This document shows, one piece after another, positions 1 through 58,712 of a stretch of 58,712 nucleotides of DNA (position 1 is the first letter of the stretch; each line of letters begins with the position of its first letter). Location: IMG/VR virus record IMGVR_UViG_3300049489_000482, positions 1 through 58,712 of that record. The stretch is one strand, 5' to 3'. Both the position numbers and the translations under genes were made by a program. A model generated the notes under the pieces. The model saw nothing but the letters and a program-made list of their open reading frames with translations, was not told the DNA's origin and ran no database searches. The DNA is from a virus.

Positions 1-148
1 TGACGGTGGTATGGGCCTCGGGGTTGACAAAAAAACACGACCGGCCTCCAAGCACCGTCTCCAGTTTGTCCTCGAACGCACCCCACAATGCGTTCATCGG
101 AGCCGGTGTGATCGCCTCAAAGCCGGCGAGGTAGTTTACGGAAGCCAT
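1..148 (-). CDS. Partial, divergent second copy of the N-terminus of the large tail protein
   Basis: The ATG at 148 is the same start as that of the 1351-residue tail gene at the other end of the window, because 37-158 repeats 58591-58712. The first 37 codons are identical. Beyond base 37 the frame stays open to the window end but the sequence differs: after GGRS it reads CFFVNPEAHTTV instead of FLLVNREDKTTF, with V, N, E and both T conserved. This looks like a second allele of the same gene captured at the contig end, not noise. The start overlaps the stop codon of the upstream 601-residue tail gene (136-138), so the two are probably translationally coupled on the circular genome. Confidence 0.75.
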   Translation of the reverse strand, partial: MASVNYLAGFEAITPAPMNALWGAFEDKLETVLGGRSCFFVNPEAHTTV

Positions 149-158
149 ACCGGCTTGT
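37..158. repeat. Terminal direct repeat, left copy
   Basis: Bases 37-158 are identical to 58591-58712. Such an overlap is the usual sign of a circular assembly (circularly permuted or circular genome). Upstream of base 37 the two copies diverge but stay alignable codon by codon. Confidence 0.95.
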
Positions 159-1941
159 CCCCTCCTCCAGTAGGTCCAGATGTCGAGTTAACCTTCGGTG
201 TTCTGCGCCCGATTTCCACTGTGCTGCCGCCGCCGAAGATGCCGGTCGCGGCGGTCGCTCCGGTAGTCCATCGCCAGCGCTCACGCCGGTTCACGCGGTG
301 AAACTCGAGAAAGTCCTGCGGCGCCAGGTATTCCGGTGGCCCGAACTTCACGGCGGTTTCCCCGGTGTGGAACCGCTCGGTGACGCTGACGACCATCGCC
401 TGCATCGTCGCCCATGCGGCCTTGCCGCCCGTCAGGTTGAGGCGCTTCCCGACGTTGATGGTGCCGACGCACTCCTGGCGCGTGTCCTCGATGCTGCCGG
501 AATAGTGCAAGATCGCCGCTGAGTCATACAGAAACCGCGCCAGCCCTGCCGGTTCCGCCTCCCCATATGCATCGTCCGTGGCGTTGGAGTATGTGCCGGT
601 TTCGGCATCTGTGCTCACAATGTCCACTGTAATCACTTGTGGCGGGTTCCCACTGAGCCCGACCTTTTGCTGAAGCTCGCCGCCGGTTTCCGCGCTCCAT
701 TTTTCGTAGCTCAGTTCCGCCTTGATTGTCTCGTCCTCGCTTTGCACTCCCATCCAGTCCGGGATGGTGCCGACCGTCAGTTCGCGCGCCAGGTTCAGTT
801 CCCCGTTCCTTGTGCCCACAGCGACAGAGATGTTCCGGATGTATCCGGTCTTAAGCCACGGGATTTTTTCCTTCCACCACTCCAAACGCACGGCAGCGTC
901 AGCACTGAACGCGTCGATGGTGCCGACTTCGACCTGCGTTTTGATCGTGGTGCGTCTCGCCCCTTCCAGGTCGAACGTTACGACCATCACGCCGACGCCT
1001 GCGGTGTTCACGTCGGCCGGCCACTTCTGCTCGGTGATGTCCATGATTACCTGACCGTCCGCCTCGTTCCGTTTTTCGAAGCGGCAGACGACTCCGTCTC
1101 GCCGCAAGTCGTAGCGAGGCGTGATGTCCGACTTCACATTCGTCCCGTCGCCAAGCGCCCAGGTCACCGTTTCGAGCCGCTTCCAGATGCGGCAGTGGAA
1201 CGTCGGCGCTGGCTCATCGTTCTCGTCAAGCGTCGTGTAATCCCACCAGGTGACCGCGTCCGGCGACCAGCGCAGGATGTTCTTGATGACTTCCGCCACG
1301 GTGATGTCGCGATACTCGTTGAGCGCCACCGTGATCGCGTCAAAACCATCTGCGCCGGCCGTGCGGATGATATCCACGTCGCCGAGTTGAATGGCGACGC
1401 CGGAGCGGTCGATTGCAAACGTGATGGCCTCTTGAATCTGTTCCTCGACGGTGAGGATGGTCGGGATGCCGCCGACTTCCTCGTCTAGCACCACCTTCCA
1501 CGGGATGATGACGTGCGTGGTGTCCTTCGCCTCAAACTCCGCCGTTGGCTTCAGTGTCTCTGGGTTGATTGATCCGTCCCACGAAAACCACTGTTGCTGA
1601 AAGGTGATATTTTCCAGATCCCACCACGGTCCCACCGCGGTGTATAAATGCGTCTCGTCCTGCGGCCCGAGCACAACCGGGTGTTCTACCACCGTCCCCA
1701 CGAAGACAATGGTTCCCCCCGTGAGTGTTCCGTCAACGGCTTGGTTCACGTCGCGCCGCAGGATGATGCGGCTGCCGTTCGGGAAGGAATGCTCGGCGGT
1801 GCCGTCCTGCAGGGTCATGCGAAACGACAGCGTGTCCGGCGCTTGCGACTTGGTGACCTTTGTCACGTCGGGATCAATGGACCAGTCTGCCAGCGTGCGA
1901 TGGTCGCCGCCGTCCAGTTCTAGGGTCATCACGGTTGGCAT
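136..1941 (-). CDS. Tail protein (distal tail/tail hub candidate), 601 residues
   Basis: The gene directly follows the tape-measure gene (4 bases between them) and precedes the large terminal tail protein, the position where siphoviruses encode the distal tail and hub proteins. The product begins MPTVMTLELDGG and is rich in beta-type sequence. It ends in a Gly/Thr/Ser-rich tail (TGATAATGIFGGGSTVEIG). It has no signal peptide or membrane segment. The TAA at 136-138 overlaps the ATG of the next gene at 146-148, suggesting coupled translation. I recognise no named domain; the role is inferred from position. Confidence 0.7.
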   Translation of the reverse strand: MPTVMTLELDGGDHRTLADWSIDPDVTKVTKSQAPDTLSFRMTLQDGTAEHSFPNGSRIILRRDVNQAVDGTLTGGTIVFVGTVVEHPVVLGPQDETHLYTAVGPWWDLENITFQQQWFSWDGSINPETLKPTAEFEAKDTTHVIIPWKVVLDEEVGGIPTILTVEEQIQEAITFAIDRSGVAIQLGDVDIIRTAGADGFDAITVALNEYRDITVAEVIKNILRWSPDAVTWWDYTTLDENDEPAPTFHCRIWKRLETVTWALGDGTNVKSDITPRYDLRRDGVVCRFEKRNEADGQVIMDITEQKWPADVNTAGVGVMVVTFDLEGARRTTIKTQVEVGTIDAFSADAAVRLEWWKEKIPWLKTGYIRNISVAVGTRNGELNLARELTVGTIPDWMGVQSEDETIKAELSYEKWSAETGGELQQKVGLSGNPPQVITVDIVSTDAETGTYSNATDDAYGEAEPAGLARFLYDSAAILHYSGSIEDTRQECVGTINVGKRLNLTGGKAAWATMQAMVVSVTERFHTGETAVKFGPPEYLAPQDFLEFHRVNRRERWRWTTGATAATGIFGGGSTVEIGRRTPKVNSTSGPTGGGDKPVWLP

Positions 1942-1945
1942 GGCT

Positions 1946-4414
1946 TTATGATGGTCTGCTGTTCCGAACCTGTTGCTCGACGGTGGCTAGGCGCCCCTCG
2001 ATCTCCGCCATCAGGGCGATGGCTTCTTCTACCGGCGCCAACCCGGAGTTGATGCGCTTCGCTGCGCTGGCCAGCGCCTGAGCGGTGTCCCCAATTTCTG
2101 ACACGCTTGTGTTCAACGATGACACGTCCGGCGTTTCGCCTCGGGTTTGCGGCACATATCTTCGACCTGTGGTCGGGTCGTAGAATCGTCGTTCCTCGGT
2201 CACCTTCTGGATGTCCTCTTGCAGCTTCTTGTAGATGCCGCGGATTTGCTCATCAATCAGCTCGTTTTCCTGACGGTTCTTGGTCGTTCCGGTGCCCATC
2301 CGGAGTAACTCCGCCTGGATGTCCGCCCTGTCCCGCATCAGGTTGATGCGGCCCCTCACCGGCTTGCCATCCCGCCAGAAGTCTTCCGGCGGTAGGTCCT
2401 GCTCCATCGCGTTGTCGATGCGTTGCACGCGCGTTTTCAGCGTCGTCTCCCGCTCGCGGCGTTTGGCCTCCGCGATTTCCGACGCCGTTTTGATGCCCGC
2501 CACCTCCGCCCTGGTTTTTTCCTTGCCTTCCGCAGACGCTATTTGGCGTTCCAACGCAGCCATGCTGCGCTGCAATTGCGCGAAGATGGCAGCATACCCT
2601 TTTTGCAGCGCTTCCAGAGTTTGACTCTCCTCCGCGATTGCCTTGCCTCGGCTTTCCACGAATCCGATCTGCGTCAGCCGCCGGTCCTGACTGACTATTG
2701 TCCCCAACAGCCCCGCGGCGCCGCTGGCTTCACTGTGCGCCTGCTCTCCGGTCATGCCTCCCAGTTGCCGACTCATCAACGGCCCTGCACCTCCCGGCGT
2801 AAGCGCCGCCAGCGTGGTGATGGCGTCAACGTTGCTTCCGGCCAACGGCTGCAGCGTGTGTGCCCTGTTTTGAAAATAGCGCATCAAGGCCGGTGCTCCT
2901 TTGCGCTTGGCCGCGAAATACTCCGGGTCCTCCTGCCCATCCATTCGCGATTCAAAGCGCGCCAGAAGTTGCGCCAACTGCGACCGGGACGATGCTGACT
3001 CGCGCTGCAACCCTACGCGCTCCACCGCCAGGTCCTCCGTCGTCTTGTCGCCAGACGCCTCGCGCACGCGAGCGGCCTCCAACTTCAACGCCGCCACACG
3101 ATCCGCAGTGTCGGTCTGCTCCATTACCATCCGGTCGTGTTGGTCGCGTTGCAGTGCCAACCGCTTCCTCATCGCTTCCGTGGTGATTCCAGCCTTGCTT
3201 GATTCGAACTGGCTTTCTATCGCCGCCCGCCCCGCGATGTTCTGTGCTTCCGACCGCTCTCCTGCACCGGCCTCAAACTTGGCCAGCGCAATGCGTTTCT
3301 CATTTTCCAGTTGCTCCGCCTGTGCGTCTGCGACGGCCTGAATTTCGGACGCCAGCGCCTCCATCGCGCTGACCGCCTTACTCGCCTCCGTGGCGATGCC
3401 TTCCAGATATGCCTTGAACCGCTCCGCTCGCTCGGTGGCAGCACCCATGCTCTCCGCCAGATCGCCAAAGTTGTTTTTGAGCCCCGGCATGGCCGCAATC
3501 GTTCCGCCTGTCGCGTGCCTGATCCATTCAAAGGAGGTTTTCAACATCCCGGCGGTGCCTTGAAGCACGCCCGTCTCAGCGATGAAGTTGCCGACACCCT
3601 TGGAGATGTCATCCAGGTCGTTTTTGAACGACCGCCATTGTCCGGACAGTGTGCGCGCCGTCACCTCCATTTGACCGCCGCCCCGTTGCGCGAGTTGTTG
3701 GAACACTTGATCCAGTTGCTTGGCCTGGCTCGCGGTTTCATCGACCGTGATTCCGTAGCGCCGAAGGAAGCCCATGTTTCCGTTCATTGCTCGGGTCATG
3801 ACGTGTGCGGCTGTTTCGATGTCGCCGCCCATGATTCCCGCAAGATTTTTCACCCCTTGCGCGTAACGCTCCAAGTCGTCGGTCCTGACGCCCTGCTGCA
3901 CCAGTTTCGTCATTACCGCTATCCACGCCTCACCGCTCACAGTGGTTTCGTTTTGGAGCACCTCCGCCAGTGCTTGGAACTGCTCCCGTGCCTCTTCTGT
4001 AAGTTGTCCGGTTTGTGCGAGCGCCGCGTCAAACTTCGCGATCACTTCCTGCGCGCCCATGAATTCATGCACAGCGTGGCGCGCGTACATGATGGCGGAC
4101 CCGACGGCCGTGAACCCGGCCGCGACGGCTCCCAGCGGTCCCGACGCGAGTTCTGTCACCACCGATTTGAACCGCTCAAAGCCTGGGATGGCATCCGTTA
4201 CCCGGTGAACGCTGGCGCTGAGTTTGTCCGTCCAATGCGCGGACCCGTCGAAATTCGCCATAACGACGCGGACGCGTTGCAGCCGCGCTTCAAGCTCGGT
4301 GAAGTCCTTGCCGAGCATCTTGGCCCGGCCAATGTCGCGCTCTAGCTGCGCCTCGACGCTCTTGGCACCGCTCAGTTCCGCCGACGTTGTGATCTTGAAG
4401 TCGATGTCACTCAT
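1946..4414 (-). CDS. Tail tape-measure protein, 822 residues
   Basis: This is the longest mainly helical tail gene, lying between the tail tube genes and the distal tail genes. The N-terminal third contains the tape-measure core, with a hydrophobic stretch near residues 85-110 (GPLGAVAAGFTAVGSAIMYA) and the region around EVIAKFDAALAQTGQ and NLAGIMGGDIETAAHVMTRA that is typical of phage tail-length proteins. The rest is coiled coil rich in Glu, Lys, Arg and Ala. It fixes tail length and is released on DNA ejection. At about 1.5 angstrom per residue this suggests a tail of roughly 120 nm. Confidence 0.9.
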   Translation of the reverse strand: MSDIDFKITTSAELSGAKSVEAQLERDIGRAKMLGKDFTELEARLQRVRVVMANFDGSAHWTDKLSASVHRVTDAIPGFERFKSVVTELASGPLGAVAAGFTAVGSAIMYARHAVHEFMGAQEVIAKFDAALAQTGQLTEEAREQFQALAEVLQNETTVSGEAWIAVMTKLVQQGVRTDDLERYAQGVKNLAGIMGGDIETAAHVMTRAMNGNMGFLRRYGITVDETASQAKQLDQVFQQLAQRGGGQMEVTARTLSGQWRSFKNDLDDISKGVGNFIAETGVLQGTAGMLKTSFEWIRHATGGTIAAMPGLKNNFGDLAESMGAATERAERFKAYLEGIATEASKAVSAMEALASEIQAVADAQAEQLENEKRIALAKFEAGAGERSEAQNIAGRAAIESQFESSKAGITTEAMRKRLALQRDQHDRMVMEQTDTADRVAALKLEAARVREASGDKTTEDLAVERVGLQRESASSRSQLAQLLARFESRMDGQEDPEYFAAKRKGAPALMRYFQNRAHTLQPLAGSNVDAITTLAALTPGGAGPLMSRQLGGMTGEQAHSEASGAAGLLGTIVSQDRRLTQIGFVESRGKAIAEESQTLEALQKGYAAIFAQLQRSMAALERQIASAEGKEKTRAEVAGIKTASEIAEAKRRERETTLKTRVQRIDNAMEQDLPPEDFWRDGKPVRGRINLMRDRADIQAELLRMGTGTTKNRQENELIDEQIRGIYKKLQEDIQKVTEERRFYDPTTGRRYVPQTRGETPDVSSLNTSVSEIGDTAQALASAAKRINSGLAPVEEAIALMAEIEGRLATVEQQVRNSRPS

Positions 4415-4455
4415 ACGGTGTCCCCCTTACGCCGGGGCGTGCGGTGCGGCGAGGA

Positions 4456-4908
4456 TTATTGCGGCGCGGAAGGCGGCGCGATCGGGTCGATGTCGAGAAT
4501 CGGCTCGAGCGCGGCGATGTCGGCCGCCGAGATTCGAGCGTCGGCAGGGAGCGTGATCTTGTGGTTCAGGAACAGTTCCACGCTGGTCTGGCAGAGCGCG
4601 GTCATCTCCGCGTGAAAGGTCGCCTCGTTCTCCGGGAGGACGCGGAAGCGCTCGGGCGAATACGGCTTTCCCTTGTTCGGGTTCGGCTTGTCACCAACCG
4701 TCTCACGGTCATCCACGACCAGTGCGCCATGCCGCTTCACCGCAGCGTTCCTGGCCTTCATGTAGTCGTCCGCAGCCGTCTGCATCTCCCGCGCACATCG
4801 GGCGATGGCGTAGGCGTCCTTTGGAGCGAGCTCGATCTTTCGGAGCGCGTTGAATGCTGCGGCGAAACCGCCGTTGATGATGGTGCCGAGAGGAAGTGTG
4901 AGTTTCAT
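4456..4908 (-). CDS. Hypothetical protein upstream of the tape-measure gene, 150 residues
   Basis: I chose the ATG at 4908 (MKLTLPLGTIINGGFAAAF), which follows an A-rich stretch, over longer non-ATG starts. The protein is mostly helical, with a C-terminal Asp/Pro-rich end. Its place just before the tape-measure gene is where many siphoviruses encode tail assembly chaperones, but I see no frameshift signal and no recognisable family, so this is only a positional suggestion. Confidence 0.6.
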   Translation of the reverse strand: MKLTLPLGTIINGGFAAAFNALRKIELAPKDAYAIARCAREMQTAADDYMKARNAAVKRHGALVVDDRETVGDKPNPNKGKPYSPERFRVLPENEATFHAEMTALCQTSVELFLNHKITLPADARISAADIAALEPILDIDPIAPPSAPQ

Positions 4909-4991
4909 GGTGGTCGTTGTTTTCGTTGCGCTGTTTGTAGGTGCTGCCGTTCCGTTCGGCAAACCATTTCTCCACCAGCCTGTGGGCGGCT

Positions 4992-5687
4992 TTAGAAGCT
5001 GGCGTAGAACAGCCCCGAGCCGCTGTTGTAGAGGTCGGCCACTTCGGTGTCGGACAGCGCCCGGCCCCACACGCCGAACTCGTCGAGGACTCCGTTGGAC
5101 TGGTAGCCCCACGACTCGGTTCCAATGTAGAGCACCGGGCTTGAGGAAGCGTTCAGAACACCAATCGAGCCGGAGGTGTTCTCGACGCCGTTCAGGAACA
5201 GGCTGAGTTCGCTGGCGTCCTTGTCGTAGCGGACGACGATGTGATACCAGGTGTCATTGCTGAGTGTAGTCGCGTCAGACGCCGACTGCCAGCCGCCGTC
5301 GTAGTGCCACACCGTCAGCGTGCCGCCGGTCAGGCGCAGCGCCACGCCGCCGAACGCTTCCCACGACCATATAGCCTGATCCACGCTGTTGTCGGGTGTC
5401 TTGAACCACAGGCTGACCGTGTAGCTCGCATCGTTCATCGGGAACGCCGTTGTGCCACTCTCAGTCAGGTAGCCCGGCCCGGTGCCGGCGTCCAGTGCGT
5501 TGCCGTCCTTGCCGGTGACGTAGCCGACCGTCCCGGTTTCTGTCAGGTCAACATTGGTGGTGTGCGCGTCGGTGGCGTCGTCCAGCGAGTAGTAAGCCCA
5601 CAGGGTGTCCAAGAACCCACCGCCGCCACCGCCTCCGCCCGGTTGCCCAGCGGCCAGCAGTGCTGGATTTGAAAGGCCAAATTTCAC
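4992..5687 (-). CDS. LamG/concanavalin-like lectin-fold protein, probable tail adhesin, 231 residues
   Basis: The GTG start at 5687 overlaps the TGA of the upstream fibre gene (GTGA). After residue 20 comes a run of eight glycines, then a LamG-type jelly-roll domain: WAYYSLDDATDAHTTN, YTVSLWFKTP, WYHIVVRYDKD, LSLFLNGV and the closing DEFGVWGRALSDTEVADLYN, which is diagnostic for the laminin G-like fold. Such domains bind sugars. Located next to a fibre gene, it probably helps the virion attach to host surface glycans. The glycine run is encoded by a GC-rich triplet repeat that could vary in length. Confidence 0.85.
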   Translation of the reverse strand: MKFGLSNPALLAAGQPGGGGGGGGFLDTLWAYYSLDDATDAHTTNVDLTETGTVGYVTGKDGNALDAGTGPGYLTESGTTAFPMNDASYTVSLWFKTPDNSVDQAIWSWEAFGGVALRLTGGTLTVWHYDGGWQSASDATTLSNDTWYHIVVRYDKDASELSLFLNGVENTSGSIGVLNASSSPVLYIGTESWGYQSNGVLDEFGVWGRALSDTEVADLYNSGSGLFYASF

Positions 5688-7465
5688 ACGTTTTCCACGT
5701 AGGTCGCCAGAACGTCGCTGTCCGTTGTCCCCAAGCACTTCAGCGCCAGCAGCGCTGTGGCTGACGCCGTCATCGCGGCCGGCGCTCCCCCGGTGTTGAA
5801 CCACCGCCATCCCGCTGGCCAAGTCAGGCTTCGCGCGGACCCGTCGTCCGTCAACACCACCAGCACGCCGCGCCCAGCGGCCTTGTTGCTGAATGTGAAC
5901 GTGGAAATGTCCTCGTCCACATCAACGGTGATCACTCCCGCCCCGGCAGCGTCGATCACCAATGTTCCGGACGCAATGGCTGCGGCATCCACGGTGTCGC
6001 GCAGTGATTCCACGATCACCTCCCCGGTGAATGTGTCGCCGTCAATGTCGGCCGGCGTGTAGCCGAGCGCGGCCTGCTTCGCGTTGAACGCGATCCAGTC
6101 GTCCTTGTCGAGATACCCGTCGTGCGTCGAGTCCGCGACGTGCATGGAGATGATGCCTGTGGTGCTGCTGTAGTCCACCGGCCCAGCCCCGGACACCGCT
6201 GCCCTGGCTCGTGCATCGGTGTAGTAGAGGTTGCCGCCCTCGGTCACGTCGTCGGTGTCGTAGTCTCCCGACGCGGCGACCACGGCTCCGGTGCGGCCAT
6301 GCACCGAAGTGACCGGGGACCATGTCGCCAAGTCGCCTTTTTTGGCCACCGTGTCGTTGTCCACGGAATACGCATAGGTGTCGTCGCGGTACAACCCGAA
6401 GTTGTAGGTCCGGCCCGGTCCACCTCCCGCTCCCGGATGCTCAACGAGCAACGTCGCCGCAGGTGCATCAAACCCTCCGTTGTCCACCGTCACCGACACC
6501 ACCACCGTTCCACCGCGTTTGCCGTGGAGGATGACGTCGTGGTATGTTGCGGCTCCGGTGACGTCCCCAGTGATTGCTGGGTCGTCGAAACTAAGCCCCG
6601 AAATCGCCGGGTCCGTCAGCGTGCAAGCCGCCAGCGTCCACCCAGTGAGCGTTCCAGCGGTGCCGCCAAACGTCGGCGAGTTGATCGTCGGCGAGTTGAT
6701 CGTCGGCGATGTCAGCGTCTTGTTTGCCAACGTTTCCACTGCACCGATGCGCGAGATCAATCCGGGGTTTGTGGACCCATCAAAGCCTCCGTTTTGCGTG
6801 CCCACGGTTTCGTTGCCGCACTGTCCATCGTCTCCTCCGGTGTCCGAGTCGAAATGCCAAAATTGATCGTCCTCATTCCAGATTTGCCACGCCGCCCGCA
6901 CAAAGCTGGTCTGAAATCCTGTGAGTCGCAGAAACCGCGCGTCACATTCATCCGCCGTGAAGTAGAGTGGATCACCAGGCTCGGGCGCGGTGCCGCCGAC
7001 GACGTGACCGTCCTGCTTCACCGTCAGCGTGGTGCAGCCGAGCGTGATGTTCCGAGCCGGCGTGTCATTGGTGATGGCGCTGATGACAACCCAGAACTGT
7101 TTTGAGTCGTTTGTTCCTAGATCGAGTTCGCTTTCTTCAAAGGTGAACGTGATCTCCACATGCTGCGCGGTTCCGGCCAACCAAGTTTCCTGCGTCGGGT
7201 TGGTGAACGGCCCGGCCACCGTCTTTGCCATCAGCGCTGCGCCGGTTTTGTCTGCCAGCGGCTTCACCTCGCACGTGATGCTGGAATACGCTGCGCCGTC
7301 CACGAGCGCCGTCTTCGCCTTGTCGCTGAACAGCCCGAGTTGAATGGACAGGTCTGTTCCCGCCCACATGTCCGGCGTCGAGCCGGTGACGGCATCCTGC
7401 CACTGGTCGGTGCTCCGCACGTTCAGCGCGGCCCGGATTAAGTCTCTGCGGATGATGTCTGGCAT
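5684..7465 (-). CDS. Tail fibre-like protein, 593 residues
   Basis: The N-terminal part (MPDIIRRDLIRAALNVRS) is followed by beta-rich repeats. Around residue 390-425 is the fibre motif VHGRTGAVVAASGDYDTDD followed by GGNLYYTDARARAAV, which is common in phage fibre and baseplate-attached proteins. A short tandem repeat INSPT occurs three times at about 6668-6720. The C-terminus is a beta-sandwich-like segment (TFTFSNKAAGRGVLVVLTDD). Its neighbours are a tail gene upstream and the LamG adhesin downstream, with overlapping GTGA. It probably contributes to host attachment. Confidence 0.8.
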   Translation of the reverse strand: MPDIIRRDLIRAALNVRSTDQWQDAVTGSTPDMWAGTDLSIQLGLFSDKAKTALVDGAAYSSITCEVKPLADKTGAALMAKTVAGPFTNPTQETWLAGTAQHVEITFTFEESELDLGTNDSKQFWVVISAITNDTPARNITLGCTTLTVKQDGHVVGGTAPEPGDPLYFTADECDARFLRLTGFQTSFVRAAWQIWNEDDQFWHFDSDTGGDDGQCGNETVGTQNGGFDGSTNPGLISRIGAVETLANKTLTSPTINSPTINSPTFGGTAGTLTGWTLAACTLTDPAISGLSFDDPAITGDVTGAATYHDVILHGKRGGTVVVSVTVDNGGFDAPAATLLVEHPGAGGGPGRTYNFGLYRDDTYAYSVDNDTVAKKGDLATWSPVTSVHGRTGAVVAASGDYDTDDVTEGGNLYYTDARARAAVSGAGPVDYSSTTGIISMHVADSTHDGYLDKDDWIAFNAKQAALGYTPADIDGDTFTGEVIVESLRDTVDAAAIASGTLVIDAAGAGVITVDVDEDISTFTFSNKAAGRGVLVVLTDDGSARSLTWPAGWRWFNTGGAPAAMTASATALLALKCLGTTDSDVLATYVENV

Positions 7466-7474
7466 GGTGTGTCC

Positions 7475-7897
7475 TTATGCGCTCGTTAGTTTTCCACCAA
7501 CGACAATGTAGGCGTGTGTGACGGAAGCTCCCTTGTGCTCAACAAGCACGACCGACGGAACGCCTCCGGTCATGAACTTGGATGTGGTCCCGGAGCCGGT
7601 GTCGGCGGTGGACAGAAATTCGATCCGCCCAACTCGCGGCACCGCGTCCTCGTGCTCCAGAAGAAACTGCTCCGCCTCGTAGTTGGTAGCAAACGTTCTT
7701 TTTACCTGGAACTCGAATGTGTTCCGCGTGTTCTTGCGGTCGAAAACCTCAACGCTGGCCGCACGGAATTTCTCGACGACTTGAAGAAGCCGCACGCCGT
7801 TCTGGCGCAACCCTGCGGGTGCCTCAGAAGGAACATTCCCGGCGAGCGTGAACGGCGCGCTCGGGGGGACGGTCTGCGGCGTGATCGTGATCTTCAT
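7475..7897 (-). CDS. Tail-associated hypothetical protein, 140 residues
   Basis: The start ATG is at 7897, nine bases after the tail tube gene. The protein begins MKITITPQTVPPSAPF. A region FEFQVKRTFATNYEAEQFLLEHEDAVPRVG recalls tail proteins of the same module in other phages, but I cannot name the family. It lies between the tail tube and fibre genes. Confidence 0.6.
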   Translation of the reverse strand: MKITITPQTVPPSAPFTLAGNVPSEAPAGLRQNGVRLLQVVEKFRAASVEVFDRKNTRNTFEFQVKRTFATNYEAEQFLLEHEDAVPRVGRIEFLSTADTGSGTTSKFMTGGVPSVVLVEHKGASVTHAYIVVGGKLTSA

Positions 7898-7906
7898 TCA
7901 TCGGAC

Positions 7907-8866
7907 TCACGCGAGGGTGAACAGCGGCCCGTTGACGCCGCTCGGGAACGAGCGCGTTGCGAGGAAGCCGAACTCGCCGCCGCGCAGCGTTGTGTTGCCG
8001 AACTTGAACCCGGCCTGCTTCAGCGCCGCGTTCTTCACCACCACCGTCGGTGACGAGCCGCTCACAGGCGCGATGGTGAAGTCGTGTGAGGTTGCGTTGC
8101 GTGACCGGCCGCGTGTGGCACCGCTGCCTTGGATGCCGAGCGCGGAGATCATGTTCGCCTCCGTGACGCCGACCGGGATGCACCGCGCCATGACGCCGAC
8201 GTCCGCCAGCGTCATGCCCTGCGTGCCGGTCCCGTCAACCTCGGTCGGATCAAACCTGGTGTCGAACGCCACAACGACGCCGGTGCTGGTGCTGAACGAG
8301 TCGAGCGGAGACTGCCACGCGCAGGTGTAGGGCTGCGTGATGATGGCTGACGGGTCGAACTCCGTATCCGACGCGGGAGCGCCTGCCGCGGCATTGATTG
8401 TGACGAGCGAGTTGTCCGCGCTCCATGCGGTGTTGTCCTTGCGGACGCAGGTGAACTGCACTTGACCGAGCAGCGTCTTGGTGCTCGCCAGCGTGATGTC
8501 CGGCATCTTGGTGACCGCCGCAGCGTGGAACGTGTACGTGGTGCCAGCCAGCGTGTGGATGACCAGCGGACTGTCTCCGGCGGTTCCGTCTGCGGCGGTG
8601 AAGATCTCCGCGCCGATGGTGAGGATGGCTCCGTCCTGGTTGCTGAAGTATGGATAGAGCACTTCGAGGCTTTCCCACTCGCCGACGGGCGTGAACGAAA
8701 TTTGCGGAAGCACGTCTTTGTCTCGCTCGTCCACCTTGCCCAGCGCCGACGTTTCCACGCTGAACGTCTCAATGTTGAAGTTCAGGTCGATGTCGCCCTG
8801 GCTCCAGAAGGTCGCTCCGCGATACGTGATGAGCGCCGGCCCGCGGATGATAGATGATCTTGTCAT
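7907..8866 (-). CDS. Major tail tube protein candidate, 319 residues
   Basis: I use the ATG at 8866 (MTRSSIIRGPALITYRGATF). The phrase RGPALITYRGATFWSQGDI and the alternating beta pattern fit siphovirus tail tube subunits that start with a statement of material type (VEVGPALVTYNG-like). The position after head completion genes and before fibres supports it. It has no membrane segments. The longer upstream frame uses only a non-ATG start and reads low-quality sequence. Confidence 0.65.
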   Translation of the reverse strand: MTRSSIIRGPALITYRGATFWSQGDIDLNFNIETFSVETSALGKVDERDKDVLPQISFTPVGEWESLEVLYPYFSNQDGAILTIGAEIFTAADGTAGDSPLVIHTLAGTTYTFHAAAVTKMPDITLASTKTLLGQVQFTCVRKDNTAWSADNSLVTINAAAGAPASDTEFDPSAIITQPYTCAWQSPLDSFSTSTGVVVAFDTRFDPTEVDGTGTQGMTLADVGVMARCIPVGVTEANMISALGIQGSGATRGRSRNATSHDFTIAPVSGSSPTVVVKNAALKQAGFKFGNTTLRGGEFGFLATRSFPSGVNGPLFTLA

Positions 8867-8959
8867 GTTTGTGCTTCCTGGTTCCGCCAGTGGTCGCCCA
8901 GTGGCTTGATTCGATTTCCCGCTTACGCCGCGCACCCGTGGTTGTCACGGGAAAAAGTG

Positions 8960-9697
8960 CTACGTGAAGTCCAACCGCCCGCAGTCGCTCGGGATGTATC
9001 CGTCTTTGAAGGCGACGGCACGCAGCGAGCAGGCGCTGGCAATGGCGACCGGCGTCACGCCGTCCCACTGCTCCGCCGCCGCGTTCCCCTCATACGGGAG
9101 CGATCCGTCGATGGTGTACCAGACGACCGCCGAGGACGGGTTGACCGTGAACGTGGCTGTTGCCGGCGATGCCGTTCCGTCCGGCGCCTCGATTCTCTGC
9201 ATGGCCACCTTCCGGAGCGGCGATGGCCTGGCCTCCGTAGTGGCGAATCGCACCTCATACGCCACCGGCGCGATCGGATCCTCGACTGGAACGATGGTCG
9301 GTTCCTCCCCGATCATGGCGGTGAACAGCCCCGCCGACGCGTAGAGGTGGAATAGGGCGACCAGATGCCGCGCGATTTCCAGAGCGGCCTTGCCGGTGCC
9401 GCTGGCACCGCCGTTAAAGAGCGGGTCCTCGAGCACACGAAAGCTGATGCGAATCTTCACCGGCGATCCGGGGACGTTCTGTAACTCGATTGTTGCGAGC
9501 GGCGACTGAACCACGACGGCGGCGCCGATCTTCGAGTTCGTCTTTGTCAGCGTGGAGAGGGCGATCTGGACTTCACTTGAAAGGACGCCTTTGTCCTGCC
9601 GGAACGATGCGATGTTTTGGAAGAACGCGTCAGATAGGATTCGCTGGAAGCATTCGACCTGTGTGTCGGTCAGTGTTTTGTTTGCGTCGTCGCTCAT
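8960..9697 (-). CDS. Tail completion-region protein with C-terminal chitobiase-type domain, 245 residues
   Basis: Residues 1-170 resemble a tail terminator-like module by position (helical start, then SPVKIRISFRVLEDPLFN). The last ~60 residues form a separate domain: ATATFTVNPSSAVVWYTIDG, SLPYEGNAAAEQWDG and LRAVAFKDGYIPSDCGRLDF. This YTIDGSLP pattern is the hallmark of the CHB_HEX_C_1 / FN3-like domains in bacterial exoenzymes, here probably exposed on the virion. The start overlaps the stop of the upstream gene (ATGA at 9694-9697). Confidence 0.65.
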   Translation of the reverse strand: MSDDANKTLTDTQVECFQRILSDAFFQNIASFRQDKGVLSSEVQIALSTLTKTNSKIGAAVVVQSPLATIELQNVPGSPVKIRISFRVLEDPLFNGGASGTGKAALEIARHLVALFHLYASAGLFTAMIGEEPTIVPVEDPIAPVAYEVRFATTEARPSPLRKVAMQRIEAPDGTASPATATFTVNPSSAVVWYTIDGSLPYEGNAAAEQWDGVTPVAIASACSLRAVAFKDGYIPSDCGRLDFT

Positions 9698-10359
9698 GAT
9701 TTACCCCACGCTTTGCGTTGAATGAAGGCATCTGACGCCTTGGCGAGCGCGGCCGCAAACTCTTTCTGAGTCGGCATCAGTTCAGGTGTCCCCTGCTGAT
9801 GCACGCTCGGGACGAGCCAGTAATACACCCGCCCGCCAACGACGGCCTTCTTCTTTTCCTTGGCCACGACTCCCGGCGAGATGCCCACCTTGCGCGACTT
9901 GATCAGCGTTGCGACGGCCTCGACCAGGGCGTACGGCTTGCCACTTTTACCAAAGGCCATTGTGAGGTTGCCGAACTCGCCGGCCCGTTTCCCGTGAGCC
10001 TCGGCGATCGCTGGCAGGGTCAGGTACTTCGTCGGCTTGCCGCTGTAGCGCGCTTCATTGACGCCTGCGGTGATTGTGCCGCCGAGCCACGCCTGCCGAA
10101 TGCCTACTTGGTTGACGCTGATGGTGATGACCGTCGGGTCCACTGTGTAGCTCGTGCCGCGTGCGGCCTGGCCGTAGAAGTGCGTCCGCTTCCCGCCCAG
10201 CTTGTTCGGGTGCATCCGGTCGAACGAGTAGAGGTTGTCCCGGACGAGGTTCTGGCCGGCGCGACCGAGCACCTGCTTTAGGTCGGGGTGATGCAGGTAA
10301 ACCGCGAGATTCCTGATTTTGCTCAGGTCGTTCCCGTAAATGCTGACGGCGTAGGCCAC
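9694..10359 (-). CDS. Virion morphogenesis/tail completion protein, about 221 residues
   Basis: The segment YGNDLSKIRNLAVYLHHPDL, GRAGQNLVRDNLYSFDRMHP and NKLGGKRTHFYGQAARG resembles Mu gpG-like virion morphogenesis proteins. The start is uncertain: the frame is open to a TTG at 10464, but the first 35 residues of that version are low complexity, so I prefer GTG at 10359 (product starting VAYAVSIYGND). Basic, with lysine-rich KEKKKAVVGG near the end. It probably joins head and tail. Confidence 0.65.
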   Translation of the reverse strand: MAYAVSIYGNDLSKIRNLAVYLHHPDLKQVLGRAGQNLVRDNLYSFDRMHPNKLGGKRTHFYGQAARGTSYTVDPTVITISVNQVGIRQAWLGGTITAGVNEARYSGKPTKYLTLPAIAEAHGKRAGEFGNLTMAFGKSGKPYALVEAVATLIKSRKVGISPGVVAKEKKKAVVGGRVYYWLVPSVHQQGTPELMPTQKEFAAALAKASDAFIQRKAWGKS

Positions 10360-10504
10360 AGACCATTGCTCTACTCCGTTTGCCGCGTTTGGCGAGTGCT
10401 GAGTTGTTTGATGACCGGCGAGTTGCCCGGCGTCCGCTGCGGCTCGCGCTCCGCGTCCGGGCAACTCAGCGTTCCGCGAGTTGCGTCTTGCTTAATGCGT
10501 AAAA

Positions 10505-10993
10505 TCAGCCCTCGTGTGGGATGCCGATGAATGTGTTCACCCAGCGATCGAGGATGGCGTCAATCTCCGGCTGCCACTCGCTCTGCTCCGCGTCCGGGTT
10601 GACGGTTTTGGCGTAGTCCAGAACCTCTTTGAGGTAGAGTGCCGCCGCGTATGCGACGACCTGGAGCGGTTCCGTCTCCGTGATCTCCGGGAACTGCTCC
10701 TTGAGGAACACGTCGATGCCGCCTGGCCGGTTGAACGATTCGACGGGCGGGTAATCGTCCGGGAGCCCGCCGAGGAAGATGTCAGCCACGCTCTCGCAGT
10801 CGCCTTGGAGGTTGTCGGTGACGAACTTGAGCGCCTCCGGTGTCTCTGCCTCCGCCAACTGGATCAGGGTGCCGCCGCTCAGTTCGCGTAGGATTGACGC
10901 CACGGCTGCCTTGTCGCCGAGGTAGCCGGGTGCGCTCGTCGATTGCAAACCTGCCGCCAGTCCGTCTCCGATCATTTCTTTGTCATCTGCCAT
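10505..10993 (-). CDS. Hypothetical head-tail region protein, 162 residues
   Basis: The ATG at 10993 gives MADDKEMIGDGLAAGLQ. The protein is acidic, with FKEQFPEITETEP-like segments. It lies between the polyprotein and the virion morphogenesis gene. No domain recognised. The 145-base gap to the next gene (10360-10504) holds nothing I can assign except the possible N-terminal extension of that gene. Confidence 0.6.
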   Translation of the reverse strand: MADDKEMIGDGLAAGLQSTSAPGYLGDKAAVASILRELSGGTLIQLAEAETPEALKFVTDNLQGDCESVADIFLGGLPDDYPPVESFNRPGGIDVFLKEQFPEITETEPLQVVAYAAALYLKEVLDYAKTVNPDAEQSEWQPEIDAILDRWVNTFIGIPHEG

Positions 10994-11032
10994 GCCACAT
11001 GAATGCCACACCGCCAGTTCAGATGGAAGTCT

Positions 11033-14000
11033 TCATTTCAGAGTGCTGCTCACCTGGTCGCTCATCGTCGGAAGAAGGTAGGCATAGACGTGCGTATTTC
11101 CGTCCGCGTCCTTCTTCACGCTCTGAACCAGCATCCGCTGGTTTGGCACCATGATCATCTCCTTCTCGCTCTTGTGGCTTGAGATGTTTCCGCCCACGTA
11201 GAGTCCACGCACTGCCGGCCCCGCCTTCATGTGGACGGTCACGTTGCCGCTCCACGCCGTGGTGATTACGGACGTCGAGATGATGGCCGGGTCCTGAAGC
11301 ACTTTCCCGGTGGAGTTCAGCAACTTTGCGTAGTCGGCCGGGTCGTTAAACGAGAACTTGCGTGCCAGCCATGTGCCCTCCGGTATCGGCTGCGCCGCCT
11401 TCTCCAATGCCAGCGCGGCGGCCACTCCGGAGCTTCCCTTTTTCTTCTGCATCAACTGCGGGTTCTGGCTCAGATAACCGCTTCCAGTGTATGCCTTGAT
11501 CTCGGCGCGTTCCGATTCTGTCAGTGCGGCGTAGGCGGCTTCGTGCTGTTTCTGAAGCTTCGAGGACGAGTTGTTGAAGTCTTTGGTGTTCTCAAATGTG
11601 CCCATGTTTCCGGCGAGCGGTTTGAACTCGCCGAGGACGTGATACCTGCCGATGTCGTTGTAGATGCCCTTCTTTGCCGAGAGCGGGAACTCTTCATGCA
11701 GCGTTTTGAAGTCGCCGACCAGATCCTTGACCGGCTTCACCGGCTCCGGCGGTGGAGGCGGGTTCTTCACCGCGTCGATGACGTCGAGCAGTTTCTGTTT
11801 GTATTCGGCGAGCTTCGGCGACTTCGTGGCGTCGATGGCATTGATGCCGGCCACGTCCCCCTTGAATGCGAGCGCGTAAGCCTTCGCCGCAGCGTCCTCG
11901 TTCAGCTTCTTCACCGCGAGGTTGCTCGTGGTAAACACCGGAGGCTTGATCGGCTCGACGGCCTTTGCGATGACCTGGTCGAGCGGCTTGCTGACGGACG
12001 GAGCGGTCGCCTTTGCCTGGCCCGCCGCCGCCTGGATAATCTTCGACGCCGAGATGGTTACGGCAGGAGCGGCCGGCGCGGCCACCGCACCTTCCGGCTT
12101 CGGGTTCGCGGCCAGATGCGCGAGCAGCGCCTCTTTGTAGGCGTGTTGCTGCTTGGCGTATGTTTGCTTGGCATCGGCCTTCGTGTAGACGGCTGAAATC
12201 TTCGCGGCATCACCGGTCAGTGCCGCCGCGTGAAGCGCGTTTACTTTGGCGTTGTGGACTGGACCATTCGCGACGCTGGCGGTCAGCGGTGGTTTCGGAA
12301 TCGAATCAACCCACTTTGCGTGCGCCTTCTCCGCTGCCTCCTTGGATGCCACGGCTGCGGCGCCGTGCTTCTGCTCCATCTCGGTGAGTATCATAGCGTA
12401 CACCTGAGCAGCGGCCTTCTGGTACGGGTTCGGCGACTTGGTCTTGCTCAGGTCGTAGGCGTGCTTCTTCAGTTCATCGATGTTCCCGGTGTCAGCGGCC
12501 TCTTCCATCTTGGCGATCTTGTTGACCGCCCAGTGCGCCGCGCTGTTGTGCGCCGGCCACTCGGTGACGTCCAGCGATTGGATGTGCTTCAGCGGCTTCT
12601 CCACCTTTCCAAGCGCCTTCTTCTCCGCCGCCGCCGTGGTGGCGATGGATGCGGCCACGGAATCCGGTTCCGTTGCGGTGACCGGCTCGGGCTTCGTGGC
12701 AAGCCCGGCCTTCTCCAGAATCGCGTCGCGCCGCTGCTTCAGCACCGACGCCATCGCCGCAGCCTTGTCGCCGACGAGGAACTGCTGCGTCAGGTTGTCG
12801 ATCTGCGCGTCGGTGACGGTTTGCAGCGCCTGCGCCGACTCCTTCAGCGCTTCTGGCGTCATGTCCTTGAATACGTGCGCGGCCTGCGGGTTCAGTTTCT
12901 GGTCGCGCATCGTGTCCCATTCCTTCGGGTCCGCGCCGAACTCCTTCTTGCCTCCCTGCGCCCGGTATTCGAGAGAACCGCCTGTGTCCACCGTGGTGAT
13001 TTTCTTGGTGTCGTTGTTCCAGACCTGGTTGTCGTAGCTGGCGCCGATGGCGTCCCAGTTCCCAAGCCACGCATGGACCGCGAACGCCTTTTGAGCGGCC
13101 TTGCGCTCACCTTCGCTGTTCTGGTCAAACGGCGCTTTGTTCAGCCACGGCGTCGCGGTCATTACCTGCGATTTCGCCGAGTTGAATGCGACGCGATAAT
13201 CCGGCACGGACTGGCCGGCCGCCTTGTAGAGATTTGCCGCCAGCACTTCCTGGACGGCCTGAGCGCCACCACCCTTCGGCTCCTTCACGTACCACTTCGA
13301 TCCGTCCGGAGCCTGCATCACGCTCGCCGGGTTGCTGCCCTGCTGCCCGCCGATGACCTTCCAGCCAGTGGTGTTTACCGGCACGTCAGGTTCGGAGCCG
13401 CCCGCGGGCGGGTTCGACGCGCTGTCACCGGCGCTGCCCTGCCCGACGTGGCACTCCTTGTCGCCAGCGATCCACGAGTCGCCACATGGTTGACCGCCCT
13501 CGTTGGCGGCGTGTTTGGTGGAGCGAAACTCATGGCCCGGAAGGTCGCCATTCGCCGCCTCACGCTCACTGATCCCGAGCATCTCGTTGACGAGGTTCTC
13601 CGCGCGTCCGCTCTCGCTGAACGGTTGCGTAGTGTCCCCGTGCGCCAGCCACGCCTTGAGCGTGCCCACGTCCGTGCGCGTCTGCGCGCTGATGCGGGTG
13701 TCCGCGCTGCCGTCGCTGAAACTGCGCCGGTATGCTACCAGCGCCTGGGTCGGCGCGCTGAACCCGAGCATGACCTTGTGCTCGTCAAACTCGCCCGTGT
13801 CCGGGTCCGCCTGGTCGATGACGAGGACGTGCGGTGAGTTCTCGTCCGGCCCGACGTAGCAGTCCACATGGTCGCCGTCGGCGCTGCGGGCGGATTCGTT
13901 GGCGACTGGTTTGCTGTGGTCTTTTCCGTGTGCCGCCCTGTCAATGGCCGGCAGCAGATCATGCCGCCCGGTAGCGTCTGCAAGCACCTGCCGGTCGCGG

Positions 14001-15697
14001 CTGCGGTTCAGCATCGTCATTGCCTCCTCGACAGGCACCAGCCTGGTCGCCGCCGTCTCGTCCGGCTTGAACCCGCGCGGGTCGCCGCCTGAGCGTGCCC
14101 CGTGGTAGTAGCGCGTCACCGACGTGTCGCCCCGGTAGTCGCCGATGTGCTTGCCGATGACCGCCGTGAGTCCCGTCTCCTCGTGCAGTTCCTTGTGCGC
14201 GGTCTGTTGCAGCGTCAGCCCGTCCTCGACGGTGCCCTTCGGCAGCGTGAACTTGTAGCCTCCAAACTTCCACTTCGGCTGCACCAGCCAGACTCGACCG
14301 TCCTTCTCCTGCAGCACCATGCCTGCGCTGACGTGCTGCCCCTTCGGCGGTTTCGGCGGTGCCGGTTCCTTGGCGCTGTCCTTGATGGCCGCGAAGTCCG
14401 GCGCCTGGACTGGTGCGGTGCTGATGCCGTGCAGCGTCTTGGGCGCGTCGGCGCCGGGATGAAACAGGCGATGTTTCGGGTTCGCCGGCTTGCTCAGGTC
14501 GTCCGGCTCCGCCTTCTTCGATGTCACCATTCCTGGCAGTGAGTATTGCCCGTGCTCCTTGCCGCCCGTGGGCGGGTTGCCTCCGCCGACGTGGCATTCC
14601 TTGTCCCCGGCGATCCATCCCTCGCCACACGGAATGCCTCCCTCGTTCGCCGCCTCACGTTCGCGCGGGTGCAGTATGTAGCCGTAGTCCACCGGCATTT
14701 TGACGCTCCACTCCGTTCCGTCCGGTGCCGAGCCGCGCCGGATGCCGCCCGCTGGCGTCTCGATGCGGATGTCCAGTCCCTGAAACTTCAGGCGCTCCTT
14801 TCGGTAGTTCCCGGCCGCAGCCTGTGCCGGCGTCGGCTCGGTGATCTCGTTCGCCGCGTGCGTGAGCACGCCGTCTTTGAACGTGTAGCCGTCCCCCAAG
14901 TCTTCGAGCAGCGCCTCGCGGAGTTCCGGTGTCAGCGCCTGGACGCTGCTCTCCACGTCCTCCTCAAAGTTGCGCGACTGCGGTTGGACCTTTTCGTCCT
15001 TCGTGATCACGCCCAGTTCCTCCGCCTCTTCTCGGGTAATGTCCCGGATGTCCATGCCGCTCTGGTAGTCAAACGGCGGATAAGGCAGCCCGAACGCCGA
15101 GATGGCTTCCCAGATCGGGTCGTCCTTGCGCGCGATCATGCGGCCTTCCGCGTAGTCGCCACGGCCAGGCGTCAGTTCGCCGCCCGCGTCCTGCCACCGG
15201 GTTGGCCAGTCGCGCCACTCCTCCCGATCCTCAGCCCTGACGAGTTCCTGGCACGGCCATGCGTCCAGCACCGCCTCGTTCTGCCCCTGCGCCCAGCGCC
15301 CGAAGCCCTGCGCCAGTTCCGTGTTCGTCTTCAGCACAAGGTTAAGCCTCTGGTCGCTCGACAGGTCGGTGATGCTTCCGCGCTGCGCCGCGTCCGGCTG
15401 GTAGCCGATGGAGTTGAGTTCGTCCTTCAACCGAAGGCGGGCGGTGGCGTAGTCGAGACCCTCGGTGACCGGCTTGCCGTCGCGCAGCACGGTGTGCGGG
15501 TGCAGGATTTCGTCGATGGTGTCCTGAATGGTCTGGACGTAGCGCGCGTTCGTGGTGCGTGCGCTGAACCGCGCAACTTCGAGGATTGACGGGTTGATCT
15601 TGGCCAGTTCCGCCGATGACAAATCGGTCGGCAGCAGCGCCTTGACCGCCGTGGACTTCAGGGCTTCGGCGAATGGCAGAGGATTTCCGAACAGCAT
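11033..15697 (-). CDS. Giant polyvalent head protein: minor head protein + InPase-like + Nudix + HipA-like kinase + ADP-ribosyltransferase, 1554 residues
   Basis: Residues 1-265 are a Mu F/SPP1 gp7-like minor head domain (TIQDTIDEILHPHTVL; SGMDIRDITREEAEELGV). Residues 325-345 (DGTEWSVKMPVDYGYI) and 604-690 (SADGDHVDCYVGPDENSP, FDEHKVMLGF) are the two halves of a phage pyrophosphatase-like domain, interrupted by a Cys motif (353-371) and a Nudix domain (455-570, box 488-510 ending KELHEETGL). Residues 775-920 resemble HipA-type kinases (K805, E817, D882, D904). The C-terminus is an ADP-ribosyltransferase with R1446, STS 1474-1476 and E1511-K-E1513. A lysine/alanine-rich helical region lies between. 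This fits the polyvalent proteins that phages inject to protect or take over. ANE tetrapeptides (284, 352, 601, 732) fall at domain borders. Confidence 0.85.
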   Translation of the reverse strand: MLFGNPLPFAEALKSTAVKALLPTDLSSAELAKINPSILEVARFSARTTNARYVQTIQDTIDEILHPHTVLRDGKPVTEGLDYATARLRLKDELNSIGYQPDAAQRGSITDLSSDQRLNLVLKTNTELAQGFGRWAQGQNEAVLDAWPCQELVRAEDREEWRDWPTRWQDAGGELTPGRGDYAEGRMIARKDDPIWEAISAFGLPYPPFDYQSGMDIRDITREEAEELGVITKDEKVQPQSRNFEEDVESSVQALTPELREALLEDLGDGYTFKDGVLTHAANEITEPTPAQAAAGNYRKERLKFQGLDIRIETPAGGIRRGSAPDGTEWSVKMPVDYGYILHPREREAANEGGIPCGEGWIAGDKECHVGGGNPPTGGKEHGQYSLPGMVTSKKAEPDDLSKPANPKHRLFHPGADAPKTLHGISTAPVQAPDFAAIKDSAKEPAPPKPPKGQHVSAGMVLQEKDGRVWLVQPKWKFGGYKFTLPKGTVEDGLTLQQTAHKELHEETGLTAVIGKHIGDYRGDTSVTRYYHGARSGGDPRGFKPDETAATRLVPVEEAMTMLNRSRDRQVLADATGRHDLLPAIDRAAHGKDHSKPVANESARSADGDHVDCYVGPDENSPHVLVIDQADPDTGEFDEHKVMLGFSAPTQALVAYRRSFSDGSADTRISAQTRTDVGTLKAWLAHGDTTQPFSESGRAENLVNEMLGISEREAANGDLPGHEFRSTKHAANEGGQPCGDSWIAGDKECHVGQGSAGDSASNPPAGGSEPDVPVNTTGWKVIGGQQGSNPASVMQAPDGSKWYVKEPKGGGAQAVQEVLAANLYKAAGQSVPDYRVAFNSAKSQVMTATPWLNKAPFDQNSEGERKAAQKAFAVHAWLGNWDAIGASYDNQVWNNDTKKITTVDTGGSLEYRAQGGKKEFGADPKEWDTMRDQKLNPQAAHVFKDMTPEALKESAQALQTVTDAQIDNLTQQFLVGDKAAAMASVLKQRRDAILEKAGLATKPEPVTATEPDSVAASIATTAAAEKKALGKVEKPLKHIQSLDVTEWPAHNSAAHWAVNKIAKMEEAADTGNIDELKKHAYDLSKTKSPNPYQKAAAQVYAMILTEMEQKHGAAAVASKEAAEKAHAKWVDSIPKPPLTASVANGPVHNAKVNALHAAALTGDAAKISAVYTKADAKQTYAKQQHAYKEALLAHLAANPKPEGAVAAPAAPAVTISASKIIQAAAGQAKATAPSVSKPLDQVIAKAVEPIKPPVFTTSNLAVKKLNEDAAAKAYALAFKGDVAGINAIDATKSPKLAEYKQKLLDVIDAVKNPPPPPEPVKPVKDLVGDFKTLHEEFPLSAKKGIYNDIGRYHVLGEFKPLAGNMGTFENTKDFNNSSSKLQKQHEAAYAALTESERAEIKAYTGSGYLSQNPQLMQKKKGSSGVAAALALEKAAQPIPEGTWLARKFSFNDPADYAKLLNSTGKVLQDPAIISTSVITTAWSGNVTVHMKAGPAVRGLYVGGNISSHKSEKEMIMVPNQRMLVQSVKKDADGNTHVYAYLLPTMSDQVSSTLK
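13398..13411. repeat. Dispersed GC palindrome, copy 1 (CCGCCCGCGGGCGG)
   Basis: Perfect 14-base palindrome, in frame within the polyprotein gene, encoding NPPAGG on the minus strand. One of eight copies in the window with core CCGCCC-RY-GGGCGG. Confidence 0.8.
14562..14575. repeat. Dispersed GC palindrome, copy 2
   Basis: CCGCCC-GT-GGGCGG within the polyprotein gene, encoding NPPTGG on the minus strand, immediately after the first Cys motif. Confidence 0.8.
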
Positions 15698-15763
15698 TCC
15701 CCTGCGCTACTCTCGCCGGCTGGATTTGTCACGCACGGCGTTGCGCCGCCGCTCTCCGTAGTG

Positions 15764-17038
15764 TCAGAAACTATCCAAATTCCAGCCTGCGTTTCGGCGT
15801 TCGATCTTTGATCCGGGAAGCGCCAGAAACGCAGCCAGAGAAATGGTACGCCGACGGGTTCCTTTGAAGTTCAGAATCGTCAGTGAGTTGCCGTTGATGA
15901 TGTCTCGGGCCGCGATGCCGCGCTCGTCAAGATCGTCGTGCGTCGGAAAGCTGTTCGACACAGCAGCCGTGGCGCTGAATGTCTTCACGCACACCGGAGC
16001 CGGGGCCGGCACGAACTTCGCGATCTGCGCTTCAACCTTAGCGGCGTCGCGCTCAAGCACGACGACGCCGCTGAACTGAGGCACGCGGCCCGAGAAACCC
16101 GTGAGGGCTTCGGCGAACTCGATGCCGTTCTTGGTCATCCATCCGTGCGCCTTCTTTTCGGTCTTACCGCCGAGCGACTTCGCCAATTTTGAAACTTCCG
16201 AATAGTTGAAGTGCCGAAGCCCGGCGCGAACACCGTGAATGATGTCCACATTTCCGTAAGGGTTCTTCGCCTCGCCGACTGTCGCCACCGGCGCGTCGGT
16301 CGCAACTGCGGCAACGCGGGCCGCGTCGCGGGCAATGCGCTGTTCCGCGGCGAGGCGCTGGCCGATCTCGAACGCCTCTTGCTCGGCGGGCAGCCGGCAG
16401 ATTTCCGACGAGCGGCTCAGGCCGTCCGCGATGTTGTCTTCGCCCGCGATTTGATTGAAGGTGACGAGCATCGAATTCTCGGCGGCGATCTTCTTCGCGA
16501 GCCACAAGTACTTCGCGCCGTCGTAACCGAATTTGGTGCTCGCCTCGAAGCTGCCGATCCGGTCGTTCCGAACTTCGATGCGCGACAGTTTCATTTCCTT
16601 GGCCGTCTCGACGGCTTTCAGGACGCCGAAGCACTCGGCAGCGAATTGATCGTAATCACCGTTCGCGGTGTGGCAGTTCCCGTTGACTGCCGTGCAGCGG
16701 GCCACTTCAGTGCCGGCCTCGTCGAGCACTATTACGGCGGCTTTCGCGCCAACGGCATTCGAGCGCCGGGCCGCGTCGCAATAGACAAGGTGCAGCGGCT
16801 GGCCGGCGACGGCGGTTTCAATCGCCGCTTGGGCGGCGAGTTCGTTTTGCTCGCGCCGGGCCTCGCGCACGGCGGCATAGTCGATGCCGCACACTTTTAG
16901 GAGCGCGGCTTTGTAGCGCGGGAAGGCGCTGCGGTTGTCGAACCCGAGTTCGATTCCGATCTGGCGAAGCTCGGCTGATGTTCCAGCGCAGAGGATGCGC
17001 TCTTTGTTGTCGGCTACAATTTCGGCGATGGTCTTCAT
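15764..17038 (-). CDS. RNase H-like domain protein in the head module, 424 residues
   Basis: I use the ATG at 17038 (MKTIAEIVADNKERIL), preceded by the A-rich leader CGAAAAACGACAAAATA. Residues ~85-215 look like an RNase HI fold: LVYCDAA (first Asp), QFAAECFGVLKAV (Glu), VRNDRIG (Asp) and EDNIADGLSR (last acidic). The C-terminal 200 residues contain VCVKTFSATAAVSNSF and are unassigned. An RNA-DNA hybrid nuclease between head genes is unusual; it may be a moron gene or an injected protein. The 65 bases to the polyprotein hold no gene. Confidence 0.6.
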   Translation of the reverse strand: MKTIAEIVADNKERILCAGTSAELRQIGIELGFDNRSAFPRYKAALLKVCGIDYAAVREARREQNELAAQAAIETAVAGQPLHLVYCDAARRSNAVGAKAAVIVLDEAGTEVARCTAVNGNCHTANGDYDQFAAECFGVLKAVETAKEMKLSRIEVRNDRIGSFEASTKFGYDGAKYLWLAKKIAAENSMLVTFNQIAGEDNIADGLSRSSEICRLPAEQEAFEIGQRLAAEQRIARDAARVAAVATDAPVATVGEAKNPYGNVDIIHGVRAGLRHFNYSEVSKLAKSLGGKTEKKAHGWMTKNGIEFAEALTGFSGRVPQFSGVVVLERDAAKVEAQIAKFVPAPAPVCVKTFSATAAVSNSFPTHDDLDERGIAARDIINGNSLTILNFKGTRRRTISLAAFLALPGSKIERRNAGWNLDSF

Positions 17039-17151
17039 TATTTTGTCGTTTTTCGCTCCGGGCACCATGCCCGTTGCTTGGGAGCACATTACCAGGCCGC
17101 CGTTGGTTGGCGATTGGAAAATCAGGGGTCATTTTCCACCCGCTCCCCAGC

Positions 17152-17304
17152 CTAGAGGTCTGCGCTATCTAGGCCGGTTTCATCGGCCAATTTCTCACCC
17201 GCCCGCTCGGCTACGGCGATGGCTTCCTTTTCATCCAAGCCGCCCCCGCCGGCCTCGGTTGGCTGCATCAGGTTACGCACGATCATGTCGAAGTTGTTGG
17301 TCAT
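17152..17304 (-). CDS. Small hypothetical protein, 50 residues
   Basis: The frame starts at ATG 17304 (MTNNFDMIVRNLMQPTEAGG), five bases after the stop of the 294-residue gene, and ends at TAG 17152. It is acidic with a helical second half (EKEAIAVAERAGEKLADETG). Position and tight spacing suggest a real gene; function unknown. Confidence 0.55.
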   Translation of the reverse strand: MTNNFDMIVRNLMQPTEAGGGGLDEKEAIAVAERAGEKLADETGLDSADL

Positions 17305-17308
17305 AAAT

Positions 17309-18193
17309 TCACCATGCCAGCCCGCGCTTCACTGCGTTCGGGCCGCCATCGGCCTCGGCATCCTTGGCCGCTGCCAGCCAGCGTGGAATGTTAAACGAAC
17401 CATCGGCGTTCCGTGTCACCTGAGATTTTGGAAGGAACACAGACGTGTCGCCCTGTAACGAGGAATGGGCTGCGTTGTACTCGACCCTGAGGTGCCATGC
17501 TTTATCCGTTTCGCCTGCGAAGGTGTAGCTTCCGGGCTGCGGGGTAAACATGCGTGACTGAAGTTTCTGGTCGGTTAACCACTTCGGCACCGTGATTTTC
17601 TCGCCTTCCATTTTGACCTGAGACTTCGGCATCCACATGTCCTCAAAGTCGGGATGCGAATAGAGGATGGCCTTCTCGGTTTCTCGAATCACCTTACCAC
17701 CGCTGAACGTCGAACTGCCGTCCGCATTACGCTTCCAACCAAGTGTCTCGCCAGCAGCTTCCTTTTGTGCGTCCTGAGCGGCGGCTTGCTTCTGCGATTC
17801 CAAGGTGGACTTACGCTCGGCGATCTTGTCCTCCAGAATTTGGCGGCCACGTTCTGTAACCGTCAGTTTGCCAGCTTCATCCAAAACCTGACCACGCTTC
17901 GGCAGCCAGTGCTCTCCGTGTTCTGGGTGCGCGATCTTCATCGCCTTTTCCGACTCGCCGGTTTTCTTCCAGCCTTCGCTCGACGCCTTGCCGCCTTTGC
18001 CTGCGGACCAGCCAATGCGGCATTCCTTGTTGGCGCTGATGAACGAGTCGCCGCAGGGTTGCCCGCCTTCGTTCGCGAAATCCTTCTCCCATTTCTTTCG
18101 AGCCGCAAGAGTGTGCGTCTGGTTCGCCACCAAAGTCACTCCGTCGTCCTCGACTAGGATGTGGCCTCCGTTGCGTTGAATCCACTTTGGCAT
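17309..18193 (-). CDS. Head-region protein with Cys motif and three LPKSQ-type repeats, 294 residues
   Basis: Residues 38-60 carry DFANEGGQPCGDSFISANK followed by ECRIGW, the same Cys motif that occurs twice in the polyprotein. Three imperfect repeats follow: HPEHGEHWLPKRGQVLDEAG, HPDFEDMWMPKSQV...ITVPKWL and FLPKSQVTRNADGSFNIPRWL. A lysine/alanine/glutamate coiled coil lies between the first and second repeats. The start ATG at 18193 follows the previous stop by 3 bases. No named family; presumably a minor virion protein. Confidence 0.65.
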   Translation of the reverse strand: MPKWIQRNGGHILVEDDGVTLVANQTHTLAARKKWEKDFANEGGQPCGDSFISANKECRIGWSAGKGGKASSEGWKKTGESEKAMKIAHPEHGEHWLPKRGQVLDEAGKLTVTERGRQILEDKIAERKSTLESQKQAAAQDAQKEAAGETLGWKRNADGSSTFSGGKVIRETEKAILYSHPDFEDMWMPKSQVKMEGEKITVPKWLTDQKLQSRMFTPQPGSYTFAGETDKAWHLRVEYNAAHSSLQGDTSVFLPKSQVTRNADGSFNIPRWLAAAKDAEADGGPNAVKRGLAW

Positions 18194-18196
18194 ATA

Positions 18197-18673
18197 TCAA
18201 AGCCCGTTCATGGCGTCCCGCGTGTAGACGCGTGTGCTGCTCCGCACGACCTTGATGTTGCCGCCCGACTGGACGTTCACCGCCTCCGGGTCGGTCGGCG
18301 CGCTCACCACGAGGTCGCCCTTGACGATGGCGTCGAGGTCCTTCTCCGCCTTGCGGATCAGTTCCTTCTGGTCCTCCGTCAGTTGGATGCTGCGGCTCAG
18401 TCCGATGCGCGCGTTCATCGCCTCCAGAATCAGCCAGCACGCCGCCGTCTTGAGCTCGGGAGGGATGGTGTTGGCCGTGGCGCTCACCGTGGTGCCCCTG
18501 GCCGACTTGACCTTGTTGCGGATGCGCTCGATGACGTCCACGCTCGCCGCAAGGAATGGGTCCGGCTGGTTGTCCGCCAGCGCCGCCGTCCGCAGCGCGT
18601 CCGTCTTCAGCCCGGTCAAATACGTGTCCAGATCGGTGGCTGCCACCGTCACCCATGCTCGTGTTGCGCTCAT
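18197..18673 (-). CDS. Head completion protein, DUF1320/gp36-like candidate, 158 residues
   Basis: ATG at 18673 gives MSATRAWVTVAATDLDTYLT. Length, helical content (VIERIRNKVKSAR, CWLILEAMNARIGLS) and position directly after the capsid match DUF1320 (Mu gp36-like) proteins, which form the head-tail connector. It lies downstream of the terminator at 18713-18740, so it needs its own promoter or read-through. Confidence 0.6.
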   Translation of the reverse strand: MSATRAWVTVAATDLDTYLTGLKTDALRTAALADNQPDPFLAASVDVIERIRNKVKSARGTTVSATANTIPPELKTAACWLILEAMNARIGLSRSIQLTEDQKELIRKAEKDLDAIVKGDLVVSAPTDPEAVNVQSGGNIKVVRSSTRVYTRDAMNGL

Positions 18674-18712
18674 GCCTGTGCCTACTCCCGTCCCGCGCGG
18701 CGAGCAAACAAA

Positions 18713-18740
18713 AAGGCCGGCCACTTTCGCGGCCGGCCTT
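18713..18740 (-). terminator. Rho-independent terminator after the capsid gene
   Basis: Perfect 10-bp stem (AAGGCCGGCC / GGCCGGCCTT) with an 8-base loop, followed on the minus strand by TTTGTTTG. It begins 17 bases after the major capsid stop codon, so it caps the highly expressed capsid transcript. Confidence 0.9.
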
Positions 18741-18756
18741 CGTGAATCAGTTCCGA

Positions 18757-19761
18757 TCAGGAGATCGTCGCCTTCTGAATCCCGAGCGTGCTCGTGACGA
18801 TGATGTTCGAGTAGTGCTCGACGGTGATGTCGATCAGCTTCGCGTTGATCTGCTGCTCGTACACCCGGAACGGCGTTCCGCCCGTGGTCGGACTGACGAA
18901 CCGCTTGATGTTCGAGGGGTCCTCCGCCGTGGCGTTCGACTCCGCCATGAAGAGCAGGACGTAATCGCCCAGCACCTTGCTCTTGGTGGCCGCTGCGCTC
19001 TGGTATCGCTCCTTGCTCACGCGCACCTCGTCAAGGCCGAGGTATCCGGCCACTTCCGCCTCGGTCATGCCGGCGCTGGCGAACCCGCCCGCCGTGTTCT
19101 GAGCGCGATGCGAAATGCGGCGCTTGTTCCACGCCACCGTGCCGTAAAGGCCGCGGTTCGGGTTGATGCCGGCCGCGTCCTGAAACGCGATGACCAACGC
19201 GGCAATGTCTTGGTCTGGGTCCTTGCCCGCGTCCGTGTTCCACGTCTTGGCGGTGTTCGCTCCCGCCGCGACCAGCAGGGCGATGGCCCGGCGCAGTTCG
19301 TTGCGGTAGAGCCGGCGCATGAGACGTCCGGTGTAGAGTTCGCGCCAGTTCGGGTTGCCCTCGACGTTGTCCAGGTCTACCCGGATGGTGAGACCTTTGT
19401 TCAGCGTCTTGGCCGACTCCTTTTCGCTGGTAAACTCCACGCGCTTGAAGTCTGCGCCGATGGCGCGGACGTCATCCGTTTCGGAGAGGAACTCCTCCGC
19501 GTTCGACGCCTTGCCGAACTCGAAGCGGCGAGAGGTCTGAACCTTCGGCGCGACGAATTCGAGCGTGGCCTCGATGTTGTTCGGGTCCTTCCAGCCGATG
19601 GCGTAGGTCGTCAGCGGCTCCGAGAAGTTCGCTTCGACAAAGCGGCTCTCGTTCGCGAAGTACATCGAGCCGGGCGCGTTGTTGGCGCCGAGGTCGTTCC
19701 CCGCGATCATGTCGGCAATCGCTCCCGCGACTGCCGCACCTGCGATGAGTTTCGATTTCAT
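18757..19761 (-). CDS. Major capsid protein, 334 residues
   Basis: Position after protease/scaffold and decoration genes, size, and the following strong terminator all point to the major capsid protein. The N-terminus (MKSKLIAGAAVAGAIADMIA) looks like a propeptide; YFANE at residues 34-38 matches the recurring tetrapeptide proposed here as a maturation cleavage site, leaving a mature protein starting SRFVEANF. The C-terminus has FRVYEQQINAKLIDITVEHY, plausible for a P-domain strand region of Mu-like capsids. Confidence 0.85.
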   Translation of the reverse strand: MKSKLIAGAAVAGAIADMIAGNDLGANNAPGSMYFANESRFVEANFSEPLTTYAIGWKDPNNIEATLEFVAPKVQTSRRFEFGKASNAEEFLSETDDVRAIGADFKRVEFTSEKESAKTLNKGLTIRVDLDNVEGNPNWRELYTGRLMRRLYRNELRRAIALLVAAGANTAKTWNTDAGKDPDQDIAALVIAFQDAAGINPNRGLYGTVAWNKRRISHRAQNTAGGFASAGMTEAEVAGYLGLDEVRVSKERYQSAAATKSKVLGDYVLLFMAESNATAEDPSNIKRFVSPTTGGTPFRVYEQQINAKLIDITVEHYSNIIVTSTLGIQKATIS

Positions 19762-19800
19762 GTTCTGTTGATGCTTTCTTGGTTACGGAGTTGCGGTTGC

Positions 19801-20556
19801 TTACGCGAGGACCTTGACTTCGGCGGCCGTGGCGAGCGCGGCTCCGATGGCACGCACGTCGTCCCCGATCTTCTCGGCTTCCGTCTTGAGCGCGGCCAGG
19901 TCGGCTGCGCCGGCCGCAGTCCCGTCCGTGCTCGTGAGCGCGGCGATGACCACCACCTTGACCGGCGCGTGAGTTTCGATTTCGATCACGTCCCCGTCGG
20001 CGGCCGAGTCCTGCTTCGCGACGCCGATGCGGTAGAAGGTGCCGGCTGCGGCCGGCTCGTTCTGCACTTTGCCGCTGGCTGCGGTGTAGATCGTCTCCCC
20101 GACATCGATGGCTTCGGACGCCACAACCTTGCGGGTGAGCGACGTGGCGTTGAGGAACTGGACGGCGACCGGGTCTTCGGCTGCCTCCGCCTCGTCAGAT
20201 GCGATGCCGACCGGAAAGTCTGATGCCCCGCAAGCGGCAACGTGATCGTCGTCAGACCCCTCCTTCACCAGCAGGAATCGGGTTGCGATGGCTCCGTCCG
20301 CCCGCTTGGTGATCGCGTCTTCGTGGACTCCCTCGGCCACGTTGGCGAACTGGCGGGTGTCTCGACGGCACCGGATGCCGTCCAGCATGGCCCGAATGCC
20401 GTCCGCCGCGATGGCGATGCGCTCCCGCATCTGGACGCGCTGCCGGTTGGATTGACCGACGTGTTTTTGTGCCCGGACGAATTCACCCAGCCGCGCGCAC
20501 ACTACCGCGGCAAGGAGCATGGCCAGCGCCATGATGAGGAACGTATAAGCGTTCAT
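19801..20556 (-). CDS. Decoration-type protein (DUF2190-like) with N-terminal hydrophobic segment, 251 residues
   Basis: Residues 85-200 (KRADGAIATRFLLVKEGSDD, ACGASDFPVGIASDEAEAAE, IDVGETIYTAASGKV) match small phage decoration or head-fibre proteins of the DUF2190 kind. The chosen ATG at 20556 adds a hydrophobic helix (FLIMALAMLLAAVVCARLGEF) unusual for a capsid decoration protein, so either an internal start or a membrane-linked fusion is possible. It lies just before the capsid gene in the transcript. Confidence 0.65.
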   Translation of the reverse strand: MNAYTFLIMALAMLLAAVVCARLGEFVRAQKHVGQSNRQRVQMRERIAIAADGIRAMLDGIRCRRDTRQFANVAEGVHEDAITKRADGAIATRFLLVKEGSDDDHVAACGASDFPVGIASDEAEAAEDPVAVQFLNATSLTRKVVASEAIDVGETIYTAASGKVQNEPAAAGTFYRIGVAKQDSAADGDVIEIETHAPVKVVVIAALTSTDGTAAGAADLAALKTEAEKIGDDVRAIGAALATAAEVKVLA

Positions 20557-20649
20557 GGTGGTTTTCCTTACGTTTTGGTGCCTCGGCTTCCGCGTCGGCT
20601 TTTGTTTTTCTGTTCTGTCGCCCACACCGCACACGCGGCGTGGAAATCT

Positions 20650-22083
20650 TCAACGGCCAGTTGTCACCTGCGCCTCGGGCTTCTGCATCTCGGCGAACAG
20701 CGCCGGCTTCTCAGCCTTGATCTGCGCGAAGCAGTAGTCGTAGTCGCACTGCTTCCCATCCTTGCGGTTTGCGTCCATGCGCTCGTTGACGGCGTCGATG
20801 ACCTGGCTCATGCGGCTGCGCGTGTCGCTGTTCCGCTTCCCGAGGTCGCCCGCGCTGATGCTGCTCTGCGTCTTGAGCTTCTTCGGCAGCTTGGTGAAGC
20901 GGTCCAGCGTGTCGCTGAACGCGGCCTCGTTGGCGAAGTCCTTCTCCCACACCGGACGCTCCGCCGCCGTGATGCGGCCCGCCTGGATGGCGTCGTTCAG
21001 GACGAGCTCGATCCGCGCCTTGCGCTCGTTGGCAAAGTCCATCTCCAGCTTCGCGGCCTTGGCGGCTCCGGCCTCGGCAGCAGCCAGCTTGGTTTCGAGC
21101 TCGGTCTTCTCGTTGGCGAACTGCTTCTCCCGCTCCGCGAGCTTCGCCTCGGCCTCAGTGCGCGCGGTGCGCGACGCCGTGAACTCGTTGATGAACGCCT
21201 GCGTCGCGTTGCTGTCGGTGACGGTGATGCCTGCCGCGGCAAGCGTCGTGATGAGCAGCGTCTCGTTGGCGATCAGCTTGCCCTTGTCCGCCTCGCACGC
21301 GCATCCAGCCTTCTTGGCGGTTTCGAGTTCGTTGGCCATCTCGGCGTGCTTCTTCTCGCACTCGTTGACCATCGTCTCCTCGTCGAGTTCGTCGGTGTCG
21401 GCCTTGCCGAGAAATTTCTTGATGTAGTCGGTGAGTTTTTTCATGCCGTTGGTTTTGGTTTCTGCCGTTTCGTTGACGAACGTCACAGCGTCCGCCTCTG
21501 TCTGTTCCTCGTTGGCGAAGGTGACGGGTGCCACCGGAATCTGAGGCTCGTTCGTGAAGCCGACGCTCTTGATCGTGAACGGGCGCCACACCGCGCCCTC
21601 TTTCCGCATTCGCCAATTAACCGAGTGACCGTGGAACGCCTTCTTGGCGATCAGCGCTTTTCCGTCGTCGTTCCACTCCACGTTGGCAAACAGCCCGTGC
21701 GCCTTGCAGCCCTTGCCCGCCCGGCACGCCGCGCAGTTCGCGTCCTCGCGCACGTCCAGTTTTCGGATGCGTCCCTTCGCCGCGGTGTCGGTGTAGCGAT
21801 CCTTCATCGCCGGGAAGTCCGGATGCCCGACGTACCATGGCAGCCCGAGTGCGCGCTGCGGCAGCCCGGCCATGCTGCTGAACTCGTTCACGATGGTGTG
21901 CGCGTCCTCTGCGCGGAAGCGCTGCATTCCGCTGGCATTGTCCCAGTCCCCGAACGGAGCCAACTGCGCCCAGCTTTCGTCCGGGACCTTGGCGGAGGTG
22001 TTGACGAATGTCACACCATCGCGCCGGACCATGGCTCGCGCGGTGGTGATCATTCGTTGGAGGATTGGCTTGATGGCCTTCAC
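20650..22083 (-). CDS. Prohead protease fused to scaffold, Mu gpI-like, 477 residues
   Basis: Residues 30-185 match the phage I-like protease family: WAQLAPFGDWDNASGMQRF, GLPWYVGHPDFPAMKDRYTD, GLFANVEWNDDGKALI, FHGHSVNWRMRKEGA and IKSVGFTNEPQIPV, with the conserved HSVNWR block. The second half is coiled coil and would serve as scaffold. The tetrapeptide [FVTI][AV]NE occurs about a dozen times, about one per 25-40 residues, far above chance; I suggest these are self-cleavage sites used during maturation. Confidence 0.85.
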   Translation of the reverse strand: MKAIKPILQRMITTARAMVRRDGVTFVNTSAKVPDESWAQLAPFGDWDNASGMQRFRAEDAHTIVNEFSSMAGLPQRALGLPWYVGHPDFPAMKDRYTDTAAKGRIRKLDVREDANCAACRAGKGCKAHGLFANVEWNDDGKALIAKKAFHGHSVNWRMRKEGAVWRPFTIKSVGFTNEPQIPVAPVTFANEEQTEADAVTFVNETAETKTNGMKKLTDYIKKFLGKADTDELDEETMVNECEKKHAEMANELETAKKAGCACEADKGKLIANETLLITTLAAAGITVTDSNATQAFINEFTASRTARTEAEAKLAEREKQFANEKTELETKLAAAEAGAAKAAKLEMDFANERKARIELVLNDAIQAGRITAAERPVWEKDFANEAAFSDTLDRFTKLPKKLKTQSSISAGDLGKRNSDTRSRMSQVIDAVNERMDANRKDGKQCDYDYCFAQIKAEKPALFAEMQKPEAQVTTGR

Positions 22084-22144
22084 TGCCTCCGCCGCTTACG
22101 CCTTACGCCGATGGTGTCAAACTAAAATCGCACGGAGGCGTCGG

Positions 22145-23779
22145 TCAGTTCCTGGTGGAAGTCCTGAAATGCTGCGGTGCGGCGTTGCGTTTCGGAGGCT
22201 GCCTCGTGCTTCCGCGCGGCCGCACGGACGCGTGCCGGCGCACGGTGGCCTGCGTCAGCCCGTTGAAAAATCCGGCGCTCATCGCGTCGGCGATCGCCCG
22301 CTCGCCTTCCGGGTTCTCGTTGATCGCGTGCAGGATTGCAGGCAGTTGCTCGCGCAGGTTGTGGAGCGCCACACGAAACGCTTCCTCGTTCGGCATGTCG
22401 ATGACCGCCTGCATCCGCTCGCGCAGCGGCTCCAGCACATGCGCCTGAGCGGAAGCGGCCCGGCGCATCGACGCAGCCAGCAGCCCGTGCTGCTCCCGCG
22501 CTTCGTTGGCAAACGACATGGCCGGCAGACGGTTGCCGTCTTCCATGCCCGGCTGCGGTGGTGCCTGCGCGGCCTCCAGCACCTCGTCTCCGTCCTCTGC
22601 GATCTTGCGACCGTACCGCTCCGCCGTTTCCTTCTTCGCGAGTTTCACGCCGTGCTTCGTGAGGAACTCGTCCACCTGGAGGTCGCTGGCGACGTTGCGC
22701 GGTTCCGGGATGACGATGCGGACATATGCGGCCGGCGCGGTCCCGTCGCCGAAATGGTAGGCGATTACCTTTCGATCCACCTGTTCGTTCAGTGTCTCGG
22801 AGATGAGCCTGGCATCCTGGCTCTTGAGCGAGTGTTCCTCCTTGCCCTGCAACGATGCGCCCTGCCCCTCGCCGGAGCCTGCGCTGATGGTGGACAGGTC
22901 CGCGCCGCGCCACAGCGCCGCAAGCGCACGATCCATGCGCTCGACAAGCGGTTGGAATGGCAGCGTACCCGTGGCCGCAAAGTCGATCTTCGAGATCTCG
23001 TCGTCCATCGACGTCACGCACGAGAAGTCCGCTGCGACCGCCTGGACAGCCGCCTCGACGGCTTTCCATCCGTCGCTGTCCACCGGGTGCTTCGTCTTGC
23101 CGTGAACGCCTGGCATCCCGTGCTTTTCGCAGTACATCACCCAATCCTTGAGCGGCAGGAGCTTGTACATGTAGGCGACCGCGCACGCCTCCATGAGTCC
23201 GTCGCCGCATGTGATCAGCCAGTCGTCGTCGAGCGGTTCGCCTTCAAGCGCGAAGTCGTCCTTCAGGAAGCGGAGGGTTCCGGTCCGGTTCTCAAAAAAC
23301 CAAAGCGGCACGAAGTTGAACGTGGCGGTGAGGTTGTCCTTCGTCGGACGCCAGATGATTTCGTGCGCGGCATACTGCTTCGCCAGCGCGTCCATCATTT
23401 GCTCGACCAGCAGACTAAACCCGCGGTTTTGGTTCCGGTCCACGGCGTGCGTGGCGCGCAGGTTCGAGTAGAAGTATTCGAGTTTGGCCGCGTGTTCCTC
23501 CGCGACGTTCGGCGCCGCCTTCGGGTCCTTTATGATGGACCAGTCGTACGCGGTCAGTGCGGCGGTGCGCTTCGGGATGACGCACTTCAGCACGTCGTCG
23601 CGCCGCTGGATGGCGTCCATCGTCATCGCAAAGCGGCGCAGCATGCCGGCGTTGAACTCCTCGATCTGGCGGCTCAGGTTGTCCGCCGTCAAATCGCGAA
23701 TCGGGTTGAACCGGGTCTGCTTCCAGTAACGGACGCGTTCCGGTGTGATGATGCTTACGAACTTGCCGCTGTCAGCCAT
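22145..23779 (-). CDS. Portal protein, DUF935/Mu gp29-like, 544 residues
   Basis: The sequence RFNPIRDLTADNLSRQIEEF, MQ-type MDAIQRRDDVLKCVIPKRTA, YAAHEIIWRPT and KDWVMYCEKHGMPGVHGKT fits DUF935 portal proteins. ATG at 23779 (MADSGKFVSIITPERV) is preferred to the TTG at 23815, which would overlap the preceding gene. The portal forms the dodecameric vertex ring for DNA packaging. SFANEAREQ near residue 445 carries the proposed protease motif. C-terminal 30 residues are basic. Confidence 0.9.
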   Translation of the reverse strand: MADSGKFVSIITPERVRYWKQTRFNPIRDLTADNLSRQIEEFNAGMLRRFAMTMDAIQRRDDVLKCVIPKRTAALTAYDWSIIKDPKAAPNVAEEHAAKLEYFYSNLRATHAVDRNQNRGFSLLVEQMMDALAKQYAAHEIIWRPTKDNLTATFNFVPLWFFENRTGTLRFLKDDFALEGEPLDDDWLITCGDGLMEACAVAYMYKLLPLKDWVMYCEKHGMPGVHGKTKHPVDSDGWKAVEAAVQAVAADFSCVTSMDDEISKIDFAATGTLPFQPLVERMDRALAALWRGADLSTISAGSGEGQGASLQGKEEHSLKSQDARLISETLNEQVDRKVIAYHFGDGTAPAAYVRIVIPEPRNVASDLQVDEFLTKHGVKLAKKETAERYGRKIAEDGDEVLEAAQAPPQPGMEDGNRLPAMSFANEAREQHGLLAASMRRAASAQAHVLEPLRERMQAVIDMPNEEAFRVALHNLREQLPAILHAINENPEGERAIADAMSAGFFNGLTQATVRRHASVRPRGSTRQPPKRNAAPQHFRTSTRN

Positions 23780-23811
23780 GCACGCGGGCTTAAGCCCGAC
23801 GCGCCCGAATG

Positions 23812-24063
23812 TCAAAGGCGAACAGCAGTGACGTTCACGGAGGCCGGCTTATCGCATTGCTGTGGCGGTGGCGGGTCTGGCAACCGTGTTTGGTTTCTGA
23901 TTCTGGGTATTTCGTGAAGGCGCACGAGCAGGCTCGGGTTCAGGCGGACGAGATCGCCGGGGCAGATGCACCAATCACAACCGTCGCATCCATGCCTGCG
24001 CGCCCACTGCGCGTAAAGTTTTACGCGGAGCTCCTTGGCGGTTTCTCGTGTGAACGGCTTCAT
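23812..24063 (-). CDS. Small Cys-rich protein, 83 residues
   Basis: ATG at 24063 overlaps the previous stop (24060-24062) as ATGA. The product has a zinc-binding-like cluster HGCDGCDWCICPGDL and a basic N-terminus. Function unknown. It ends just upstream of the portal start. Confidence 0.5.
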   Translation of the reverse strand: MKPFTRETAKELRVKLYAQWARRHGCDGCDWCICPGDLVRLNPSLLVRLHEIPRIRNQTRLPDPPPPQQCDKPASVNVTAVRL

Positions 24064-24395
24064 ACTCGAACACGCGCCAACACCTCGGGGTCGCCGCGCA
24101 GCGCCAGTTCGATCACGTCTTCAAACGTGAGTTCGCGGTTGTCGTGCGCGATCTGCAGTGCGCGCTCGCGCACGAGCACTTCCGGGACGCGTGTGTGCCT
24201 CGAAATGACGGCGATGCGTTCGGAGGTCCGACGGGCTTGCTCGCGCAGCCGCTCGCCGATGCCTGGCAGCGTCTGCTGCGGAATCGTCGCGACGCGGACG
24301 GTGATCTCGCCGGTCGGTCGGTGCTGTGCGTTGAACTGCTGGCGTGCCCGTTCGAAGTCCATGTGTGCCAGTATCGTTGTGGTGCAGTCGTTCAT
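24060..24395 (-). CDS. Hypothetical protein, 111 residues
   Basis: ATG at 24395 (MNDCTTTILAHMDFERARQQ) is preceded by the leader GGAAACGA typical of this phage. The protein is helical with many Arg and Glu. No recognised domain. The 100 bases to the ParB-like gene hold no gene. Confidence 0.55.
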   Translation of the reverse strand: MNDCTTTILAHMDFERARQQFNAQHRPTGEITVRVATIPQQTLPGIGERLREQARRTSERIAVISRHTRVPEVLVRERALQIAHDNRELTFEDVIELALRGDPEVLARVRV

Positions 24396-24496
24396 TCGTT
24401 TCCTTCCCCGTCGCACGCAGCGCCACACTGCGTTGTAATTTGAGAGTCCATGTTACGCTCGATTACCGTTCCCGGCGCGGTCGCTGACTTCATCGT

Positions 24497-25270
24497 TCAG
24501 CCGCCCTTTACCGCCGTGATGATTTTATCGACGACGTGTCGAGGTGCCGGCGGCGGCGGCGAGTTCCACGCCCGTCGGTGTTCCTCGTAGCACGCCTCAA
24601 TGCGCGCCACGACGGCCTCGACGCCGGAGTCCGGCGCGGAACTGGTTGTGTCCGGCAGCACCGGGTTTGGCAGCGCGGGTCGCTCGGCGCGCATCGCCTC
24701 CGCGGCTAGTCCACCGCGTGGAATGGGCCGCGCGGCCTCCACGATGGCCGACGCGCCGCGTTTCGCCAGCGTCCGCTGTCTCGCCTTGGGCAGCTTGGCC
24801 ACGGCCTCTGCGGCGCGCAGGCTGACCTTTCCGGCCTTGACGAGCGCCTTCACCGGCTTCGCCGCCTTGGAGGCGACCGAGGCGGCCCGCTGGACGCTCC
24901 GCTCCGAGACGTGCAGTTGCTCGGCGACGCCGGCCTGCGTCAACCCGCCCGCGGGCGGGTTCGTGGCCCGCAGGATTTCCTCCGCCATCATGGAGCGCTG
25001 GCTCTCGGTGAGATGCCGGCGGCGCAGGTTCCGGCTGATGACGTAGGCCAAGGCATCGCTCCCCGTGAACGGCTCGACGCGGGGTTCGACCTTCGCGGCC
25101 TGGCAGGCAAGGTATCGGTTCCGTCCATCGAGGATTTGGCCGTCGAGCAGGACGATGGCTTCGCGCTGGCCGTGCGCCTTGATGTCGTCGGCGAGTTCAA
25201 AGATGCCCGCGGTGTCCATCGGTGGAAACATGGAGCACAGCGGGTGCAGTTCGTAGGTATTGGTTTTCAT
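24497..25270 (-). CDS. ParB/RepB-like N-terminal domain protein, 257 residues
   Basis: The N-terminal ParB-type domain is clear: MFPPMDTAGIFELADDIKAH, GQREAIVLLDGQILDGRNRY, AYVISRNLRRRHLTESQRSM, followed by an HTH-like region GVAEQLHVSERSVQRAASVA. In phages such proteins act as DNA-binding regulators or CTP switches near methyltransferases or terminase. ATG at 25270 overlaps the preceding stop. The dispersed palindrome sits in frame at 24942-24961 (ATNPPAGGLTQ), between the ParB and HTH parts. Confidence 0.85.
   Translation of the reverse strand: MKTNTYELHPLCSMFPPMDTAGIFELADDIKAHGQREAIVLLDGQILDGRNRYLACQAAKVEPRVEPFTGSDALAYVISRNLRRRHLTESQRSMMAEEILRATNPPAGGLTQAGVAEQLHVSERSVQRAASVASKAAKPVKALVKAGKVSLRAAEAVAKLPKARQRTLAKRGASAIVEAARPIPRGGLAAEAMRAERPALPNPVLPDTTSSAPDSGVEAVVARIEACYEEHRRAWNSPPPPAPRHVVDKIITAVKGG
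24942..24961. repeat. Dispersed GC palindrome, copy 3 (perfect 20-base)
   Basis: AACCCGCCC-GC-GGGCGGGTT, the longest perfect copy together with 51252-51271. It encodes NPPAGG in the ParB-like protein. Confidence 0.85.
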
Positions 25271-25767
25271 GGTGTCTCTTGGTTGTTGGTTTCGAGTTTG
25301 GCCAGCGCGCTGACCAGCGTGCCCGCCATGTCTTTGACGACCGCCGCGAGTTCGCGGACGGAAAGCCGATGCGCGCCACGGTCCACCCTGGCCGGCACGA
25401 CGACGCGCAGGTCGTGCAGGCGGACGTACCTCGACGCGGTGTCCGTGGTGAGCAGCCCGGCCCCGCTCGGGAGTTCTCCGATGACATCGGCGACCAAGGT
25501 TGGCGGAACCAAGAAGTAGAATTGCGATGGCTTCCTCGTCCACGGCAGTTGCTCCCGGTATTGCATGACGCGCTTCTTTGCGTTGGCGCGGAAGTCCGCC
25601 TTGGTGACCTTGACCTCAATCTCGATCACGGTCCGTTTCGGCGTCACCCCGACGACGTCCGGGATGCCGATCCACCGAGCCGGTGCCCGCTCGCAGGCCA
25701 CGACGATGCTCTGCCGGGTGTAGCGCAGCCAGTTGCAAGCGCAGGCTTTAAGGTAGTTCGCCGTCAC
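25267..25767 (-). CDS. PD-(D/E)XK nuclease-like protein (MmcB-type), 166 residues
   Basis: GTG at 25767 overlaps the TGA of the methyltransferase gene (GTGA). The core GIPDVVGVTPKRTVIEIEVK has the PD...ExK pattern, followed by ADFRANAKKRVMQYREQLP and FYFLVPPTLVADVIGELPSG. This looks like DNA-repair putative endonucleases (MmcB-type). Overlap on both sides suggests coupled translation with the methyltransferase and the ParB-like protein. Confidence 0.7.
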   Translation of the reverse strand: MTANYLKACACNWLRYTRQSIVVACERAPARWIGIPDVVGVTPKRTVIEIEVKVTKADFRANAKKRVMQYREQLPWTRKPSQFYFLVPPTLVADVIGELPSGAGLLTTDTASRYVRLHDLRVVVPARVDRGAHRLSVRELAAVVKDMAGTLVSALAKLETNNQETP

Positions 25768-26936
25768 AAAAGTCCCGGTGTTGTGGCGCAACGCTGGCGC
25801 GCGAGATTGGCGTAGTCCGGGTTCAGTTCGACCAGGACCGCGTTGCGTCCAAGTTCGATGGCGACGCGGCCCGTCGTTCCGGATCCGCCGAACGGGTCCA
25901 GGACCGTGCCCATCCTTGGGCAGCCGGCCAGAATGCACGGCTTGACCAGCGCCTCCGGGAATGTCGCGAAGTGCGCCCCGCTGTAGGGTTGCGATGGGAT
26001 CGTCCAGACGCTCCGCTTGTTGCGCTCCGCAACGACATCCTTCACGGCCCCACTGAACGACGCGTTGGCCCGCGTGGTGTCCCGGTCCGCGATCTCCGCC
26101 TTCGGGTTCACACCGGGCCGGTGCATGTGTTCCATCGTCCGGCTCAGTGTTTGGTTTCCGGGCCATCCGCGCGCGTATCTGGCGTGGCTGTCTGGACTGC
26201 CCGGCTCGCGGATGGCGTCGGCGTCGTAGTGGTAGCGGGCCGACTTGCTCAGGATGAACAGGTATTCATGGGCCTTCGTGCAGCGATCCTCGACGCTCTC
26301 CGGCATCGGATTCGGCTTGTGCCAGATGATGTCCTGCCGCAGATACCAGCCATCCGCACGGAGCGCGAAGGCAACCATCCAAGGGATGCCGATCAGGTTT
26401 TTCGGCTTCAGGCCATAGATCAAAGCCCGCCCGCATCGGTTGCTGACTTCCTGGTTGCTTTGCCCGCCGCCGAGAGTGCTACCACCAAGGCCGCCGCTCG
26501 GCCCGCTATTGTAGGTATCCCCCAAGTTAAGCCACAGCGTGCCGTCGTCGCGCAGCACCCGGCGAACCTCGCGGAAGACGGCGACCATCGTGGCCACGAA
26601 TTCCTCGACGCTCGCCTCGAGTCCGATCTGCGCGTCGATTCGCGTGGCCCCGCACTTCTTGCATCGGCTCGCGAACGGCATCCCTCCGGCTCCCTCCTTG
26701 TATTCCGTCCCGCCGCCGTTGTTCCATTCGCCGAGCGTTGACTTGCTGCTCGTCTGGCTCCGGCCTTTGTGGTCGCACTCCGGGTCGCCGCCGACCCACT
26801 GACCCGTGCCGTAGTCGCGCAATCCCCAGTATGGCGGCGATGTCACGCAGCAATGCACCGCTTGGTCTGGAAACGTGGCGAGAACCTTACGGCAGTCGCC
26901 GACGTGGATTGTGACTTTGGGAATCGCTGTTTTCAT
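25764..26936 (-). CDS. Site-specific DNA methyltransferase (N4-cytosine/N6-adenine), 390 residues
   Basis: Catalytic motif SPPYW at residues 33-37 near the N-terminus and S-adenosylmethionine motif VLDPFGGSGTTGRVAIELGR near the C-terminus give the beta-type order. An inserted zinc knuckle (PECDHKGR ... SRCKKCGATR) and DGTLWLNLGDTYNSG plus DIIWHKPNPMPESVEDR are typical of phage enzymes. It probably masks phage DNA from host restriction. ATG at 26936 follows the leader GGCAACGAAAAACGA. Confidence 0.9.
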   Translation of the reverse strand: MKTAIPKVTIHVGDCRKVLATFPDQAVHCCVTSPPYWGLRDYGTGQWVGGDPECDHKGRSQTSSKSTLGEWNNGGGTEYKEGAGGMPFASRCKKCGATRIDAQIGLEASVEEFVATMVAVFREVRRVLRDDGTLWLNLGDTYNSGPSGGLGGSTLGGGQSNQEVSNRCGRALIYGLKPKNLIGIPWMVAFALRADGWYLRQDIIWHKPNPMPESVEDRCTKAHEYLFILSKSARYHYDADAIREPGSPDSHARYARGWPGNQTLSRTMEHMHRPGVNPKAEIADRDTTRANASFSGAVKDVVAERNKRSVWTIPSQPYSGAHFATFPEALVKPCILAGCPRMGTVLDPFGGSGTTGRVAIELGRNAVLVELNPDYANLARQRCATTPGLL

Positions 26937-26959
26937 TCGTTTTTCGTTGCCGCCATACA

Positions 26960-26977
26960 ACCCGCCCACGGGCGGGT
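26960..26977. repeat. Dispersed GC palindrome, copy 4, intergenic
   Basis: ACCCGCCC-AC-GGGCGGGT in the 48-base space between TerL and the methyltransferase gene, in the 5' leader of the latter. Confidence 0.8.
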
Positions 26978-26984
26978 ATGCAAG

Positions 26985-28439
26985 TCACAAAAGCCCGCGG
27001 CCTCGACGCGCCCGCATGTCGATAGGCGTCCGGTTCGGGTCCTTGCTCTTCACAAGCCGCACCGCGCTTGGTGACGTGTCCGCCAGTGCGTTCAGTCCGC
27101 CGCTGAACCCGTCCACCTGGTCGTCGTCCAGCCCATCCGGGAACGCCTCAAGCTCCGCCAAAAACGCCTCGTTCCACGATCCGCGCAGCAGGAACACGTT
27201 GCCCGCCTGCGCCTGTGCGGAAGCCGGCTTCGCGCGCACCAGCTTGCTCTTGGTCGCCGGGAACGCCTTGATGTTGAACTGCGCCAGTTGCCGGATGTGA
27301 TAGTTCGCCTCCGCCTTGCCGGCCTGTCCGGGATCCTGCTCGATGCCGATGGCCACGTCCACGCCGTCTTGGCTCGCCGTGTTCTTGATGCACTGCTCGA
27401 CCGTTCCGCTGGTTCCCTGGATGCGCTCGACGTGTTCAACGAAGAACATTCCACGATCGTCCCTGGTGATCTTCACGCCGACCGTCCAGTCCGGTTTCGG
27501 GTTGTCCGGTGACGGCTCCGTGGCGGCCCGGTCCCAGTAGCGGATGGTGGATGTGCGCTCGCGCGGGACGGCATCGACGATCTTGAACCACGAGCGCCGG
27601 AACACGTTTCCGGTGCTTGCGCGTATCTTCCAGTTGCCGGCCAGCAGCCGCATCCGGTCCACGTAGGAGAGCGCTTCGAGGTTGGCGATGTATCCGGGGT
27701 CCGTCTCGAGCAGGATGCGGTTGTCGTACACGCTCGCCGGGATGAATGTCACCGACTTGGGTTTCGAGCGCGGATGCCTCGCCACCAGTTCGGCCTCGGT
27801 GTCCGCCCAGATCAGTTCGTCGTTGACGCGGATGAACCATCGAAACACGCCGGCACGTTCCTTGATCGGGTATCCGTATCGCGGGTTCGGCTTGCCGTCG
27901 ATCGTCTCGTTTTGGTCGATCCACCACGCGATGAAGTCCGCCACCCAACTGTCCGGGTCCGGGTTCGTCGTCGCCCGGATGTATGGCCGCACGCCGCACA
28001 TGGAGCGGTTGCGGCTCATCATGTAGAAGAACTGCTTCGCGGAGAAGTGCGTGAGTTCGTCGTAGCCCATGTAGCAAACCTGCGCTCCTTGCCACGCGTA
28101 GACTTCCTTTTCGTCCTCGAGGTGCGAGAACCGGATTTGCGTCCCGGACGGGAAGACGTGCGTCAGCCGGTGGCGAATCGGGCGCGCTCCGAGCGGGATG
28201 TAGAGCTTTTCCGCCTCGTCCCACAATCCGCCGGGGTTCGTGATCTGGACGGCGTTGCGCCGGAACAGAGCGGCGTTGAATCCGCGCGTGTCTTTGTGCC
28301 GCAGCGGTTCGAGCAGCAGGCCAAACGACTTTCCGCCTCCGGCGCTCCCACCGTAGATGGCAATGTCCGCCGCCGTAGCAAGGAACCGCTCTTGCGGACC
28401 TGGTTGCGGAGCGATGCGTTGTTCTGGCCGGTTGCTCAC
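26985..28439 (-). CDS. Terminase large subunit, 484 residues
   Basis: Walker A-like GGSAGGGKS at residues 30-38, Walker B plus catalytic acid YMGYDELTHF near 123-132, and coupling/nuclease region RYWDRAATEPSP ... DWTVGVKITRD, ending with DGVDVAIGIEQDPGQAG and QVDGFSGGLNAL. It cuts and translocates phage DNA into the prohead. ATG at 28439 overlaps the stop of the small subunit (ATGA). Confidence 0.95.
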   Translation of the reverse strand: MSNRPEQRIAPQPGPQERFLATAADIAIYGGSAGGGKSFGLLLEPLRHKDTRGFNAALFRRNAVQITNPGGLWDEAEKLYIPLGARPIRHRLTHVFPSGTQIRFSHLEDEKEVYAWQGAQVCYMGYDELTHFSAKQFFYMMSRNRSMCGVRPYIRATTNPDPDSWVADFIAWWIDQNETIDGKPNPRYGYPIKERAGVFRWFIRVNDELIWADTEAELVARHPRSKPKSVTFIPASVYDNRILLETDPGYIANLEALSYVDRMRLLAGNWKIRASTGNVFRRSWFKIVDAVPRERTSTIRYWDRAATEPSPDNPKPDWTVGVKITRDDRGMFFVEHVERIQGTSGTVEQCIKNTASQDGVDVAIGIEQDPGQAGKAEANYHIRQLAQFNIKAFPATKSKLVRAKPASAQAQAGNVFLLRGSWNEAFLAELEAFPDGLDDDQVDGFSGGLNALADTSPSAVRLVKSKDPNRTPIDMRARRGRGLL

Positions 28440-29050
28440 TCTTTCCCTCTGCCGTTCTCGGGCAGATACAGCACGGTGCGTGGTGTGTTGTCGACGTCGA
28501 TGGCCGGCGCGGTGACCGTGACACCGTCGCCGGTCAGTTCCATTCTCCTCGCAGCGTCGAGACCGAGCAGCGCACGGATGTGCTCCTGAACGCGTAGGAT
28601 GAGTGCCATGTATGCCGGATCACCATGAGACGTCTCGCTGTTGACCGTGGCCTCCACGCCTCCGTCCGTCGTCCCGCCCTGGCCGAGCGTGGTCTTCTTC
28701 TGCGTCCTGACGATCTGCCCCTTGCTGGCTTCCCAAGCCTGCCAGAGTTCCGTCTCCATCTCGTGGTACTTCAGCAGCATCTTGCCGATCCATTCGTCCC
28801 GGTAGGCGAGGCGCTCCGCACGCCACTCCTCGATGACCGCCTTCAAGTCCGCGGCGACCTGACTACGGCTCAGGGTGTAGCGCCGGTTCGCCGTCACCCA
28901 TTCGGCGATCTGATGCTGCGTGTGCCCTCGAATCCAGAGGCGCGTGAACTCGGTGCGGTCCTTCAGCACCTCCGCGGGCGTGCGTTTGTTCGCCTTGAGC
29001 TTCTCTGACTGCTTCGGCTTGCGCGGCGTGGCGTGCGGGTCGCGTGTCAT
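28436..29050 (-). CDS. Terminase small subunit-like protein, 204 residues
   Basis: The gene overlaps TerL at its 3' end. A basic N-terminus (MTRDPHATPRKPKQSEKLKA) is followed by a helix-turn-helix segment (FTRLWIRGHTQHQIAEWV) and a coiled coil (LKYHEMETELWQAWEAS). This layout is usual for proteins that recognise the packaging site. Confidence 0.8.
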   Translation of the reverse strand: MTRDPHATPRKPKQSEKLKANKRTPAEVLKDRTEFTRLWIRGHTQHQIAEWVTANRRYTLSRSQVAADLKAVIEEWRAERLAYRDEWIGKMLLKYHEMETELWQAWEASKGQIVRTQKKTTLGQGGTTDGGVEATVNSETSHGDPAYMALILRVQEHIRALLGLDAARRMELTGDGVTVTAPAIDVDNTPRTVLYLPENGRGKE

Positions 29051-29071
29051 GCCTCACGTGGCGATGCTGCC

Positions 29072-29431
29072 TCACTGAGCGGCGGTTTCCGCCCCGTCCG
29101 CTTCGAGCGCGTCCTCGATGGTCACGGCGGTTTTCATCATCTCCGCGAGCGGAGGCGCGTCCTCGATGCAGATGTGCGGGTTGTAGCGGATGCAGTCGTC
29201 GTTCCGGTCGACGATTACCCATTGGAGGATGGCGGGATTCTGGCGGACGTGCGGTTGGGTTTCGGCCTGTGTCAGACGCTGCTTCCGGTATTTCGGGTTT
29301 AGTCCGGTTTTGGCGTTTGAGAGGTGCTCCGGCTTGATGAACATGACCATCTCGTAAGTCCACAGGAACGCGCGACGGCGTTCGGTCATGTGGTTGTTTC
29401 TCCAGGCGTGTTCGAGTTCTCCGATCTTCAT
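29072..29431 (-). CDS. Hypothetical protein, 119 residues
   Basis: ATG at 29431 (MKIGELEHAWRNNHMTERRR) follows AGAAGGACACC, one of few good Shine-Dalgarno-like sites here. Contains QWVIVDRNDDCIRYNPHICI. Unknown function. Confidence 0.55.
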   Translation of the reverse strand: MKIGELEHAWRNNHMTERRRAFLWTYEMVMFIKPEHLSNAKTGLNPKYRKQRLTQAETQPHVRQNPAILQWVIVDRNDDCIRYNPHICIEDAPPLAEMMKTAVTIEDALEADGAETAAQ

Positions 29432-29502
29432 GGTGTCCTTCTGTTGGTGCGTTGCGGTTGTCCGGATTCCGGCGCATGTCACGCCCTTGTCCGGGAGAGC
29501 GG

Positions 29503-30939
29503 TCAGAGGCGTTCCGGTTTGTGGCCGGCCTGCTCCATGCGGTCGAGCGCCACGGCGACGTATCGCGGGTCCAGTTCAATGGCTCGGGCGATGCGTTGGA
29601 GCTTGTCGGCGGCGACCATCGTGGCGCCGGCTCCGTGGAAGTTGTCGAGGACGATCTGGCCTGGCTTGGTGCTGTTCTCGATGGCGCGTGCGGCGAGTTC
29701 GACGGGCTTCTGCGTCGGGTGCAGATACTCCGCGGCGTTGTCGCGTCCGATTTCCCATGCGTCGGTTGGCTGCGGGTTCCCGATGGTGATGCGGTTGCCA
29801 GTCTTGACGCGGATGTGGCGCCACTTGCCCTTCGGCGGCTTGCTGCGGATGAATAGGTGCGCGTTGGCGCCGTTGGAGATGTGGAGTCCGCTGGCGACGG
29901 CGATGTGGATGTCTCCGCCGCTGGCCTCCGCGATCCGCCAGACGGTGGCCTGCGTCCGATCTCCGTGGAATGAGGCGCTTCCGTCGGCGCGCTCGCAGTA
30001 GAAGCATGGCTCCGTCTGCCAGTGATAGTCGGCGTGGCCGAGAACAAATCCCTCCTTTACCCATGTGATGTATTGCTTCTCGCGCAGCCCGACGGCGTCG
30101 AGGGCGTGTTCGAAGTCGCGCCGAGTGGCTGCCGCGTGCCAGATGTAGGCAGCTCCGTTCCTGGCGAGCCGCTCGACGGCCGGACGCATGGCGGGGATCA
30201 GGAAGTTTGCCAGCGCGTTGTGTGTCAGGTCGTCGTTTGCGATCTTCTTCTTCCCTTTGGCCTGGTAGCTCACGCCGTATGGCGGGTCGGTGTAGTAGAG
30301 CTGGACGGTTTCCGCGTCGAGCAGGCGCTCGTACAGCTTCGGGTCGGTGCTGTCTCCGCAGACGATGCGGTGCGGGCCGGCCCGCCACATGTCCCCGACC
30401 TTCACCGCCCACTTGGCGTGCAGTTCCTCGATGCGCTGTTCCGTGGCGGACGGCTGCGGTGTTTCGTTGGTGTCGCCGGTCGCCAGCAGCCGCTTCAGTT
30501 CCGCCTCGTCGAACCCGACGACGGTCATGTCCACATCCTCCTCGAGTAGCGCCTGCAGTTGCGACCGCAGACGTTCGTCGTCCCAGTCGCCTCCGTGCTT
30601 GTTGGCGGCGATCATGGCGGCGGTTTCCGTGGTCTTGTCCCATGTGACTTCGCGGTAGCTGAACCGTTCCCCTTCAAACTCGATGTGCCCAAGCGCCGTC
30701 GTTCCGGTGCGTGTCGGCTTCGTGAAGCGATGAGTGATCTCCGGTACGCTCTCCTTTGGGTTGAAGTTCTTCACGCGCTGATGCCCGCCCACGGCGTGCC
30801 CGGTCTTGGTGTTGAAGATGATGCCGCTCAGGTCGCCGAACCGGCGCATGGATTCCCGCAGCGCCTGCAGCTTTGCGTCGGTGATGACGCGCGGATTGTC
30901 GGGGTGCGGAGGCGGTAGTGCGGACTTCGTTGTTTTCAT
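29503..30939 (-). CDS. ParB domain fused to DNA methyltransferase, 478 residues
   Basis: Residues 1-150 are a ParB-like domain (NPRVITDAKLQALRESMRRF; TGHAVGGHQRVKNF). Residues 190-478 are a DNA adenine/cytosine-N4 methyltransferase with TDPPYGVSYQAKGKKK and, near the end, LHPTQKPVELAARAIENSTK and FHGAGATMVAADKL (SAM-binding, with FHG..A replacing FxGxG). This fusion is common in phages. ATG at 30939 (MKTTKSALPP). Confidence 0.9.
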   Translation of the reverse strand: MKTTKSALPPPHPDNPRVITDAKLQALRESMRRFGDLSGIIFNTKTGHAVGGHQRVKNFNPKESVPEITHRFTKPTRTGTTALGHIEFEGERFSYREVTWDKTTETAAMIAANKHGGDWDDERLRSQLQALLEEDVDMTVVGFDEAELKRLLATGDTNETPQPSATEQRIEELHAKWAVKVGDMWRAGPHRIVCGDSTDPKLYERLLDAETVQLYYTDPPYGVSYQAKGKKKIANDDLTHNALANFLIPAMRPAVERLARNGAAYIWHAAATRRDFEHALDAVGLREKQYITWVKEGFVLGHADYHWQTEPCFYCERADGSASFHGDRTQATVWRIAEASGGDIHIAVASGLHISNGANAHLFIRSKPPKGKWRHIRVKTGNRITIGNPQPTDAWEIGRDNAAEYLHPTQKPVELAARAIENSTKPGQIVLDNFHGAGATMVAADKLQRIARAIELDPRYVAVALDRMEQAGHKPERL

Positions 30940-30977
30940 TGCCAGCGTTGTATCGCTGACTTGCGCTCCTCACAAGG

Positions 30978-31387
30978 TCATTTCTCAGGCGCTGTCAATA
31001 TCCTCCTGCCGATCCACTCGATGACGTTCACGGTGACGCCGTTCCCGAGTTGACGTTTTCCCAAAGCAAAATTCCGGGGTTGAGTTCATTGGCGATCCTT
31101 ACGAATTGCAGGCAGAGGTTGCTCCGGTCGTCATCGAGGCTTCCGCGCAGACCGGCGACGCTGAAGCCCTGGCATGGTGTCCCGCCCGCGAGCACGTCCA
31201 CGCGCGGCAGGTTGTGCTTCCCCACGGTGGTCATGTCCCCCAGCAGCAGCGCATTCGGGAAGTGGCGACGCAGAATGTTCCGGCACTGCGGGTCGATCTC
31301 GACAGCGAACTGGCATTCCATCCCGGCCCGTTCAAGGCCGAGGTCGATGCCTCCGATGCCGCTGCAAAGTGTTCCAAACGTCAGCAC
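30978..31387 (-). pseudogene. Cytosine-5 DNA methyltransferase remnant with internal deletion
   Basis: GTG at 31387 begins LTFGTLCSGIGGIDLGLERA with motifs I, IV (GGTPCQGFSV) and VI (LLWENV). Immediately after ENV, at about 31055, the sequence jumps to the end of the protein: in the +1 frame it reads QLGNGVTVNVIEWIGRRILT and stops at 30978, which is motif X. The whole target-recognition region is missing and the junction is out of frame, so the actual product stops at 31028 after 119 residues. The catalytic PCQ survives but the enzyme should be inactive. Confidence 0.8.
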
Positions 31388-31782
31388 GCGGCCTCCGTCA
31401 GCGCGGCGAACTCCTGCTGCCCAATCGGCTTCGTGGGCGACCAGCCGTTGCGCTTCAGGAACGTGCGCGCCTTGCTCTCGTCCACCAGCCGGTATGAGAA
31501 GATCGTCCGCCCCCGGCTGCCGTCCGCCGTGCTGCGCCGGCTGCACTCGGTGCGCTTGAGGATTCCGACCTTGACCAGCGTGCGCCATGTCAGCCCGATG
31601 GCGTTCCGGTCGCCCGCCACCACGTCCCGCGTGTCGATCTGGTCCGGCCAGATGATGCGGTCGTTCTCGCCGACGATGTGGCCGAGAATGGCCACGGCGA
31701 TGTTTCGCGCGGTGCCCGGCTTCCACGTCAGCACCTTGATGGTGGCATCGTCCAGATGCGCGTCGATCTCCTGTGCGTTCAT
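31381..31782 (-). CDS. Hypothetical protein, 133 residues
   Basis: MNAQEIDAHLDDATIKVLTW; middle part IIWPDQIDTRDVVAGDRNAI and TLVKVGILKRTE suggest a winged-helix fold but I cannot name it. The stop overlaps the GTG of the methyltransferase remnant and the start overlaps the previous stop (ATGA). Confidence 0.55.
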   Translation of the reverse strand: MNAQEIDAHLDDATIKVLTWKPGTARNIAVAILGHIVGENDRIIWPDQIDTRDVVAGDRNAIGLTWRTLVKVGILKRTECSRRSTADGSRGRTIFSYRLVDESKARTFLKRNGWSPTKPIGQQEFAALTEAAC

Positions 31783-31985
31783 TTCGGTTTGGCCTTCTTC
31801 ATTTTCGCCAGCGTCTGCTCGACGGCGGCTCTCTGGTTTACCGCTTCACAGATCCGGTGCGCGATACCGAACGGATCCGCGACGTTGAAATCCGGGAACA
31901 CGTCGCACATGCGTTCACCGCGTGCGTTCTGGACCCAGACTCCGATGCCGTCGTGGCGGACTTCCCACGGTGTGTCCTTTTCCAT
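31779..31985 (-). CDS. Small hypothetical protein, 68 residues
   Basis: MEKDTPWEVRHDGIGVWVQN, then RICEAVNQRAAVEQTL. This pattern resembles short phage proteins that display a context residue set (W.v...dg..V.d..g..i). ATGA overlap with the next gene. Confidence 0.55.
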   Translation of the reverse strand: MEKDTPWEVRHDGIGVWVQNARGERMCDVFPDFNVADPFGIAHRICEAVNQRAAVEQTLAKMKKAKPK

Positions 31986-31989
31986 TGAG

Positions 31990-32211
31990 TTCCTTTCCGA
32001 GTTCGATCAGCACCAGCCCGATGCCAAGGTCCGGCTGCTGGCTCCTGGTCGGGTGCATCCACCGGGCGACGGTGTTGCGGTGAAACGTCTTTCAGGTCTT
32101 GGCGAACAGCAGCCCGAGCAGAATTTTCGTGCGGCCCGGCTCCGCCGCCAGCCAAGTGCGGAGCGGTTGCAATGCTGCGTCCGCGACCGTTTGCGTGTAG
32201 TTGTCCTTCAT
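31990..32211 (-). pseudogene. Helix-turn-helix gene interrupted by an in-frame stop
   Basis: From ATG 32211 the frame reads MKDNYTQTVADAALQPLRTW, LAAEPGRTKILLGLLFAKT, then TGA at 32092-32094, then continues meaningfully: KTFHRNTVARWMHPTRSQQP and IGLVLIELGKELN. Together these look like an HTH regulator split by a nonsense mutation (one base change from CGA). Other genes here use TGA as stop, so recoding is unlikely. Confidence 0.5.
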
Positions 32212-32216
32212 GGCGT

Positions 32217-32630
32217 TTACTTCGTGACCGGCAGCCCTTCCGATTCGAGTTCCTCGTTGCTCAGGCTGTTGAACCAGCGCTCCATTTCCGTGAACGGAGC
32301 GTCGCCGACCACTTCGAGGCAGATGGCGTTCGCGTAGTGGAACGTCGCGGCCGGCCTCCCCTCCTGCCTGTCCCAGATGCCGATCGGCGCGTCCTGCGGA
32401 ACGTCCGGGAATGGCTCCCAGAACGCGCCCACGGTCATCACGAATCGCTCCGTATTCATGCTGCGCTTCTGCCCCGGTTTCGCAAGTGCGTTTCTGGCGA
32501 TTTCCGCCATTGTGTGCGGCACGCCATTCACCGCGTCCATCGCGCGCTCCAGTCCGTCGATCCGGCGCAGTGCCGCCTCCAATGTCCGCACCCGGTTCCG
32601 CAGCTCGTCTGTTGTTTGGTTATTGCTCAT
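32217..32630 (-). CDS. Hypothetical protein, 137 residues
   Basis: MSNNQTTDELRNRVRTLEAA forms a short coiled coil; then GAFWEPFPDVPQDAPIGIWD. No domain recognised. Confidence 0.55.
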   Translation of the reverse strand: MSNNQTTDELRNRVRTLEAALRRIDGLERAMDAVNGVPHTMAEIARNALAKPGQKRSMNTERFVMTVGAFWEPFPDVPQDAPIGIWDRQEGRPAATFHYANAICLEVVGDAPFTEMERWFNSLSNEELESEGLPVTK

Positions 32631-32631
32631 G

Positions 32632-32922
32632 TTATGTGGTCTTGCCCACTGGAATGAAGTAGCTGTGACAGGCTCGGACGGTTACTTCCTCGCCAACGTC
32701 GCGGACGTTGTAGCGCATCATCGCATTTGCCACGCCTTCCGTGATTGTGCCGGTTATCCACTCCCCGTCTATTTTGGTGACGAGCATCGTGAATGTGCCT
32801 TTGCGTTGATTCCTGACCTCATACTCTTTGCCTTCGGACAGTTCTGCATTTCCAGCGACCACATAACCAGTCGCTGATGCAGAACCGGCTTCCCGCGTTT
32901 CCGTTCGGACGTTCGTTTGCAT
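32632..32922 (-). CDS. Hypothetical protein, 96 residues
   Basis: ATG at 32922 (MQTNVRTETREAGSASATGY). Beta-rich: FTMLVTKIDGEWITGTITEG and VTVRACHSYFIPVG. The gene ends two bases before the next start. Unknown. Confidence 0.55.
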   Translation of the reverse strand: MQTNVRTETREAGSASATGYVVAGNAELSEGKEYEVRNQRKGTFTMLVTKIDGEWITGTITEGVANAMMRYNVRDVGEEVTVRACHSYFIPVGKTT

Positions 32923-32927
32923 TTTGT

Positions 32928-33227
32928 CTAGGCCGTGACGAACTCGAAAACGTGCCGGCTCGGAAGCGCGGGGTGAGTGGCGCTCCCGACGTATTTCCAT
33001 TCCGCACCCTGCTCGGTCTGGATTTCCTGACCGGTTCGTAACGTCGCGAACTGGCGCGTCTCCGTCTCCGCCTCGGTGTCCACCAGCGCCCACATGCTCA
33101 GGTGGTTCGCGCTGAACTCGACGCGCACGATCTGCGCGCCCTTCGGCATCTGAACATCGACGCCCACATTGGTGGCGTCCATGAATGCCTGCTTTGGTGT
33201 AATTTTGAACCGTTGAACTGTTTTCAT
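32928..33227 (-). CDS. DUF7352-like small protein, 99 residues
   Basis: VQMPKGAQIVRVEFSANHLS, MWALVDTEAETETRQF and YVGSA...HVFE match a widespread family of small phage proteins I know as DUF7352; function unknown. ATG at 33227 follows the leader CGAAACGAAAGAAAAACGA, part of a ~45-base block shared with the leader at 49183. Confidence 0.65.
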   Translation of the reverse strand: MKTVQRFKITPKQAFMDATNVGVDVQMPKGAQIVRVEFSANHLSMWALVDTEAETETRQFATLRTGQEIQTEQGAEWKYVGSATHPALPSRHVFEFVTA

Positions 33228-33302
33228 TCGTTTTTCTTTCGTTTCGCTCGGGTCATTCCCTTGCTTGCACCACACATGGGGCAACACCCGTTTTGGTGCA
33301 AC

Positions 33303-33713
33303 TCAAATTTCCAGAAACTTTTTCGCGTAAGCGATGGCCTCCGCCACGGTGTGGCAGACGGCAACCTGCATCCCAGCCTGAACGAGCTCGCGTGCGACGT
33401 CGTGCTGCGCCTGGCTCAGTTTGTTCCCTGGCATCTTGAACTCGACGAATGCGACTCGCCCGTTCCATGTCACCGTGAAGTCCGGCCATCCTTCGCGAAT
33501 TGTGCTCTTGCGATCCATGCGCGAGTGGACGTGCGGCACGGGAACCACTGCGGCGTGGTAGCGCAGCCACGTCGCGAACTGGTCGTGCATGTCCGCCTCC
33601 GCCTCGTGCTCGGTGACGGCCCGGCGCTGTTCCTGCGCGGCGATGCTGTGCGGCTCGCTCGCCGGCATCAGCCTGCGGACGGCCGGCGGCAGTGATGCTG
33701 CGTCCCAGCCCAT
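33303..33713 (-). CDS. VRR-NUC domain nuclease, 136 residues
   Basis: The C-terminal half reads GWPDFTVTWNGRVAFVEFKM, PGNKLSQAQHDVARELVQAG and CHTVAEAIAYAKKFL: PD...ExK active site and the Q...Q helix of VRR-NUC (Holliday/flap structure nucleases). In phages these process DNA before packaging or in recombination. The 70 bases upstream to the next gene hold the leader of the DUF7352-like gene. Confidence 0.85.
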   Translation of the reverse strand: MGWDAASLPPAVRRLMPASEPHSIAAQEQRRAVTEHEAEADMHDQFATWLRYHAAVVPVPHVHSRMDRKSTIREGWPDFTVTWNGRVAFVEFKMPGNKLSQAQHDVARELVQAGMQVAVCHTVAEAIAYAKKFLEI

Positions 33714-33714
33714 G

Positions 33715-34206
33715 TCAGTCGCTCCTCCCCCAGTCGCCCCTCGCGGCGATCATCGGCAGCGTAGTTCCGTCCGGCCTTGTCCACACCGCTCTCCGCGCGT
33801 CGTCCATGTGGTCATGAATCTTCCGGTGGCATTCGTGATCCACCGGCATCCAGAACCGTTCATCGAGCAGCAGTGTCCCCGCCCGTCCCCGCGTGTGATG
33901 CACCTCCGCGCTCGTGCGTTCTCCGCACACGCCGCAGACGGGATGCATCGCGAGGAACGCCCGCGCCTTCAGACGGTATGCGGTGTTGGTCTTGACGCGC
34001 CGCCTGGACACGGCGCGCAGCTTCTTCGGCGGCGTTGATCCCGAGCGCGATGTCGCCGCGGTTAATGGCGTCGTCGGCCGCCTCTTGCCACCATGCACGG
34101 ATGGCTTCGAGTTCGCGCCGGTACGGTTTGCAGATTCGCATTGCTCCGGGAACGCCGAAGTCCACGGCGCCTTTCTGGTCTTGGGTTTGTATCCTCGCAG
34201 GCTCAT
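33715..34206 (-). CDS. HNH endonuclease, 163 residues
   Basis: The C-terminal domain is clear: CGVCGERTSAEVHHTRGRAG, LLDERFWMPVDHECHRKIHD. Such HNH proteins often assist terminase. The first half is low complexity, and a different frame over 33860-34165 reads a much better helical sequence (RELEAIRAWWQEAADDAINR, GDIALGINAAEEAARR). Either two genes overlap or a frameshift near 34030 joins that helical part to the HNH domain. Confidence 0.7.
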   Translation of the reverse strand: MSLRGYKPKTRKAPWTSAFPEQCESANRTGANSKPSVHGGKRRPTTPLTAATSRSGSTPPKKLRAVSRRRVKTNTAYRLKARAFLAMHPVCGVCGERTSAEVHHTRGRAGTLLLDERFWMPVDHECHRKIHDHMDDARRAVWTRPDGTTLPMIAARGDWGRSD

Positions 34207-34208
34207 CG

Positions 34209-34400
34209 TCAAAGCCTGTTTGTTAGTGTGGATAACAGGTGAACAATCGCTGCCGTGCCGCGCCAGGCCAAGACCACCAGCGTCACGTATCCGGTGACGA
34301 CGGCGATGCGGTGCGTCCACTTCATTGCCCGCGCTGCGCGTTGTTTGAATACGGCGCGGCGGATGTCGCGCTTGAGTTCCTCGGTGTCATTCTTTGGCAT
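34209..34400 (-). CDS. Small membrane protein, 63 residues
   Basis: ATG at 34400 (MPKNDTEELKRDIRRAVFKQ). One hydrophobic helix RIAVVTGYVTLVVLAWRGTA near the C-terminus. Possible lysis or superinfection-exclusion role, but only the membrane segment is visible. Confidence 0.5.
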   Translation of the reverse strand: MPKNDTEELKRDIRRAVFKQRAARAMKWTHRIAVVTGYVTLVVLAWRGTAAIVHLLSTLTNRL

Positions 34401-34693
34401 TGGGTTCCTTTTGCTCCTGCTGTGTACATTTCGACGATGAATGCGTGGACGAGCCGGATGTGGTGACAGCGCAGGCTGGGCGAACGGTGCCCGGCCAGCA
34501 GCTTGCCCTCGTTGCGCCAGTAGAAATGGTGACACTCGCACGATCCGATTCCGTCGAACGCGCACACGTTGACGGTGTGCGGGTCCGCGTGGCTTCGCGA
34601 TCCCACCCGGAACATTCCGGGTCCGAGGCATTCCACTTCATCCGGCTTGAGGTGCGTAACGTCCATTTGCGTTGGCTGGTTGCGGCGGTTCAT
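34322..34693 (-). CDS. SWIM-type zinc-finger protein, up to 123 residues
   Basis: The core FRVGSRSHADPHTVNVCAFD, GIGSCECHHFY and SLRCHHIRLV shows the CxC...CxH pattern of SWIM fingers, known from DNA-associated proteins. Starts possible at 34693 or 34666. The C-terminal ~25 residues overlap the small membrane protein gene in another frame. Confidence 0.6.
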   Translation of the reverse strand: MNRRNQPTQMDVTHLKPDEVECLGPGMFRVGSRSHADPHTVNVCAFDGIGSCECHHFYWRNEGKLLAGHRSPSLRCHHIRLVHAFIVEMYTAGAKGTQCQRMTPRNSSATSAAPYSNNAQRGQ

Positions 34694-35228
34694 CTCCTAT
34701 TTTTAAGCCCACGAACAGCAGGCGTCCGTGCTTCGACTTGCCTGCGGCGTGCATCAGAATGTTCAACGCCTGCGCCACCACCTCCGCCTGTTTTGTATCG
34801 GTGCCTGCCGGCACGGTGATTTGAAACGTGGTGCTGATTTTTCCGGTGACCTTCGGCAGCACGCCGCACGGCGCGTCAAATATTTCCGAAGCCACCGACT
34901 CGACGAGTCGCCGTGTCGGCTCCGCGTTCCACGAGGTGATTGGCACGAACGGCGGCATCGTTTCCTCGCGCCCGGTTCGGGGTTCCTCGAGTAAGAACAG
35001 TGTCTCGATGCCGTCCTGAAGACCCACGCTCTTGATGATGTCCTGAAAGGCGCGCACCGTTGCGCCTCGGGTTCCGACGCAGGCGCTCATGTCCGCCTGG
35101 TTCACCCAGAGGTGGACGGCTGTAACGCTCGAATCCTGGTCGACGTCGATTAAGATGTCGCCCTCGTGTTTGCAGACCGCTCGCGCGAGTTGGTCGGTGA
35201 TCCTTCGGAGTCTGTTCGTTGTGCTCAT
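34638..35228 (-). CDS. KH-domain nucleic-acid-binding protein, 196 residues
   Basis: Residues 10-85 form a KH domain of the KhpA type: VDQDSSVTAVHLWVNQADMS, ACVGTRGATVRAFQDIIKSV, with GxxG as GTRG. The rest (GVLPKVTGKISTTFQITVPA) is unassigned. KH domains bind single-stranded RNA or DNA; this one could regulate phage or host mRNA. ATG at 35228 follows the leader GACACGGAACGA. Confidence 0.75.
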   Translation of the reverse strand: MSTTNRLRRITDQLARAVCKHEGDILIDVDQDSSVTAVHLWVNQADMSACVGTRGATVRAFQDIIKSVGLQDGIETLFLLEEPRTGREETMPPFVPITSWNAEPTRRLVESVASEIFDAPCGVLPKVTGKISTTFQITVPAGTDTKQAEVVAQALNILMHAAGKSKHGRLLFVGLKIGDEPPQPANANGRYAPQAG

Positions 35229-35242
35229 TCGTTCCGTGTCAA

Positions 35243-36214
35243 TTACGGCTCGCCCTGCCGTGGTGCAAGAGGGAACTCCCGCACCCGCAAATCCTGCGGC
35301 CACTCGGCGGGGTCGCCGCCCTTCTTGTCGCGCAAGACGACTCTGGCCCCGTCAATGCCTGCAACCGATGGCCAGCATTGTGAGTCAGGAAACGTGTCCG
35401 CGCTGTTAACATTGTGGTCGATCACATGTGCCCCCAACTGCTTTACAAACGCGGACACGCCAGCTTCTTTGCACTGGCGCACGCCATCCCGAATCCACTC
35501 CACGTTGCAGGGGCGGGCATTCGGGCCGCTCTCGCCGCCGAAGATGATTTGATGGATTCGATTCTCGCGCCGTCCGTCGCTCCATCCATCCCTCCCGAGC
35601 ACATACCTGAAATTTACCGGCCCCAGCATCGGCTCGCAGGAAATGAAACGCACCGCCGCCGGAATCTTGAGCAGTTCCGGGATGCGCCTGTCCGCCATCT
35701 CCTGATTCTCGCACGTCGTGCCAATCCAGACGTTGTGCGGTGGGCCGTGGAAACCATCGTCGCCGGTCTGCGCTGCATTGCTCCACTTCATCACCAGCAC
35801 CTTCGCGTCCGACAACGGCTCCATAACGTCCCACGCAGCGGCAATCCGTCGCTGCCAATTCTCCGGGCGCTTGGTCAGGAGTTGCCACGTCAAATTCGGC
35901 GTCTGGTGAATCACCGACAGCAAATCCGCCAACCACTCCACCGGCACCTCGTCATCCAGCCAGTCGGAGAGGCTGGCGCAAAACACGCGCTGCGGAGGAT
36001 GCTCAGGGTCGTGTTTCCGATTCCACTTCAACGGCTTCTTCCAGTTCGCTGCGCTGGTGCGGATTCGCGGCACGCCCTTCCGGTATTCTCCAATCCCGAA
36101 CCGATGGGCATGTGCAGCCGCGTAGCAGTTGGTGCAGCCGGGGGATACAGGCGTGCAAATCCGCCACGGATTGAACGTGTAATCGGTCCATTGGATTTTC
36201 GTGTTCTCGCTCAC
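35243..36214 (-). CDS. Phage Gp37/Gp68 family protein (DUF5131), 323 residues
   Basis: IQWTDYTFNPWRICTPVSPG, CTNCYAAAHAHRFG, VFCASLSDWLDDEVP, TWQLLTKRPENW, VWIGTTCENQEMADRRIPEL and CNVEWIRDGVRQCKEAGV, FVKQLG are signature parts of the family, whose Cys cluster recalls radical-SAM enzymes. Function unknown; frequent in phages. GTG start at 36214. Confidence 0.9.
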   Translation of the reverse strand: MSENTKIQWTDYTFNPWRICTPVSPGCTNCYAAAHAHRFGIGEYRKGVPRIRTSAANWKKPLKWNRKHDPEHPPQRVFCASLSDWLDDEVPVEWLADLLSVIHQTPNLTWQLLTKRPENWQRRIAAAWDVMEPLSDAKVLVMKWSNAAQTGDDGFHGPPHNVWIGTTCENQEMADRRIPELLKIPAAVRFISCEPMLGPVNFRYVLGRDGWSDGRRENRIHQIIFGGESGPNARPCNVEWIRDGVRQCKEAGVSAFVKQLGAHVIDHNVNSADTFPDSQCWPSVAGIDGARVVLRDKKGGDPAEWPQDLRVREFPLAPRQGEP

Positions 36215-36367
36215 TCAGTATCCTCCGTCGCGTTCAACGTCCCCCGCGATTTCGCCCTTCTCTTCCTCGCACCGGTCGCGATACGTGCGGCCTTCGGCGT
36301 CGGTGTCGTCCGGGCCGCTGATGTCTCGGTCGGTCACTCCTGCGGGTAAGTTCGGATCAGCATTCAT
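36215..36367 (-). CDS. Small acidic protein, 50 residues
   Basis: ATG at 36367 gives MNADPNLPAGVTDRDISGPD followed by TDAEGRTYRDRCEEEKGEIA. Stop TGA immediately precedes the GTG of the next gene. Unknown function. Confidence 0.55.
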   Translation of the reverse strand: MNADPNLPAGVTDRDISGPDDTDAEGRTYRDRCEEEKGEIAGDVERDGGY

Positions 36368-36383
36368 TCAGTTTTCATTCGTT

Positions 36384-36411
36384 GGCGTGCAGCCTGGCTC
36401 GGCTGCACGCC
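36384..36411. repeat. Intergenic hairpin
   Basis: Perfect 11-bp inverted repeat GGCGTGCAGCC / GGCTGCACGCC with 6-base loop between two genes. It lacks a U-tract on the minus strand, so an RNA processing site, operator or weak terminator are all possible. Confidence 0.6.
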
Positions 36412-36427
36412 CCTGTTGTAATGCCGG

Positions 36428-36922
36428 CTACGGATGCGCGCCAGCACTTTCCGGTGCCCGGTCGATGGCTGTCTCTCCGGTGACCACGGTGAGCGCCACG
36501 GCTCCGCCTCCGGTGCGGACCGGTATGGTTCCATCCACGGTGTTCAACTTCAGTTGCGCCGGGTCATCGGTGCTTGTTTCCGCGGCGTCCTTGTGCGCCG
36601 GCCTCGGGATGGCCAGCTTGACCTTGACCACCGCCGGCTTGTCGGTGCAGTCCAACACGACGGGCATGTTGAACTTCAGCTTGCCGTCGAAGTGATCCGC
36701 CTGGATTTGCCGCAGCGTCCTCCAGTTCTTCACCAGCAGTTGCTTGGCCTCAATCAGGACGCTGGCGACAATCATCGAGTCCTGTTCGCTCAACTCGCAG
36801 TTTTGGCGCACGCTCGCCGCGACGTTGTCACGGTTCGCGAGGTCGATGTCCACGACGTTGGTGACCGTCTTTGTCCGGACGGTCTTCGGTGTTTTGGCTT
36901 TCGCCGGTTTCTTCTTACTCAT
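36428..36922 (-). CDS. Hypothetical protein, 164 residues
   Basis: ATG at 36922 (MSKKKPAKAKTPKTVRTKTV), lysine-rich start, then LIEAKQLLVKNWRTLRQIQA and FDGKLKFNMPVVLDCTDKPA. The leader AAGGACAAAACA resembles other leaders here. It looks like a small DNA-associated protein; family not recognised. Confidence 0.55.
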   Translation of the reverse strand: MSKKKPAKAKTPKTVRTKTVTNVVDIDLANRDNVAASVRQNCELSEQDSMIVASVLIEAKQLLVKNWRTLRQIQADHFDGKLKFNMPVVLDCTDKPAVVKVKLAIPRPAHKDAAETSTDDPAQLKLNTVDGTIPVRTGGGAVALTVVTGETAIDRAPESAGAHP

Positions 36923-36969
36923 TGTTTTGTCCTTCGGTTTTCGTGCCAGCACCATGCTGGTTTGAAATC

Positions 36970-37428
36970 TTATTTGTTCGTCCAACAAATCAGCACGCCC
37001 TCAAACGGCAAGCCGTGTGTCGTCTCGAACCACTGTAGCATTTCGAGACGGTTAGCAAAGCCATCGGCGCGAGCGAATGCTTCCTCGTCGTGAAGTGCGA
37101 GGCCGCAGAGGGTGCATCCAAGCGCGCTGATTGTGATCGGCAGCGTTTTGGTGATGACCGCTTCCCGGAGCACTCGCTGTTTCGAGCGATATGGTTTGCC
37201 CGTCCATGAGCGCAGGCTGATACGGTCGCCCGGTTCCGGCATCCGTTTCGGCGTCGGGCGGACTGTTTGCAGCTTCTCGCCGCGCTCGACGAGTTCCGCA
37301 AACTGCGGCTTGAACATCCGCACAAAAGAGGATGAACCAGCCGCTTCAGCGATCGGATGGATTGCGTCTCTAGTGTTTTTCATAGCATTGGCCCAGCCGT
37401 CGCTGAGTTTGGGTCGTTCGATCTTCAT
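36970..37428 (-). CDS. ASCH-domain protein carried on a former cassette, 152 residues
   Basis: The ASCH-like core is MFKPQFAELVERGEKLQTVR, PTPKRMPEPGDRISLRSWTG and AFARADGFANRLEMLQWFET, a fold linked to RNA and modified-base binding. The first ~30 residues (ERPKLSDGWANAMKNTRDAI...) are encoded by an attC-like site at 37331-37422, and GTTCGTC at 36976-36982 nearly matches its R'' box, so the gene probably arrived as an integron cassette. The ATG at 37428 overlaps the DnaC-like gene's stop. Confidence 0.75.
   Translation of the reverse strand: MKIERPKLSDGWANAMKNTRDAIHPIAEAAGSSSFVRMFKPQFAELVERGEKLQTVRPTPKRMPEPGDRISLRSWTGKPYRSKQRVLREAVITKTLPITISALGCTLCGLALHDEEAFARADGFANRLEMLQWFETTHGLPFEGVLICWTNK
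37331..37422 (+). other. attC site outside the array (cassette scar)
   Basis: R'' GATGAAC (37331-37337), L'' CAGCGA(T)CGG with an extra base, L' CCGTCGCTGA and R' GTTCGAT (37416-37422); the 3' half differs from that of the array site at 43342-43434 at only a few positions. Orientation is the same as in the array. Confidence 0.7.
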
Positions 37429-38414
37429 TGGAGGTATGCCTTCCGCTTCTCCGCCCGGTGCGACGCGCCCGCCATCCGCAGTATCGCGTATCCACATTCC
37501 GCGAGCCTGTCCTGCATCCGCTCGCCGATGATGGCAAACAGTTCTTCCTTCGAGGCTAGGTTTCCGATCAGCACCGTCTTCATTTCCTGGTTGTAGCGGT
37601 GGCTCAGGATGTCGTGGATCACCGGGAACTCGTCCCGTCCACCCGTGCTCAGTCCCATCTCGTCCAGCACAAGGCACGGCGTCCGCTTGCAAACGGCGAC
37701 GATGTCCTCCGCACGCTCGTCCCGGTAGGTCCGGCGCAGCGCGTTCAGGAGTTCCTGCTGTGTCAGCATCCGACCGCGCTTGCTCGCCCGCAGGATGCTA
37801 ACTCCGAGATGCGACTTGCCGGTGCCCTTGTCTGGCCCGATCAGGCAGATGAACCCGGAACGGCACGCGATGAAGCGCCGGACGGTGGTGAGCGTGTTCT
37901 GCTCGCCGGCATCGCGCGGCACGAAGTTGTCAATCGTTGCGTGCGTCATGTTCCTCGGGACGCCGCTGTCGATCAACTTCTGCGCCGCCGCGTTCGCAGC
38001 GGCGTTGGCGTGGCACTTCCCGCACGGCAGGTAGAACGCGCATGGCTCGTTGCCCTGCGCGATCCACCGGGACATCTCCGGGATGTCGAACGCCAGCGCG
38101 GTGTCGGGATGCTTGTCGCACCGCTTCACCTCGCGTGTGGCAGCCCACGCCGCCGCCCGCTTTTGATTCGCGATGTTCGCCCTCATCGCCCGCTCAAGTC
38201 CGGCGCAAGCGGCGGTGAGCACGGTGTCGATGGAGTCCGTTGCCGGCCCGAGCCGTAGCCTCCACCCGTCCTGCTTCGGCGCGCATTCCTGACATATCCA
38301 CTCGTGCCCATCGACGTTGATCGTCTCTCCGATCTGCGCCTGCTCAGGTCCGGTCGCGAACGCCACGACGGACGTTCCAGAGGTGATCGTCTTGGTTGAG
38401 GTGAATTGCTTCAT
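37425..38414 (-). CDS. DnaC-like helicase loader (AAA+), 329 residues
   Basis: The C-terminal half is an AAA+ domain: GFICLIGPDKGTGKSHLGVS (Walker A), CLVLDEMGLSTGGRDEFPVI (Walker B) and ILSHRYNQEMKTVLIGNLAS. Residues 130-160 contain a zinc-like ACAFYLPCGKCHANAAA. It should load the host or phage replicative helicase together with the adjacent initiator. ATG at 38414 overlaps the initiator stop. Confidence 0.9.
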   Translation of the reverse strand: MKQFTSTKTITSGTSVVAFATGPEQAQIGETINVDGHEWICQECAPKQDGWRLRLGPATDSIDTVLTAACAGLERAMRANIANQKRAAAWAATREVKRCDKHPDTALAFDIPEMSRWIAQGNEPCAFYLPCGKCHANAAANAAAQKLIDSGVPRNMTHATIDNFVPRDAGEQNTLTTVRRFIACRSGFICLIGPDKGTGKSHLGVSILRASKRGRMLTQQELLNALRRTYRDERAEDIVAVCKRTPCLVLDEMGLSTGGRDEFPVIHDILSHRYNQEMKTVLIGNLASKEELFAIIGERMQDRLAECGYAILRMAGASHRAEKRKAYLQ

Positions 38415-39166
38415 GTTGATGTCGGGTCCGTCCACGGTGTTCCGTCAAAGTTCTCGACGCCGGCCACGAACGGAACGGGCGCTTTCGGCTGTGCCTTCGG
38501 CGGTGTGTGCCCGCCCTTCGGTTCAAAGATGCCCTGGTATCCGGACGCCGTGGAGTGACGCAGTGCGGCCAGTGCTCTGGCGGTGCCAATTCCGCAGAGA
38601 AAACCGAGTTGCTTGCCGGCTGCCGTCGGCGTGATCGGCTGGCGCTTTTCCCGTCGGTGCTGCTGCCAGTCCTTCCACGCATCCTGCATCTCGGGAGTGT
38701 CCAGTTCAACGGGGAGCGGATAGTCCGGCGCCAACGGCGCCTTCTTCTTTCCGATCAGTTCTTCTGTTCCATTGTTCTTCTTTGTCGCGGGTTCCCCGTC
38801 GTCCGGGTTTCCCACGGACGGGTTTCCCACAGCACGGGAACCCGTATTGTGGCTCTCCGGCTCCTGCGGTGTGTCGTAGAATTCCCAAACGCACCGGGCG
38901 AACCTGTTCTCCGCGTCACGCTCCTTGTGCAGCGTCACGTACCGCTTCGCCATCAGTTCCTTGAGGGCGGAGTTCATGGCATCCCGGCCCTCTGTGCCCT
39001 GCTCTTCGAGCCACGTCTTGGTCACCTCCCACGATCCGGTGTTGCTCAGAACCATCGCGAGCAAGCCCCGCGCCTTGAAGCTCAGTGTCTTGTCGCGAAG
39101 CATGGCATTCGGAAGCACGGTGAAGTCCTTCGTGCAGTTGGATTTAAAGATGCGTTGAGGTTTCAT
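38411..39166 (-). CDS. Replication initiator/replisome organiser (winged helix), 251 residues
   Basis: Residues 1-90: IFKSNCTKDFTVLPNAMLRD, KTLSFKARGLLAMVLSNTGS, WEVTKTWLEEQGTEGRDAMN, SALKELMAKRYVTLHKE. This is the phage O-like initiator pattern. A tandem repeat VGNP-SVGNP lies near residue 113. Next to the DnaC-like gene, as in lambda O/P-type modules. 137 bases upstream (39167-39303) contain no gene. Confidence 0.85.
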   Translation of the reverse strand: MKPQRIFKSNCTKDFTVLPNAMLRDKTLSFKARGLLAMVLSNTGSWEVTKTWLEEQGTEGRDAMNSALKELMAKRYVTLHKERDAENRFARCVWEFYDTPQEPESHNTGSRAVGNPSVGNPDDGEPATKKNNGTEELIGKKKAPLAPDYPLPVELDTPEMQDAWKDWQQHRREKRQPITPTAAGKQLGFLCGIGTARALAALRHSTASGYQGIFEPKGGHTPPKAQPKAPVPFVAGVENFDGTPWTDPTST

Positions 39167-39303
39167 GCGGGGAGGAAAAAACGACCGGACGGCGAGTTGA
39201 AAAACAGCGGTGAAGTTCCGCCCGCGCGTTTCCGCGCCACGCCGATCCGGTCGTCAGAGTTTGTTTCCTTCATACGTTCGGGTTTTTCAAGCCCGCAGTG
39301 GTG

Positions 39304-40416
39304 TCACCTTGCTCCGAGCAGTTCCTGTGAGTCAACGATTTCGTAATCGAGCGCCCGGTATACCTCCACGCGGCGCCTGCTGTGCTTCGCCATCAGCGGG
39401 TGCTGGTGATCGGTGAAGTCGTAGATTGTCCCGTGCTCTTTGCCGGCAAACGCGCGCAGCACGCGGCCCGTCCTCTGCTCCGTCTTGGTGCTGCTTCGCC
39501 CACCGCTGACGAGCACCAGCACGTTCGCCCTGGGAAGGTCCAGCCCCTCGTCGGCGAGTGACGTTGCCACGATGCACCACACGGTGCCCGCCTGGAACGC
39601 CTGGAGCGCCTCACGCCGCGCCTTCGCGCCCATCTTGCTGTGGCACAGCCTAGCGCCCGGCAGGCGCGCACACAGGGCATCCCCGTGCTCGATCTGGTTC
39701 ACGAGAACCAGCACGGCGTCGCCCCGATGCGCGAGCGCAGCGGCCACGGCCGCCTCGTTCCTGGCGCGGTTCTGGACGATGCCCATTTCGATGCACGCCT
39801 GCCACGCCACCTGTCCCCACAGTTGGCCGGGGTCGCCCCTCCAGAACCGTTGCCGCCAGCGCATGTCGGTGGCGATCTTGGCGTCAATCGGCTGTTGCAG
39901 GTCCGGGTCTGTCGCGTCGAGCATGACGACGCGGGCGTGCGCGAGACGCCTGGCCACCGCCTGCCGGTCGATGGTGAATCTGTCGGTGCCAAAGATGACA
40001 GCCATCGCCTCGTTCCGCTCCGGGTCTTCGCTGTACGGCGTCGCGGTGAATCCCCAGCGTGCGCCCGTGCAGGACTCGATCTGCGTGCGCCACGCGGGCG
40101 CTGGCGCGTGATGGCACTCATCCACGATCAGCAGCGCGCAGTCGCTCCAGTCGGTTGCGGCCGCCGCGCAGGCAACGCGCCGCTCGATGCGGCACGGGAA
40201 GTTGTCGAGTGCCTTATGCGCCTGCTGGCACTGCTCCTGTGTGTTCGCCATCCAACCGACGCGCACGGGATGCTCGCGACCTCGGGCGGTGACCACGGAC
40301 TGGATTGCCGCCGCTGCGATGACCGTCTTGCCGCTTCCGGCCGGCGCGATGCAGATGGCCCGACGCCGGGTGCGTATCCACTCGACTGCGCTCTTCTGGT
40401 AGAGTTCGAGGGTCAT
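39304..40416 (-). CDS. SF2 DNA helicase (UvsW/RadD-like), 370 residues
   Basis: Walker A CIAPAGSGKTVIAAAAI (residues 24-31), DECHH box IVDECHHAPAPAWRT, SAT-like GFTATPYSEDPER, and motif VI QRTGRVLRAFAGKEH. It probably unwinds recombination or replication intermediates. Its ATG overlaps the TGA of the integron integrase gene (40413-40416), tying the integron into the phage replication operon. Confidence 0.9.
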   Translation of the reverse strand: MTLELYQKSAVEWIRTRRRAICIAPAGSGKTVIAAAAIQSVVTARGREHPVRVGWMANTQEQCQQAHKALDNFPCRIERRVACAAAATDWSDCALLIVDECHHAPAPAWRTQIESCTGARWGFTATPYSEDPERNEAMAVIFGTDRFTIDRQAVARRLAHARVVMLDATDPDLQQPIDAKIATDMRWRQRFWRGDPGQLWGQVAWQACIEMGIVQNRARNEAAVAAALAHRGDAVLVLVNQIEHGDALCARLPGARLCHSKMGAKARREALQAFQAGTVWCIVATSLADEGLDLPRANVLVLVSGGRSSTKTEQRTGRVLRAFAGKEHGTIYDFTDHQHPLMAKHSRRRVEVYRALDYEIVDSQELLGAR

Positions 40417-41363
40417 GCGTCGAGCGGGGATTTAACACTCAACGCATCGGCATGGCAGTAGCGCTCAGTGGTTGTGATCTGAGCGTGGCCCATCGCTTTG
40501 GCAAGTGCCTTGATGTTTGTCCCGCGATTCAGGCAGTGCGTGGCGTAACTGTGCCGCAGTTCGTGCGGAACAGCCATGATGCCAGTCTCTCGGCGAGCGC
40601 GTTTTACGGCGCGCTGAATCGTCGCAGTCAGGAGATGCCATCGAACCATCCGCCTCGGATCATGTGGGTCTGGTGACGGGTATTTCAGTGGAGTGAACCA
40701 TGCCCACTGCCATAAGCATTCAAACTCGGGATACTTGCGTGCCAGTTGATGCGGCAACTGGATTGGGATTTGGTCGCGCACGTCCCGCAACCACGTTTGC
40801 CGCGCCGCTTCCATCTGCTGCTCAATCCGACCAACCAGAGCGCACGGCATTTTGACGACACGGTCATGTCCACACTTCGGCTCGCGAATGGTGATCTGCT
40901 GCTGTCCGATGTCGATGTCCTTAATCCGAAGCGCAACTGCTTCACCCACGCGAAGCCCGCAGCCGTAAAGTAGATGCGTCACTAGGTTTGCAGGGTATCC
41001 TCCAGTGTCGCTCACCGCTGCCAGAAGCGTCCTTACTTCTTCCACCGGAAGCGCACGGCGCATGTGCTCTGGGCGTTGCGCCCGTAACGCGTCAATGTCC
41101 TTAAGTTTCACGCCGAGGCAGTCTCTGTAAAAGAACAAGATAGCATTGAACGCCTGGTTTTGTGTCGCTGCGGAAACGTCGCGAGCAGCAAGTTCTGTCA
41201 GGAACCGCTCCATCTTCTGCTCGCTGGTGAGCACGGACGGCATCTGGAATATGGCAGTGATGTAGCGCTTGATCCATTGTTTGTAATTGTCCTCTGTCGC
41301 CAGTGATTTGTGCTGTCTCCGCATCACATCCACCGCTCTCTGGATTGCCTGCTCCTTATTCAT
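40413..41363 (-). CDS. intI: Integron integrase IntI, 316 residues
   Basis: Tyrosine recombinase with R138 (GCGLRVGEAVALRIKDID), H267 and R270 (VPHELRHSYAT), H293 (AMGHAQI) and Y302. The IntI-specific patch is present at ~207-243 (ARKYPEFECLWQWAWF, PSPDPHDPRRMVRWHL), and the protein ends SVKSPLDA like IntI1's GVRSPLDA. The N-terminal SAM-like domain (ATQNQAFNAILFFYRDCLG) also matches. IntI cuts attC and attI to insert, excise and shuffle cassettes. ATG at 41363; an attI-like site starts immediately upstream. Stop overlaps the helicase start, so it is transcribed with phage genes. Confidence 0.95.
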   Translation of the reverse strand: MNKEQAIQRAVDVMRRQHKSLATEDNYKQWIKRYITAIFQMPSVLTSEQKMERFLTELAARDVSAATQNQAFNAILFFYRDCLGVKLKDIDALRAQRPEHMRRALPVEEVRTLLAAVSDTGGYPANLVTHLLYGCGLRVGEAVALRIKDIDIGQQQITIREPKCGHDRVVKMPCALVGRIEQQMEAARQTWLRDVRDQIPIQLPHQLARKYPEFECLWQWAWFTPLKYPSPDPHDPRRMVRWHLLTATIQRAVKRARRETGIMAVPHELRHSYATHCLNRGTNIKALAKAMGHAQITTTERYCHADALSVKSPLDA

Positions 41364-41399
41364 AAGCGAACACTTCCTTTGGCTTAAACACCGTTCCAC
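41364..41399 (+). other. attI-like recombination site
   Basis: Next to the 5' end of intI; the core is GTTCCAC (41393-41399) preceded by GCTTAAACACC, which resembles the CTAAAACAAA-GTTAGGC end of attI1. The box pairs with GTGGAAC, the R'' box of the first attC (41856-41862), as expected for the first cassette. The left part may extend into the intI coding region. Confidence 0.75.
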
Positions 41400-41403
41400 A
41401 TCT

Positions 41404-41850
41404 TCAATAGTCGCCCTCGTCGTTGTAGTCGTCCCAGTCCAGTTTGGCGTCTTTCCACTGCGCCGCCCCGCCGAGGTCATCGAGCAGCTTGCGCGCTTTT
41501 CGGGCGCGGTCTATCGCGGCTTGGCTCTTGATTGCTTCTTCCTCCAGTGACTTCTGGTAGCGGTCTATGACTTCCGCTGCCGAGCCTTTGCAGTGGCCGT
41601 ATCGCCGTTCCCAATCCACCACGGGCATCGTTTTCATTTCCTCGACTTCGTTGGCGAGGCGTTGGAGTTCGCCAGCGCTTTTGATGCAGGCGTTTTTTAG
41701 CGGCGCGAGTCCGGCGAGGATTTTCTCCATGCCGAGGATTGCGGTTGCGGCGCTTTCGCCGTCCTTCACTTCGACCGTCAGGTCGTAGCGGACGTGCTCG
41801 TAGTTGCCGAGGTTGTAGAGTCTGCCGATTGTGATTTTGGTTACGTTCAT
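41404..41850 (-). CDS. Cassette 1 gene: hypothetical protein, 148 residues
   Basis: ATG at 41850 lies 5 bases from the R'' box, and the stop at 41404 lies 4 bases past the attI core, so the gene fills the cassette. IGRLYNLGNYEHVRYDLTVE, VKDGESAATAILGMEKILAG and a helical half (GSAAEVIDRYQKSLEEEAIK) are seen. The first part (gnYEhvryelt) resembles small OB-like phage and plasmid proteins, but no function is known. Orientation is opposite to that usual for the attC. Confidence 0.7.
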   Translation of the reverse strand: MNVTKITIGRLYNLGNYEHVRYDLTVEVKDGESAATAILGMEKILAGLAPLKNACIKSAGELQRLANEVEEMKTMPVVDWERRYGHCKGSAAEVIDRYQKSLEEEAIKSQAAIDRARKARKLLDDLGGAAQWKDAKLDWDDYNDEGDY

Positions 41851-41855
41851 TCGAT

Positions 41856-41944
41856 GTGGAACAATTCAGTGCAGGCAACGGCGGGTTGCGCTGCGGGTTT
41901 ATTTCGAGTCGTCAGGTCCGCCGTGCCTGACTTCACCGTTGGAG
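41856..41944 (+). other. attC1
   Basis: R'' GTGGAAC, spacer AATTCAGT, L'' GCAGGC(A)ACGGCGG with an extra A relative to L' CCGCCGTGCCTGA, R' GTTGGAG. 89 bases. Confidence 0.8.
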
Positions 41945-42174
41945 GACTCCATGCCGGCGTTCGCGGTGTGCTGTTTCAGAGCCACCGGCACGGAGTCCAG
42001 ATTCAGTTTCTTTTGTGAGGCCGCACCGACCGCCCAGTCGCGGACTTGCAGCCAGATTTCTTGCTTCGATTTTTCCGTTTCGATTTTGGCTTCGATCCAT
42101 GCCCAGTCGCGCAGCTCGGCGAGCATCCACGCGAGTTCTTCCAGTCTCTTTGGGTTCGCCCGTCCTCCAACCAT
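41899..42174 (-). CDS. Cassette 2 gene: hypothetical protein, about 91 residues
   Basis: MVGGRANPKRLEELAWMLAE, then LRDWAWIEAKIETEKSKQEI and LQVRDWAVGAASQKK. A second ATG at 42246, inside attC2, would add 24 residues. The R' box here (GTTGGAG) gives no stop in this frame, so the gene reads 46 bases into attC1 before TAA at 41899. Helical, unknown function. Confidence 0.6.
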   Translation of the reverse strand: MVGGRANPKRLEELAWMLAELRDWAWIEAKIETEKSKQEIWLQVRDWAVGAASQKKLNLDSVPVALKQHTANAGMESSNGEVRHGGPDDSK

Positions 42175-42262
42175 TCCCTGATGCGAATCGCCACCGCGCC
42201 GCGCGCGTGGCAATTCGGGAGTCGGTTGAGCGGTGGCGATTCGCATAGGTCAGTCGTTGTCC
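42165..42262 (+). other. attC2
   Basis: R'' CTCCAAC, R' GTTGTCC (42256-42262). Between them a 15-bp perfect stem (42181-42195 with 42232-42246). 98 bases. Confidence 0.75.
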
Positions 42263-42543
42263 GTCTTTGCCGCCCACCGATCCACCGCGCGATGGTTGCT
42301 CCAGCATGGATGCAGTTCGACCGCGCGACGCATCGCGTCGGGGCTGTTTGCCCATCCCATCTGCATCGGCTTTCCCTCTTCGTCGTCGCACCATATTTCG
42401 TAGCGTTGTCCACGGTCGCCAACCGCCGGCAAAGACGGACAACCAGCCGGTGCAGCGAATGAGCCGCGAGGCTTTTTCCTGCATTTAGACCCGTCATTCC
42501 AACACTCCGCGAACTCCGGGGCGCAATCGTCACAGTGGCTCAT
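42250..42543 (-). CDS. Cassette 3 gene: hypothetical Cys-containing protein, 97 residues
   Basis: The in-cassette part is GQRYEIWCDDEEGKPMQMGW and ANSPDAMRRAVELHPCWSNH, clearly coding. The N-terminal part with MSHCDDCAPEFAECWNDGSK is encoded inside attC3, so translation starts in the recombination site. Unknown function. Confidence 0.6.
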   Translation of the reverse strand: MSHCDDCAPEFAECWNDGSKCRKKPRGSFAAPAGCPSLPAVGDRGQRYEIWCDDEEGKPMQMGWANSPDAMRRAVELHPCWSNHRAVDRWAAKTDND

Positions 42544-42564
42544 CGCTGACCTCCATCGTTAGGC
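42437..42564 (+). other. attC3
   Basis: R'' GGACAAC (42437-42443), L'' CAGCGA(A)TGAGCC, L' GGCTCATCGCTGAC, R' GTTAGGC (42558-42564). A 16-base inverted repeat (GGCAAAGACGGACAAC) also joins the two ends of cassette 3. 128 bases. Confidence 0.85.
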
Positions 42565-42822
42565 CGCATCGTATTCGGCCAAGATTGTTTCTGTGATCCT
42601 GACTGGCACATACTCGACTCCTGGGTCGGGCTTTGGCTTCCGAGAGATGGCCTCCATGACCTCGGCCCGGTCAAAGTATTGCCCCACGTCGCAGACCCAC
42701 TTTCTGTCCGCGAATTTCCGCAGCATCCAGTATTGGTCGGTTTTGGTTTCCGGCGGCCTAACCACGGCGCTGCTGCCAACAGCCGCCCCGCTTGGCACGC
42801 TCGGAGTCACAGGTTCTTTCAT
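42559..42822 (-). CDS. Cassette 4 gene: hypothetical protein, 87 residues
   Basis: DQYWMLRKFADRKWVCDVGQ, YFDRAEVMEAISRKPKPDPG and EYVPVRITETILAEYDAA. The stop codon TAA is formed by the R' box (GCC TAA C on the minus strand). Starts inside attC4 at ATG 42822. Unknown function. Confidence 0.65.
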   Translation of the reverse strand: MKEPVTPSVPSGAAVGSSAVVRPPETKTDQYWMLRKFADRKWVCDVGQYFDRAEVMEAISRKPKPDPGVEYVPVRITETILAEYDAA

Positions 42823-42882
42823 GGTTTCCTTTCCGCTCTACCCATGCCGTCGGGCGGCTGTGGCAGAGCTTGGTCGTTAGGA
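42756..42882 (+). other. attC4
   Basis: R'' GCCTAAC (42756-42762), L'' CTGCC(A)ACAGCCGCCC, L' GGGCGGCTGTGGCAG, R' GTTAGGA (42876-42882). 127 bases. Confidence 0.85.
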
Positions 42883-43092
42883 GACATTTTCTTCGGCCAC
42901 GTAAATGTTGTGTGCATTGTCTTTCCGGGTCACACACACTTGGTCATGCCATCCTTTGTGCGGATAGTTGGCGCACACTATCCCTTCGCCTCTGTATTCG
43001 GCGGTGTCCACCATTACTCGGTCGCCGATCTTGCGTCCCGGCCTGATTGCTTTTGCGAGCGCGTATAGCGCGTTTGATATTAGTGTTCTCAT
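42877..43092 (-). CDS. Cassette 5 gene: hypothetical protein, 71 residues
   Basis: MRTLISNALYALAKAIRPGR, KIGDRVMVDTAEYRGEGIVC, ANYPHKGWHDQVCVTRKDNA. Beta-rich, SH3/PDZ-like length. Stop TAA comes from the R' box GTTAGGA. The start has the phage leader ACAACAAACGA, unlike the other cassettes. Confidence 0.65.
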   Translation of the reverse strand: MRTLISNALYALAKAIRPGRKIGDRVMVDTAEYRGEGIVCANYPHKGWHDQVCVTRKDNAHNIYVAEENVS

Positions 43093-43125
43093 TCGTTTGT
43101 TGTCGCTGAGCTTGGGTCGTTAGGC
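43092..43125 (+). other. attC5, only the 3' half left
   Basis: L'/R' half TGTCGCTGAGCTTGGGTC-GTTAGGC (R' 43119-43125). No matching R''/L'' half is visible in cassette 5, so the site is probably truncated. Confidence 0.6.
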
Positions 43126-43338
43126 CACATACGTCGCCCATCGTTTATGCTGACCGCATCCTTCACCGAGCAGCCGCTCCACCGATTCGCGGCAGTCGGC
43201 GGCGTTGTGGATGAGCAGCGGGCCGTTGTCGTAGATTTCGCCGGTGCTGGGATGTTGCCACTCAGCGCGTGGTTCGCACCAGCACTGCGCGGAGTGCTCA
43301 TGTTCTCTTTCATCGTTTAGAGGTATGACGTTGACCAT
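43120..43338 (-). CDS. Cassette 6 gene: hypothetical protein, 72 residues
   Basis: MVNVIPLNDEREHEHSAQCW, CEPRAEWQHPSTGEIYDNGP, LLIHNAADCRESVERLLGEG. Start ATG at 43338 lies 3 bases from R'', stop TAA is made by the R' box: wall-to-wall in the cassette. The N-terminal segment (VNViPLnDereHeh...C.C.P....) resembles small phage proteins with a C/H cluster. Function unknown. Confidence 0.7.
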   Translation of the reverse strand: MVNVIPLNDEREHEHSAQCWCEPRAEWQHPSTGEIYDNGPLLIHNAADCRESVERLLGEGCGQHKRWATYVA

Positions 43339-43341
43339 GTG

Positions 43342-43434
43342 GCCTAACCATGCGCTCCAGCGAACCCGGCGGGGGCGTTGCGGTTGCAATCGTTGCCTCC
43401 CGTGCGCCGGGTCGCTGAGCTTGGGTCGTTCGCC
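43342..43434 (+). other. attC6
   Basis: R'' GCCTAAC, L'' CAGCGA(A)CCCGGC, L' GCCGGGTCGCTG, R' GTTCGCC (43428-43434). 93 bases. Both halves match the published cassette-PCR primer consensus (HS286/HS287) in this orientation. Confidence 0.9.
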
Positions 43435-43778
43435 AGATGCAGCAGCGGGAGCGTCTGCCCAGCCAGACCATCGGTCGAGTCGCCGAGGTGTTGGCACATC
43501 CCGTCCGTCAGCCAGATGTGGCTCACATTCCCGTCGGCGTGTGTTGTCTTCACGCTCGGCTTGAGCGTCGGCTTGAGCGTCGAGCCGTTCCACGTCCACG
43601 CATTTGCTGCGTCGCGGCTTCCGTGGGTGATGACTGGCAGCAGAATTGGGAACTCGTAGCCGTGCGGCTGGAAGCGCAGATAGTCGCGACCGTTGCGATG
43701 CTCCAAACACGAAACTGGCGAACAAGGCGCTGCACCCGCAACTGCCGCTTCGCCTGTCCGTTCAGAGTCAGATTTCAT
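43344..43778 (-). CDS. Cassette 7 gene: DUF6527-like protein, 144 residues
   Basis: The part TLKPTLKPSVKTTHADGNVS, HIWLTDGMCQHLGDSTDGLA, GQTLPLLHL fits DUF6527 (usual form CHxFVxDGxIxFLxDCTHxLAGQ), with Ser and Asp replacing the usual Cys and His. A 12-base tandem repeat makes TLKPTLKPS. Because the R' box GTTCGCC gives no stop, the gene runs ~30 residues through attC6 to TAG at 43344. Its ATG at 43778 is in attC7 and overlaps the Dam stop. Confidence 0.75.
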   Translation of the reverse strand: MKSDSERTGEAAVAGAAPCSPVSCLEHRNGRDYLRFQPHGYEFPILLPVITHGSRDAANAWTWNGSTLKPTLKPSVKTTHADGNVSHIWLTDGMCQHLGDSTDGLAGQTLPLLHLANDPSSATRRTGGNDCNRNAPAGFAGAHG

Positions 43779-43844
43779 TTCGATTCGTTTCTTTGCGCTC
43801 GACCCGTCCCGCCAGCGGCAGTGGGGTGAGCTTGGCTGTTCGCC
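43717..43844 (+). other. attC7
   Basis: R'' GGCGAAC (43717-43723), 5' half AAGGCGCTGCACCCGCAACTGCCGC, 3' half GCGGCAGTGGGGTGAGCTTGGC (written as plus strand), R' GTTCGCC (43838-43844). 128 bases. The left half carries extra bases. Confidence 0.85.
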
Positions 43845-44404
43845 AAACGAATGACGCGCCCCGGTAGTCCCGAGCGTTCGAGGGCCAGCGTGTTCGTTTC
43901 GTCGTAGGAGATGAGCGCGGACGGTCCGCCAGCGTTTGCCCCTGCCCGCGTCCCGTCCACATGGTAGAAGTAGAGCCGCCCCCACAAGAACAGGATCGCG
44001 TGCGCCTTCTTCCAGACGTGCTCCACCCAATCCGCTGTTTCCGTCCGTGCAAAGATCAGCGCGGTTGCGTTGCCGTGCTCCGCGCACCGTGCCAGCCAGC
44101 GCCCCGTCTCGCGGCCATACGGAGGATTGCACCAGACGCGACCACTCCACGGCAGCCGCAGCCCATTGTCGCGCACCGTGTAGTGCTTCGATGCAGTCGG
44201 CCACGGCCGATTGATCGGGCTGCACGGGTCGAGGTCGAAAGCCCCGAGAGCGGTCAGGATCTCGGGCGGCGTCAGCCACTCGTCTTTGCCCATCCGGTGC
44301 GAGTGATGCCCCCCGATGCCGCGACCAGAATTGGCGAACCAGGCGGTGGACTCAACAGCCATGAGCGGCGGAGTTTCGAGGGTAGCGGAGTCGTTTGCGC
44401 TCAT
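43775..44404 (-). CDS. Cassette 8 gene: phage-type DNA N6-adenine methyltransferase (Dam family), 209 residues
   Basis: GGHHSHRMGKDEWLTPPEIL, TALGAFDLDPCSPINRPWPT, GRVWCNPPYGRETGRWLARC, LIFARTETADWVEHVWKKAH and LYFYHVDGTRAGANAGGPSA: the whole phage Dam family, with catalytic NPPY. It would modify adenines, probably to escape restriction. The start ATG (44404) is in attC8; an inner ATG is at 44293. The C-terminal 20 residues (LANSQAHPTAAGG...) are attC7 sequence, and the stop overlaps the next gene. Confidence 0.9.
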   Translation of the reverse strand: MSANDSATLETPPLMAVESTAWFANSGRGIGGHHSHRMGKDEWLTPPEILTALGAFDLDPCSPINRPWPTASKHYTVRDNGLRLPWSGRVWCNPPYGRETGRWLARCAEHGNATALIFARTETADWVEHVWKKAHAILFLWGRLYFYHVDGTRAGANAGGPSALISYDETNTLALERSGLPGRVIRLANSQAHPTAAGGTGRAQRNESK

Positions 44405-44431
44405 GGTGGTGCCATCGCTTATGCGTTCGAG
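44333..44431 (+). other. attC8
   Basis: R'' GGCGAAC (44333-44339), paired arms CCATGAGCG / CGCTCATGG, R' GTTCGAG (44425-44431). 99 bases; weaker than the others outside R''. Confidence 0.65.
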
Positions 44432-44583
44432 CGCCGGGCGACGCGCTTGGGTTTGCGTTTCGTTTTTGCCCACCGAGCGGCCACTGCCGCCCGTGCCTGT
44501 TCGGAACTTCGCGCCTTGGCCGCGCCCGTCCCGGCTTTGCCGCCGAGTCTGCCGAGCGCGACCGCCGCTGGATTTTTAGTCAT
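44419..44583 (-). CDS. Small basic KGG-like protein, 54 residues (cassette 9)
   Basis: MTKNPAAVALGRLGGKAGTG and AKARSSEQARAAVAARWAKT match a widespread short protein family with LGRxGGK and ARAAVxxRW repeats, found in phages and bacteria; function unknown. Stop TAA lies beside the R' box of attC8. Overlaps the 96-residue gene by 8 bases. Confidence 0.7.
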   Translation of the reverse strand: MTKNPAAVALGRLGGKAGTGAAKARSSEQARAAVAARWAKTKRKPKRVARRSNA

Positions 44584-44866
44584 TGCTCGTGTCCTCCACC
44601 TCTCGAACGTAGTCCTTGCGGTCTTGGGCCGTGCCTTTGGCTTGGCCGGGGTCGTTGTCGCCGGGCAGAATGAGCCGGTATTTAGACTCATCGCGCCAAA
44701 GTTGGTAGCGGGCCTTGTCTGCCTCATCGTAGTCCGTCCATGCCCCGCGAAATTGCCAAGAGACCGTCTTTAGCTCCTCGTCGTATTGCCGCACAAACAG
44801 CCGGTAGTGAGTCGCGGTGTCGTAGGTCTGTTGCTCGCCTTTGTGAGTTGTCGCTGTGTTGGTCAT
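44576..44866 (-). CDS. Hypothetical protein, 96 residues (first gene of the array transcript)
   Basis: MTNTATTHKGEQQTYDTATH, YRLFVRQYDEELKTVSWQFR, GAWTDYDEADKARYQLWRDE. Start 42 bases downstream of the -10 element at 44908-44913. Function unknown. The box CTCGAAC at 44602-44608 could be a relic R'' for cassette 9, inside this gene, but no attC structure surrounds it. Confidence 0.65.
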   Translation of the reverse strand: MTNTATTHKGEQQTYDTATHYRLFVRQYDEELKTVSWQFRGAWTDYDEADKARYQLWRDESKYRLILPGDNDPGQAKGTAQDRKDYVREVEDTSND

Positions 44867-44907
44867 TTGCTTTTGGTGTCTCGGCTTACTGGGCCTCAAC
44901 TGCAAAC

Positions 44908-44936
44908 ACTCTACGCAAGCGGTTGCGTATATGCAA
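44908..44936 (-). promoter_or_regulatory. Sigma70-type promoter with internal inverted repeat, driving the cassette array
   Basis: On the minus strand: TTGCAT (44931-44936), 17-base spacer, TAGAGT (44908-44913). The spacer overlaps an inverted repeat ACGCAA-ccgc-TTGCGT (44913-44928), a likely operator. It is at the distal end of the array and points toward intI. Confidence 0.7.
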
Positions 44937-44956
44937 GAGTTATTTTCACATTGCTT

Positions 44957-44984
44957 CCGATCTGCTTAACTTGGGTCGGTAGGC
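44957..44984 (+). other. Degenerate attC 3' half at the end of the array (attC9)
   Basis: TCTGCTTAACTTGGGTCGGTAGGC matches the L'/R' consensus, with R' mutated to GGTAGGC. It encodes the last residues (PTDPS) and the stop of the helicase gene. No 5' half seen. Confidence 0.55.
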
Positions 44985-46627
44985 ACCAGTGAGAGAGCCT
45001 TGCGTGCCTCCTCACGTCCGGCTCTGTTAGGACCGCTACCCGCCGATGTGATCGTCAGTCTGTGCTTTGCCCTGGTCATCGCCACGTAAAACAGCCGCCG
45101 ATCTTCCTCGCTCGGCTCTTTGGCTGCGGCGGCGCTCTCGTCGCACTCGGGCAAGACCACGTTGTCGAACTCAAGACCTTTCGCTCCGTGCATCGTCATG
45201 ATGCGGATGCCGTCCATGTCGCCCGCCATCACGCGCTTCGTTTCCTCATTGCAGATGCTGATGAGCAGGTCGCCCATTGTCGCACGCGCCGGCAGTGTGC
45301 CCGCGATTTCCTCCACGATGTCGGCGCTGGCCGCCGTGCATCCGTGTGCCCTCACCACTCGGGCGGCGTAGTGTGGCGTGAACTGGCCACCCTCGACGCA
45401 AATTCCGCTCGCGCCGGCCAGCGTGGTGCCGCCCTGGATTGCAGCCAATCGAGCCTCGTTGATCTGTGCCGGCGTCCTGCCGCACTGGCGCAGGTAGCTG
45501 GCGGTGATCTCCGTGTTGCTCGGGTTCGCCAGAACCGCCAGCAGCGTTTTGGCTTTGCGCCAGTCCTCCGGGAAGACGCGATCCTTGCGGATGGCCAGCG
45601 GATAACCGTGCTCCGCAAGTAGCGCGGCGAACCGTTGCACCTGTGCGTTGGTGCGGACCAGGATGGCGGTTGCTGACGATTCGTCCTCCAGTTCCTGGCT
45701 CAGGTGGCCCATGAGTTCGGTGTCCTCGGCGCCGCGCGTCGCGTAGTAGGAGACCACCACCGCTCCGCCTTCGTGCTCCGCAGTCATGTTCTGCTGCGCC
45801 CGCTCCTTGTTCTGCTCGATCACTTTCCGCGCCGCGTCGCAAATGGCTTTCCGGCAGCGGTAGTTCCGTTCGAGCCTGATGACGTTCCACTCCGGGCTGT
45901 TGAAGTGCTCCATGAACAACTCCACCTTGGCTCCACGGAATCGGTAGATGCTCTGGTCGGGGTCGCCGACCACGAACTTGGTCTTGGTGGTGATGGCGTC
46001 GTAAATCTCCCAGTCCAGCGCGCTCGAATCCTGCGCCTCGTCCACGAGCAGGTGCCTGACCGGAACAAGTCCTACCGGAGCGATCTTGATCAGGTCGCGT
46101 CCCACGTCGAGCAGCGTGTCAAAGTCGAGCATGCCGGTGCGCGCCATCGTCGCCCGGAACTCCGCCGCCACAAGTTCCGCCGCCGTCGGCGGATTGCTAC
46201 GCGCCGGGTAGTGCCGTAGCGCGTCCGTCAGCGCGGTCTTGGTGCCCTTGTATCCGAGGCGCTTCTTGACGCCGTCCAACAGTTCCTCCGCAGCGTCCTC
46301 GTCGATAATTGTCGGCGGGACGAAGATGCCGACCAGACACCGCGCGGCCTCTTTGGTGAGCAGTCGGAAGAGCCAGCCGTGAAGCGTGCCCACGTAGCCG
46401 AGCCGCTGCGCTGCGGCCTCGTTGCGGCCCGCCGCGAGGCGCTGAACCATCTCGCCGGCTGCGGCGTTGGTGAACGTGATCGCCACGATGCCGGCCGGGT
46501 CCTCGCCGCTGTCGAGCAGGTGGTTGATGCGCTCGACGAGCACCATCGTCTTTCCGGAGCCTGGCGTGGCGACGACGAGCGTGTTGCGGTGCGGTGTGGT
46601 AACGGCGAGTTTCTGTTGATCGTTCAT
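44966..46627 (-). CDS. UvrD/Rep-type SF1 DNA helicase, 553 residues
   Basis: Motifs: Walker A VVATPGSGKTMVLVERINHL, DEAQD in HLLVDEAQDSSALDWEIY, GDPDQSIYRFRGA, ERNYRC, MTMHGAKGLEFDNVV and LFYVAMTRAKHRL. Complete at 553 residues, short for UvrD (about 720). It would unwind DNA in replication or recombination. ATG at 46627 follows A-rich leader AAACGAAAAACGA. C-terminus is made by a degenerate attC. Confidence 0.95.
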   Translation of the reverse strand: MNDQQKLAVTTPHRNTLVVATPGSGKTMVLVERINHLLDSGEDPAGIVAITFTNAAAGEMVQRLAAGRNEAAAQRLGYVGTLHGWLFRLLTKEAARCLVGIFVPPTIIDEDAAEELLDGVKKRLGYKGTKTALTDALRHYPARSNPPTAAELVAAEFRATMARTGMLDFDTLLDVGRDLIKIAPVGLVPVRHLLVDEAQDSSALDWEIYDAITTKTKFVVGDPDQSIYRFRGAKVELFMEHFNSPEWNVIRLERNYRCRKAICDAARKVIEQNKERAQQNMTAEHEGGAVVVSYYATRGAEDTELMGHLSQELEDESSATAILVRTNAQVQRFAALLAEHGYPLAIRKDRVFPEDWRKAKTLLAVLANPSNTEITASYLRQCGRTPAQINEARLAAIQGGTTLAGASGICVEGGQFTPHYAARVVRAHGCTAASADIVEEIAGTLPARATMGDLLISICNEETKRVMAGDMDGIRIMTMHGAKGLEFDNVVLPECDESAAAAKEPSEEDRRLFYVAMTRAKHRLTITSAGSGPNRAGREEARKALSLVPTDPS

Positions 46628-46656
46628 TCGTTTTTCGTTTTGTTCTTTGGAGTGTG

Positions 46657-46670
46657 CCGCCCGTGGGCGG
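46657..46670. repeat. Dispersed GC palindrome, copy 5, intergenic
   Basis: CCGCCC-GT-GGGCGG in the 47-base space between the 79-residue gene and the helicase leader. Confidence 0.8.
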
Positions 46671-46674
46671 GTTG

Positions 46675-46914
46675 TCAATTTGGAACCGGCTCCACCGTGA
46701 TCATCTTGGTCTGCAACCCGTATTCCTGCGCTTGGACGAGCGCGTCGATTGGCCGCGAGAACTTCGTGGCGTCCTTGTCGCCGACCATTTGCCAGACCTT
46801 GCCTCGGGCGTTCTGCACGAACTGGACGGCGTAGCCTCGGTAGCGGATGACGTATTGCGGTGCCGGCAATGTCGTTTCCGTTGTGTGTTGGTTGATCGGG
46901 TTGTATTTGCTCAC
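46675..46914 (-). CDS. Hypothetical protein, 79 residues
   Basis: GTG start at 46914 overlaps the previous stop (GTGA). Product (M)SKYNPINQHTTETTLPAPQ, YVIRYRGYAVQFVQNARGKV. Unknown. Confidence 0.55.
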   Translation of the reverse strand: MSKYNPINQHTTETTLPAPQYVIRYRGYAVQFVQNARGKVWQMVGDKDATKFSRPIDALVQAQEYGLQTKMITVEPVPN

Positions 46915-47525
46915 AAGATGTTCCTCCCGGCTTCCAGCATGATGTTGAGGCAGACGCCGCACCGCAGTGATTCACCATCCCTTCTGGTAGTCCACTGGCC
47001 GTGCGGACGGCGGCCGCACTCCGCGGCGCTGGTCTTGCCTTTGTTCGGCACCAGATGCCGCACGGCGTCGTTGGTGTCGGTTTTCCACGTCATCGGCCGC
47101 ACCCGGCGCATCTCCCTCACGGTTGGCGCCGCCAACGCGAGCCACTGCGGTGGCTCCGCCTCGGCTCGGTGCCATGCCTGCCTGCTACGCTGGTTGTAGG
47201 GTCCGCCCGGTTGCAGGGCGGACATGATGCTCCAGACGCGGGCGTACGGCGCGCCCTTGTGTTCCTGGCCTCGGGTCGCGTGAACCGCGGCCTTGAAGTT
47301 CGAGTAGTCGATTCGGGACGCGATTTCGGTGACGAACGCCACCGCCGCCGCGTGGCTGCACACGATCCGGTATCGGTAGTCGCCGGACGGCGTCTCGATC
47401 CATCTCGTTCCGCGCAGCGCCTTGGTGCGCGCGGCGTTCTCGATGTCGGCGCGCTCGCGTGCGCGCACTTGGAACTCGCCGGGGTGCCGCTCGACGATGC
47501 TGAAAAAACCCGCTGTTGATGCCAT
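46911..47525 (-). CDS. Hypothetical protein with C-terminal CxxC, 204 residues
   Basis: FSIVERHPGEFQVRARERAD, GDYRYRIVCSHAAAVAFVTE, IASRIDYSNFKAAVHATRGQ and RVWSIM form a pattern seen in short phage and actinobacterial proteins (x-RARD...DYxxR...IDYxNFK...VWxVM). The C-terminal part ends in LRCGVCLNIM. A second ATG 6 bases upstream (47531) is possible. Confidence 0.6.
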   Translation of the reverse strand: MASTAGFFSIVERHPGEFQVRARERADIENAARTKALRGTRWIETPSGDYRYRIVCSHAAAVAFVTEIASRIDYSNFKAAVHATRGQEHKGAPYARVWSIMSALQPGGPYNQRSRQAWHRAEAEPPQWLALAAPTVREMRRVRPMTWKTDTNDAVRHLVPNKGKTSAAECGRRPHGQWTTRRDGESLRCGVCLNIMLEAGRNIL

Positions 47526-47532
47526 CCACATT

Positions 47533-47625
47533 TCAGAATGCTCCGATCCGGTGAAGCACCCAGCCCCACACGACAAGGTTGATACCGACAGCGACGGCGC
47601 CGGCTGCCCAGTTGGTTGCGTTCAT
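47533..47625 (-). CDS. Small membrane peptide, 30 residues
   Basis: ATG at 47625 overlaps the previous stop (ATGA). MNATNWAAGAVAVGINLVVW and GWVLHRIGAF: a single hydrophobic helix. Too short to classify; in phages such peptides can be holin-like or regulatory. Confidence 0.5.
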   Translation of the reverse strand: MNATNWAAGAVAVGINLVVWGWVLHRIGAF

Positions 47626-47825
47626 CGCCCCTGCTCCATTTCTGTTTGGTCGATCCACGCCAGCGTCCGGTTCCATCCGGCTGCTGTGACCTTCTCATGC
47701 GGCCCTATGAGACCGGTGCCGTCCTGTCTCGCGCTCATCGTCCTGTTGTCGTCATAGCCAAAGATCACGAAACGACCGATGCGAACCGTGCCTCCGGTGC
47801 GGATTGTGTTGAGTATCGTTCTCAT
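47622..47825 (-). CDS. Hypothetical protein, 67 residues
   Basis: MRTILNTIRTGGTVRIGRFV, then GYDDNRTMSARQDGTGLIGP. ATG at 47825, 3 bases after the upstream stop. Unknown. Confidence 0.5.
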   Translation of the reverse strand: MRTILNTIRTGGTVRIGRFVIFGYDDNRTMSARQDGTGLIGPHEKVTAAGWNRTLAWIDQTEMEQGR

Positions 47826-47828
47826 GGC

Positions 47829-48206
47829 TCAGAGTCCTTCGTCGGCGTCGCTCGTGACGCGGTTTCCGTCGAATGCGCCAGAGCAGTCGCGCTCGTTGAA
47901 CTCGAACTCCCAGCGGTCGGTTTCCCAAGTATGCCCGGTCGGTGCGTAGATGCCGTTGACGTATGCGAACCGTCCGCAGCCGCGGCGATCCAGTTCCATG
48001 TTGTAGGTGCGCGGCGTGAATCCTAGAGGCTTGAGCGCCTGCGTGATCTCGTCCTCCACCATCCGCCCGTGGGCGGGTCCGCTGAACTCGCCTCCGTCAA
48101 ATCCGGCATCCGCTTCGGCTGCTTCGGCGTGGCTTCGCTCAATGCGACGCACCGCGCTGGCCGCAAGGCTTAGGTTGCTGTTCTTGGTTTCGTAGTGTGC
48201 TTTCAT
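47829..48206 (-). CDS. Hypothetical protein, 125 residues
   Basis: ATG at 48206 (MKAHYETKNSNLSLAASAVR) with leader ACAAACGACAAACAA. FTPRTYNMELDRRGCGRFAY and WETDRWEFEFNERDCSGAFD are conserved-looking. The palindrome at 48063-48076 interrupts it as SGPAHGRM. Unknown. Confidence 0.6.
   Translation of the reverse strand: MKAHYETKNSNLSLAASAVRRIERSHAEAAEADAGFDGGEFSGPAHGRMVEDEITQALKPLGFTPRTYNMELDRRGCGRFAYVNGIYAPTGHTWETDRWEFEFNERDCSGAFDGNRVTSDADEGL
48063..48076. repeat. Dispersed GC palindrome, copy 6
   Basis: CCGCCC-GT-GGGCGG inside the 125-residue gene, in another frame than usual (encodes GPAHGR rather than NPPxGG). Confidence 0.75.
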
Positions 48207-48235
48207 TTGTTTGTCGTTTGTTTCGCTCAGGCTTG

Positions 48236-48640
48236 TCACCGTGCCAGAACATCCGGCGCGCATCCACTGGAATTTCTGCGGTGGTTTTCCACCCGCTCTC
48301 GCGCGTTGATCTCGTCGAGGTATTCGCTGTAGCTGGCTCCGTATTCCTTCTCGTCGCTGTCCAGCCACGCCTCGCGCGAGCAGATGCAGCGCCGGTAACC
48401 GCACGTCGTTTCCTCGCCGTCAAACCACGACGTGGCCGGGATCAGCGTCCGCCCGCAATCCTGGCACGTCCGGTTCCGCACCTTGACGCAGATTTCCTCG
48501 ACGACCGCCTCGCGCAGCGCCTGGCGCTCACTCTGTTGCGCCCACAACCAGCGGAGCTTCGCCATGTCGCGCGGGTCCTGCGTGCGCCAGTAGCGCTGCG
48601 CGGCCCGGTCCTGTCGGCGGTTGGATGTTTCGGTGTTCAC
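48236..48640 (-). CDS. Zinc-ribbon-like protein, 134 residues
   Basis: GTG start at 48640 overlaps the previous stop (GTGA). Zinc-binding pattern CQDCGRTLIPATSWF ... EETTCGYRRCICSREA. Many phages encode such small zinc proteins of unknown role. Confidence 0.6.
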   Translation of the reverse strand: MNTETSNRRQDRAAQRYWRTQDPRDMAKLRWLWAQQSERQALREAVVEEICVKVRNRTCQDCGRTLIPATSWFDGEETTCGYRRCICSREAWLDSDEKEYGASYSEYLDEINARERVENHRRNSSGCAPDVLAR

Positions 48641-48972
48641 TTGGCACCACCTTTCAGCGCGTCGAGCGCGGCGCGGGCGGAAGCCTGCACATTTGCGAGC
48701 TTGTCCTGATAGAACCACTGCCCCACCGAACGCTTGCCCATTCCGCCCTGCACTCTGTCCTCCGCAATTGCCTCCAACGCTGCCACCACACCCGCCACCG
48801 CCTCCGGGTTCAGCCCGGCGAGGGCGTTGACGCAGGCGCAAGCCTTCACAAGTTCGTTGTGTGGAACCATCGCATCGCTGTGCTCGGCGGTGAGGATTAC
48901 CTTTCCGCCGCAAAGGATTTCCGTCCCGTTCTGTGTCCACGGTTCCGGCGTGTGCCGCGATGTGCTATTCAT
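48637..48972 (-). CDS. Conserved small phage protein (HTPxPW...ACVNA family), 111 residues
   Basis: SRHTPEPWTQNGTEILCGGK and NELVKACACVNALAGLNPEA match a common family of phage proteins that share HTPgPW and rIvaCVNA. Function unknown. ATG at 48972. Confidence 0.65.
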   Translation of the reverse strand: MNSTSRHTPEPWTQNGTEILCGGKVILTAEHSDAMVPHNELVKACACVNALAGLNPEAVAGVVAALEAIAEDRVQGGMGKRSVGQWFYQDKLANVQASARAALDALKGGAK

Positions 48973-49183
48973 TGGACACCTCCACGCCGTTGCCGTCCTG
49001 ATCGACAACGCGCCTGTCAGAGTATCCACCCTGACTCTTGCAGCCGCGCTGGTCGCGGGTCAGGCACATTTCCGCAGCCGCAATGGTGCGGTGATGATGC
49101 CCGCAGCATCCACGTACGCTGCCAATGGTCGTGTAGTATTTCCGCGATGCGCTCGCGGCGGGCGTTTGATTTGTGGTTTTCAT
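48965..49183 (-). CDS. Small Cys/His-rich protein, 72 residues
   Basis: ATG at 49183 (MKTTNQTPAASASRKYYTTI), leader with CGAAACGAAAGACAAAACA. Contains GCCGHHHRTIAAAEMCLTRD and GCKS: a possible zinc site. Overlaps the next gene by 8 bases. Confidence 0.55.
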   Translation of the reverse strand: MKTTNQTPAASASRKYYTTIGSVRGCCGHHHRTIAAAEMCLTRDQRGCKSQGGYSDRRVVDQDGNGVEVSNE

Positions 49184-49293
49184 TGTTTTGTCTTTCGTTT
49201 CGCTCGGGGTCATTCCCTTTGCTTGAGGCGACTCTGCCATCACTCCGCCCGGCTGCCCATTGGAAAACCAGCGTTTGGTTTCCAAACGCAAAA

Positions 49294-49317
49294 GGCGCCC
49301 CGGTTTCCCGAGGCGCC
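49294..49317 (-). terminator. Rho-independent terminator
   Basis: 10-bp stem (one G-T pair) GGCGCCTCGG / CCGGGGCGCC with GAAA loop, then TTTTGCGTTT on the minus strand. It ends the operon of the Rad50-like gene, 16 bases past the stop of the 97-residue gene. Confidence 0.9.
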
Positions 49318-49333
49318 TCGCGTTGCTGCTGGC

Positions 49334-49627
49334 TCAGGCCAGTTCCGCCTTTGCCTTTTCGTTGATGGCGATCAATTCCGATCGCTTGTTCGCGATGTGC
49401 GCCTGGATGACCGCGATCGCCAGCTCCGGGTGAACGTCGAGCAGGCGCATGGAGTTCTCCCCGTTGGGTATCCCGAGTTGCAGGTTCCTGTGCCTTCCGA
49501 ACTGGTCCCGCAGGTTCATCAGATCTCCGCGCTTACGGAGTTCCGACATCTCGGCGAGCAGCTTCTCGCCCTTCGCGATTTCGTCGTGCGCCATCCAAAC
49601 TGCCAGTGCGGTTTCTTTCGTGATCAT
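49334..49627 (-). CDS. Hypothetical protein, 97 residues
   Basis: MITKETALAVWMAHDEIAKG, EKLLAEMSELRKRGDLMNLR, then HPELAIAVIQAHIANKRSEL. Starts 3 bases after the Rad50-like gene's stop, so likely a partner of it. Unknown. Confidence 0.6.
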   Translation of the reverse strand: MITKETALAVWMAHDEIAKGEKLLAEMSELRKRGDLMNLRDQFGRHRNLQLGIPNGENSMRLLDVHPELAIAVIQAHIANKRSELIAINEKAKAELA

Positions 49628-49630
49628 GGG

Positions 49631-51565
49631 TCAGAGGTGGATGATTGTGGCGTCCGTGCTCAACATGTCGCCGGGTGCCGTTCCGATGAACTGATCCAGC
49701 AGCCCGGCGTCCGTCATCTCCTTCATCCGGCGCAGCACTTTTCCGAGGTTGTCGGCGTCGAGAATCCCGAGCTCGTCGAACAGCACCAGCTTGAACGCCT
49801 GCTGCTGCGCCAGCGCCGCCGCGAGGCCGATGTAGGCGACCGTCTGGAATGTCTGGCCAAACACCCGGTGCGAAATCCAGACGCGCACCTTGCGGCCTCC
49901 ATCCTGCACTTCGCCCCAGCGCCCAAGCTCTCCGTCCCGGAACGCCAGCGGTGTCGGGAGGATGCCCGCCGTGAACTGGTTCGCCGTGGAAAGCAGCGAC
50001 GTGAACGCCTTGTTGACGCTCGCCTCTTGATGCTCCGCCACGCACTTAAGGATGGCCTTCAGCGCCCGCAGTTCGTCCTCCGCGTTCGCCCGTTCGATGT
50101 CCACCTTCAGCGCCTGTTCAATGCGTGCCTTGTCCGCGACCATCGCGTCGCGATCGCGCGTCAGTGTATTCGCTTTCGCGGTGATCTCGCTGAGTTTCAC
50201 TTCGGTGGCAGTAACCGCCGCCGCCAGCGCCTCGGTGTCCGCGCTGTCGCCGACCACGTTTTTCGCGTGCGCCCTGGACGCCTGCACCTGTTCGAGCCGT
50301 GCGATCTCGCGTTCGATGCGCGTCAGGTCGGTGCGACGGGCTTCGTGCTCCCGGTCCTCCGCCTGCGCGGTCTGGTAGGATTCCTGCGCTGATTCCGCCT
50401 CGCTCAATCGCTGCGTCAGCTTTGCCTGATGCCTGGCCAGAGCACCCTTGGTGTTCGTGATCTCGGTGGCGAAGTGATCCGCAGCCGATTCCTTCCACGC
50501 CTTTGCTCGGCTCTTGCACGTCGGACAGCACTCCGCTTGCAGCAACTGGTCCCGCTCCAGACCGAGTTCGACGATGCGCGATTGGACCGCCTTGATGTCC
50601 TGCTGCACCGACCGAACCGCCAGTGTGGCGTCATCGGCGTACTTCCTCGCCTGAATTGAGCGCGACTTGAACTCTCCGCACGCCTTGTCGAGTGCCGTCT
50701 TGATGTTGCGCGCGTCCGCCAGATCGTCGATGACGGCTTCGTCCGTGGTCGCGTCGAGCAGCGCCTGCGCGGCACTGCTCGCCACCTTGCTCTTGAGCGC
50801 CGTCGCCAGAGCGTTGCCGGCAGCCGCGTGCCGCTGCGCCTCCGCCCGGTATTCAGCGCGCAACTGCTCCAGCGCCGCCTCTGTCGCCGGCAGCTTGTCG
50901 GCGATGGCTGCCGACTGCGCCGTCATCTCCGTGCTCGCCTGAGCAAACCCGGCGTATCGTTTCACCGCCGCCGTTACCTCGTTGGCCCGCTTGCCGACCG
51001 ACTCCGCGAATGCAAGCAGCCACTCGTTGAACGTCTTGGTGCCGCGGTCGTCCGCCGTGATGCGCGCCGTTGCGTGCCAGTCGTCCACCGTGGCGTCCGT
51101 CTTGTCCGTGCGCGGGTCGATGGTTTCCTTGACCGCCAGAATCTTCCCGGCGATCTCGGCCACATCCCCGCCCGGAATGAGGCTGAACACGTATCGCGTC
51201 TGCTCGGGGCGTGTCATGGCGAAGAATTCCGCCGCCGGTTTCATCGGCACCAACCCGCCCACGGGCGGGTTCGCCAGCTTCCACGCTCCGAGCGCCCCGA
51301 GGTATCGGGCCTCGTGAACCGTCCCGTTGTCCATCGTAAGCGCGACTTGCGCCACGCTTCCGCCGAGCCAGTCCGCCGTCTCGCCGATGCCCTTGCCGCT
51401 CTTGCGCGCGTCCGGGTGAACGCCACCGTTCAGCACCGTCCGCACCGCGTCGAGTCGCGTCGTCTTGCCGACGTCGTTCGGCCCGACCAGAACAGTCACG
51501 GGTCCGATGTTGTTGTTGAAGGTTCGGCCCTTGAAGTTGGCCGCACTGATGTTCGTGATTTTCAT
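49631..51565 (-). CDS. Rad50/SbcC-like ATPase with zinc hook, 644 residues
   Basis: Walker A GPVTVLVGPNDVGKTTRL (residue ~20-38), long coiled coil with a CxxC hook CPTCKSRAKAW near residue 347, and Walker B LVLFDELGILDADNLGKVL near 600. Such proteins act in repair or recombination with a nuclease, but no Mre11/SbcD gene is visible next to it. Palindrome copy 7 lies in frame near residue 100 (ANPPVGGLV). Confidence 0.9.
   Translation of the reverse strand: MKITNISAANFKGRTFNNNIGPVTVLVGPNDVGKTTRLDAVRTVLNGGVHPDARKSGKGIGETADWLGGSVAQVALTMDNGTVHEARYLGALGAWKLANPPVGGLVPMKPAAEFFAMTRPEQTRYVFSLIPGGDVAEIAGKILAVKETIDPRTDKTDATVDDWHATARITADDRGTKTFNEWLLAFAESVGKRANEVTAAVKRYAGFAQASTEMTAQSAAIADKLPATEAALEQLRAEYRAEAQRHAAAGNALATALKSKVASSAAQALLDATTDEAVIDDLADARNIKTALDKACGEFKSRSIQARKYADDATLAVRSVQQDIKAVQSRIVELGLERDQLLQAECCPTCKSRAKAWKESAADHFATEITNTKGALARHQAKLTQRLSEAESAQESYQTAQAEDREHEARRTDLTRIEREIARLEQVQASRAHAKNVVGDSADTEALAAAVTATEVKLSEITAKANTLTRDRDAMVADKARIEQALKVDIERANAEDELRALKAILKCVAEHQEASVNKAFTSLLSTANQFTAGILPTPLAFRDGELGRWGEVQDGGRKVRVWISHRVFGQTFQTVAYIGLAAALAQQQAFKLVLFDELGILDADNLGKVLRRMKEMTDAGLLDQFIGTAPGDMLSTDATIIHL
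51252..51271. repeat. Dispersed GC palindrome, copy 7 (20-base)
   Basis: AACCCGCCC-AC-GGGCGGGTT in frame in the Rad50-like gene, encoding NPPVGG. Confidence 0.85.
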
Positions 51566-51590
51566 TCGTTTGTCGTTGGTGTGTTGCTGG

Positions 51591-52178
51591 TTACTTCTTC
51601 AGAAGGTCGCTGATGTCGCTCGTCGGGAAGTCATCGAGCAGCCCGGCGCGATCCGCGCTGATGTAGAGGCTGGCAGTCGCCGCCTGCACTGCCTCCTCCG
51701 GGACCGGGTGTCCGGTCGCGTCGGCGATCTGCCGTCCCTTGTGCTCCGCGACGATGCGGCACAGCGCCCAGCCGTTGCCGCGCCGGGCGAGGAACTTCCG
51801 CAGGCTGCCCACCGGGTCCGCCGCAGTAGCCTGCGTTGCCGCGCCACCGCTGGCCGCTGGCGTCGTTGGACGCGCGGGAGGTGTGTTCGTGGCGGGCCGG
51901 CTCTTCGGTGCTGGCGCAGCGCCGTCCTCGCTGATGAGTTCGATCATGGCCTCGTCCCGGCTGCCTGTGGCCTGGATGGTGATCAACTGGCCCTTGCGGT
52001 TGTGGAAGACGTCCCCGCAGGACGGGTTCTCGATGTTGTAGGTGCGCTCCGTTCCTCCGAAGTCCAGACCGATGAAGTCTGGTTTGCCCTGGTATTTGGA
52101 CTTGGTGATGTTGCCGGTGACTTTGACCTGCACGGGTCCCATGCCCGTGAGTTCCGAGTGATACAATGTTTTTGCCAT
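51591..52178 (-). CDS. Hypothetical DNA-metabolism protein, 195 residues
   Basis: ATG at 52178 (MAKTLYHSELTGMGPVQVKV). N-terminal beta-rich half (GNITKSKYQGKPDFIGLDFG, GTERTYNIENPSCGDVFHNR), Ala/Pro/Thr linker, C-terminal helical half (LRKFLARRGNGWALCRIVAE). The N-terminal half could be an OB-like fold; single-strand binding is a guess. First gene of the operon that ends at 49294. Confidence 0.6.
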   Translation of the reverse strand: MAKTLYHSELTGMGPVQVKVTGNITKSKYQGKPDFIGLDFGGTERTYNIENPSCGDVFHNRKGQLITIQATGSRDEAMIELISEDGAAPAPKSRPATNTPPARPTTPAASGGAATQATAADPVGSLRKFLARRGNGWALCRIVAEHKGRQIADATGHPVPEEAVQAATASLYISADRAGLLDDFPTSDISDLLKK

Positions 52179-52241
52179 GATGGTTTGCGTTCTTTGTTTT
52201 CTTTGTTTTCTCATTCGCCACCCTGCATCAGTGCCGGGTGA

Positions 52242-52277
52242 CGGTTGCACCATGTCGGTTGCATCGGCGGTATGCAA
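52242..52277 (-). promoter_or_regulatory. Putative promoter/operator region with repeated CGGTTGCA
   Basis: CGGTTGCA at 52242-52249 and 52256-52263, and CGGTATGCA at 52268-52276. On the minus strand TTGCAT (52272-52277), 17 bases, CATGGT (52249-52254) could be -35 and -10 boxes. TTGCAT with a 17-base spacer and GCAACCG recurs at 44908-44936. Confidence 0.4.
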
Positions 52278-52286
52278 CGAAAATCA

Positions 52287-52313
52287 AGCGCCGCTCCATG
52301 AGGGAGCGGCGCT
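52287..52313 (-). terminator. Rho-independent terminator after the lipoprotein gene
   Basis: Perfect 11-bp stem AGCGCCGCTCC / GGAGCGGCGCT, 5-base loop, then TGATTTTCG on the minus strand. It separates the lysis/envelope genes from the DNA-metabolism operon. Confidence 0.85.
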
Positions 52314-52362
52314 CCGCGACTCGACGCGCACGACTTCGGAGCGTGCGCGGTGCAACGCGCAA

Positions 52363-53301
52363 TCAGAATTCCTGCGGCGGGGCGTTTGCAACAAACACCG
52401 CCCTAAAGCGCAACCCATACGGCAGTTTCCGTGTGTTTGTGACAAGGCACTCAATCCCACCATTGCGATGCACGGCGTACGGGAGCGTTGTCCAGTCGTC
52501 CGGCGAATCAGCATCCGTCTGCATTTGCATCCGCCATGTGGTGTTCGTGGGTATGTGCGCGAACACGCGCACGGCTGGATACAACGTCGGCAGCCCGCCG
52601 AGTGTGCGGTTGGTTTCGGCGAACTGCACCGGGATCACCTGTCCCTTGGTCGGCGTCTGCATCGCATCGTTCGTGACCCACACGATGTTTGTCACCGTGG
52701 TAATGGTTTTCGCACGCGCGAGCGGAGGATTCGTAACGGTGCCGAAGCTGTTCTTGTTCGTGCCCAGCAGCACAACCGTCGGGTACGGGGCGGCACACCA
52801 TCCCGGCTCCGTCCATTCCATGTCCTCGTGCTCGCAGACCCGGCCCGGTTCGCCAAAGGCCGACGCCAGCGCAAGCCCACTGCGGATGCCTGCTCTGAAC
52901 GATTCCAAGATCGGTCGCAGGTTCTGCACGCGGTCAACCCGAGCGGCCACCACGTCTCCGAAGTAGATTTGGTAGAGGCTGAACCCAGATGTGATCGCCG
53001 TAGCCACGTCGGCGTCCTCGACACCCAGCCCGAGCGCGGACAACGCGCGCAGGATTTCCTGCGGGTCGGTAGTGCCATTGGCGATCACCGCATCCAGAAT
53101 CGAAAGCGTGGTGCGAAAGTAGATGCTGTTTTCCGGCGCTTTCCTCACCGCGACAGATACACCAGTCTGCGATGCGAGAAAGACGACGTTGGACATTTTC
53201 ACCGTGTCCACGGTGCGCGTCGTGACGACGCCGTCTCGGGTGGTTGTGCAGCCGGTCAGAAGCGCCGCCGCGAGTGCAAGAGCAACGAGAATTGTTTTCA
53301 T
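52363..53301 (-). CDS. Phage lipoprotein, 312 residues
   Basis: Signal peptide MKTILVALALAAALLTGC with lipobox LTGC, then a globular body with SIYFRTTLSILDAVIANGTT and VWVTNDAMQTPTKG. Could act in superinfection exclusion or lysis. No family recognised. 31 bases upstream from the DUF1353 stop. Confidence 0.75.
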   Translation of the reverse strand: MKTILVALALAAALLTGCTTTRDGVVTTRTVDTVKMSNVVFLASQTGVSVAVRKAPENSIYFRTTLSILDAVIANGTTDPQEILRALSALGLGVEDADVATAITSGFSLYQIYFGDVVAARVDRVQNLRPILESFRAGIRSGLALASAFGEPGRVCEHEDMEWTEPGWCAAPYPTVVLLGTNKNSFGTVTNPPLARAKTITTVTNIVWVTNDAMQTPTKGQVIPVQFAETNRTLGGLPTLYPAVRVFAHIPTNTTWRMQMQTDADSPDDWTTLPYAVHRNGGIECLVTNTRKLPYGLRFRAVFVANAPPQEF

Positions 53302-53332
53302 TCCTGCCGACTACGCCAGCCGACTGGCGCTG

Positions 53333-53761
53333 TCAATCCCGCCGTCGGTGCTCGTCCCACGCGATGCGACCAAACAGTCGCAGCGCAGCGTAACTCCACC
53401 ACGACTTCCAGCGAGGGAACCCGCGGGCGATCATCAGTTCGCGATACACCGCGTCCGCGGTCGCTTGGTCGATGACGACGCGGTTCTCGTCAATGAAGTA
53501 CCCGCCGACCGTGTAGAGGTGGTCGTGGGGAACCGCTGCCCAGAGGGCGGGACCGACCGGCGGCACCACACCCCAGAGCGGACGCGGCGTGCTTCGCCCG
53601 TCGCATTCAAAGCCGGCCGGGATTGTCACCTCGTGCCGGAGGACGGCGGAGTAATAGCTGAACGGGACGCGCAGCTTGAGCCAGATCGGATGCTTGAAGC
53701 TGGACAGGTCGTCGTAAAGCAGCGGCCCGAGAAACTCCGTTTTGCGCTTCGCTGCCTTCAT
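53333..53761 (-). CDS. DUF1353 family protein, 142 residues
   Basis: VTIPAGFECDGRSTPRPLWG, AAVPHDHLYTVGGYFIDENR and WWSYAALRLFGR match DUF1353, with the HD.LY motif. DUF1353 genes often lie next to phage lysis genes, as here. Exact function unknown. Confidence 0.85.
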   Translation of the reverse strand: MKAAKRKTEFLGPLLYDDLSSFKHPIWLKLRVPFSYYSAVLRHEVTIPAGFECDGRSTPRPLWGVVPPVGPALWAAVPHDHLYTVGGYFIDENRVVIDQATADAVYRELMIARGFPRWKSWWSYAALRLFGRIAWDEHRRRD

Positions 53762-53762
53762 T

Positions 53763-54083
53763 TCAGTGCGCGTTCTTCAGCAGGGTTCCAAGTGCGGCGG
53801 CCGAGCCTTCGGACACTCGCTGCAATGTGGCGTTGTTCTGCTCGATGACGGCGCGCAGCACCTCGATGTTGTTCTTCGACTCGTACTTCTGCACCGTAAT
53901 GTTCACGCTGGCCTCGCCGTTCGTGCCGACCGTCTTTGTGACGGAAACGCCCTCGGCGGTGATGTCCTTCGGCGACTGAATCGTCAGCGAGTTCTTCGAC
54001 GGGTCAAACGACACGGTCGTTTGGGGGACGCTCATGCATCCGATCAATGGGATGATGGTGAGTAGGGCAAGAATGGTTTTCAT
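53763..54083 (-). CDS. Small lipoprotein, 106 residues
   Basis: ATG at 54083: MKTILALLTIIPLIGC with lipobox LIGC, then TVSFDPSKNSLTIQSPKDIT and NNIEVLRAVIEQNNATLQRV (helical). Might be an o-spanin-like or envelope protein. The 150 bases upstream (54084-54235) hold an 8-C/G tract (54197-54204) and no convincing gene. Confidence 0.7.
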   Translation of the reverse strand: MKTILALLTIIPLIGCMSVPQTTVSFDPSKNSLTIQSPKDITAEGVSVTKTVGTNGEASVNITVQKYESKNNIEVLRAVIEQNNATLQRVSEGSAAALGTLLKNAH

Positions 54084-54235
54084 GGCTTTCGCTCTTACGC
54101 CCGGTCGGACTCCTTGCAAGCACGAAACCCGCCCGCCCAGTTGCGGTTGCCCCGCTGATGCGCTGCCCGAGGCGATGGCGGACGGGTTGAACAACAGGGG
54201 GGGGATGGAGTGTGCCTCGGGAATGCTCCGGGAGA

Positions 54236-54598
54236 TCATGGTTGCCGCCATTGGCTTGCAACCCAGCCACCAATTGTTGCCGCAGCGCCGCACAGCGTGG
54301 TCGTGATGATGGCGATCACTGTGATGGCCTTCCACCCACCCTTTTGCGCCGTCACGTATTCGTTCAGCTTGTCCACGTCCGCGCGCAGTGTTTCGACGTT
54401 GCTGGCCATTGCCGAGTTGGCGGCGTTGTGGAGTTTGAGTTCTTCAATTCCTGCGGCGATCCTGTCGAGTTTTTCCCAGATCGCCTGACGGCTCCGCACG
54501 GCATCAGCGTGCCCGGCCTCAAGTAGCGACAGCCTGTGCTCCTGGTCGAGTTGCATCGCTGTGGGCTTGTATGCGTTTCCCGTGGTGTCCGCTTGCAT
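54236..54598 (-). CDS. Coiled-coil membrane protein, XhlA/holin-like, 120 residues
   Basis: Residues 20-80 are coiled coil (SLLEAGHADAVRSRQAIWEK, LDRIAAGIEELKLHNAANSA, VETLRADVDKLNEYVTAQKG) and 85-112 a membrane helix (ITVIAIITTTLCGAAATIGG). This arrangement is that of hemolysin XhlA-type lysis accessory proteins. No endolysin gene was recognised near it. Confidence 0.65.
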   Translation of the reverse strand: MQADTTGNAYKPTAMQLDQEHRLSLLEAGHADAVRSRQAIWEKLDRIAAGIEELKLHNAANSAMASNVETLRADVDKLNEYVTAQKGGWKAITVIAIITTTLCGAAATIGGWVASQWRQP

Positions 54599-54646
54599 TT
54601 AGATCGCTTTACGCGAACCAGCGCCGCGCACAAGGCGAAACTCCGG

Positions 54647-57600
54647 CTACACCGAAATGCGCGCCATGCGGTCGTCGGTGATCAACGTCAACCGCTGGCC
54701 GCTAGTCGCTGCTATCTCGGTGACGCCCGCCATGCATGAAATCACCTCCGGCGTGCCGCTGGCTTCCAGCCACTCCCGCGCCGCGGTGTGCTCGCCCATC
54801 AGGCTCTGCATGTATGCCCTGTCCCCGGTCCACCAGTCCGTCACCTCCACGCCCCATGTCCCCACCGGCACCGCGTAAAGCGTGACGACGCCATCGCCGA
54901 CCACCTCGCACTCCAATCGCATCTCGGATTGCTCCAAGTAGCGGTAGATCGTCTCCGCGTCCCGGAGCGCCTGCGTGCCTTCGGTTGGCACGTCGTGTTC
55001 CCAAATTCCCCGCGCAATGTTCAGCCCGCCGTGAACGGCCACCTCTACTCCGCCGATCGTTGTGTATCCGGTCAGTTTTCCGTCGTCTGGAAACGGCAGC
55101 GGCTCGGCGTTGACGTCCTTCAGCCCGTATTCGTAGCTGGCTCCGGTGTCCACAGAGAATCCGTAAGGTGACAACACCGTCACTCTGTTGCCGTAGTTGT
55201 ATTCTGCCAAATTGATGACCCTGGCCACCCGCGGCACCGCGCCGTGAATTTCGACGCCGACGTGCATGCTGTAGCGTATCGGTCCGGCTCCTGGTGCTCG
55301 GTTGACCGTGTTCCAGACGTCGTACGCCAGCGGCGCCGCCTTCCAGTTCGCGGTTTCGGAGTCCATCGGCAGAGTGAAGCAGACACGTTTTTTCCAATTC
55401 ATCGCGACGCTTGAGGTGGTCCAATTGCCGCGGCCATCGTCGTAAACCATCGCGATTCTTTGCTGCGCTGTAGCGGTGCTGCCGATGAAGCCCGTGTGAT
55501 CCGTGGCGTCCGCGGTGTTGAAGCACTCGATGCCGGTTGCCCCGGTCAGGTATCCCGAGACCTCCGAGACGTCTGGCAACTCCCGCACGCCCAGTTTCAA
55601 CGGAACGCGGACCTCGTTGTATTCAAAGGTCAACCCGAAATCCTCCACCAGTGTTTGAAAGTCGCCGATTGTCACCCACTTCGCGCTGGTGAACTCCGGC
55701 AGGTTCACGCTTTCCACGCGTCCCGGCACCGCTATCATCGCATTGCCAATGTCGCGATCCGTGGTGTCCCATGTCACCGCTCCGAATGTGACATCCATGT
55801 CCCCCGCGTAGCTGTATCGACCGCCTTCCGGTCCGGTGCGGGACGTCAGTTCGATGGTCGCCGCCGTGGCGACGGTGAACGCTGCGGCCCGGTTGGCTGT
55901 CACTTTATAGGTTGACCACCCCGCCATGTCCGCCGCCTCTTTCAGGATTCCTTTCGCCGTCAGGTAGTGCAGCCATGACGCCGCGCTCCCGGTGGTGCCG
56001 TGAACGATTGCAAACGCATCTCGCGGAGCCACAGCCCATTTCGCGCTCCACAACCACAACCGTTGCTCTCCCGTGAACGCCACCCCTGGCGGGTCGATGT
56101 CGAAATTGAGGACCGTGTTTCCGTACGGCACCCGAATCGCCCGCCACGACAGTGGCCGCGCCGTCTTCACTTGGTTCACGGCTTGTGCCATCGCGTTGTA
56201 ATGTTCGACCACCATCACCATTGCGGTCGTGCCACGTTCCGACGGCCCGCCAGTGGCTCGTGCTTGATTCGGGTCACCTGTGAGCAGAAACACCCACTGA
56301 TTGAACCACGCCGCGCTGGCTGAATTGCGAATGTAAGCCGCCACGCCGTCCAAGCACCGCCAAAGCCCGGTGGTGAAGAACCGAGATCCCGCGCCTACGG
56401 CGTCGGTGTCGTCGATCGCCTGCTGGCGTTTACCCACGATCTGCCGCAACAACTTCACCCCAGTGCTTTCCGCCGCCTGATACGGCACGCCGAAGTCCGA
56501 TCCGTCTGGCCCATAGACCTCGTCTCGGTAGCCGTTGACCGTTGGCCTGGCGACGAGTGGTGAATGGAAGCCAGCATTGGCTCGTCCCCACTGCCCGAAC
56601 CCCCAGCCATGCTTGCGGAAGCGAGCGGCGTGCTTCAGTTGCCATTTTCCTGCCCCAGCGTTGTAGGTGTAGGTGTTGCCGTATCGGTTCTTGTATTGCC
56701 GGCACCAGTGCGGTGCCAGCGGCGTCGCTGCCGCGGTGGTAATTGCCGGCAGTGGTGCCGGCTCGACGCTTTCCACCCACGTCATTACCCACCCCTCTGG
56801 TGTCAGTGTCAGGTCAGGCACCGAATACGAGACGTAGTCGTCGTTCTGACTCAACCTGGCGCTGTCGCCAAAATGCTGCAGCGTCATCAGCTCATCGATG
56901 GTCAGCGTTTGCGGCGCCGTCACATCCAGCGCTGTCGGTGGCGTGCTTTCCACCAAGGTTTCCGGCGCGTCGCCAGTCACCACTTGCAGCGTTCCGTATT
57001 CATCGTAAAAGCTGACCTGCGGGGCCGGGCCGTTGGCGACCGTGCGTTGTGTGATCCTGTATCTCGCCCGGGTTCCCAAGTTGAATTGTTCCAAACCGCG
57101 CACGTCCTGACCGTCCACCCCTGTGTCCTCCATCACGCGATTTTCCAACTCGTAGCGATCCGACGTTGTCCACAGCGCGAACCCTGTCGGTAGCACTTGA
57201 TACGCGGCGTCCCCGCTCCGCACCGGGTTTTTGAGAATGTTCGTGCTGCCGGTCATAACGAACACGTATTTGTCAGCCAGCGCATGTCCGAGTTGCCAGT
57301 TCCCGCCGGCCGCGGTCGTGACCGCGATTCCCGCGGACGCAAAGTCCGACACCACGGTTGTCGTGTCGCCCGGACTGCGCGACACCCCCTTGAAGTTTAA
57401 CGTGTGCAGGGTGTGCGCGGTGTTCGGCCAGGGCGACTTCGCTGTCTTGCGGACGTAGAGCTGGCCTTGATGCCAGAACATATCAGCGACCTTGGCATTC
57501 GCTCTGAATGCCAGTGCGCCTCCGGTTTCCGATTTCGGCCGCAGGCACGCCAGTTTCCCTTGTTCAAACGCCGCGGTGTCTGGCTGGAATGTGGACCCGA

Positions 57601-58702
57601 TGTCGCACAACTCATGCACGTCCACATCAAAGGCCGCGTATCGCTTCGTGCCTTCGCTGTCGGTCATCCACGCGATCCAGTCGTACACCTGCGCCGGGTT
57701 GATGATGTTGCTGGCTTGCATGGCTCCAGCCGCCGTCATCAAGTGTTCCGCTATCGGGTCAACCGCAGTCGCCTGCACCGCCGGGTCTGTGTAGTAGGAG
57801 TTGCCCGTGTTTGATGGATGCGACGGCCAAAACCAGAAGCATCGCGGGTCCGTGGCTTCGACGGTGAAAAAGTATCTTCCGGTGACGTAGTTTTCCCAGT
57901 CACCAAGCCCGCTGTTACCAGATGGATTCCAGTGCCTCCGCACCGTCTTGCATTCGTACGCCGACAGCGTGACCGTGATCTCCGCGGTGTTTGCGCGGTT
58001 TCGGAACCGCACCACCGATTCTGCGGATTGCAGGTTGTGCAGTCGGAAGCATCGGTATTTGTCCCACCCCGACTCGATGGTCACGTCGGTCTGCCCCTCC
58101 AAAATGATCTCCGCGACCGCCCACTCGTAACGCTTTTCCGGCACCGGGCAACCGGCCTCCTTGACGAAGTGCAGCACCCCACTGCTCGGGTGCGCTAGGA
58201 CGTGCGCTTGCAGTGAGTGCTCGCACAGCGGAATGGCTCCGTATTGAAACAGGCCGTTCGTGTATGCGCCCGGCCCAATCCTCGGCACCGTGACGATGCG
58301 GTTGGCGGTGTCCCAGGATGTCGGCACCGCGGCCGCCACGGCGCTGGCAAACACGCTGTGGGAATACGCGCGCACAGTGGTCGCTGTCACAGACCCGCCC
58401 GTGGGCGGGTGTGTTACCGTGGTCGTGGTCACCGCGGCTCCAGGCAGGTATTGGCTGAACGCGGTTGCTCCCGCCGTGAAGAAAAAGCACTTGCCCAGCA
58501 GGTGATACGGTTGCCCCGCGTAGCGCGGGAACCGCACGTCGCCGCCGACGTTGCCGAACGTCGTCTTGTCCTCGCGGTTGACCAACAAAAACGACCGGCC
58601 TCCAAGCACCGTCTCCAGTTTGTCCTCGAACGCACCCCACAATGCGTTCATCGGAGCCGGTGTGATCGCCTCAAAGCCGGCGAGGTAGTTTACGGAAGCC
58701 AT
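54647..58702 (-). CDS. Large tail protein, probable tail tip/receptor-binding protein, 1351 residues
   Basis: Largest tail gene, at the end of the tail operon. N-terminus MASVNYLAGFEAITPAPMNA (no signal), then an extended, beta-rich body with many Trp and Tyr. DEYGTLQVVTGDAPETLVES, QQIDDTDAVGAGSRFFTTGL and GPEGGRYSYAGDMDVTFGA give no family I can name. Palindrome copy 8 (58393-58410) inserts THPPTGGSV near residue 100. Its N-terminal allele differs at the other contig end, suggesting variation in a host-facing protein. Confidence 0.75.
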   Translation of the reverse strand: MASVNYLAGFEAITPAPMNALWGAFEDKLETVLGGRSFLLVNREDKTTFGNVGGDVRFPRYAGQPYHLLGKCFFFTAGATAFSQYLPGAAVTTTTVTHPPTGGSVTATTVRAYSHSVFASAVAAAVPTSWDTANRIVTVPRIGPGAYTNGLFQYGAIPLCEHSLQAHVLAHPSSGVLHFVKEAGCPVPEKRYEWAVAEIILEGQTDVTIESGWDKYRCFRLHNLQSAESVVRFRNRANTAEITVTLSAYECKTVRRHWNPSGNSGLGDWENYVTGRYFFTVEATDPRCFWFWPSHPSNTGNSYYTDPAVQATAVDPIAEHLMTAAGAMQASNIINPAQVYDWIAWMTDSEGTKRYAAFDVDVHELCDIGSTFQPDTAAFEQGKLACLRPKSETGGALAFRANAKVADMFWHQGQLYVRKTAKSPWPNTAHTLHTLNFKGVSRSPGDTTTVVSDFASAGIAVTTAAGGNWQLGHALADKYVFVMTGSTNILKNPVRSGDAAYQVLPTGFALWTTSDRYELENRVMEDTGVDGQDVRGLEQFNLGTRARYRITQRTVANGPAPQVSFYDEYGTLQVVTGDAPETLVESTPPTALDVTAPQTLTIDELMTLQHFGDSARLSQNDDYVSYSVPDLTLTPEGWVMTWVESVEPAPLPAITTAAATPLAPHWCRQYKNRYGNTYTYNAGAGKWQLKHAARFRKHGWGFGQWGRANAGFHSPLVARPTVNGYRDEVYGPDGSDFGVPYQAAESTGVKLLRQIVGKRQQAIDDTDAVGAGSRFFTTGLWRCLDGVAAYIRNSASAAWFNQWVFLLTGDPNQARATGGPSERGTTAMVMVVEHYNAMAQAVNQVKTARPLSWRAIRVPYGNTVLNFDIDPPGVAFTGEQRLWLWSAKWAVAPRDAFAIVHGTTGSAASWLHYLTAKGILKEAADMAGWSTYKVTANRAAAFTVATAATIELTSRTGPEGGRYSYAGDMDVTFGAVTWDTTDRDIGNAMIAVPGRVESVNLPEFTSAKWVTIGDFQTLVEDFGLTFEYNEVRVPLKLGVRELPDVSEVSGYLTGATGIECFNTADATDHTGFIGSTATAQQRIAMVYDDGRGNWTTSSVAMNWKKRVCFTLPMDSETANWKAAPLAYDVWNTVNRAPGAGPIRYSMHVGVEIHGAVPRVARVINLAEYNYGNRVTVLSPYGFSVDTGASYEYGLKDVNAEPLPFPDDGKLTGYTTIGGVEVAVHGGLNIARGIWEHDVPTEGTQALRDAETIYRYLEQSEMRLECEVVGDGVVTLYAVPVGTWGVEVTDWWTGDRAYMQSLMGEHTAAREWLEASGTPEVISCMAGVTEIAATSGQRLTLITDDRMARISV
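58393..58410. repeat. Dispersed GC palindrome, copy 8
   Basis: ACCCGCCC-GT-GGGCGGGT, in frame in the large tail gene, encoding HPPTGG. Confidence 0.85.
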
Positions 58703-58712
58703 ACCGGCTTGT
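58591..58712. repeat. Terminal direct repeat, right copy
   Basis: Identical to 37-158; closes the genome into a circle. Confidence 0.95.

Follow-up and report, generated by a model that had tools for sequence, protein, structure and literature searches.

The window, meaning the whole stretch of 58,712 nucleotides that was analysed (IMG/VR record IMGVR_UViG_3300049489_000482, positions 1-58,712), most likely contains a complete integron that is resident in a tailed phage. The lineage of this integron appears to recur in many environmental phages, with bacterial kin in Verrucomicrobiota; no experiment has been conducted on this reading. The anatomy of the element, the inverted polarity of its cassettes, the complementarity of the cassette ends, the recurrence of the layout and, in a related phage, a single exact gain or loss event involving two cassettes at attI are shown. 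A first-pass annotation, made from the sequence alone, had claimed a complete integron (intI, attI and cassettes) in a phage, and this claim held, supported by IntI, an attI-like site and an attC array. The literature searched contained no description of integrons that are resident in phages and have inverted polarity.

Phage setting

The contig carries the terminase, portal and major capsid markers of tailed phages (Caudoviricetes; phrog_979, 3.7e-161; PF06074, 8.4e-56; phrog_1005, 1.7e-12), and all 71 called genes of the window are located on the minus strand. The integron array is flanked by two helicase genes of the phage backbone, both on this strand: an SF2 helicase gene downstream of intI (39304-40416; PF00271, PF04851) and a UvrD-like helicase gene upstream of the array (44966-46627; PF00580, 1.2e-39). 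The stop codon of intI and the start codon of the SF2 helicase gene overlap in the ATGA at 40413-40416, and coding sequences overlap the integron at both borders. The claims of this overlap and of a strand shared with the phage genes were thus confirmed. Used as a query, the SF2 helicase retrieved three viral relatives (L163-L165), none with attC sites and all too distant for an empty-site comparison, and no relative of the UvrD-like protein was found among the viral contigs. Since the terminase of the window only weakly matches the 289 Verrucomicrobiota genomes searched, the host is not proven.

Integrase and attI

The integrase gene (40413-41363, minus strand, ATG at 41363) encodes an IntI of 316 AA, as demonstrated by profile, fold and tree. 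The integron integrase family TIGR02249 is its best-scoring family with 254.8 bits, about 10 bits below the curated cut-off of 265, and the domains PF00589 and PF13495 are present. The catalytic residues R138, K163, H267, R270, H293 and Y302 are all conserved in the alignment with relatives, as the first-pass annotation had claimed. The best Foldseek match is the Vibrio integron integrase 2A3V with a TM score of 0.78, and Xer and Cre score lower. In the tree, IntI groups with viral sequences, with support of 100/100 for the grouping with L002 and of 95/99 for eight viral sequences, and four Verrucomicrobiota sequences are placed nearby. Xer proteins fall outside the integron clade, so that the Xer-type placement named beforehand as a refutation did not occur.

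An attI-like simple site, CTTAAACACC-GTTCCAC, is located upstream of intI at 41383-41399 (plus strand), with its core GTTCCAC at 41393-41399 and the G|TT crossover point at 41393. The motif is conserved upstream of intI in viral relatives and in one Verrucomicrobiota relative, and the earlier claim of an attI-like core was upheld. GTTCCAC is the exact complement of GTGGAAC, the R'' box of the first cassette, at 41856.

attC sites

The detection of attC sites was based on a home-made scanner and a covariance model (R1) built from other loci only, with the window left out. The model called six sites in the window, with E-values from 1.5e-17 to 5.3e-8, and it also detects the attC of a class 1 integron; this covariance check, proposed beforehand, was passed. 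With a score of at least 13.5, four window sites show the exact 3-EHB-5-EHB-6 fold, which did not occur in eight dinucleotide shuffles of the whole window or on its other strand. A search with Rfam at gathering scores found nothing in the window.

The six sites, all on the plus strand, are attC1 (41856-41944, E 1.3e-15), attC2 (42165-42262, E 1.5e-9), attC3 (42437-42564, E 1.1e-11), attC4 (42756-42882, E 8.8e-9), attC6 (43342-43434, E 1.5e-17) and attC7 (43717-43844, E 5.3e-8). Of attC5, which was missed by the model, only the right half remains (GAGCTTGGGTCGTTAGGC, about 43102-43125, plus strand), without a left arm. A second, degenerate half-site (CTTGGGTCGGTAGGC, about 44964-44987, plus strand) is similar to the right arms of the remaining sites. 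It is located at the far end of the array, where it overlaps the UvrD-like gene at its 3' end. The weak attC8 (44333-44431, plus strand, E 0.84) has an R'' box corresponding to its own cassette start. The earlier count of six good sites, one weak site and two half-sites held, and a weak candidate, attC9 (44602-44660, plus strand), was added; it was missed by the model, and its R'' box CTCGAAC matches the cassette start GTTCGAG at 44425. The range of 40413-44984 originally given for the integron had to be corrected, as a lone attC (37331-37422, plus strand; 43.7 bits, E 8.5e-10) and its cassette outside the array had been missed. The attC sites of the array are oriented away from intI, as they are in bacteria.

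The R'' box of a cassette agrees with the start box of that same cassette at 28 of 28 variable bases in total, compared to 14 of 28 for the neighbouring box. Such agreement marks assembly by recombination, with cassettes integrated as circles. Since no near relative of the window phage with a different array was found, the activity of the window array itself rests on this complementarity.

Cassette genes and their polarity

The array holds about ten cassette genes, and every one is directed towards intI, along the phage operon and against the attC sites, an inversion that the first-pass annotation had missed. All are on the minus strand. Cassette 1 (41404-41850, 148 AA, coding score 93), cassette 2 (41899-42246, at most 115 AA) and cassette 3 (42250-42543, at most 97 AA) encode proteins of unknown function; for the second, another gene call starts at 42174, and its stop lies within attC1. 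In cassettes 4 (42559-42822, 87 AA), 5 (42877-43092, 71 AA) and 6 (43120-43338, 72 AA), the stop codon is located inside a GTTAGGC, GTTAGGA and GTTAGGC box, respectively. The gene of cassette 7 (43344-43778) runs through attC6, and cassette 8 (43775-44404) encodes a Dam-type DNA adenine methyltransferase (PF05869, 3.3e-12, 232-AA ORF). Cassette 9 (44419-44583) encodes a basic protein of 54 AA with similar proteins or DNA in the arrays of L101, L104 and L152, and cassette 10 (44576-44866) a protein of 96 AA without known function. The lone cassette gene (36970-37428, minus strand; phrog_8581, 1.4e-12) is also inverted and runs through the lone attC. The limits of this cassette are probably 36977-37416, and its start box GTTCGTC (36976) matches the R'' box GATGAAC at six of seven bases.

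This polarity is not restricted to the window. In an unbiased two-strand scan of 29 related viral loci, 63 attC sites point away from intI and none towards it, and 93 cassette genes are directed against attC and none with it. In 11 loci of bacterial relatives, 18 cassette genes run with attC and one against. Applied to 40 viral loci, the covariance model yielded 163 attC sites pointing away from intI and none towards it, with all 154 cassette genes against attC. The 163:0 count is not independent because the model was trained on sites in canonical orientation, whereas the 63:0 count is. The gene caller was home-made, and the bacterial controls are few (11 loci). Beyond gene calls, the polarity is backed by domain matches, namely Dam in the window and C5, N6/N4, MT-A70, Dam, Mom, GNAT and ASCH domains in inverted cassette genes of relatives; the cargo is rich in DNA methyltransferases. 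One viral locus, L007, was considered as an exception and rejected: its gene calls came from a model whose training had used the wrong strand, which left intI itself uncalled, and a pooled model agrees with the rule.

On the tree, the inverted polarity requires only about four changes, and independent contrasts amount to two on well-supported branches and four on all branches. For this reason the correlation between phages and polarity is clean but not statistically independent. The usual integron trait of cassette genes running along attC and read from a Pc promoter at attI is not met, all genes being opposite. As this trait is usual but lies outside the recombination-based definition of integrons, the element is regarded as an integron variant.

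Recurrence and apparent activity in related phages

The search for viral contigs containing IntI, suggested beforehand, was successful: many of them share the layout of attC array, attI and intI, in which intI and the following gene often overlap by ATGA, and about 40 have inverted cassettes. These contigs come from different metagenomes, and several carry terminase or portal genes. This recurrence supports the claim that the element resides in the phage operon and is not a host fragment. The attC1 of the window is 95 % identical to an attC of the phage contig L102, whose IntI is only about 49 % identical, and attC6 is 81 % identical to an attC of the Verrucomicrobiota integron L014.

The contigs L106 and L097 share 99.98 % identity over 9 kb, but L097 lacks 1443 bp that L106 has. 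This segment comprises exactly two cassettes and is cut at the G|TT core of attI. Therefore, the integron appears to be active in this phage, which encodes a terminase, a portal and a major head protein. However, L097 ends about 120 bp past the junction, so that the evidence for the deleted form comes from a single contig end. The other near-identical pairs (L142/L148, L131/L132, L123/L125, L009/L010, L103/L111 and L222/L223) have the same arrays within each pair and are therefore uninformative on activity.

Proposed mechanism and implications

In the proposed mechanism, IntI would recombine the folded attC of circular cassettes with the attI just upstream of intI, in the bacterial fashion; its catalysis, including attC x attI recombination, is inferred without an assay. 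Such insertion would leave attC pointing away from intI, and since the phage transcribes one strand, the cassette genes would have to be inverted relative to attC. Each gene starts at its own attC and stops at or just past the cassette start. Phage promoters upstream of the array are inferred to drive read-through transcription of the cassettes, attI, intI and the next phage gene, and a Pc promoter near attI would not be needed. Because captured genes face opposite to bacterial cassette genes, they would be readable together with the phage genes.

The most likely function, as inferred, is the swapping of small accessory genes between phages, many of which serve DNA modification and hence probably counter-defence. 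A bolder reading, which could as easily prove wrong as right, is that phages maintain integron lineages of their own, together with a cassette pool whose polarity is opposite to that of bacteria; this pool would pass between unrelated phages and be specialised for counter-defence. There would then be two cassette economies sharing the recombination chemistry but hardly able to use each other's genes. Integrons are known as bacterial devices, such as those spreading antibiotic resistance, and phages appear here to operate one of their own, whose reversed gene polarity suits phage transcription in a single direction and whose cargo serves DNA modification. Phage integrons would explain block changes of accessory genes in some phages and would mirror, on the side of the phage, the integrons that store anti-phage defences. 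They also offer a natural test for the open question of what determines cassette polarity, selection or the way in which cassettes arise.

Alternative explanations

One alternative is that IntI mainly serves as a lysogeny integrase, with the phage inserting into chromosomal attC arrays of the host and gaining cassettes by imprecise excision. In its favour, no tyrosine recombinase other than IntI occurs in the window or in 29 of 35 related viral contigs, a search of 18 records returned no serine resolvase, a Vibrio phage excised at attC sites has been published (PMC9892861), and one window attC resembles that of the Verrucomicrobiota integron. However, host-derived cassettes would retain the bacterial polarity, while all phage cassette genes are inverted. 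Moreover, intI and the array lie within a phage operon, adjoining different phage genes in different phages, and the L097/L106 phage has an ordinary integrase as well. This explanation is therefore considered unlikely. Whether the phage is lytic or virulent, as first claimed, remains unsettled: no other tyrosine recombinase and no serine resolvase was found, but the record is possibly a fragment of unknown completeness.

It is also improbable that the element is a relic, captured once, now inactive and retained as ordinary phage genes while its attC sites decay. The two half-sites and two weak sites, mostly distal, and the TIGR02249 score slightly below the cut-off would fit this scenario. Against it stand the intact catalytic residues, the exact match of cassette ends to their own starts, the well-formed proximal attC sites, the exact gain or loss of cassettes seen in a related phage and the near-identical attC in an otherwise distant phage. 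An assembly chimera or host contamination, conceivable for a metagenomic contig without read mapping, is very unlikely because the layout is repeated in many viral contigs of separate metagenomic origin, several of which encode terminase or portal, the coding sequences at either border extend into the integron and the polarity is opposite to that of host integrons.

Comparison with known systems

The preferred reading of a resident phage integron can be compared with several known systems. XerC/XerD and ordinary phage tyrosine integrases share the superfamily of IntI but have lower profile scores and fold similarity and lie outside its clade. Classical integrons, whether class 1 or chromosomal (Vibrio, Verrucomicrobiota), share IntI, an attI by the 5' end of intI, attC sites with two extrahelical bases pointing away from intI, and the complementarity of R'' and start boxes. 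In contrast to them, the phage cassette genes oppose attC and are directed towards attI and intI, and the array lies in a phage operon. The 'reverse' integrons of Treponema (PMC3607928, PMC4909258) also have intI and cassette genes on one strand. There, intI is read towards attI and the cassettes away from it, whereas in the phage the cassettes are read towards attI and intI away, so the window integron is not of the Treponema type.

The first-pass annotation knew of no integron resident in the replication operon of a virulent phage; integrons in phages in general have been published by Qi et al. 2023 (PMC9892861). Those phage integrons and CALINs share phage-borne attC sites and cassettes and a methyltransferase cargo with the window, and phage attC sites were shown to be functional with IntI1 (PMC9892861). 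The complete integrons described there belong to temperate phages that captured Vibrio, class 1 or Shewanella integrons, and virulent phages had only attC clusters without an integrase (PMC9892861). TJE1 and PH101 were described as having the typical cassette direction (PMC9892861); in the attC cluster of TJE1, the covariance model found no site, and the EHB scan found one (1016-1075), on the strand of the upstream gene. Compared to the systems of Qi et al. (PMC9892861), the integrase lineage reported here is phage-resident and its cassette polarity is inverted.

Results

The window is one entire viral record (58,712 bases), and 71 of the 71 genes called with a codon model lie on the minus strand. 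Since it encodes a terminase large subunit, a Mu-type portal, a protease, a scaffold and a major head protein together with replication initiation and helicase-loader genes, the window belongs to a tailed phage. Elsewhere in this genome, a 1554-aa protein (11033-15697) matches minor head, endolysin and DarB-like families; part of it is nudix-like, and its C-terminal end weakly matches ADP-ribosyltransferases. Between genes for a UvrD-like helicase (44966-46627) and an SF2 helicase (39304-40416), ten small genes are followed in minus-strand order by the integron integrase gene intI (40413-41363, minus strand), whose stop shares ATGA with the start of the SF2 helicase gene.

The integrase was identified by profile, fold and tree. 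TIGR02249 was the top family by a wide margin in the profile search (254.8 bits vs. about 105 for XerC/XerD), and the predicted structure (pLDDT 85) matches the Vibrio integron integrase 2A3V with a TM of 0.78, a score clearly above those for Xer, lambda and Cre. Trees with Xer outgroups place it within IntI. Its closest relatives are viral (L002 at 61%, L003-L005 at 56-57%); the closest bacterial ones are from four Verrucomicrobiota loci (50-52%). Among the comparison loci, viral contig L122 carries a second, probably partial intI copy (4596-5506) upstream of the first, with a 93% match to the L123 intI region. The integrase of a Verrucomicrobia MAG (L015:6001-7160) is frameshifted, yet its array is well formed; that of viral L008 is likewise frameshifted. 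In an enrichment-culture phage record (Virus Rctr41k, KX853513; L189), an IntI-like gene annotated as xerD (4680-5678) lies in a one-strand operon, and the covariance model described below found no attC there.

The intI start is preceded, at a distance of about 20-36 bases, by an attI-like site, CTTAAACACC-GTTCCAC, and relatives carry the same motif at the equivalent position, mostly as TAATCACT-GTT. A covariance model trained on 37 attC sites, all from loci other than the window, recovered six array sites (E 1.5e-17 to 5e-8), one weak array site and a strong site beyond the array (37331-37422). It also detected the attC of L186, a class 1 integron. Four window sites show the exact canonical fold, in which the left arm bears both extra bases; this fold was absent from shuffles of the window and from the opposite strand. 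At seven comparable attC sites, the R'' box is complementary to its own cassette's start box at 28/28 variable bases, compared to 14/28 for the box across the attC. This pattern is the hallmark of cassettes that arrived as circles.

The first-pass annotation had claimed a complete integron (40413-44984) resident in a phage operon, to be refuted, among other outcomes, if IntI fell outside the integron clade as a Xer-type enzyme or if no attC was called by a covariance model. Neither of these was the case, and in the assembled sequence the claim held on the integrase, the attI-like site, the attC model and the flanking helicase genes, as did the ATGA overlap and the strand shared with all phage genes.

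Judged by the extra bases, the attC sites are directed away from intI in bacterial fashion. Despite this direction, the cassette genes lie on the minus strand (best ORF score in the region 93 vs. 2.8 on the plus strand), a reading supported by the Dam methyltransferase of cassette 8 (43775-44404), recognised by homology. In 29 non-duplicate viral loci scanned on both strands, 63 attC sites point away from intI and 0 towards it, while 0 cassette genes run along the attC and 93 against. The same scanner gave 18 genes along and 1 against in 11 bacterial loci. A covariance-model count in 40 viral loci yielded 163:0 for attC and 0:154 for genes; because this model was trained on sites in the away-from-intI orientation, the scanner count is taken as the unbiased one. 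Among 62 cases examined in viral relatives, many cassette genes stop in the neighbouring R' box or extend into that attC by 30-50 bases. On the tree, the inverted polarity requires about four changes, and two independent contrasts are well supported.

A lone inverted cassette (probable limits 36977-37416; ORF region 36970-37428; attC 37331-37422) lies between the helicase-loader gene, which it adjoins, and the next gene. Its ORF runs through the attC, so that an N-terminal stretch is encoded by the site. From its sequence, it looks like an array-type cassette inserted off-site.

Contigs L106 and L097 come from separate metagenomes and share 99.98% identity across 9 kb comprising intI and downstream sequence. 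L106 contains 1443 bp, corresponding to two cassettes, that are missing from L097, and the joint falls precisely at the core (L106: ...AACATCGTT|GTATTT and ...CGCACGTT|AGATTTTTTGCG; L097: ...AACATCGTT|AGATTTTTTGCG). The 98% identical L098 terminates at the same point. This viral contig (L098:1-44) ends at the attI crossover, as expected if attI cassettes vary within the population. The L106/L097 phage encodes terminase, portal and major head proteins, and the difference, read from the sequences, is one recombination event that took place naturally in a related phage. Sites and cassettes are also common to distant phages: attC1 of the window (41856-41944) is 95% identical to an attC in comparison locus L102, and relatives of cassette 9 occur in other arrays.

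Cargo was surveyed in twenty large genes from the cassettes of related phages. They include C5, N6/N4, MT-A70 and Dam DNA methyltransferases, a Mom-family protein, a GNAT acetyltransferase and an ASCH protein; a Dam gene is present in the window array, too. Methyltransferase-type cargo could suit restriction evasion, an inference without functional data. Outside the integron, the region around the terminase gene, 24497-30939, carries a ParB-like gene (24497-25543) and two genes for DNA methyltransferases, at 25764-26969 and at 29503-30939; the product of the second is ParB-like in its N-terminal part.

Discussion

The sequences show which parts are present, how they are oriented and that they recur, and they document one recombination event in nature, in a related phage; the mechanism is inferred. 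IntI would insert each circular cassette at attI with its attC pointing away from intI. Because phage transcription uses one strand, expression would be limited to cassettes whose genes are inverted and would come from read-through from phage promoters upstream, with intI read last in transcription order.

The link to Verrucomicrobiota is inferred from IntI and attC similarity. The window terminase gave only weak matches, and nothing better, in 289 Verrucomicrobiota genomes. Host and lifestyle are unsettled, including the 'lytic-type' label of the first-pass annotation.

The novelty suggested by the first-pass annotation needs qualifying, as integrons in phages are already known. Temperate phages with complete integrons of captured Vibrio, class 1 and Shewanella types have been published, as have virulent phages with attC clusters lacking an integrase; phage attC sites function with IntI1, and published phage cassettes also carry methyltransferases (PMC9892861). 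Neither a phage-resident IntI lineage nor inverted-polarity arrays were reported in the literature searched. Their novelty is provisional, because subscription journals and preprints were mostly outside that search.

The geometry differs from that of classical integrons, as the phage cassettes are read towards attI and intI away from it. It also differs from the reverse integrons of Treponema, in which intI is transcribed towards attI (PMC3607928), whereas intI of the window phage reads away from it.
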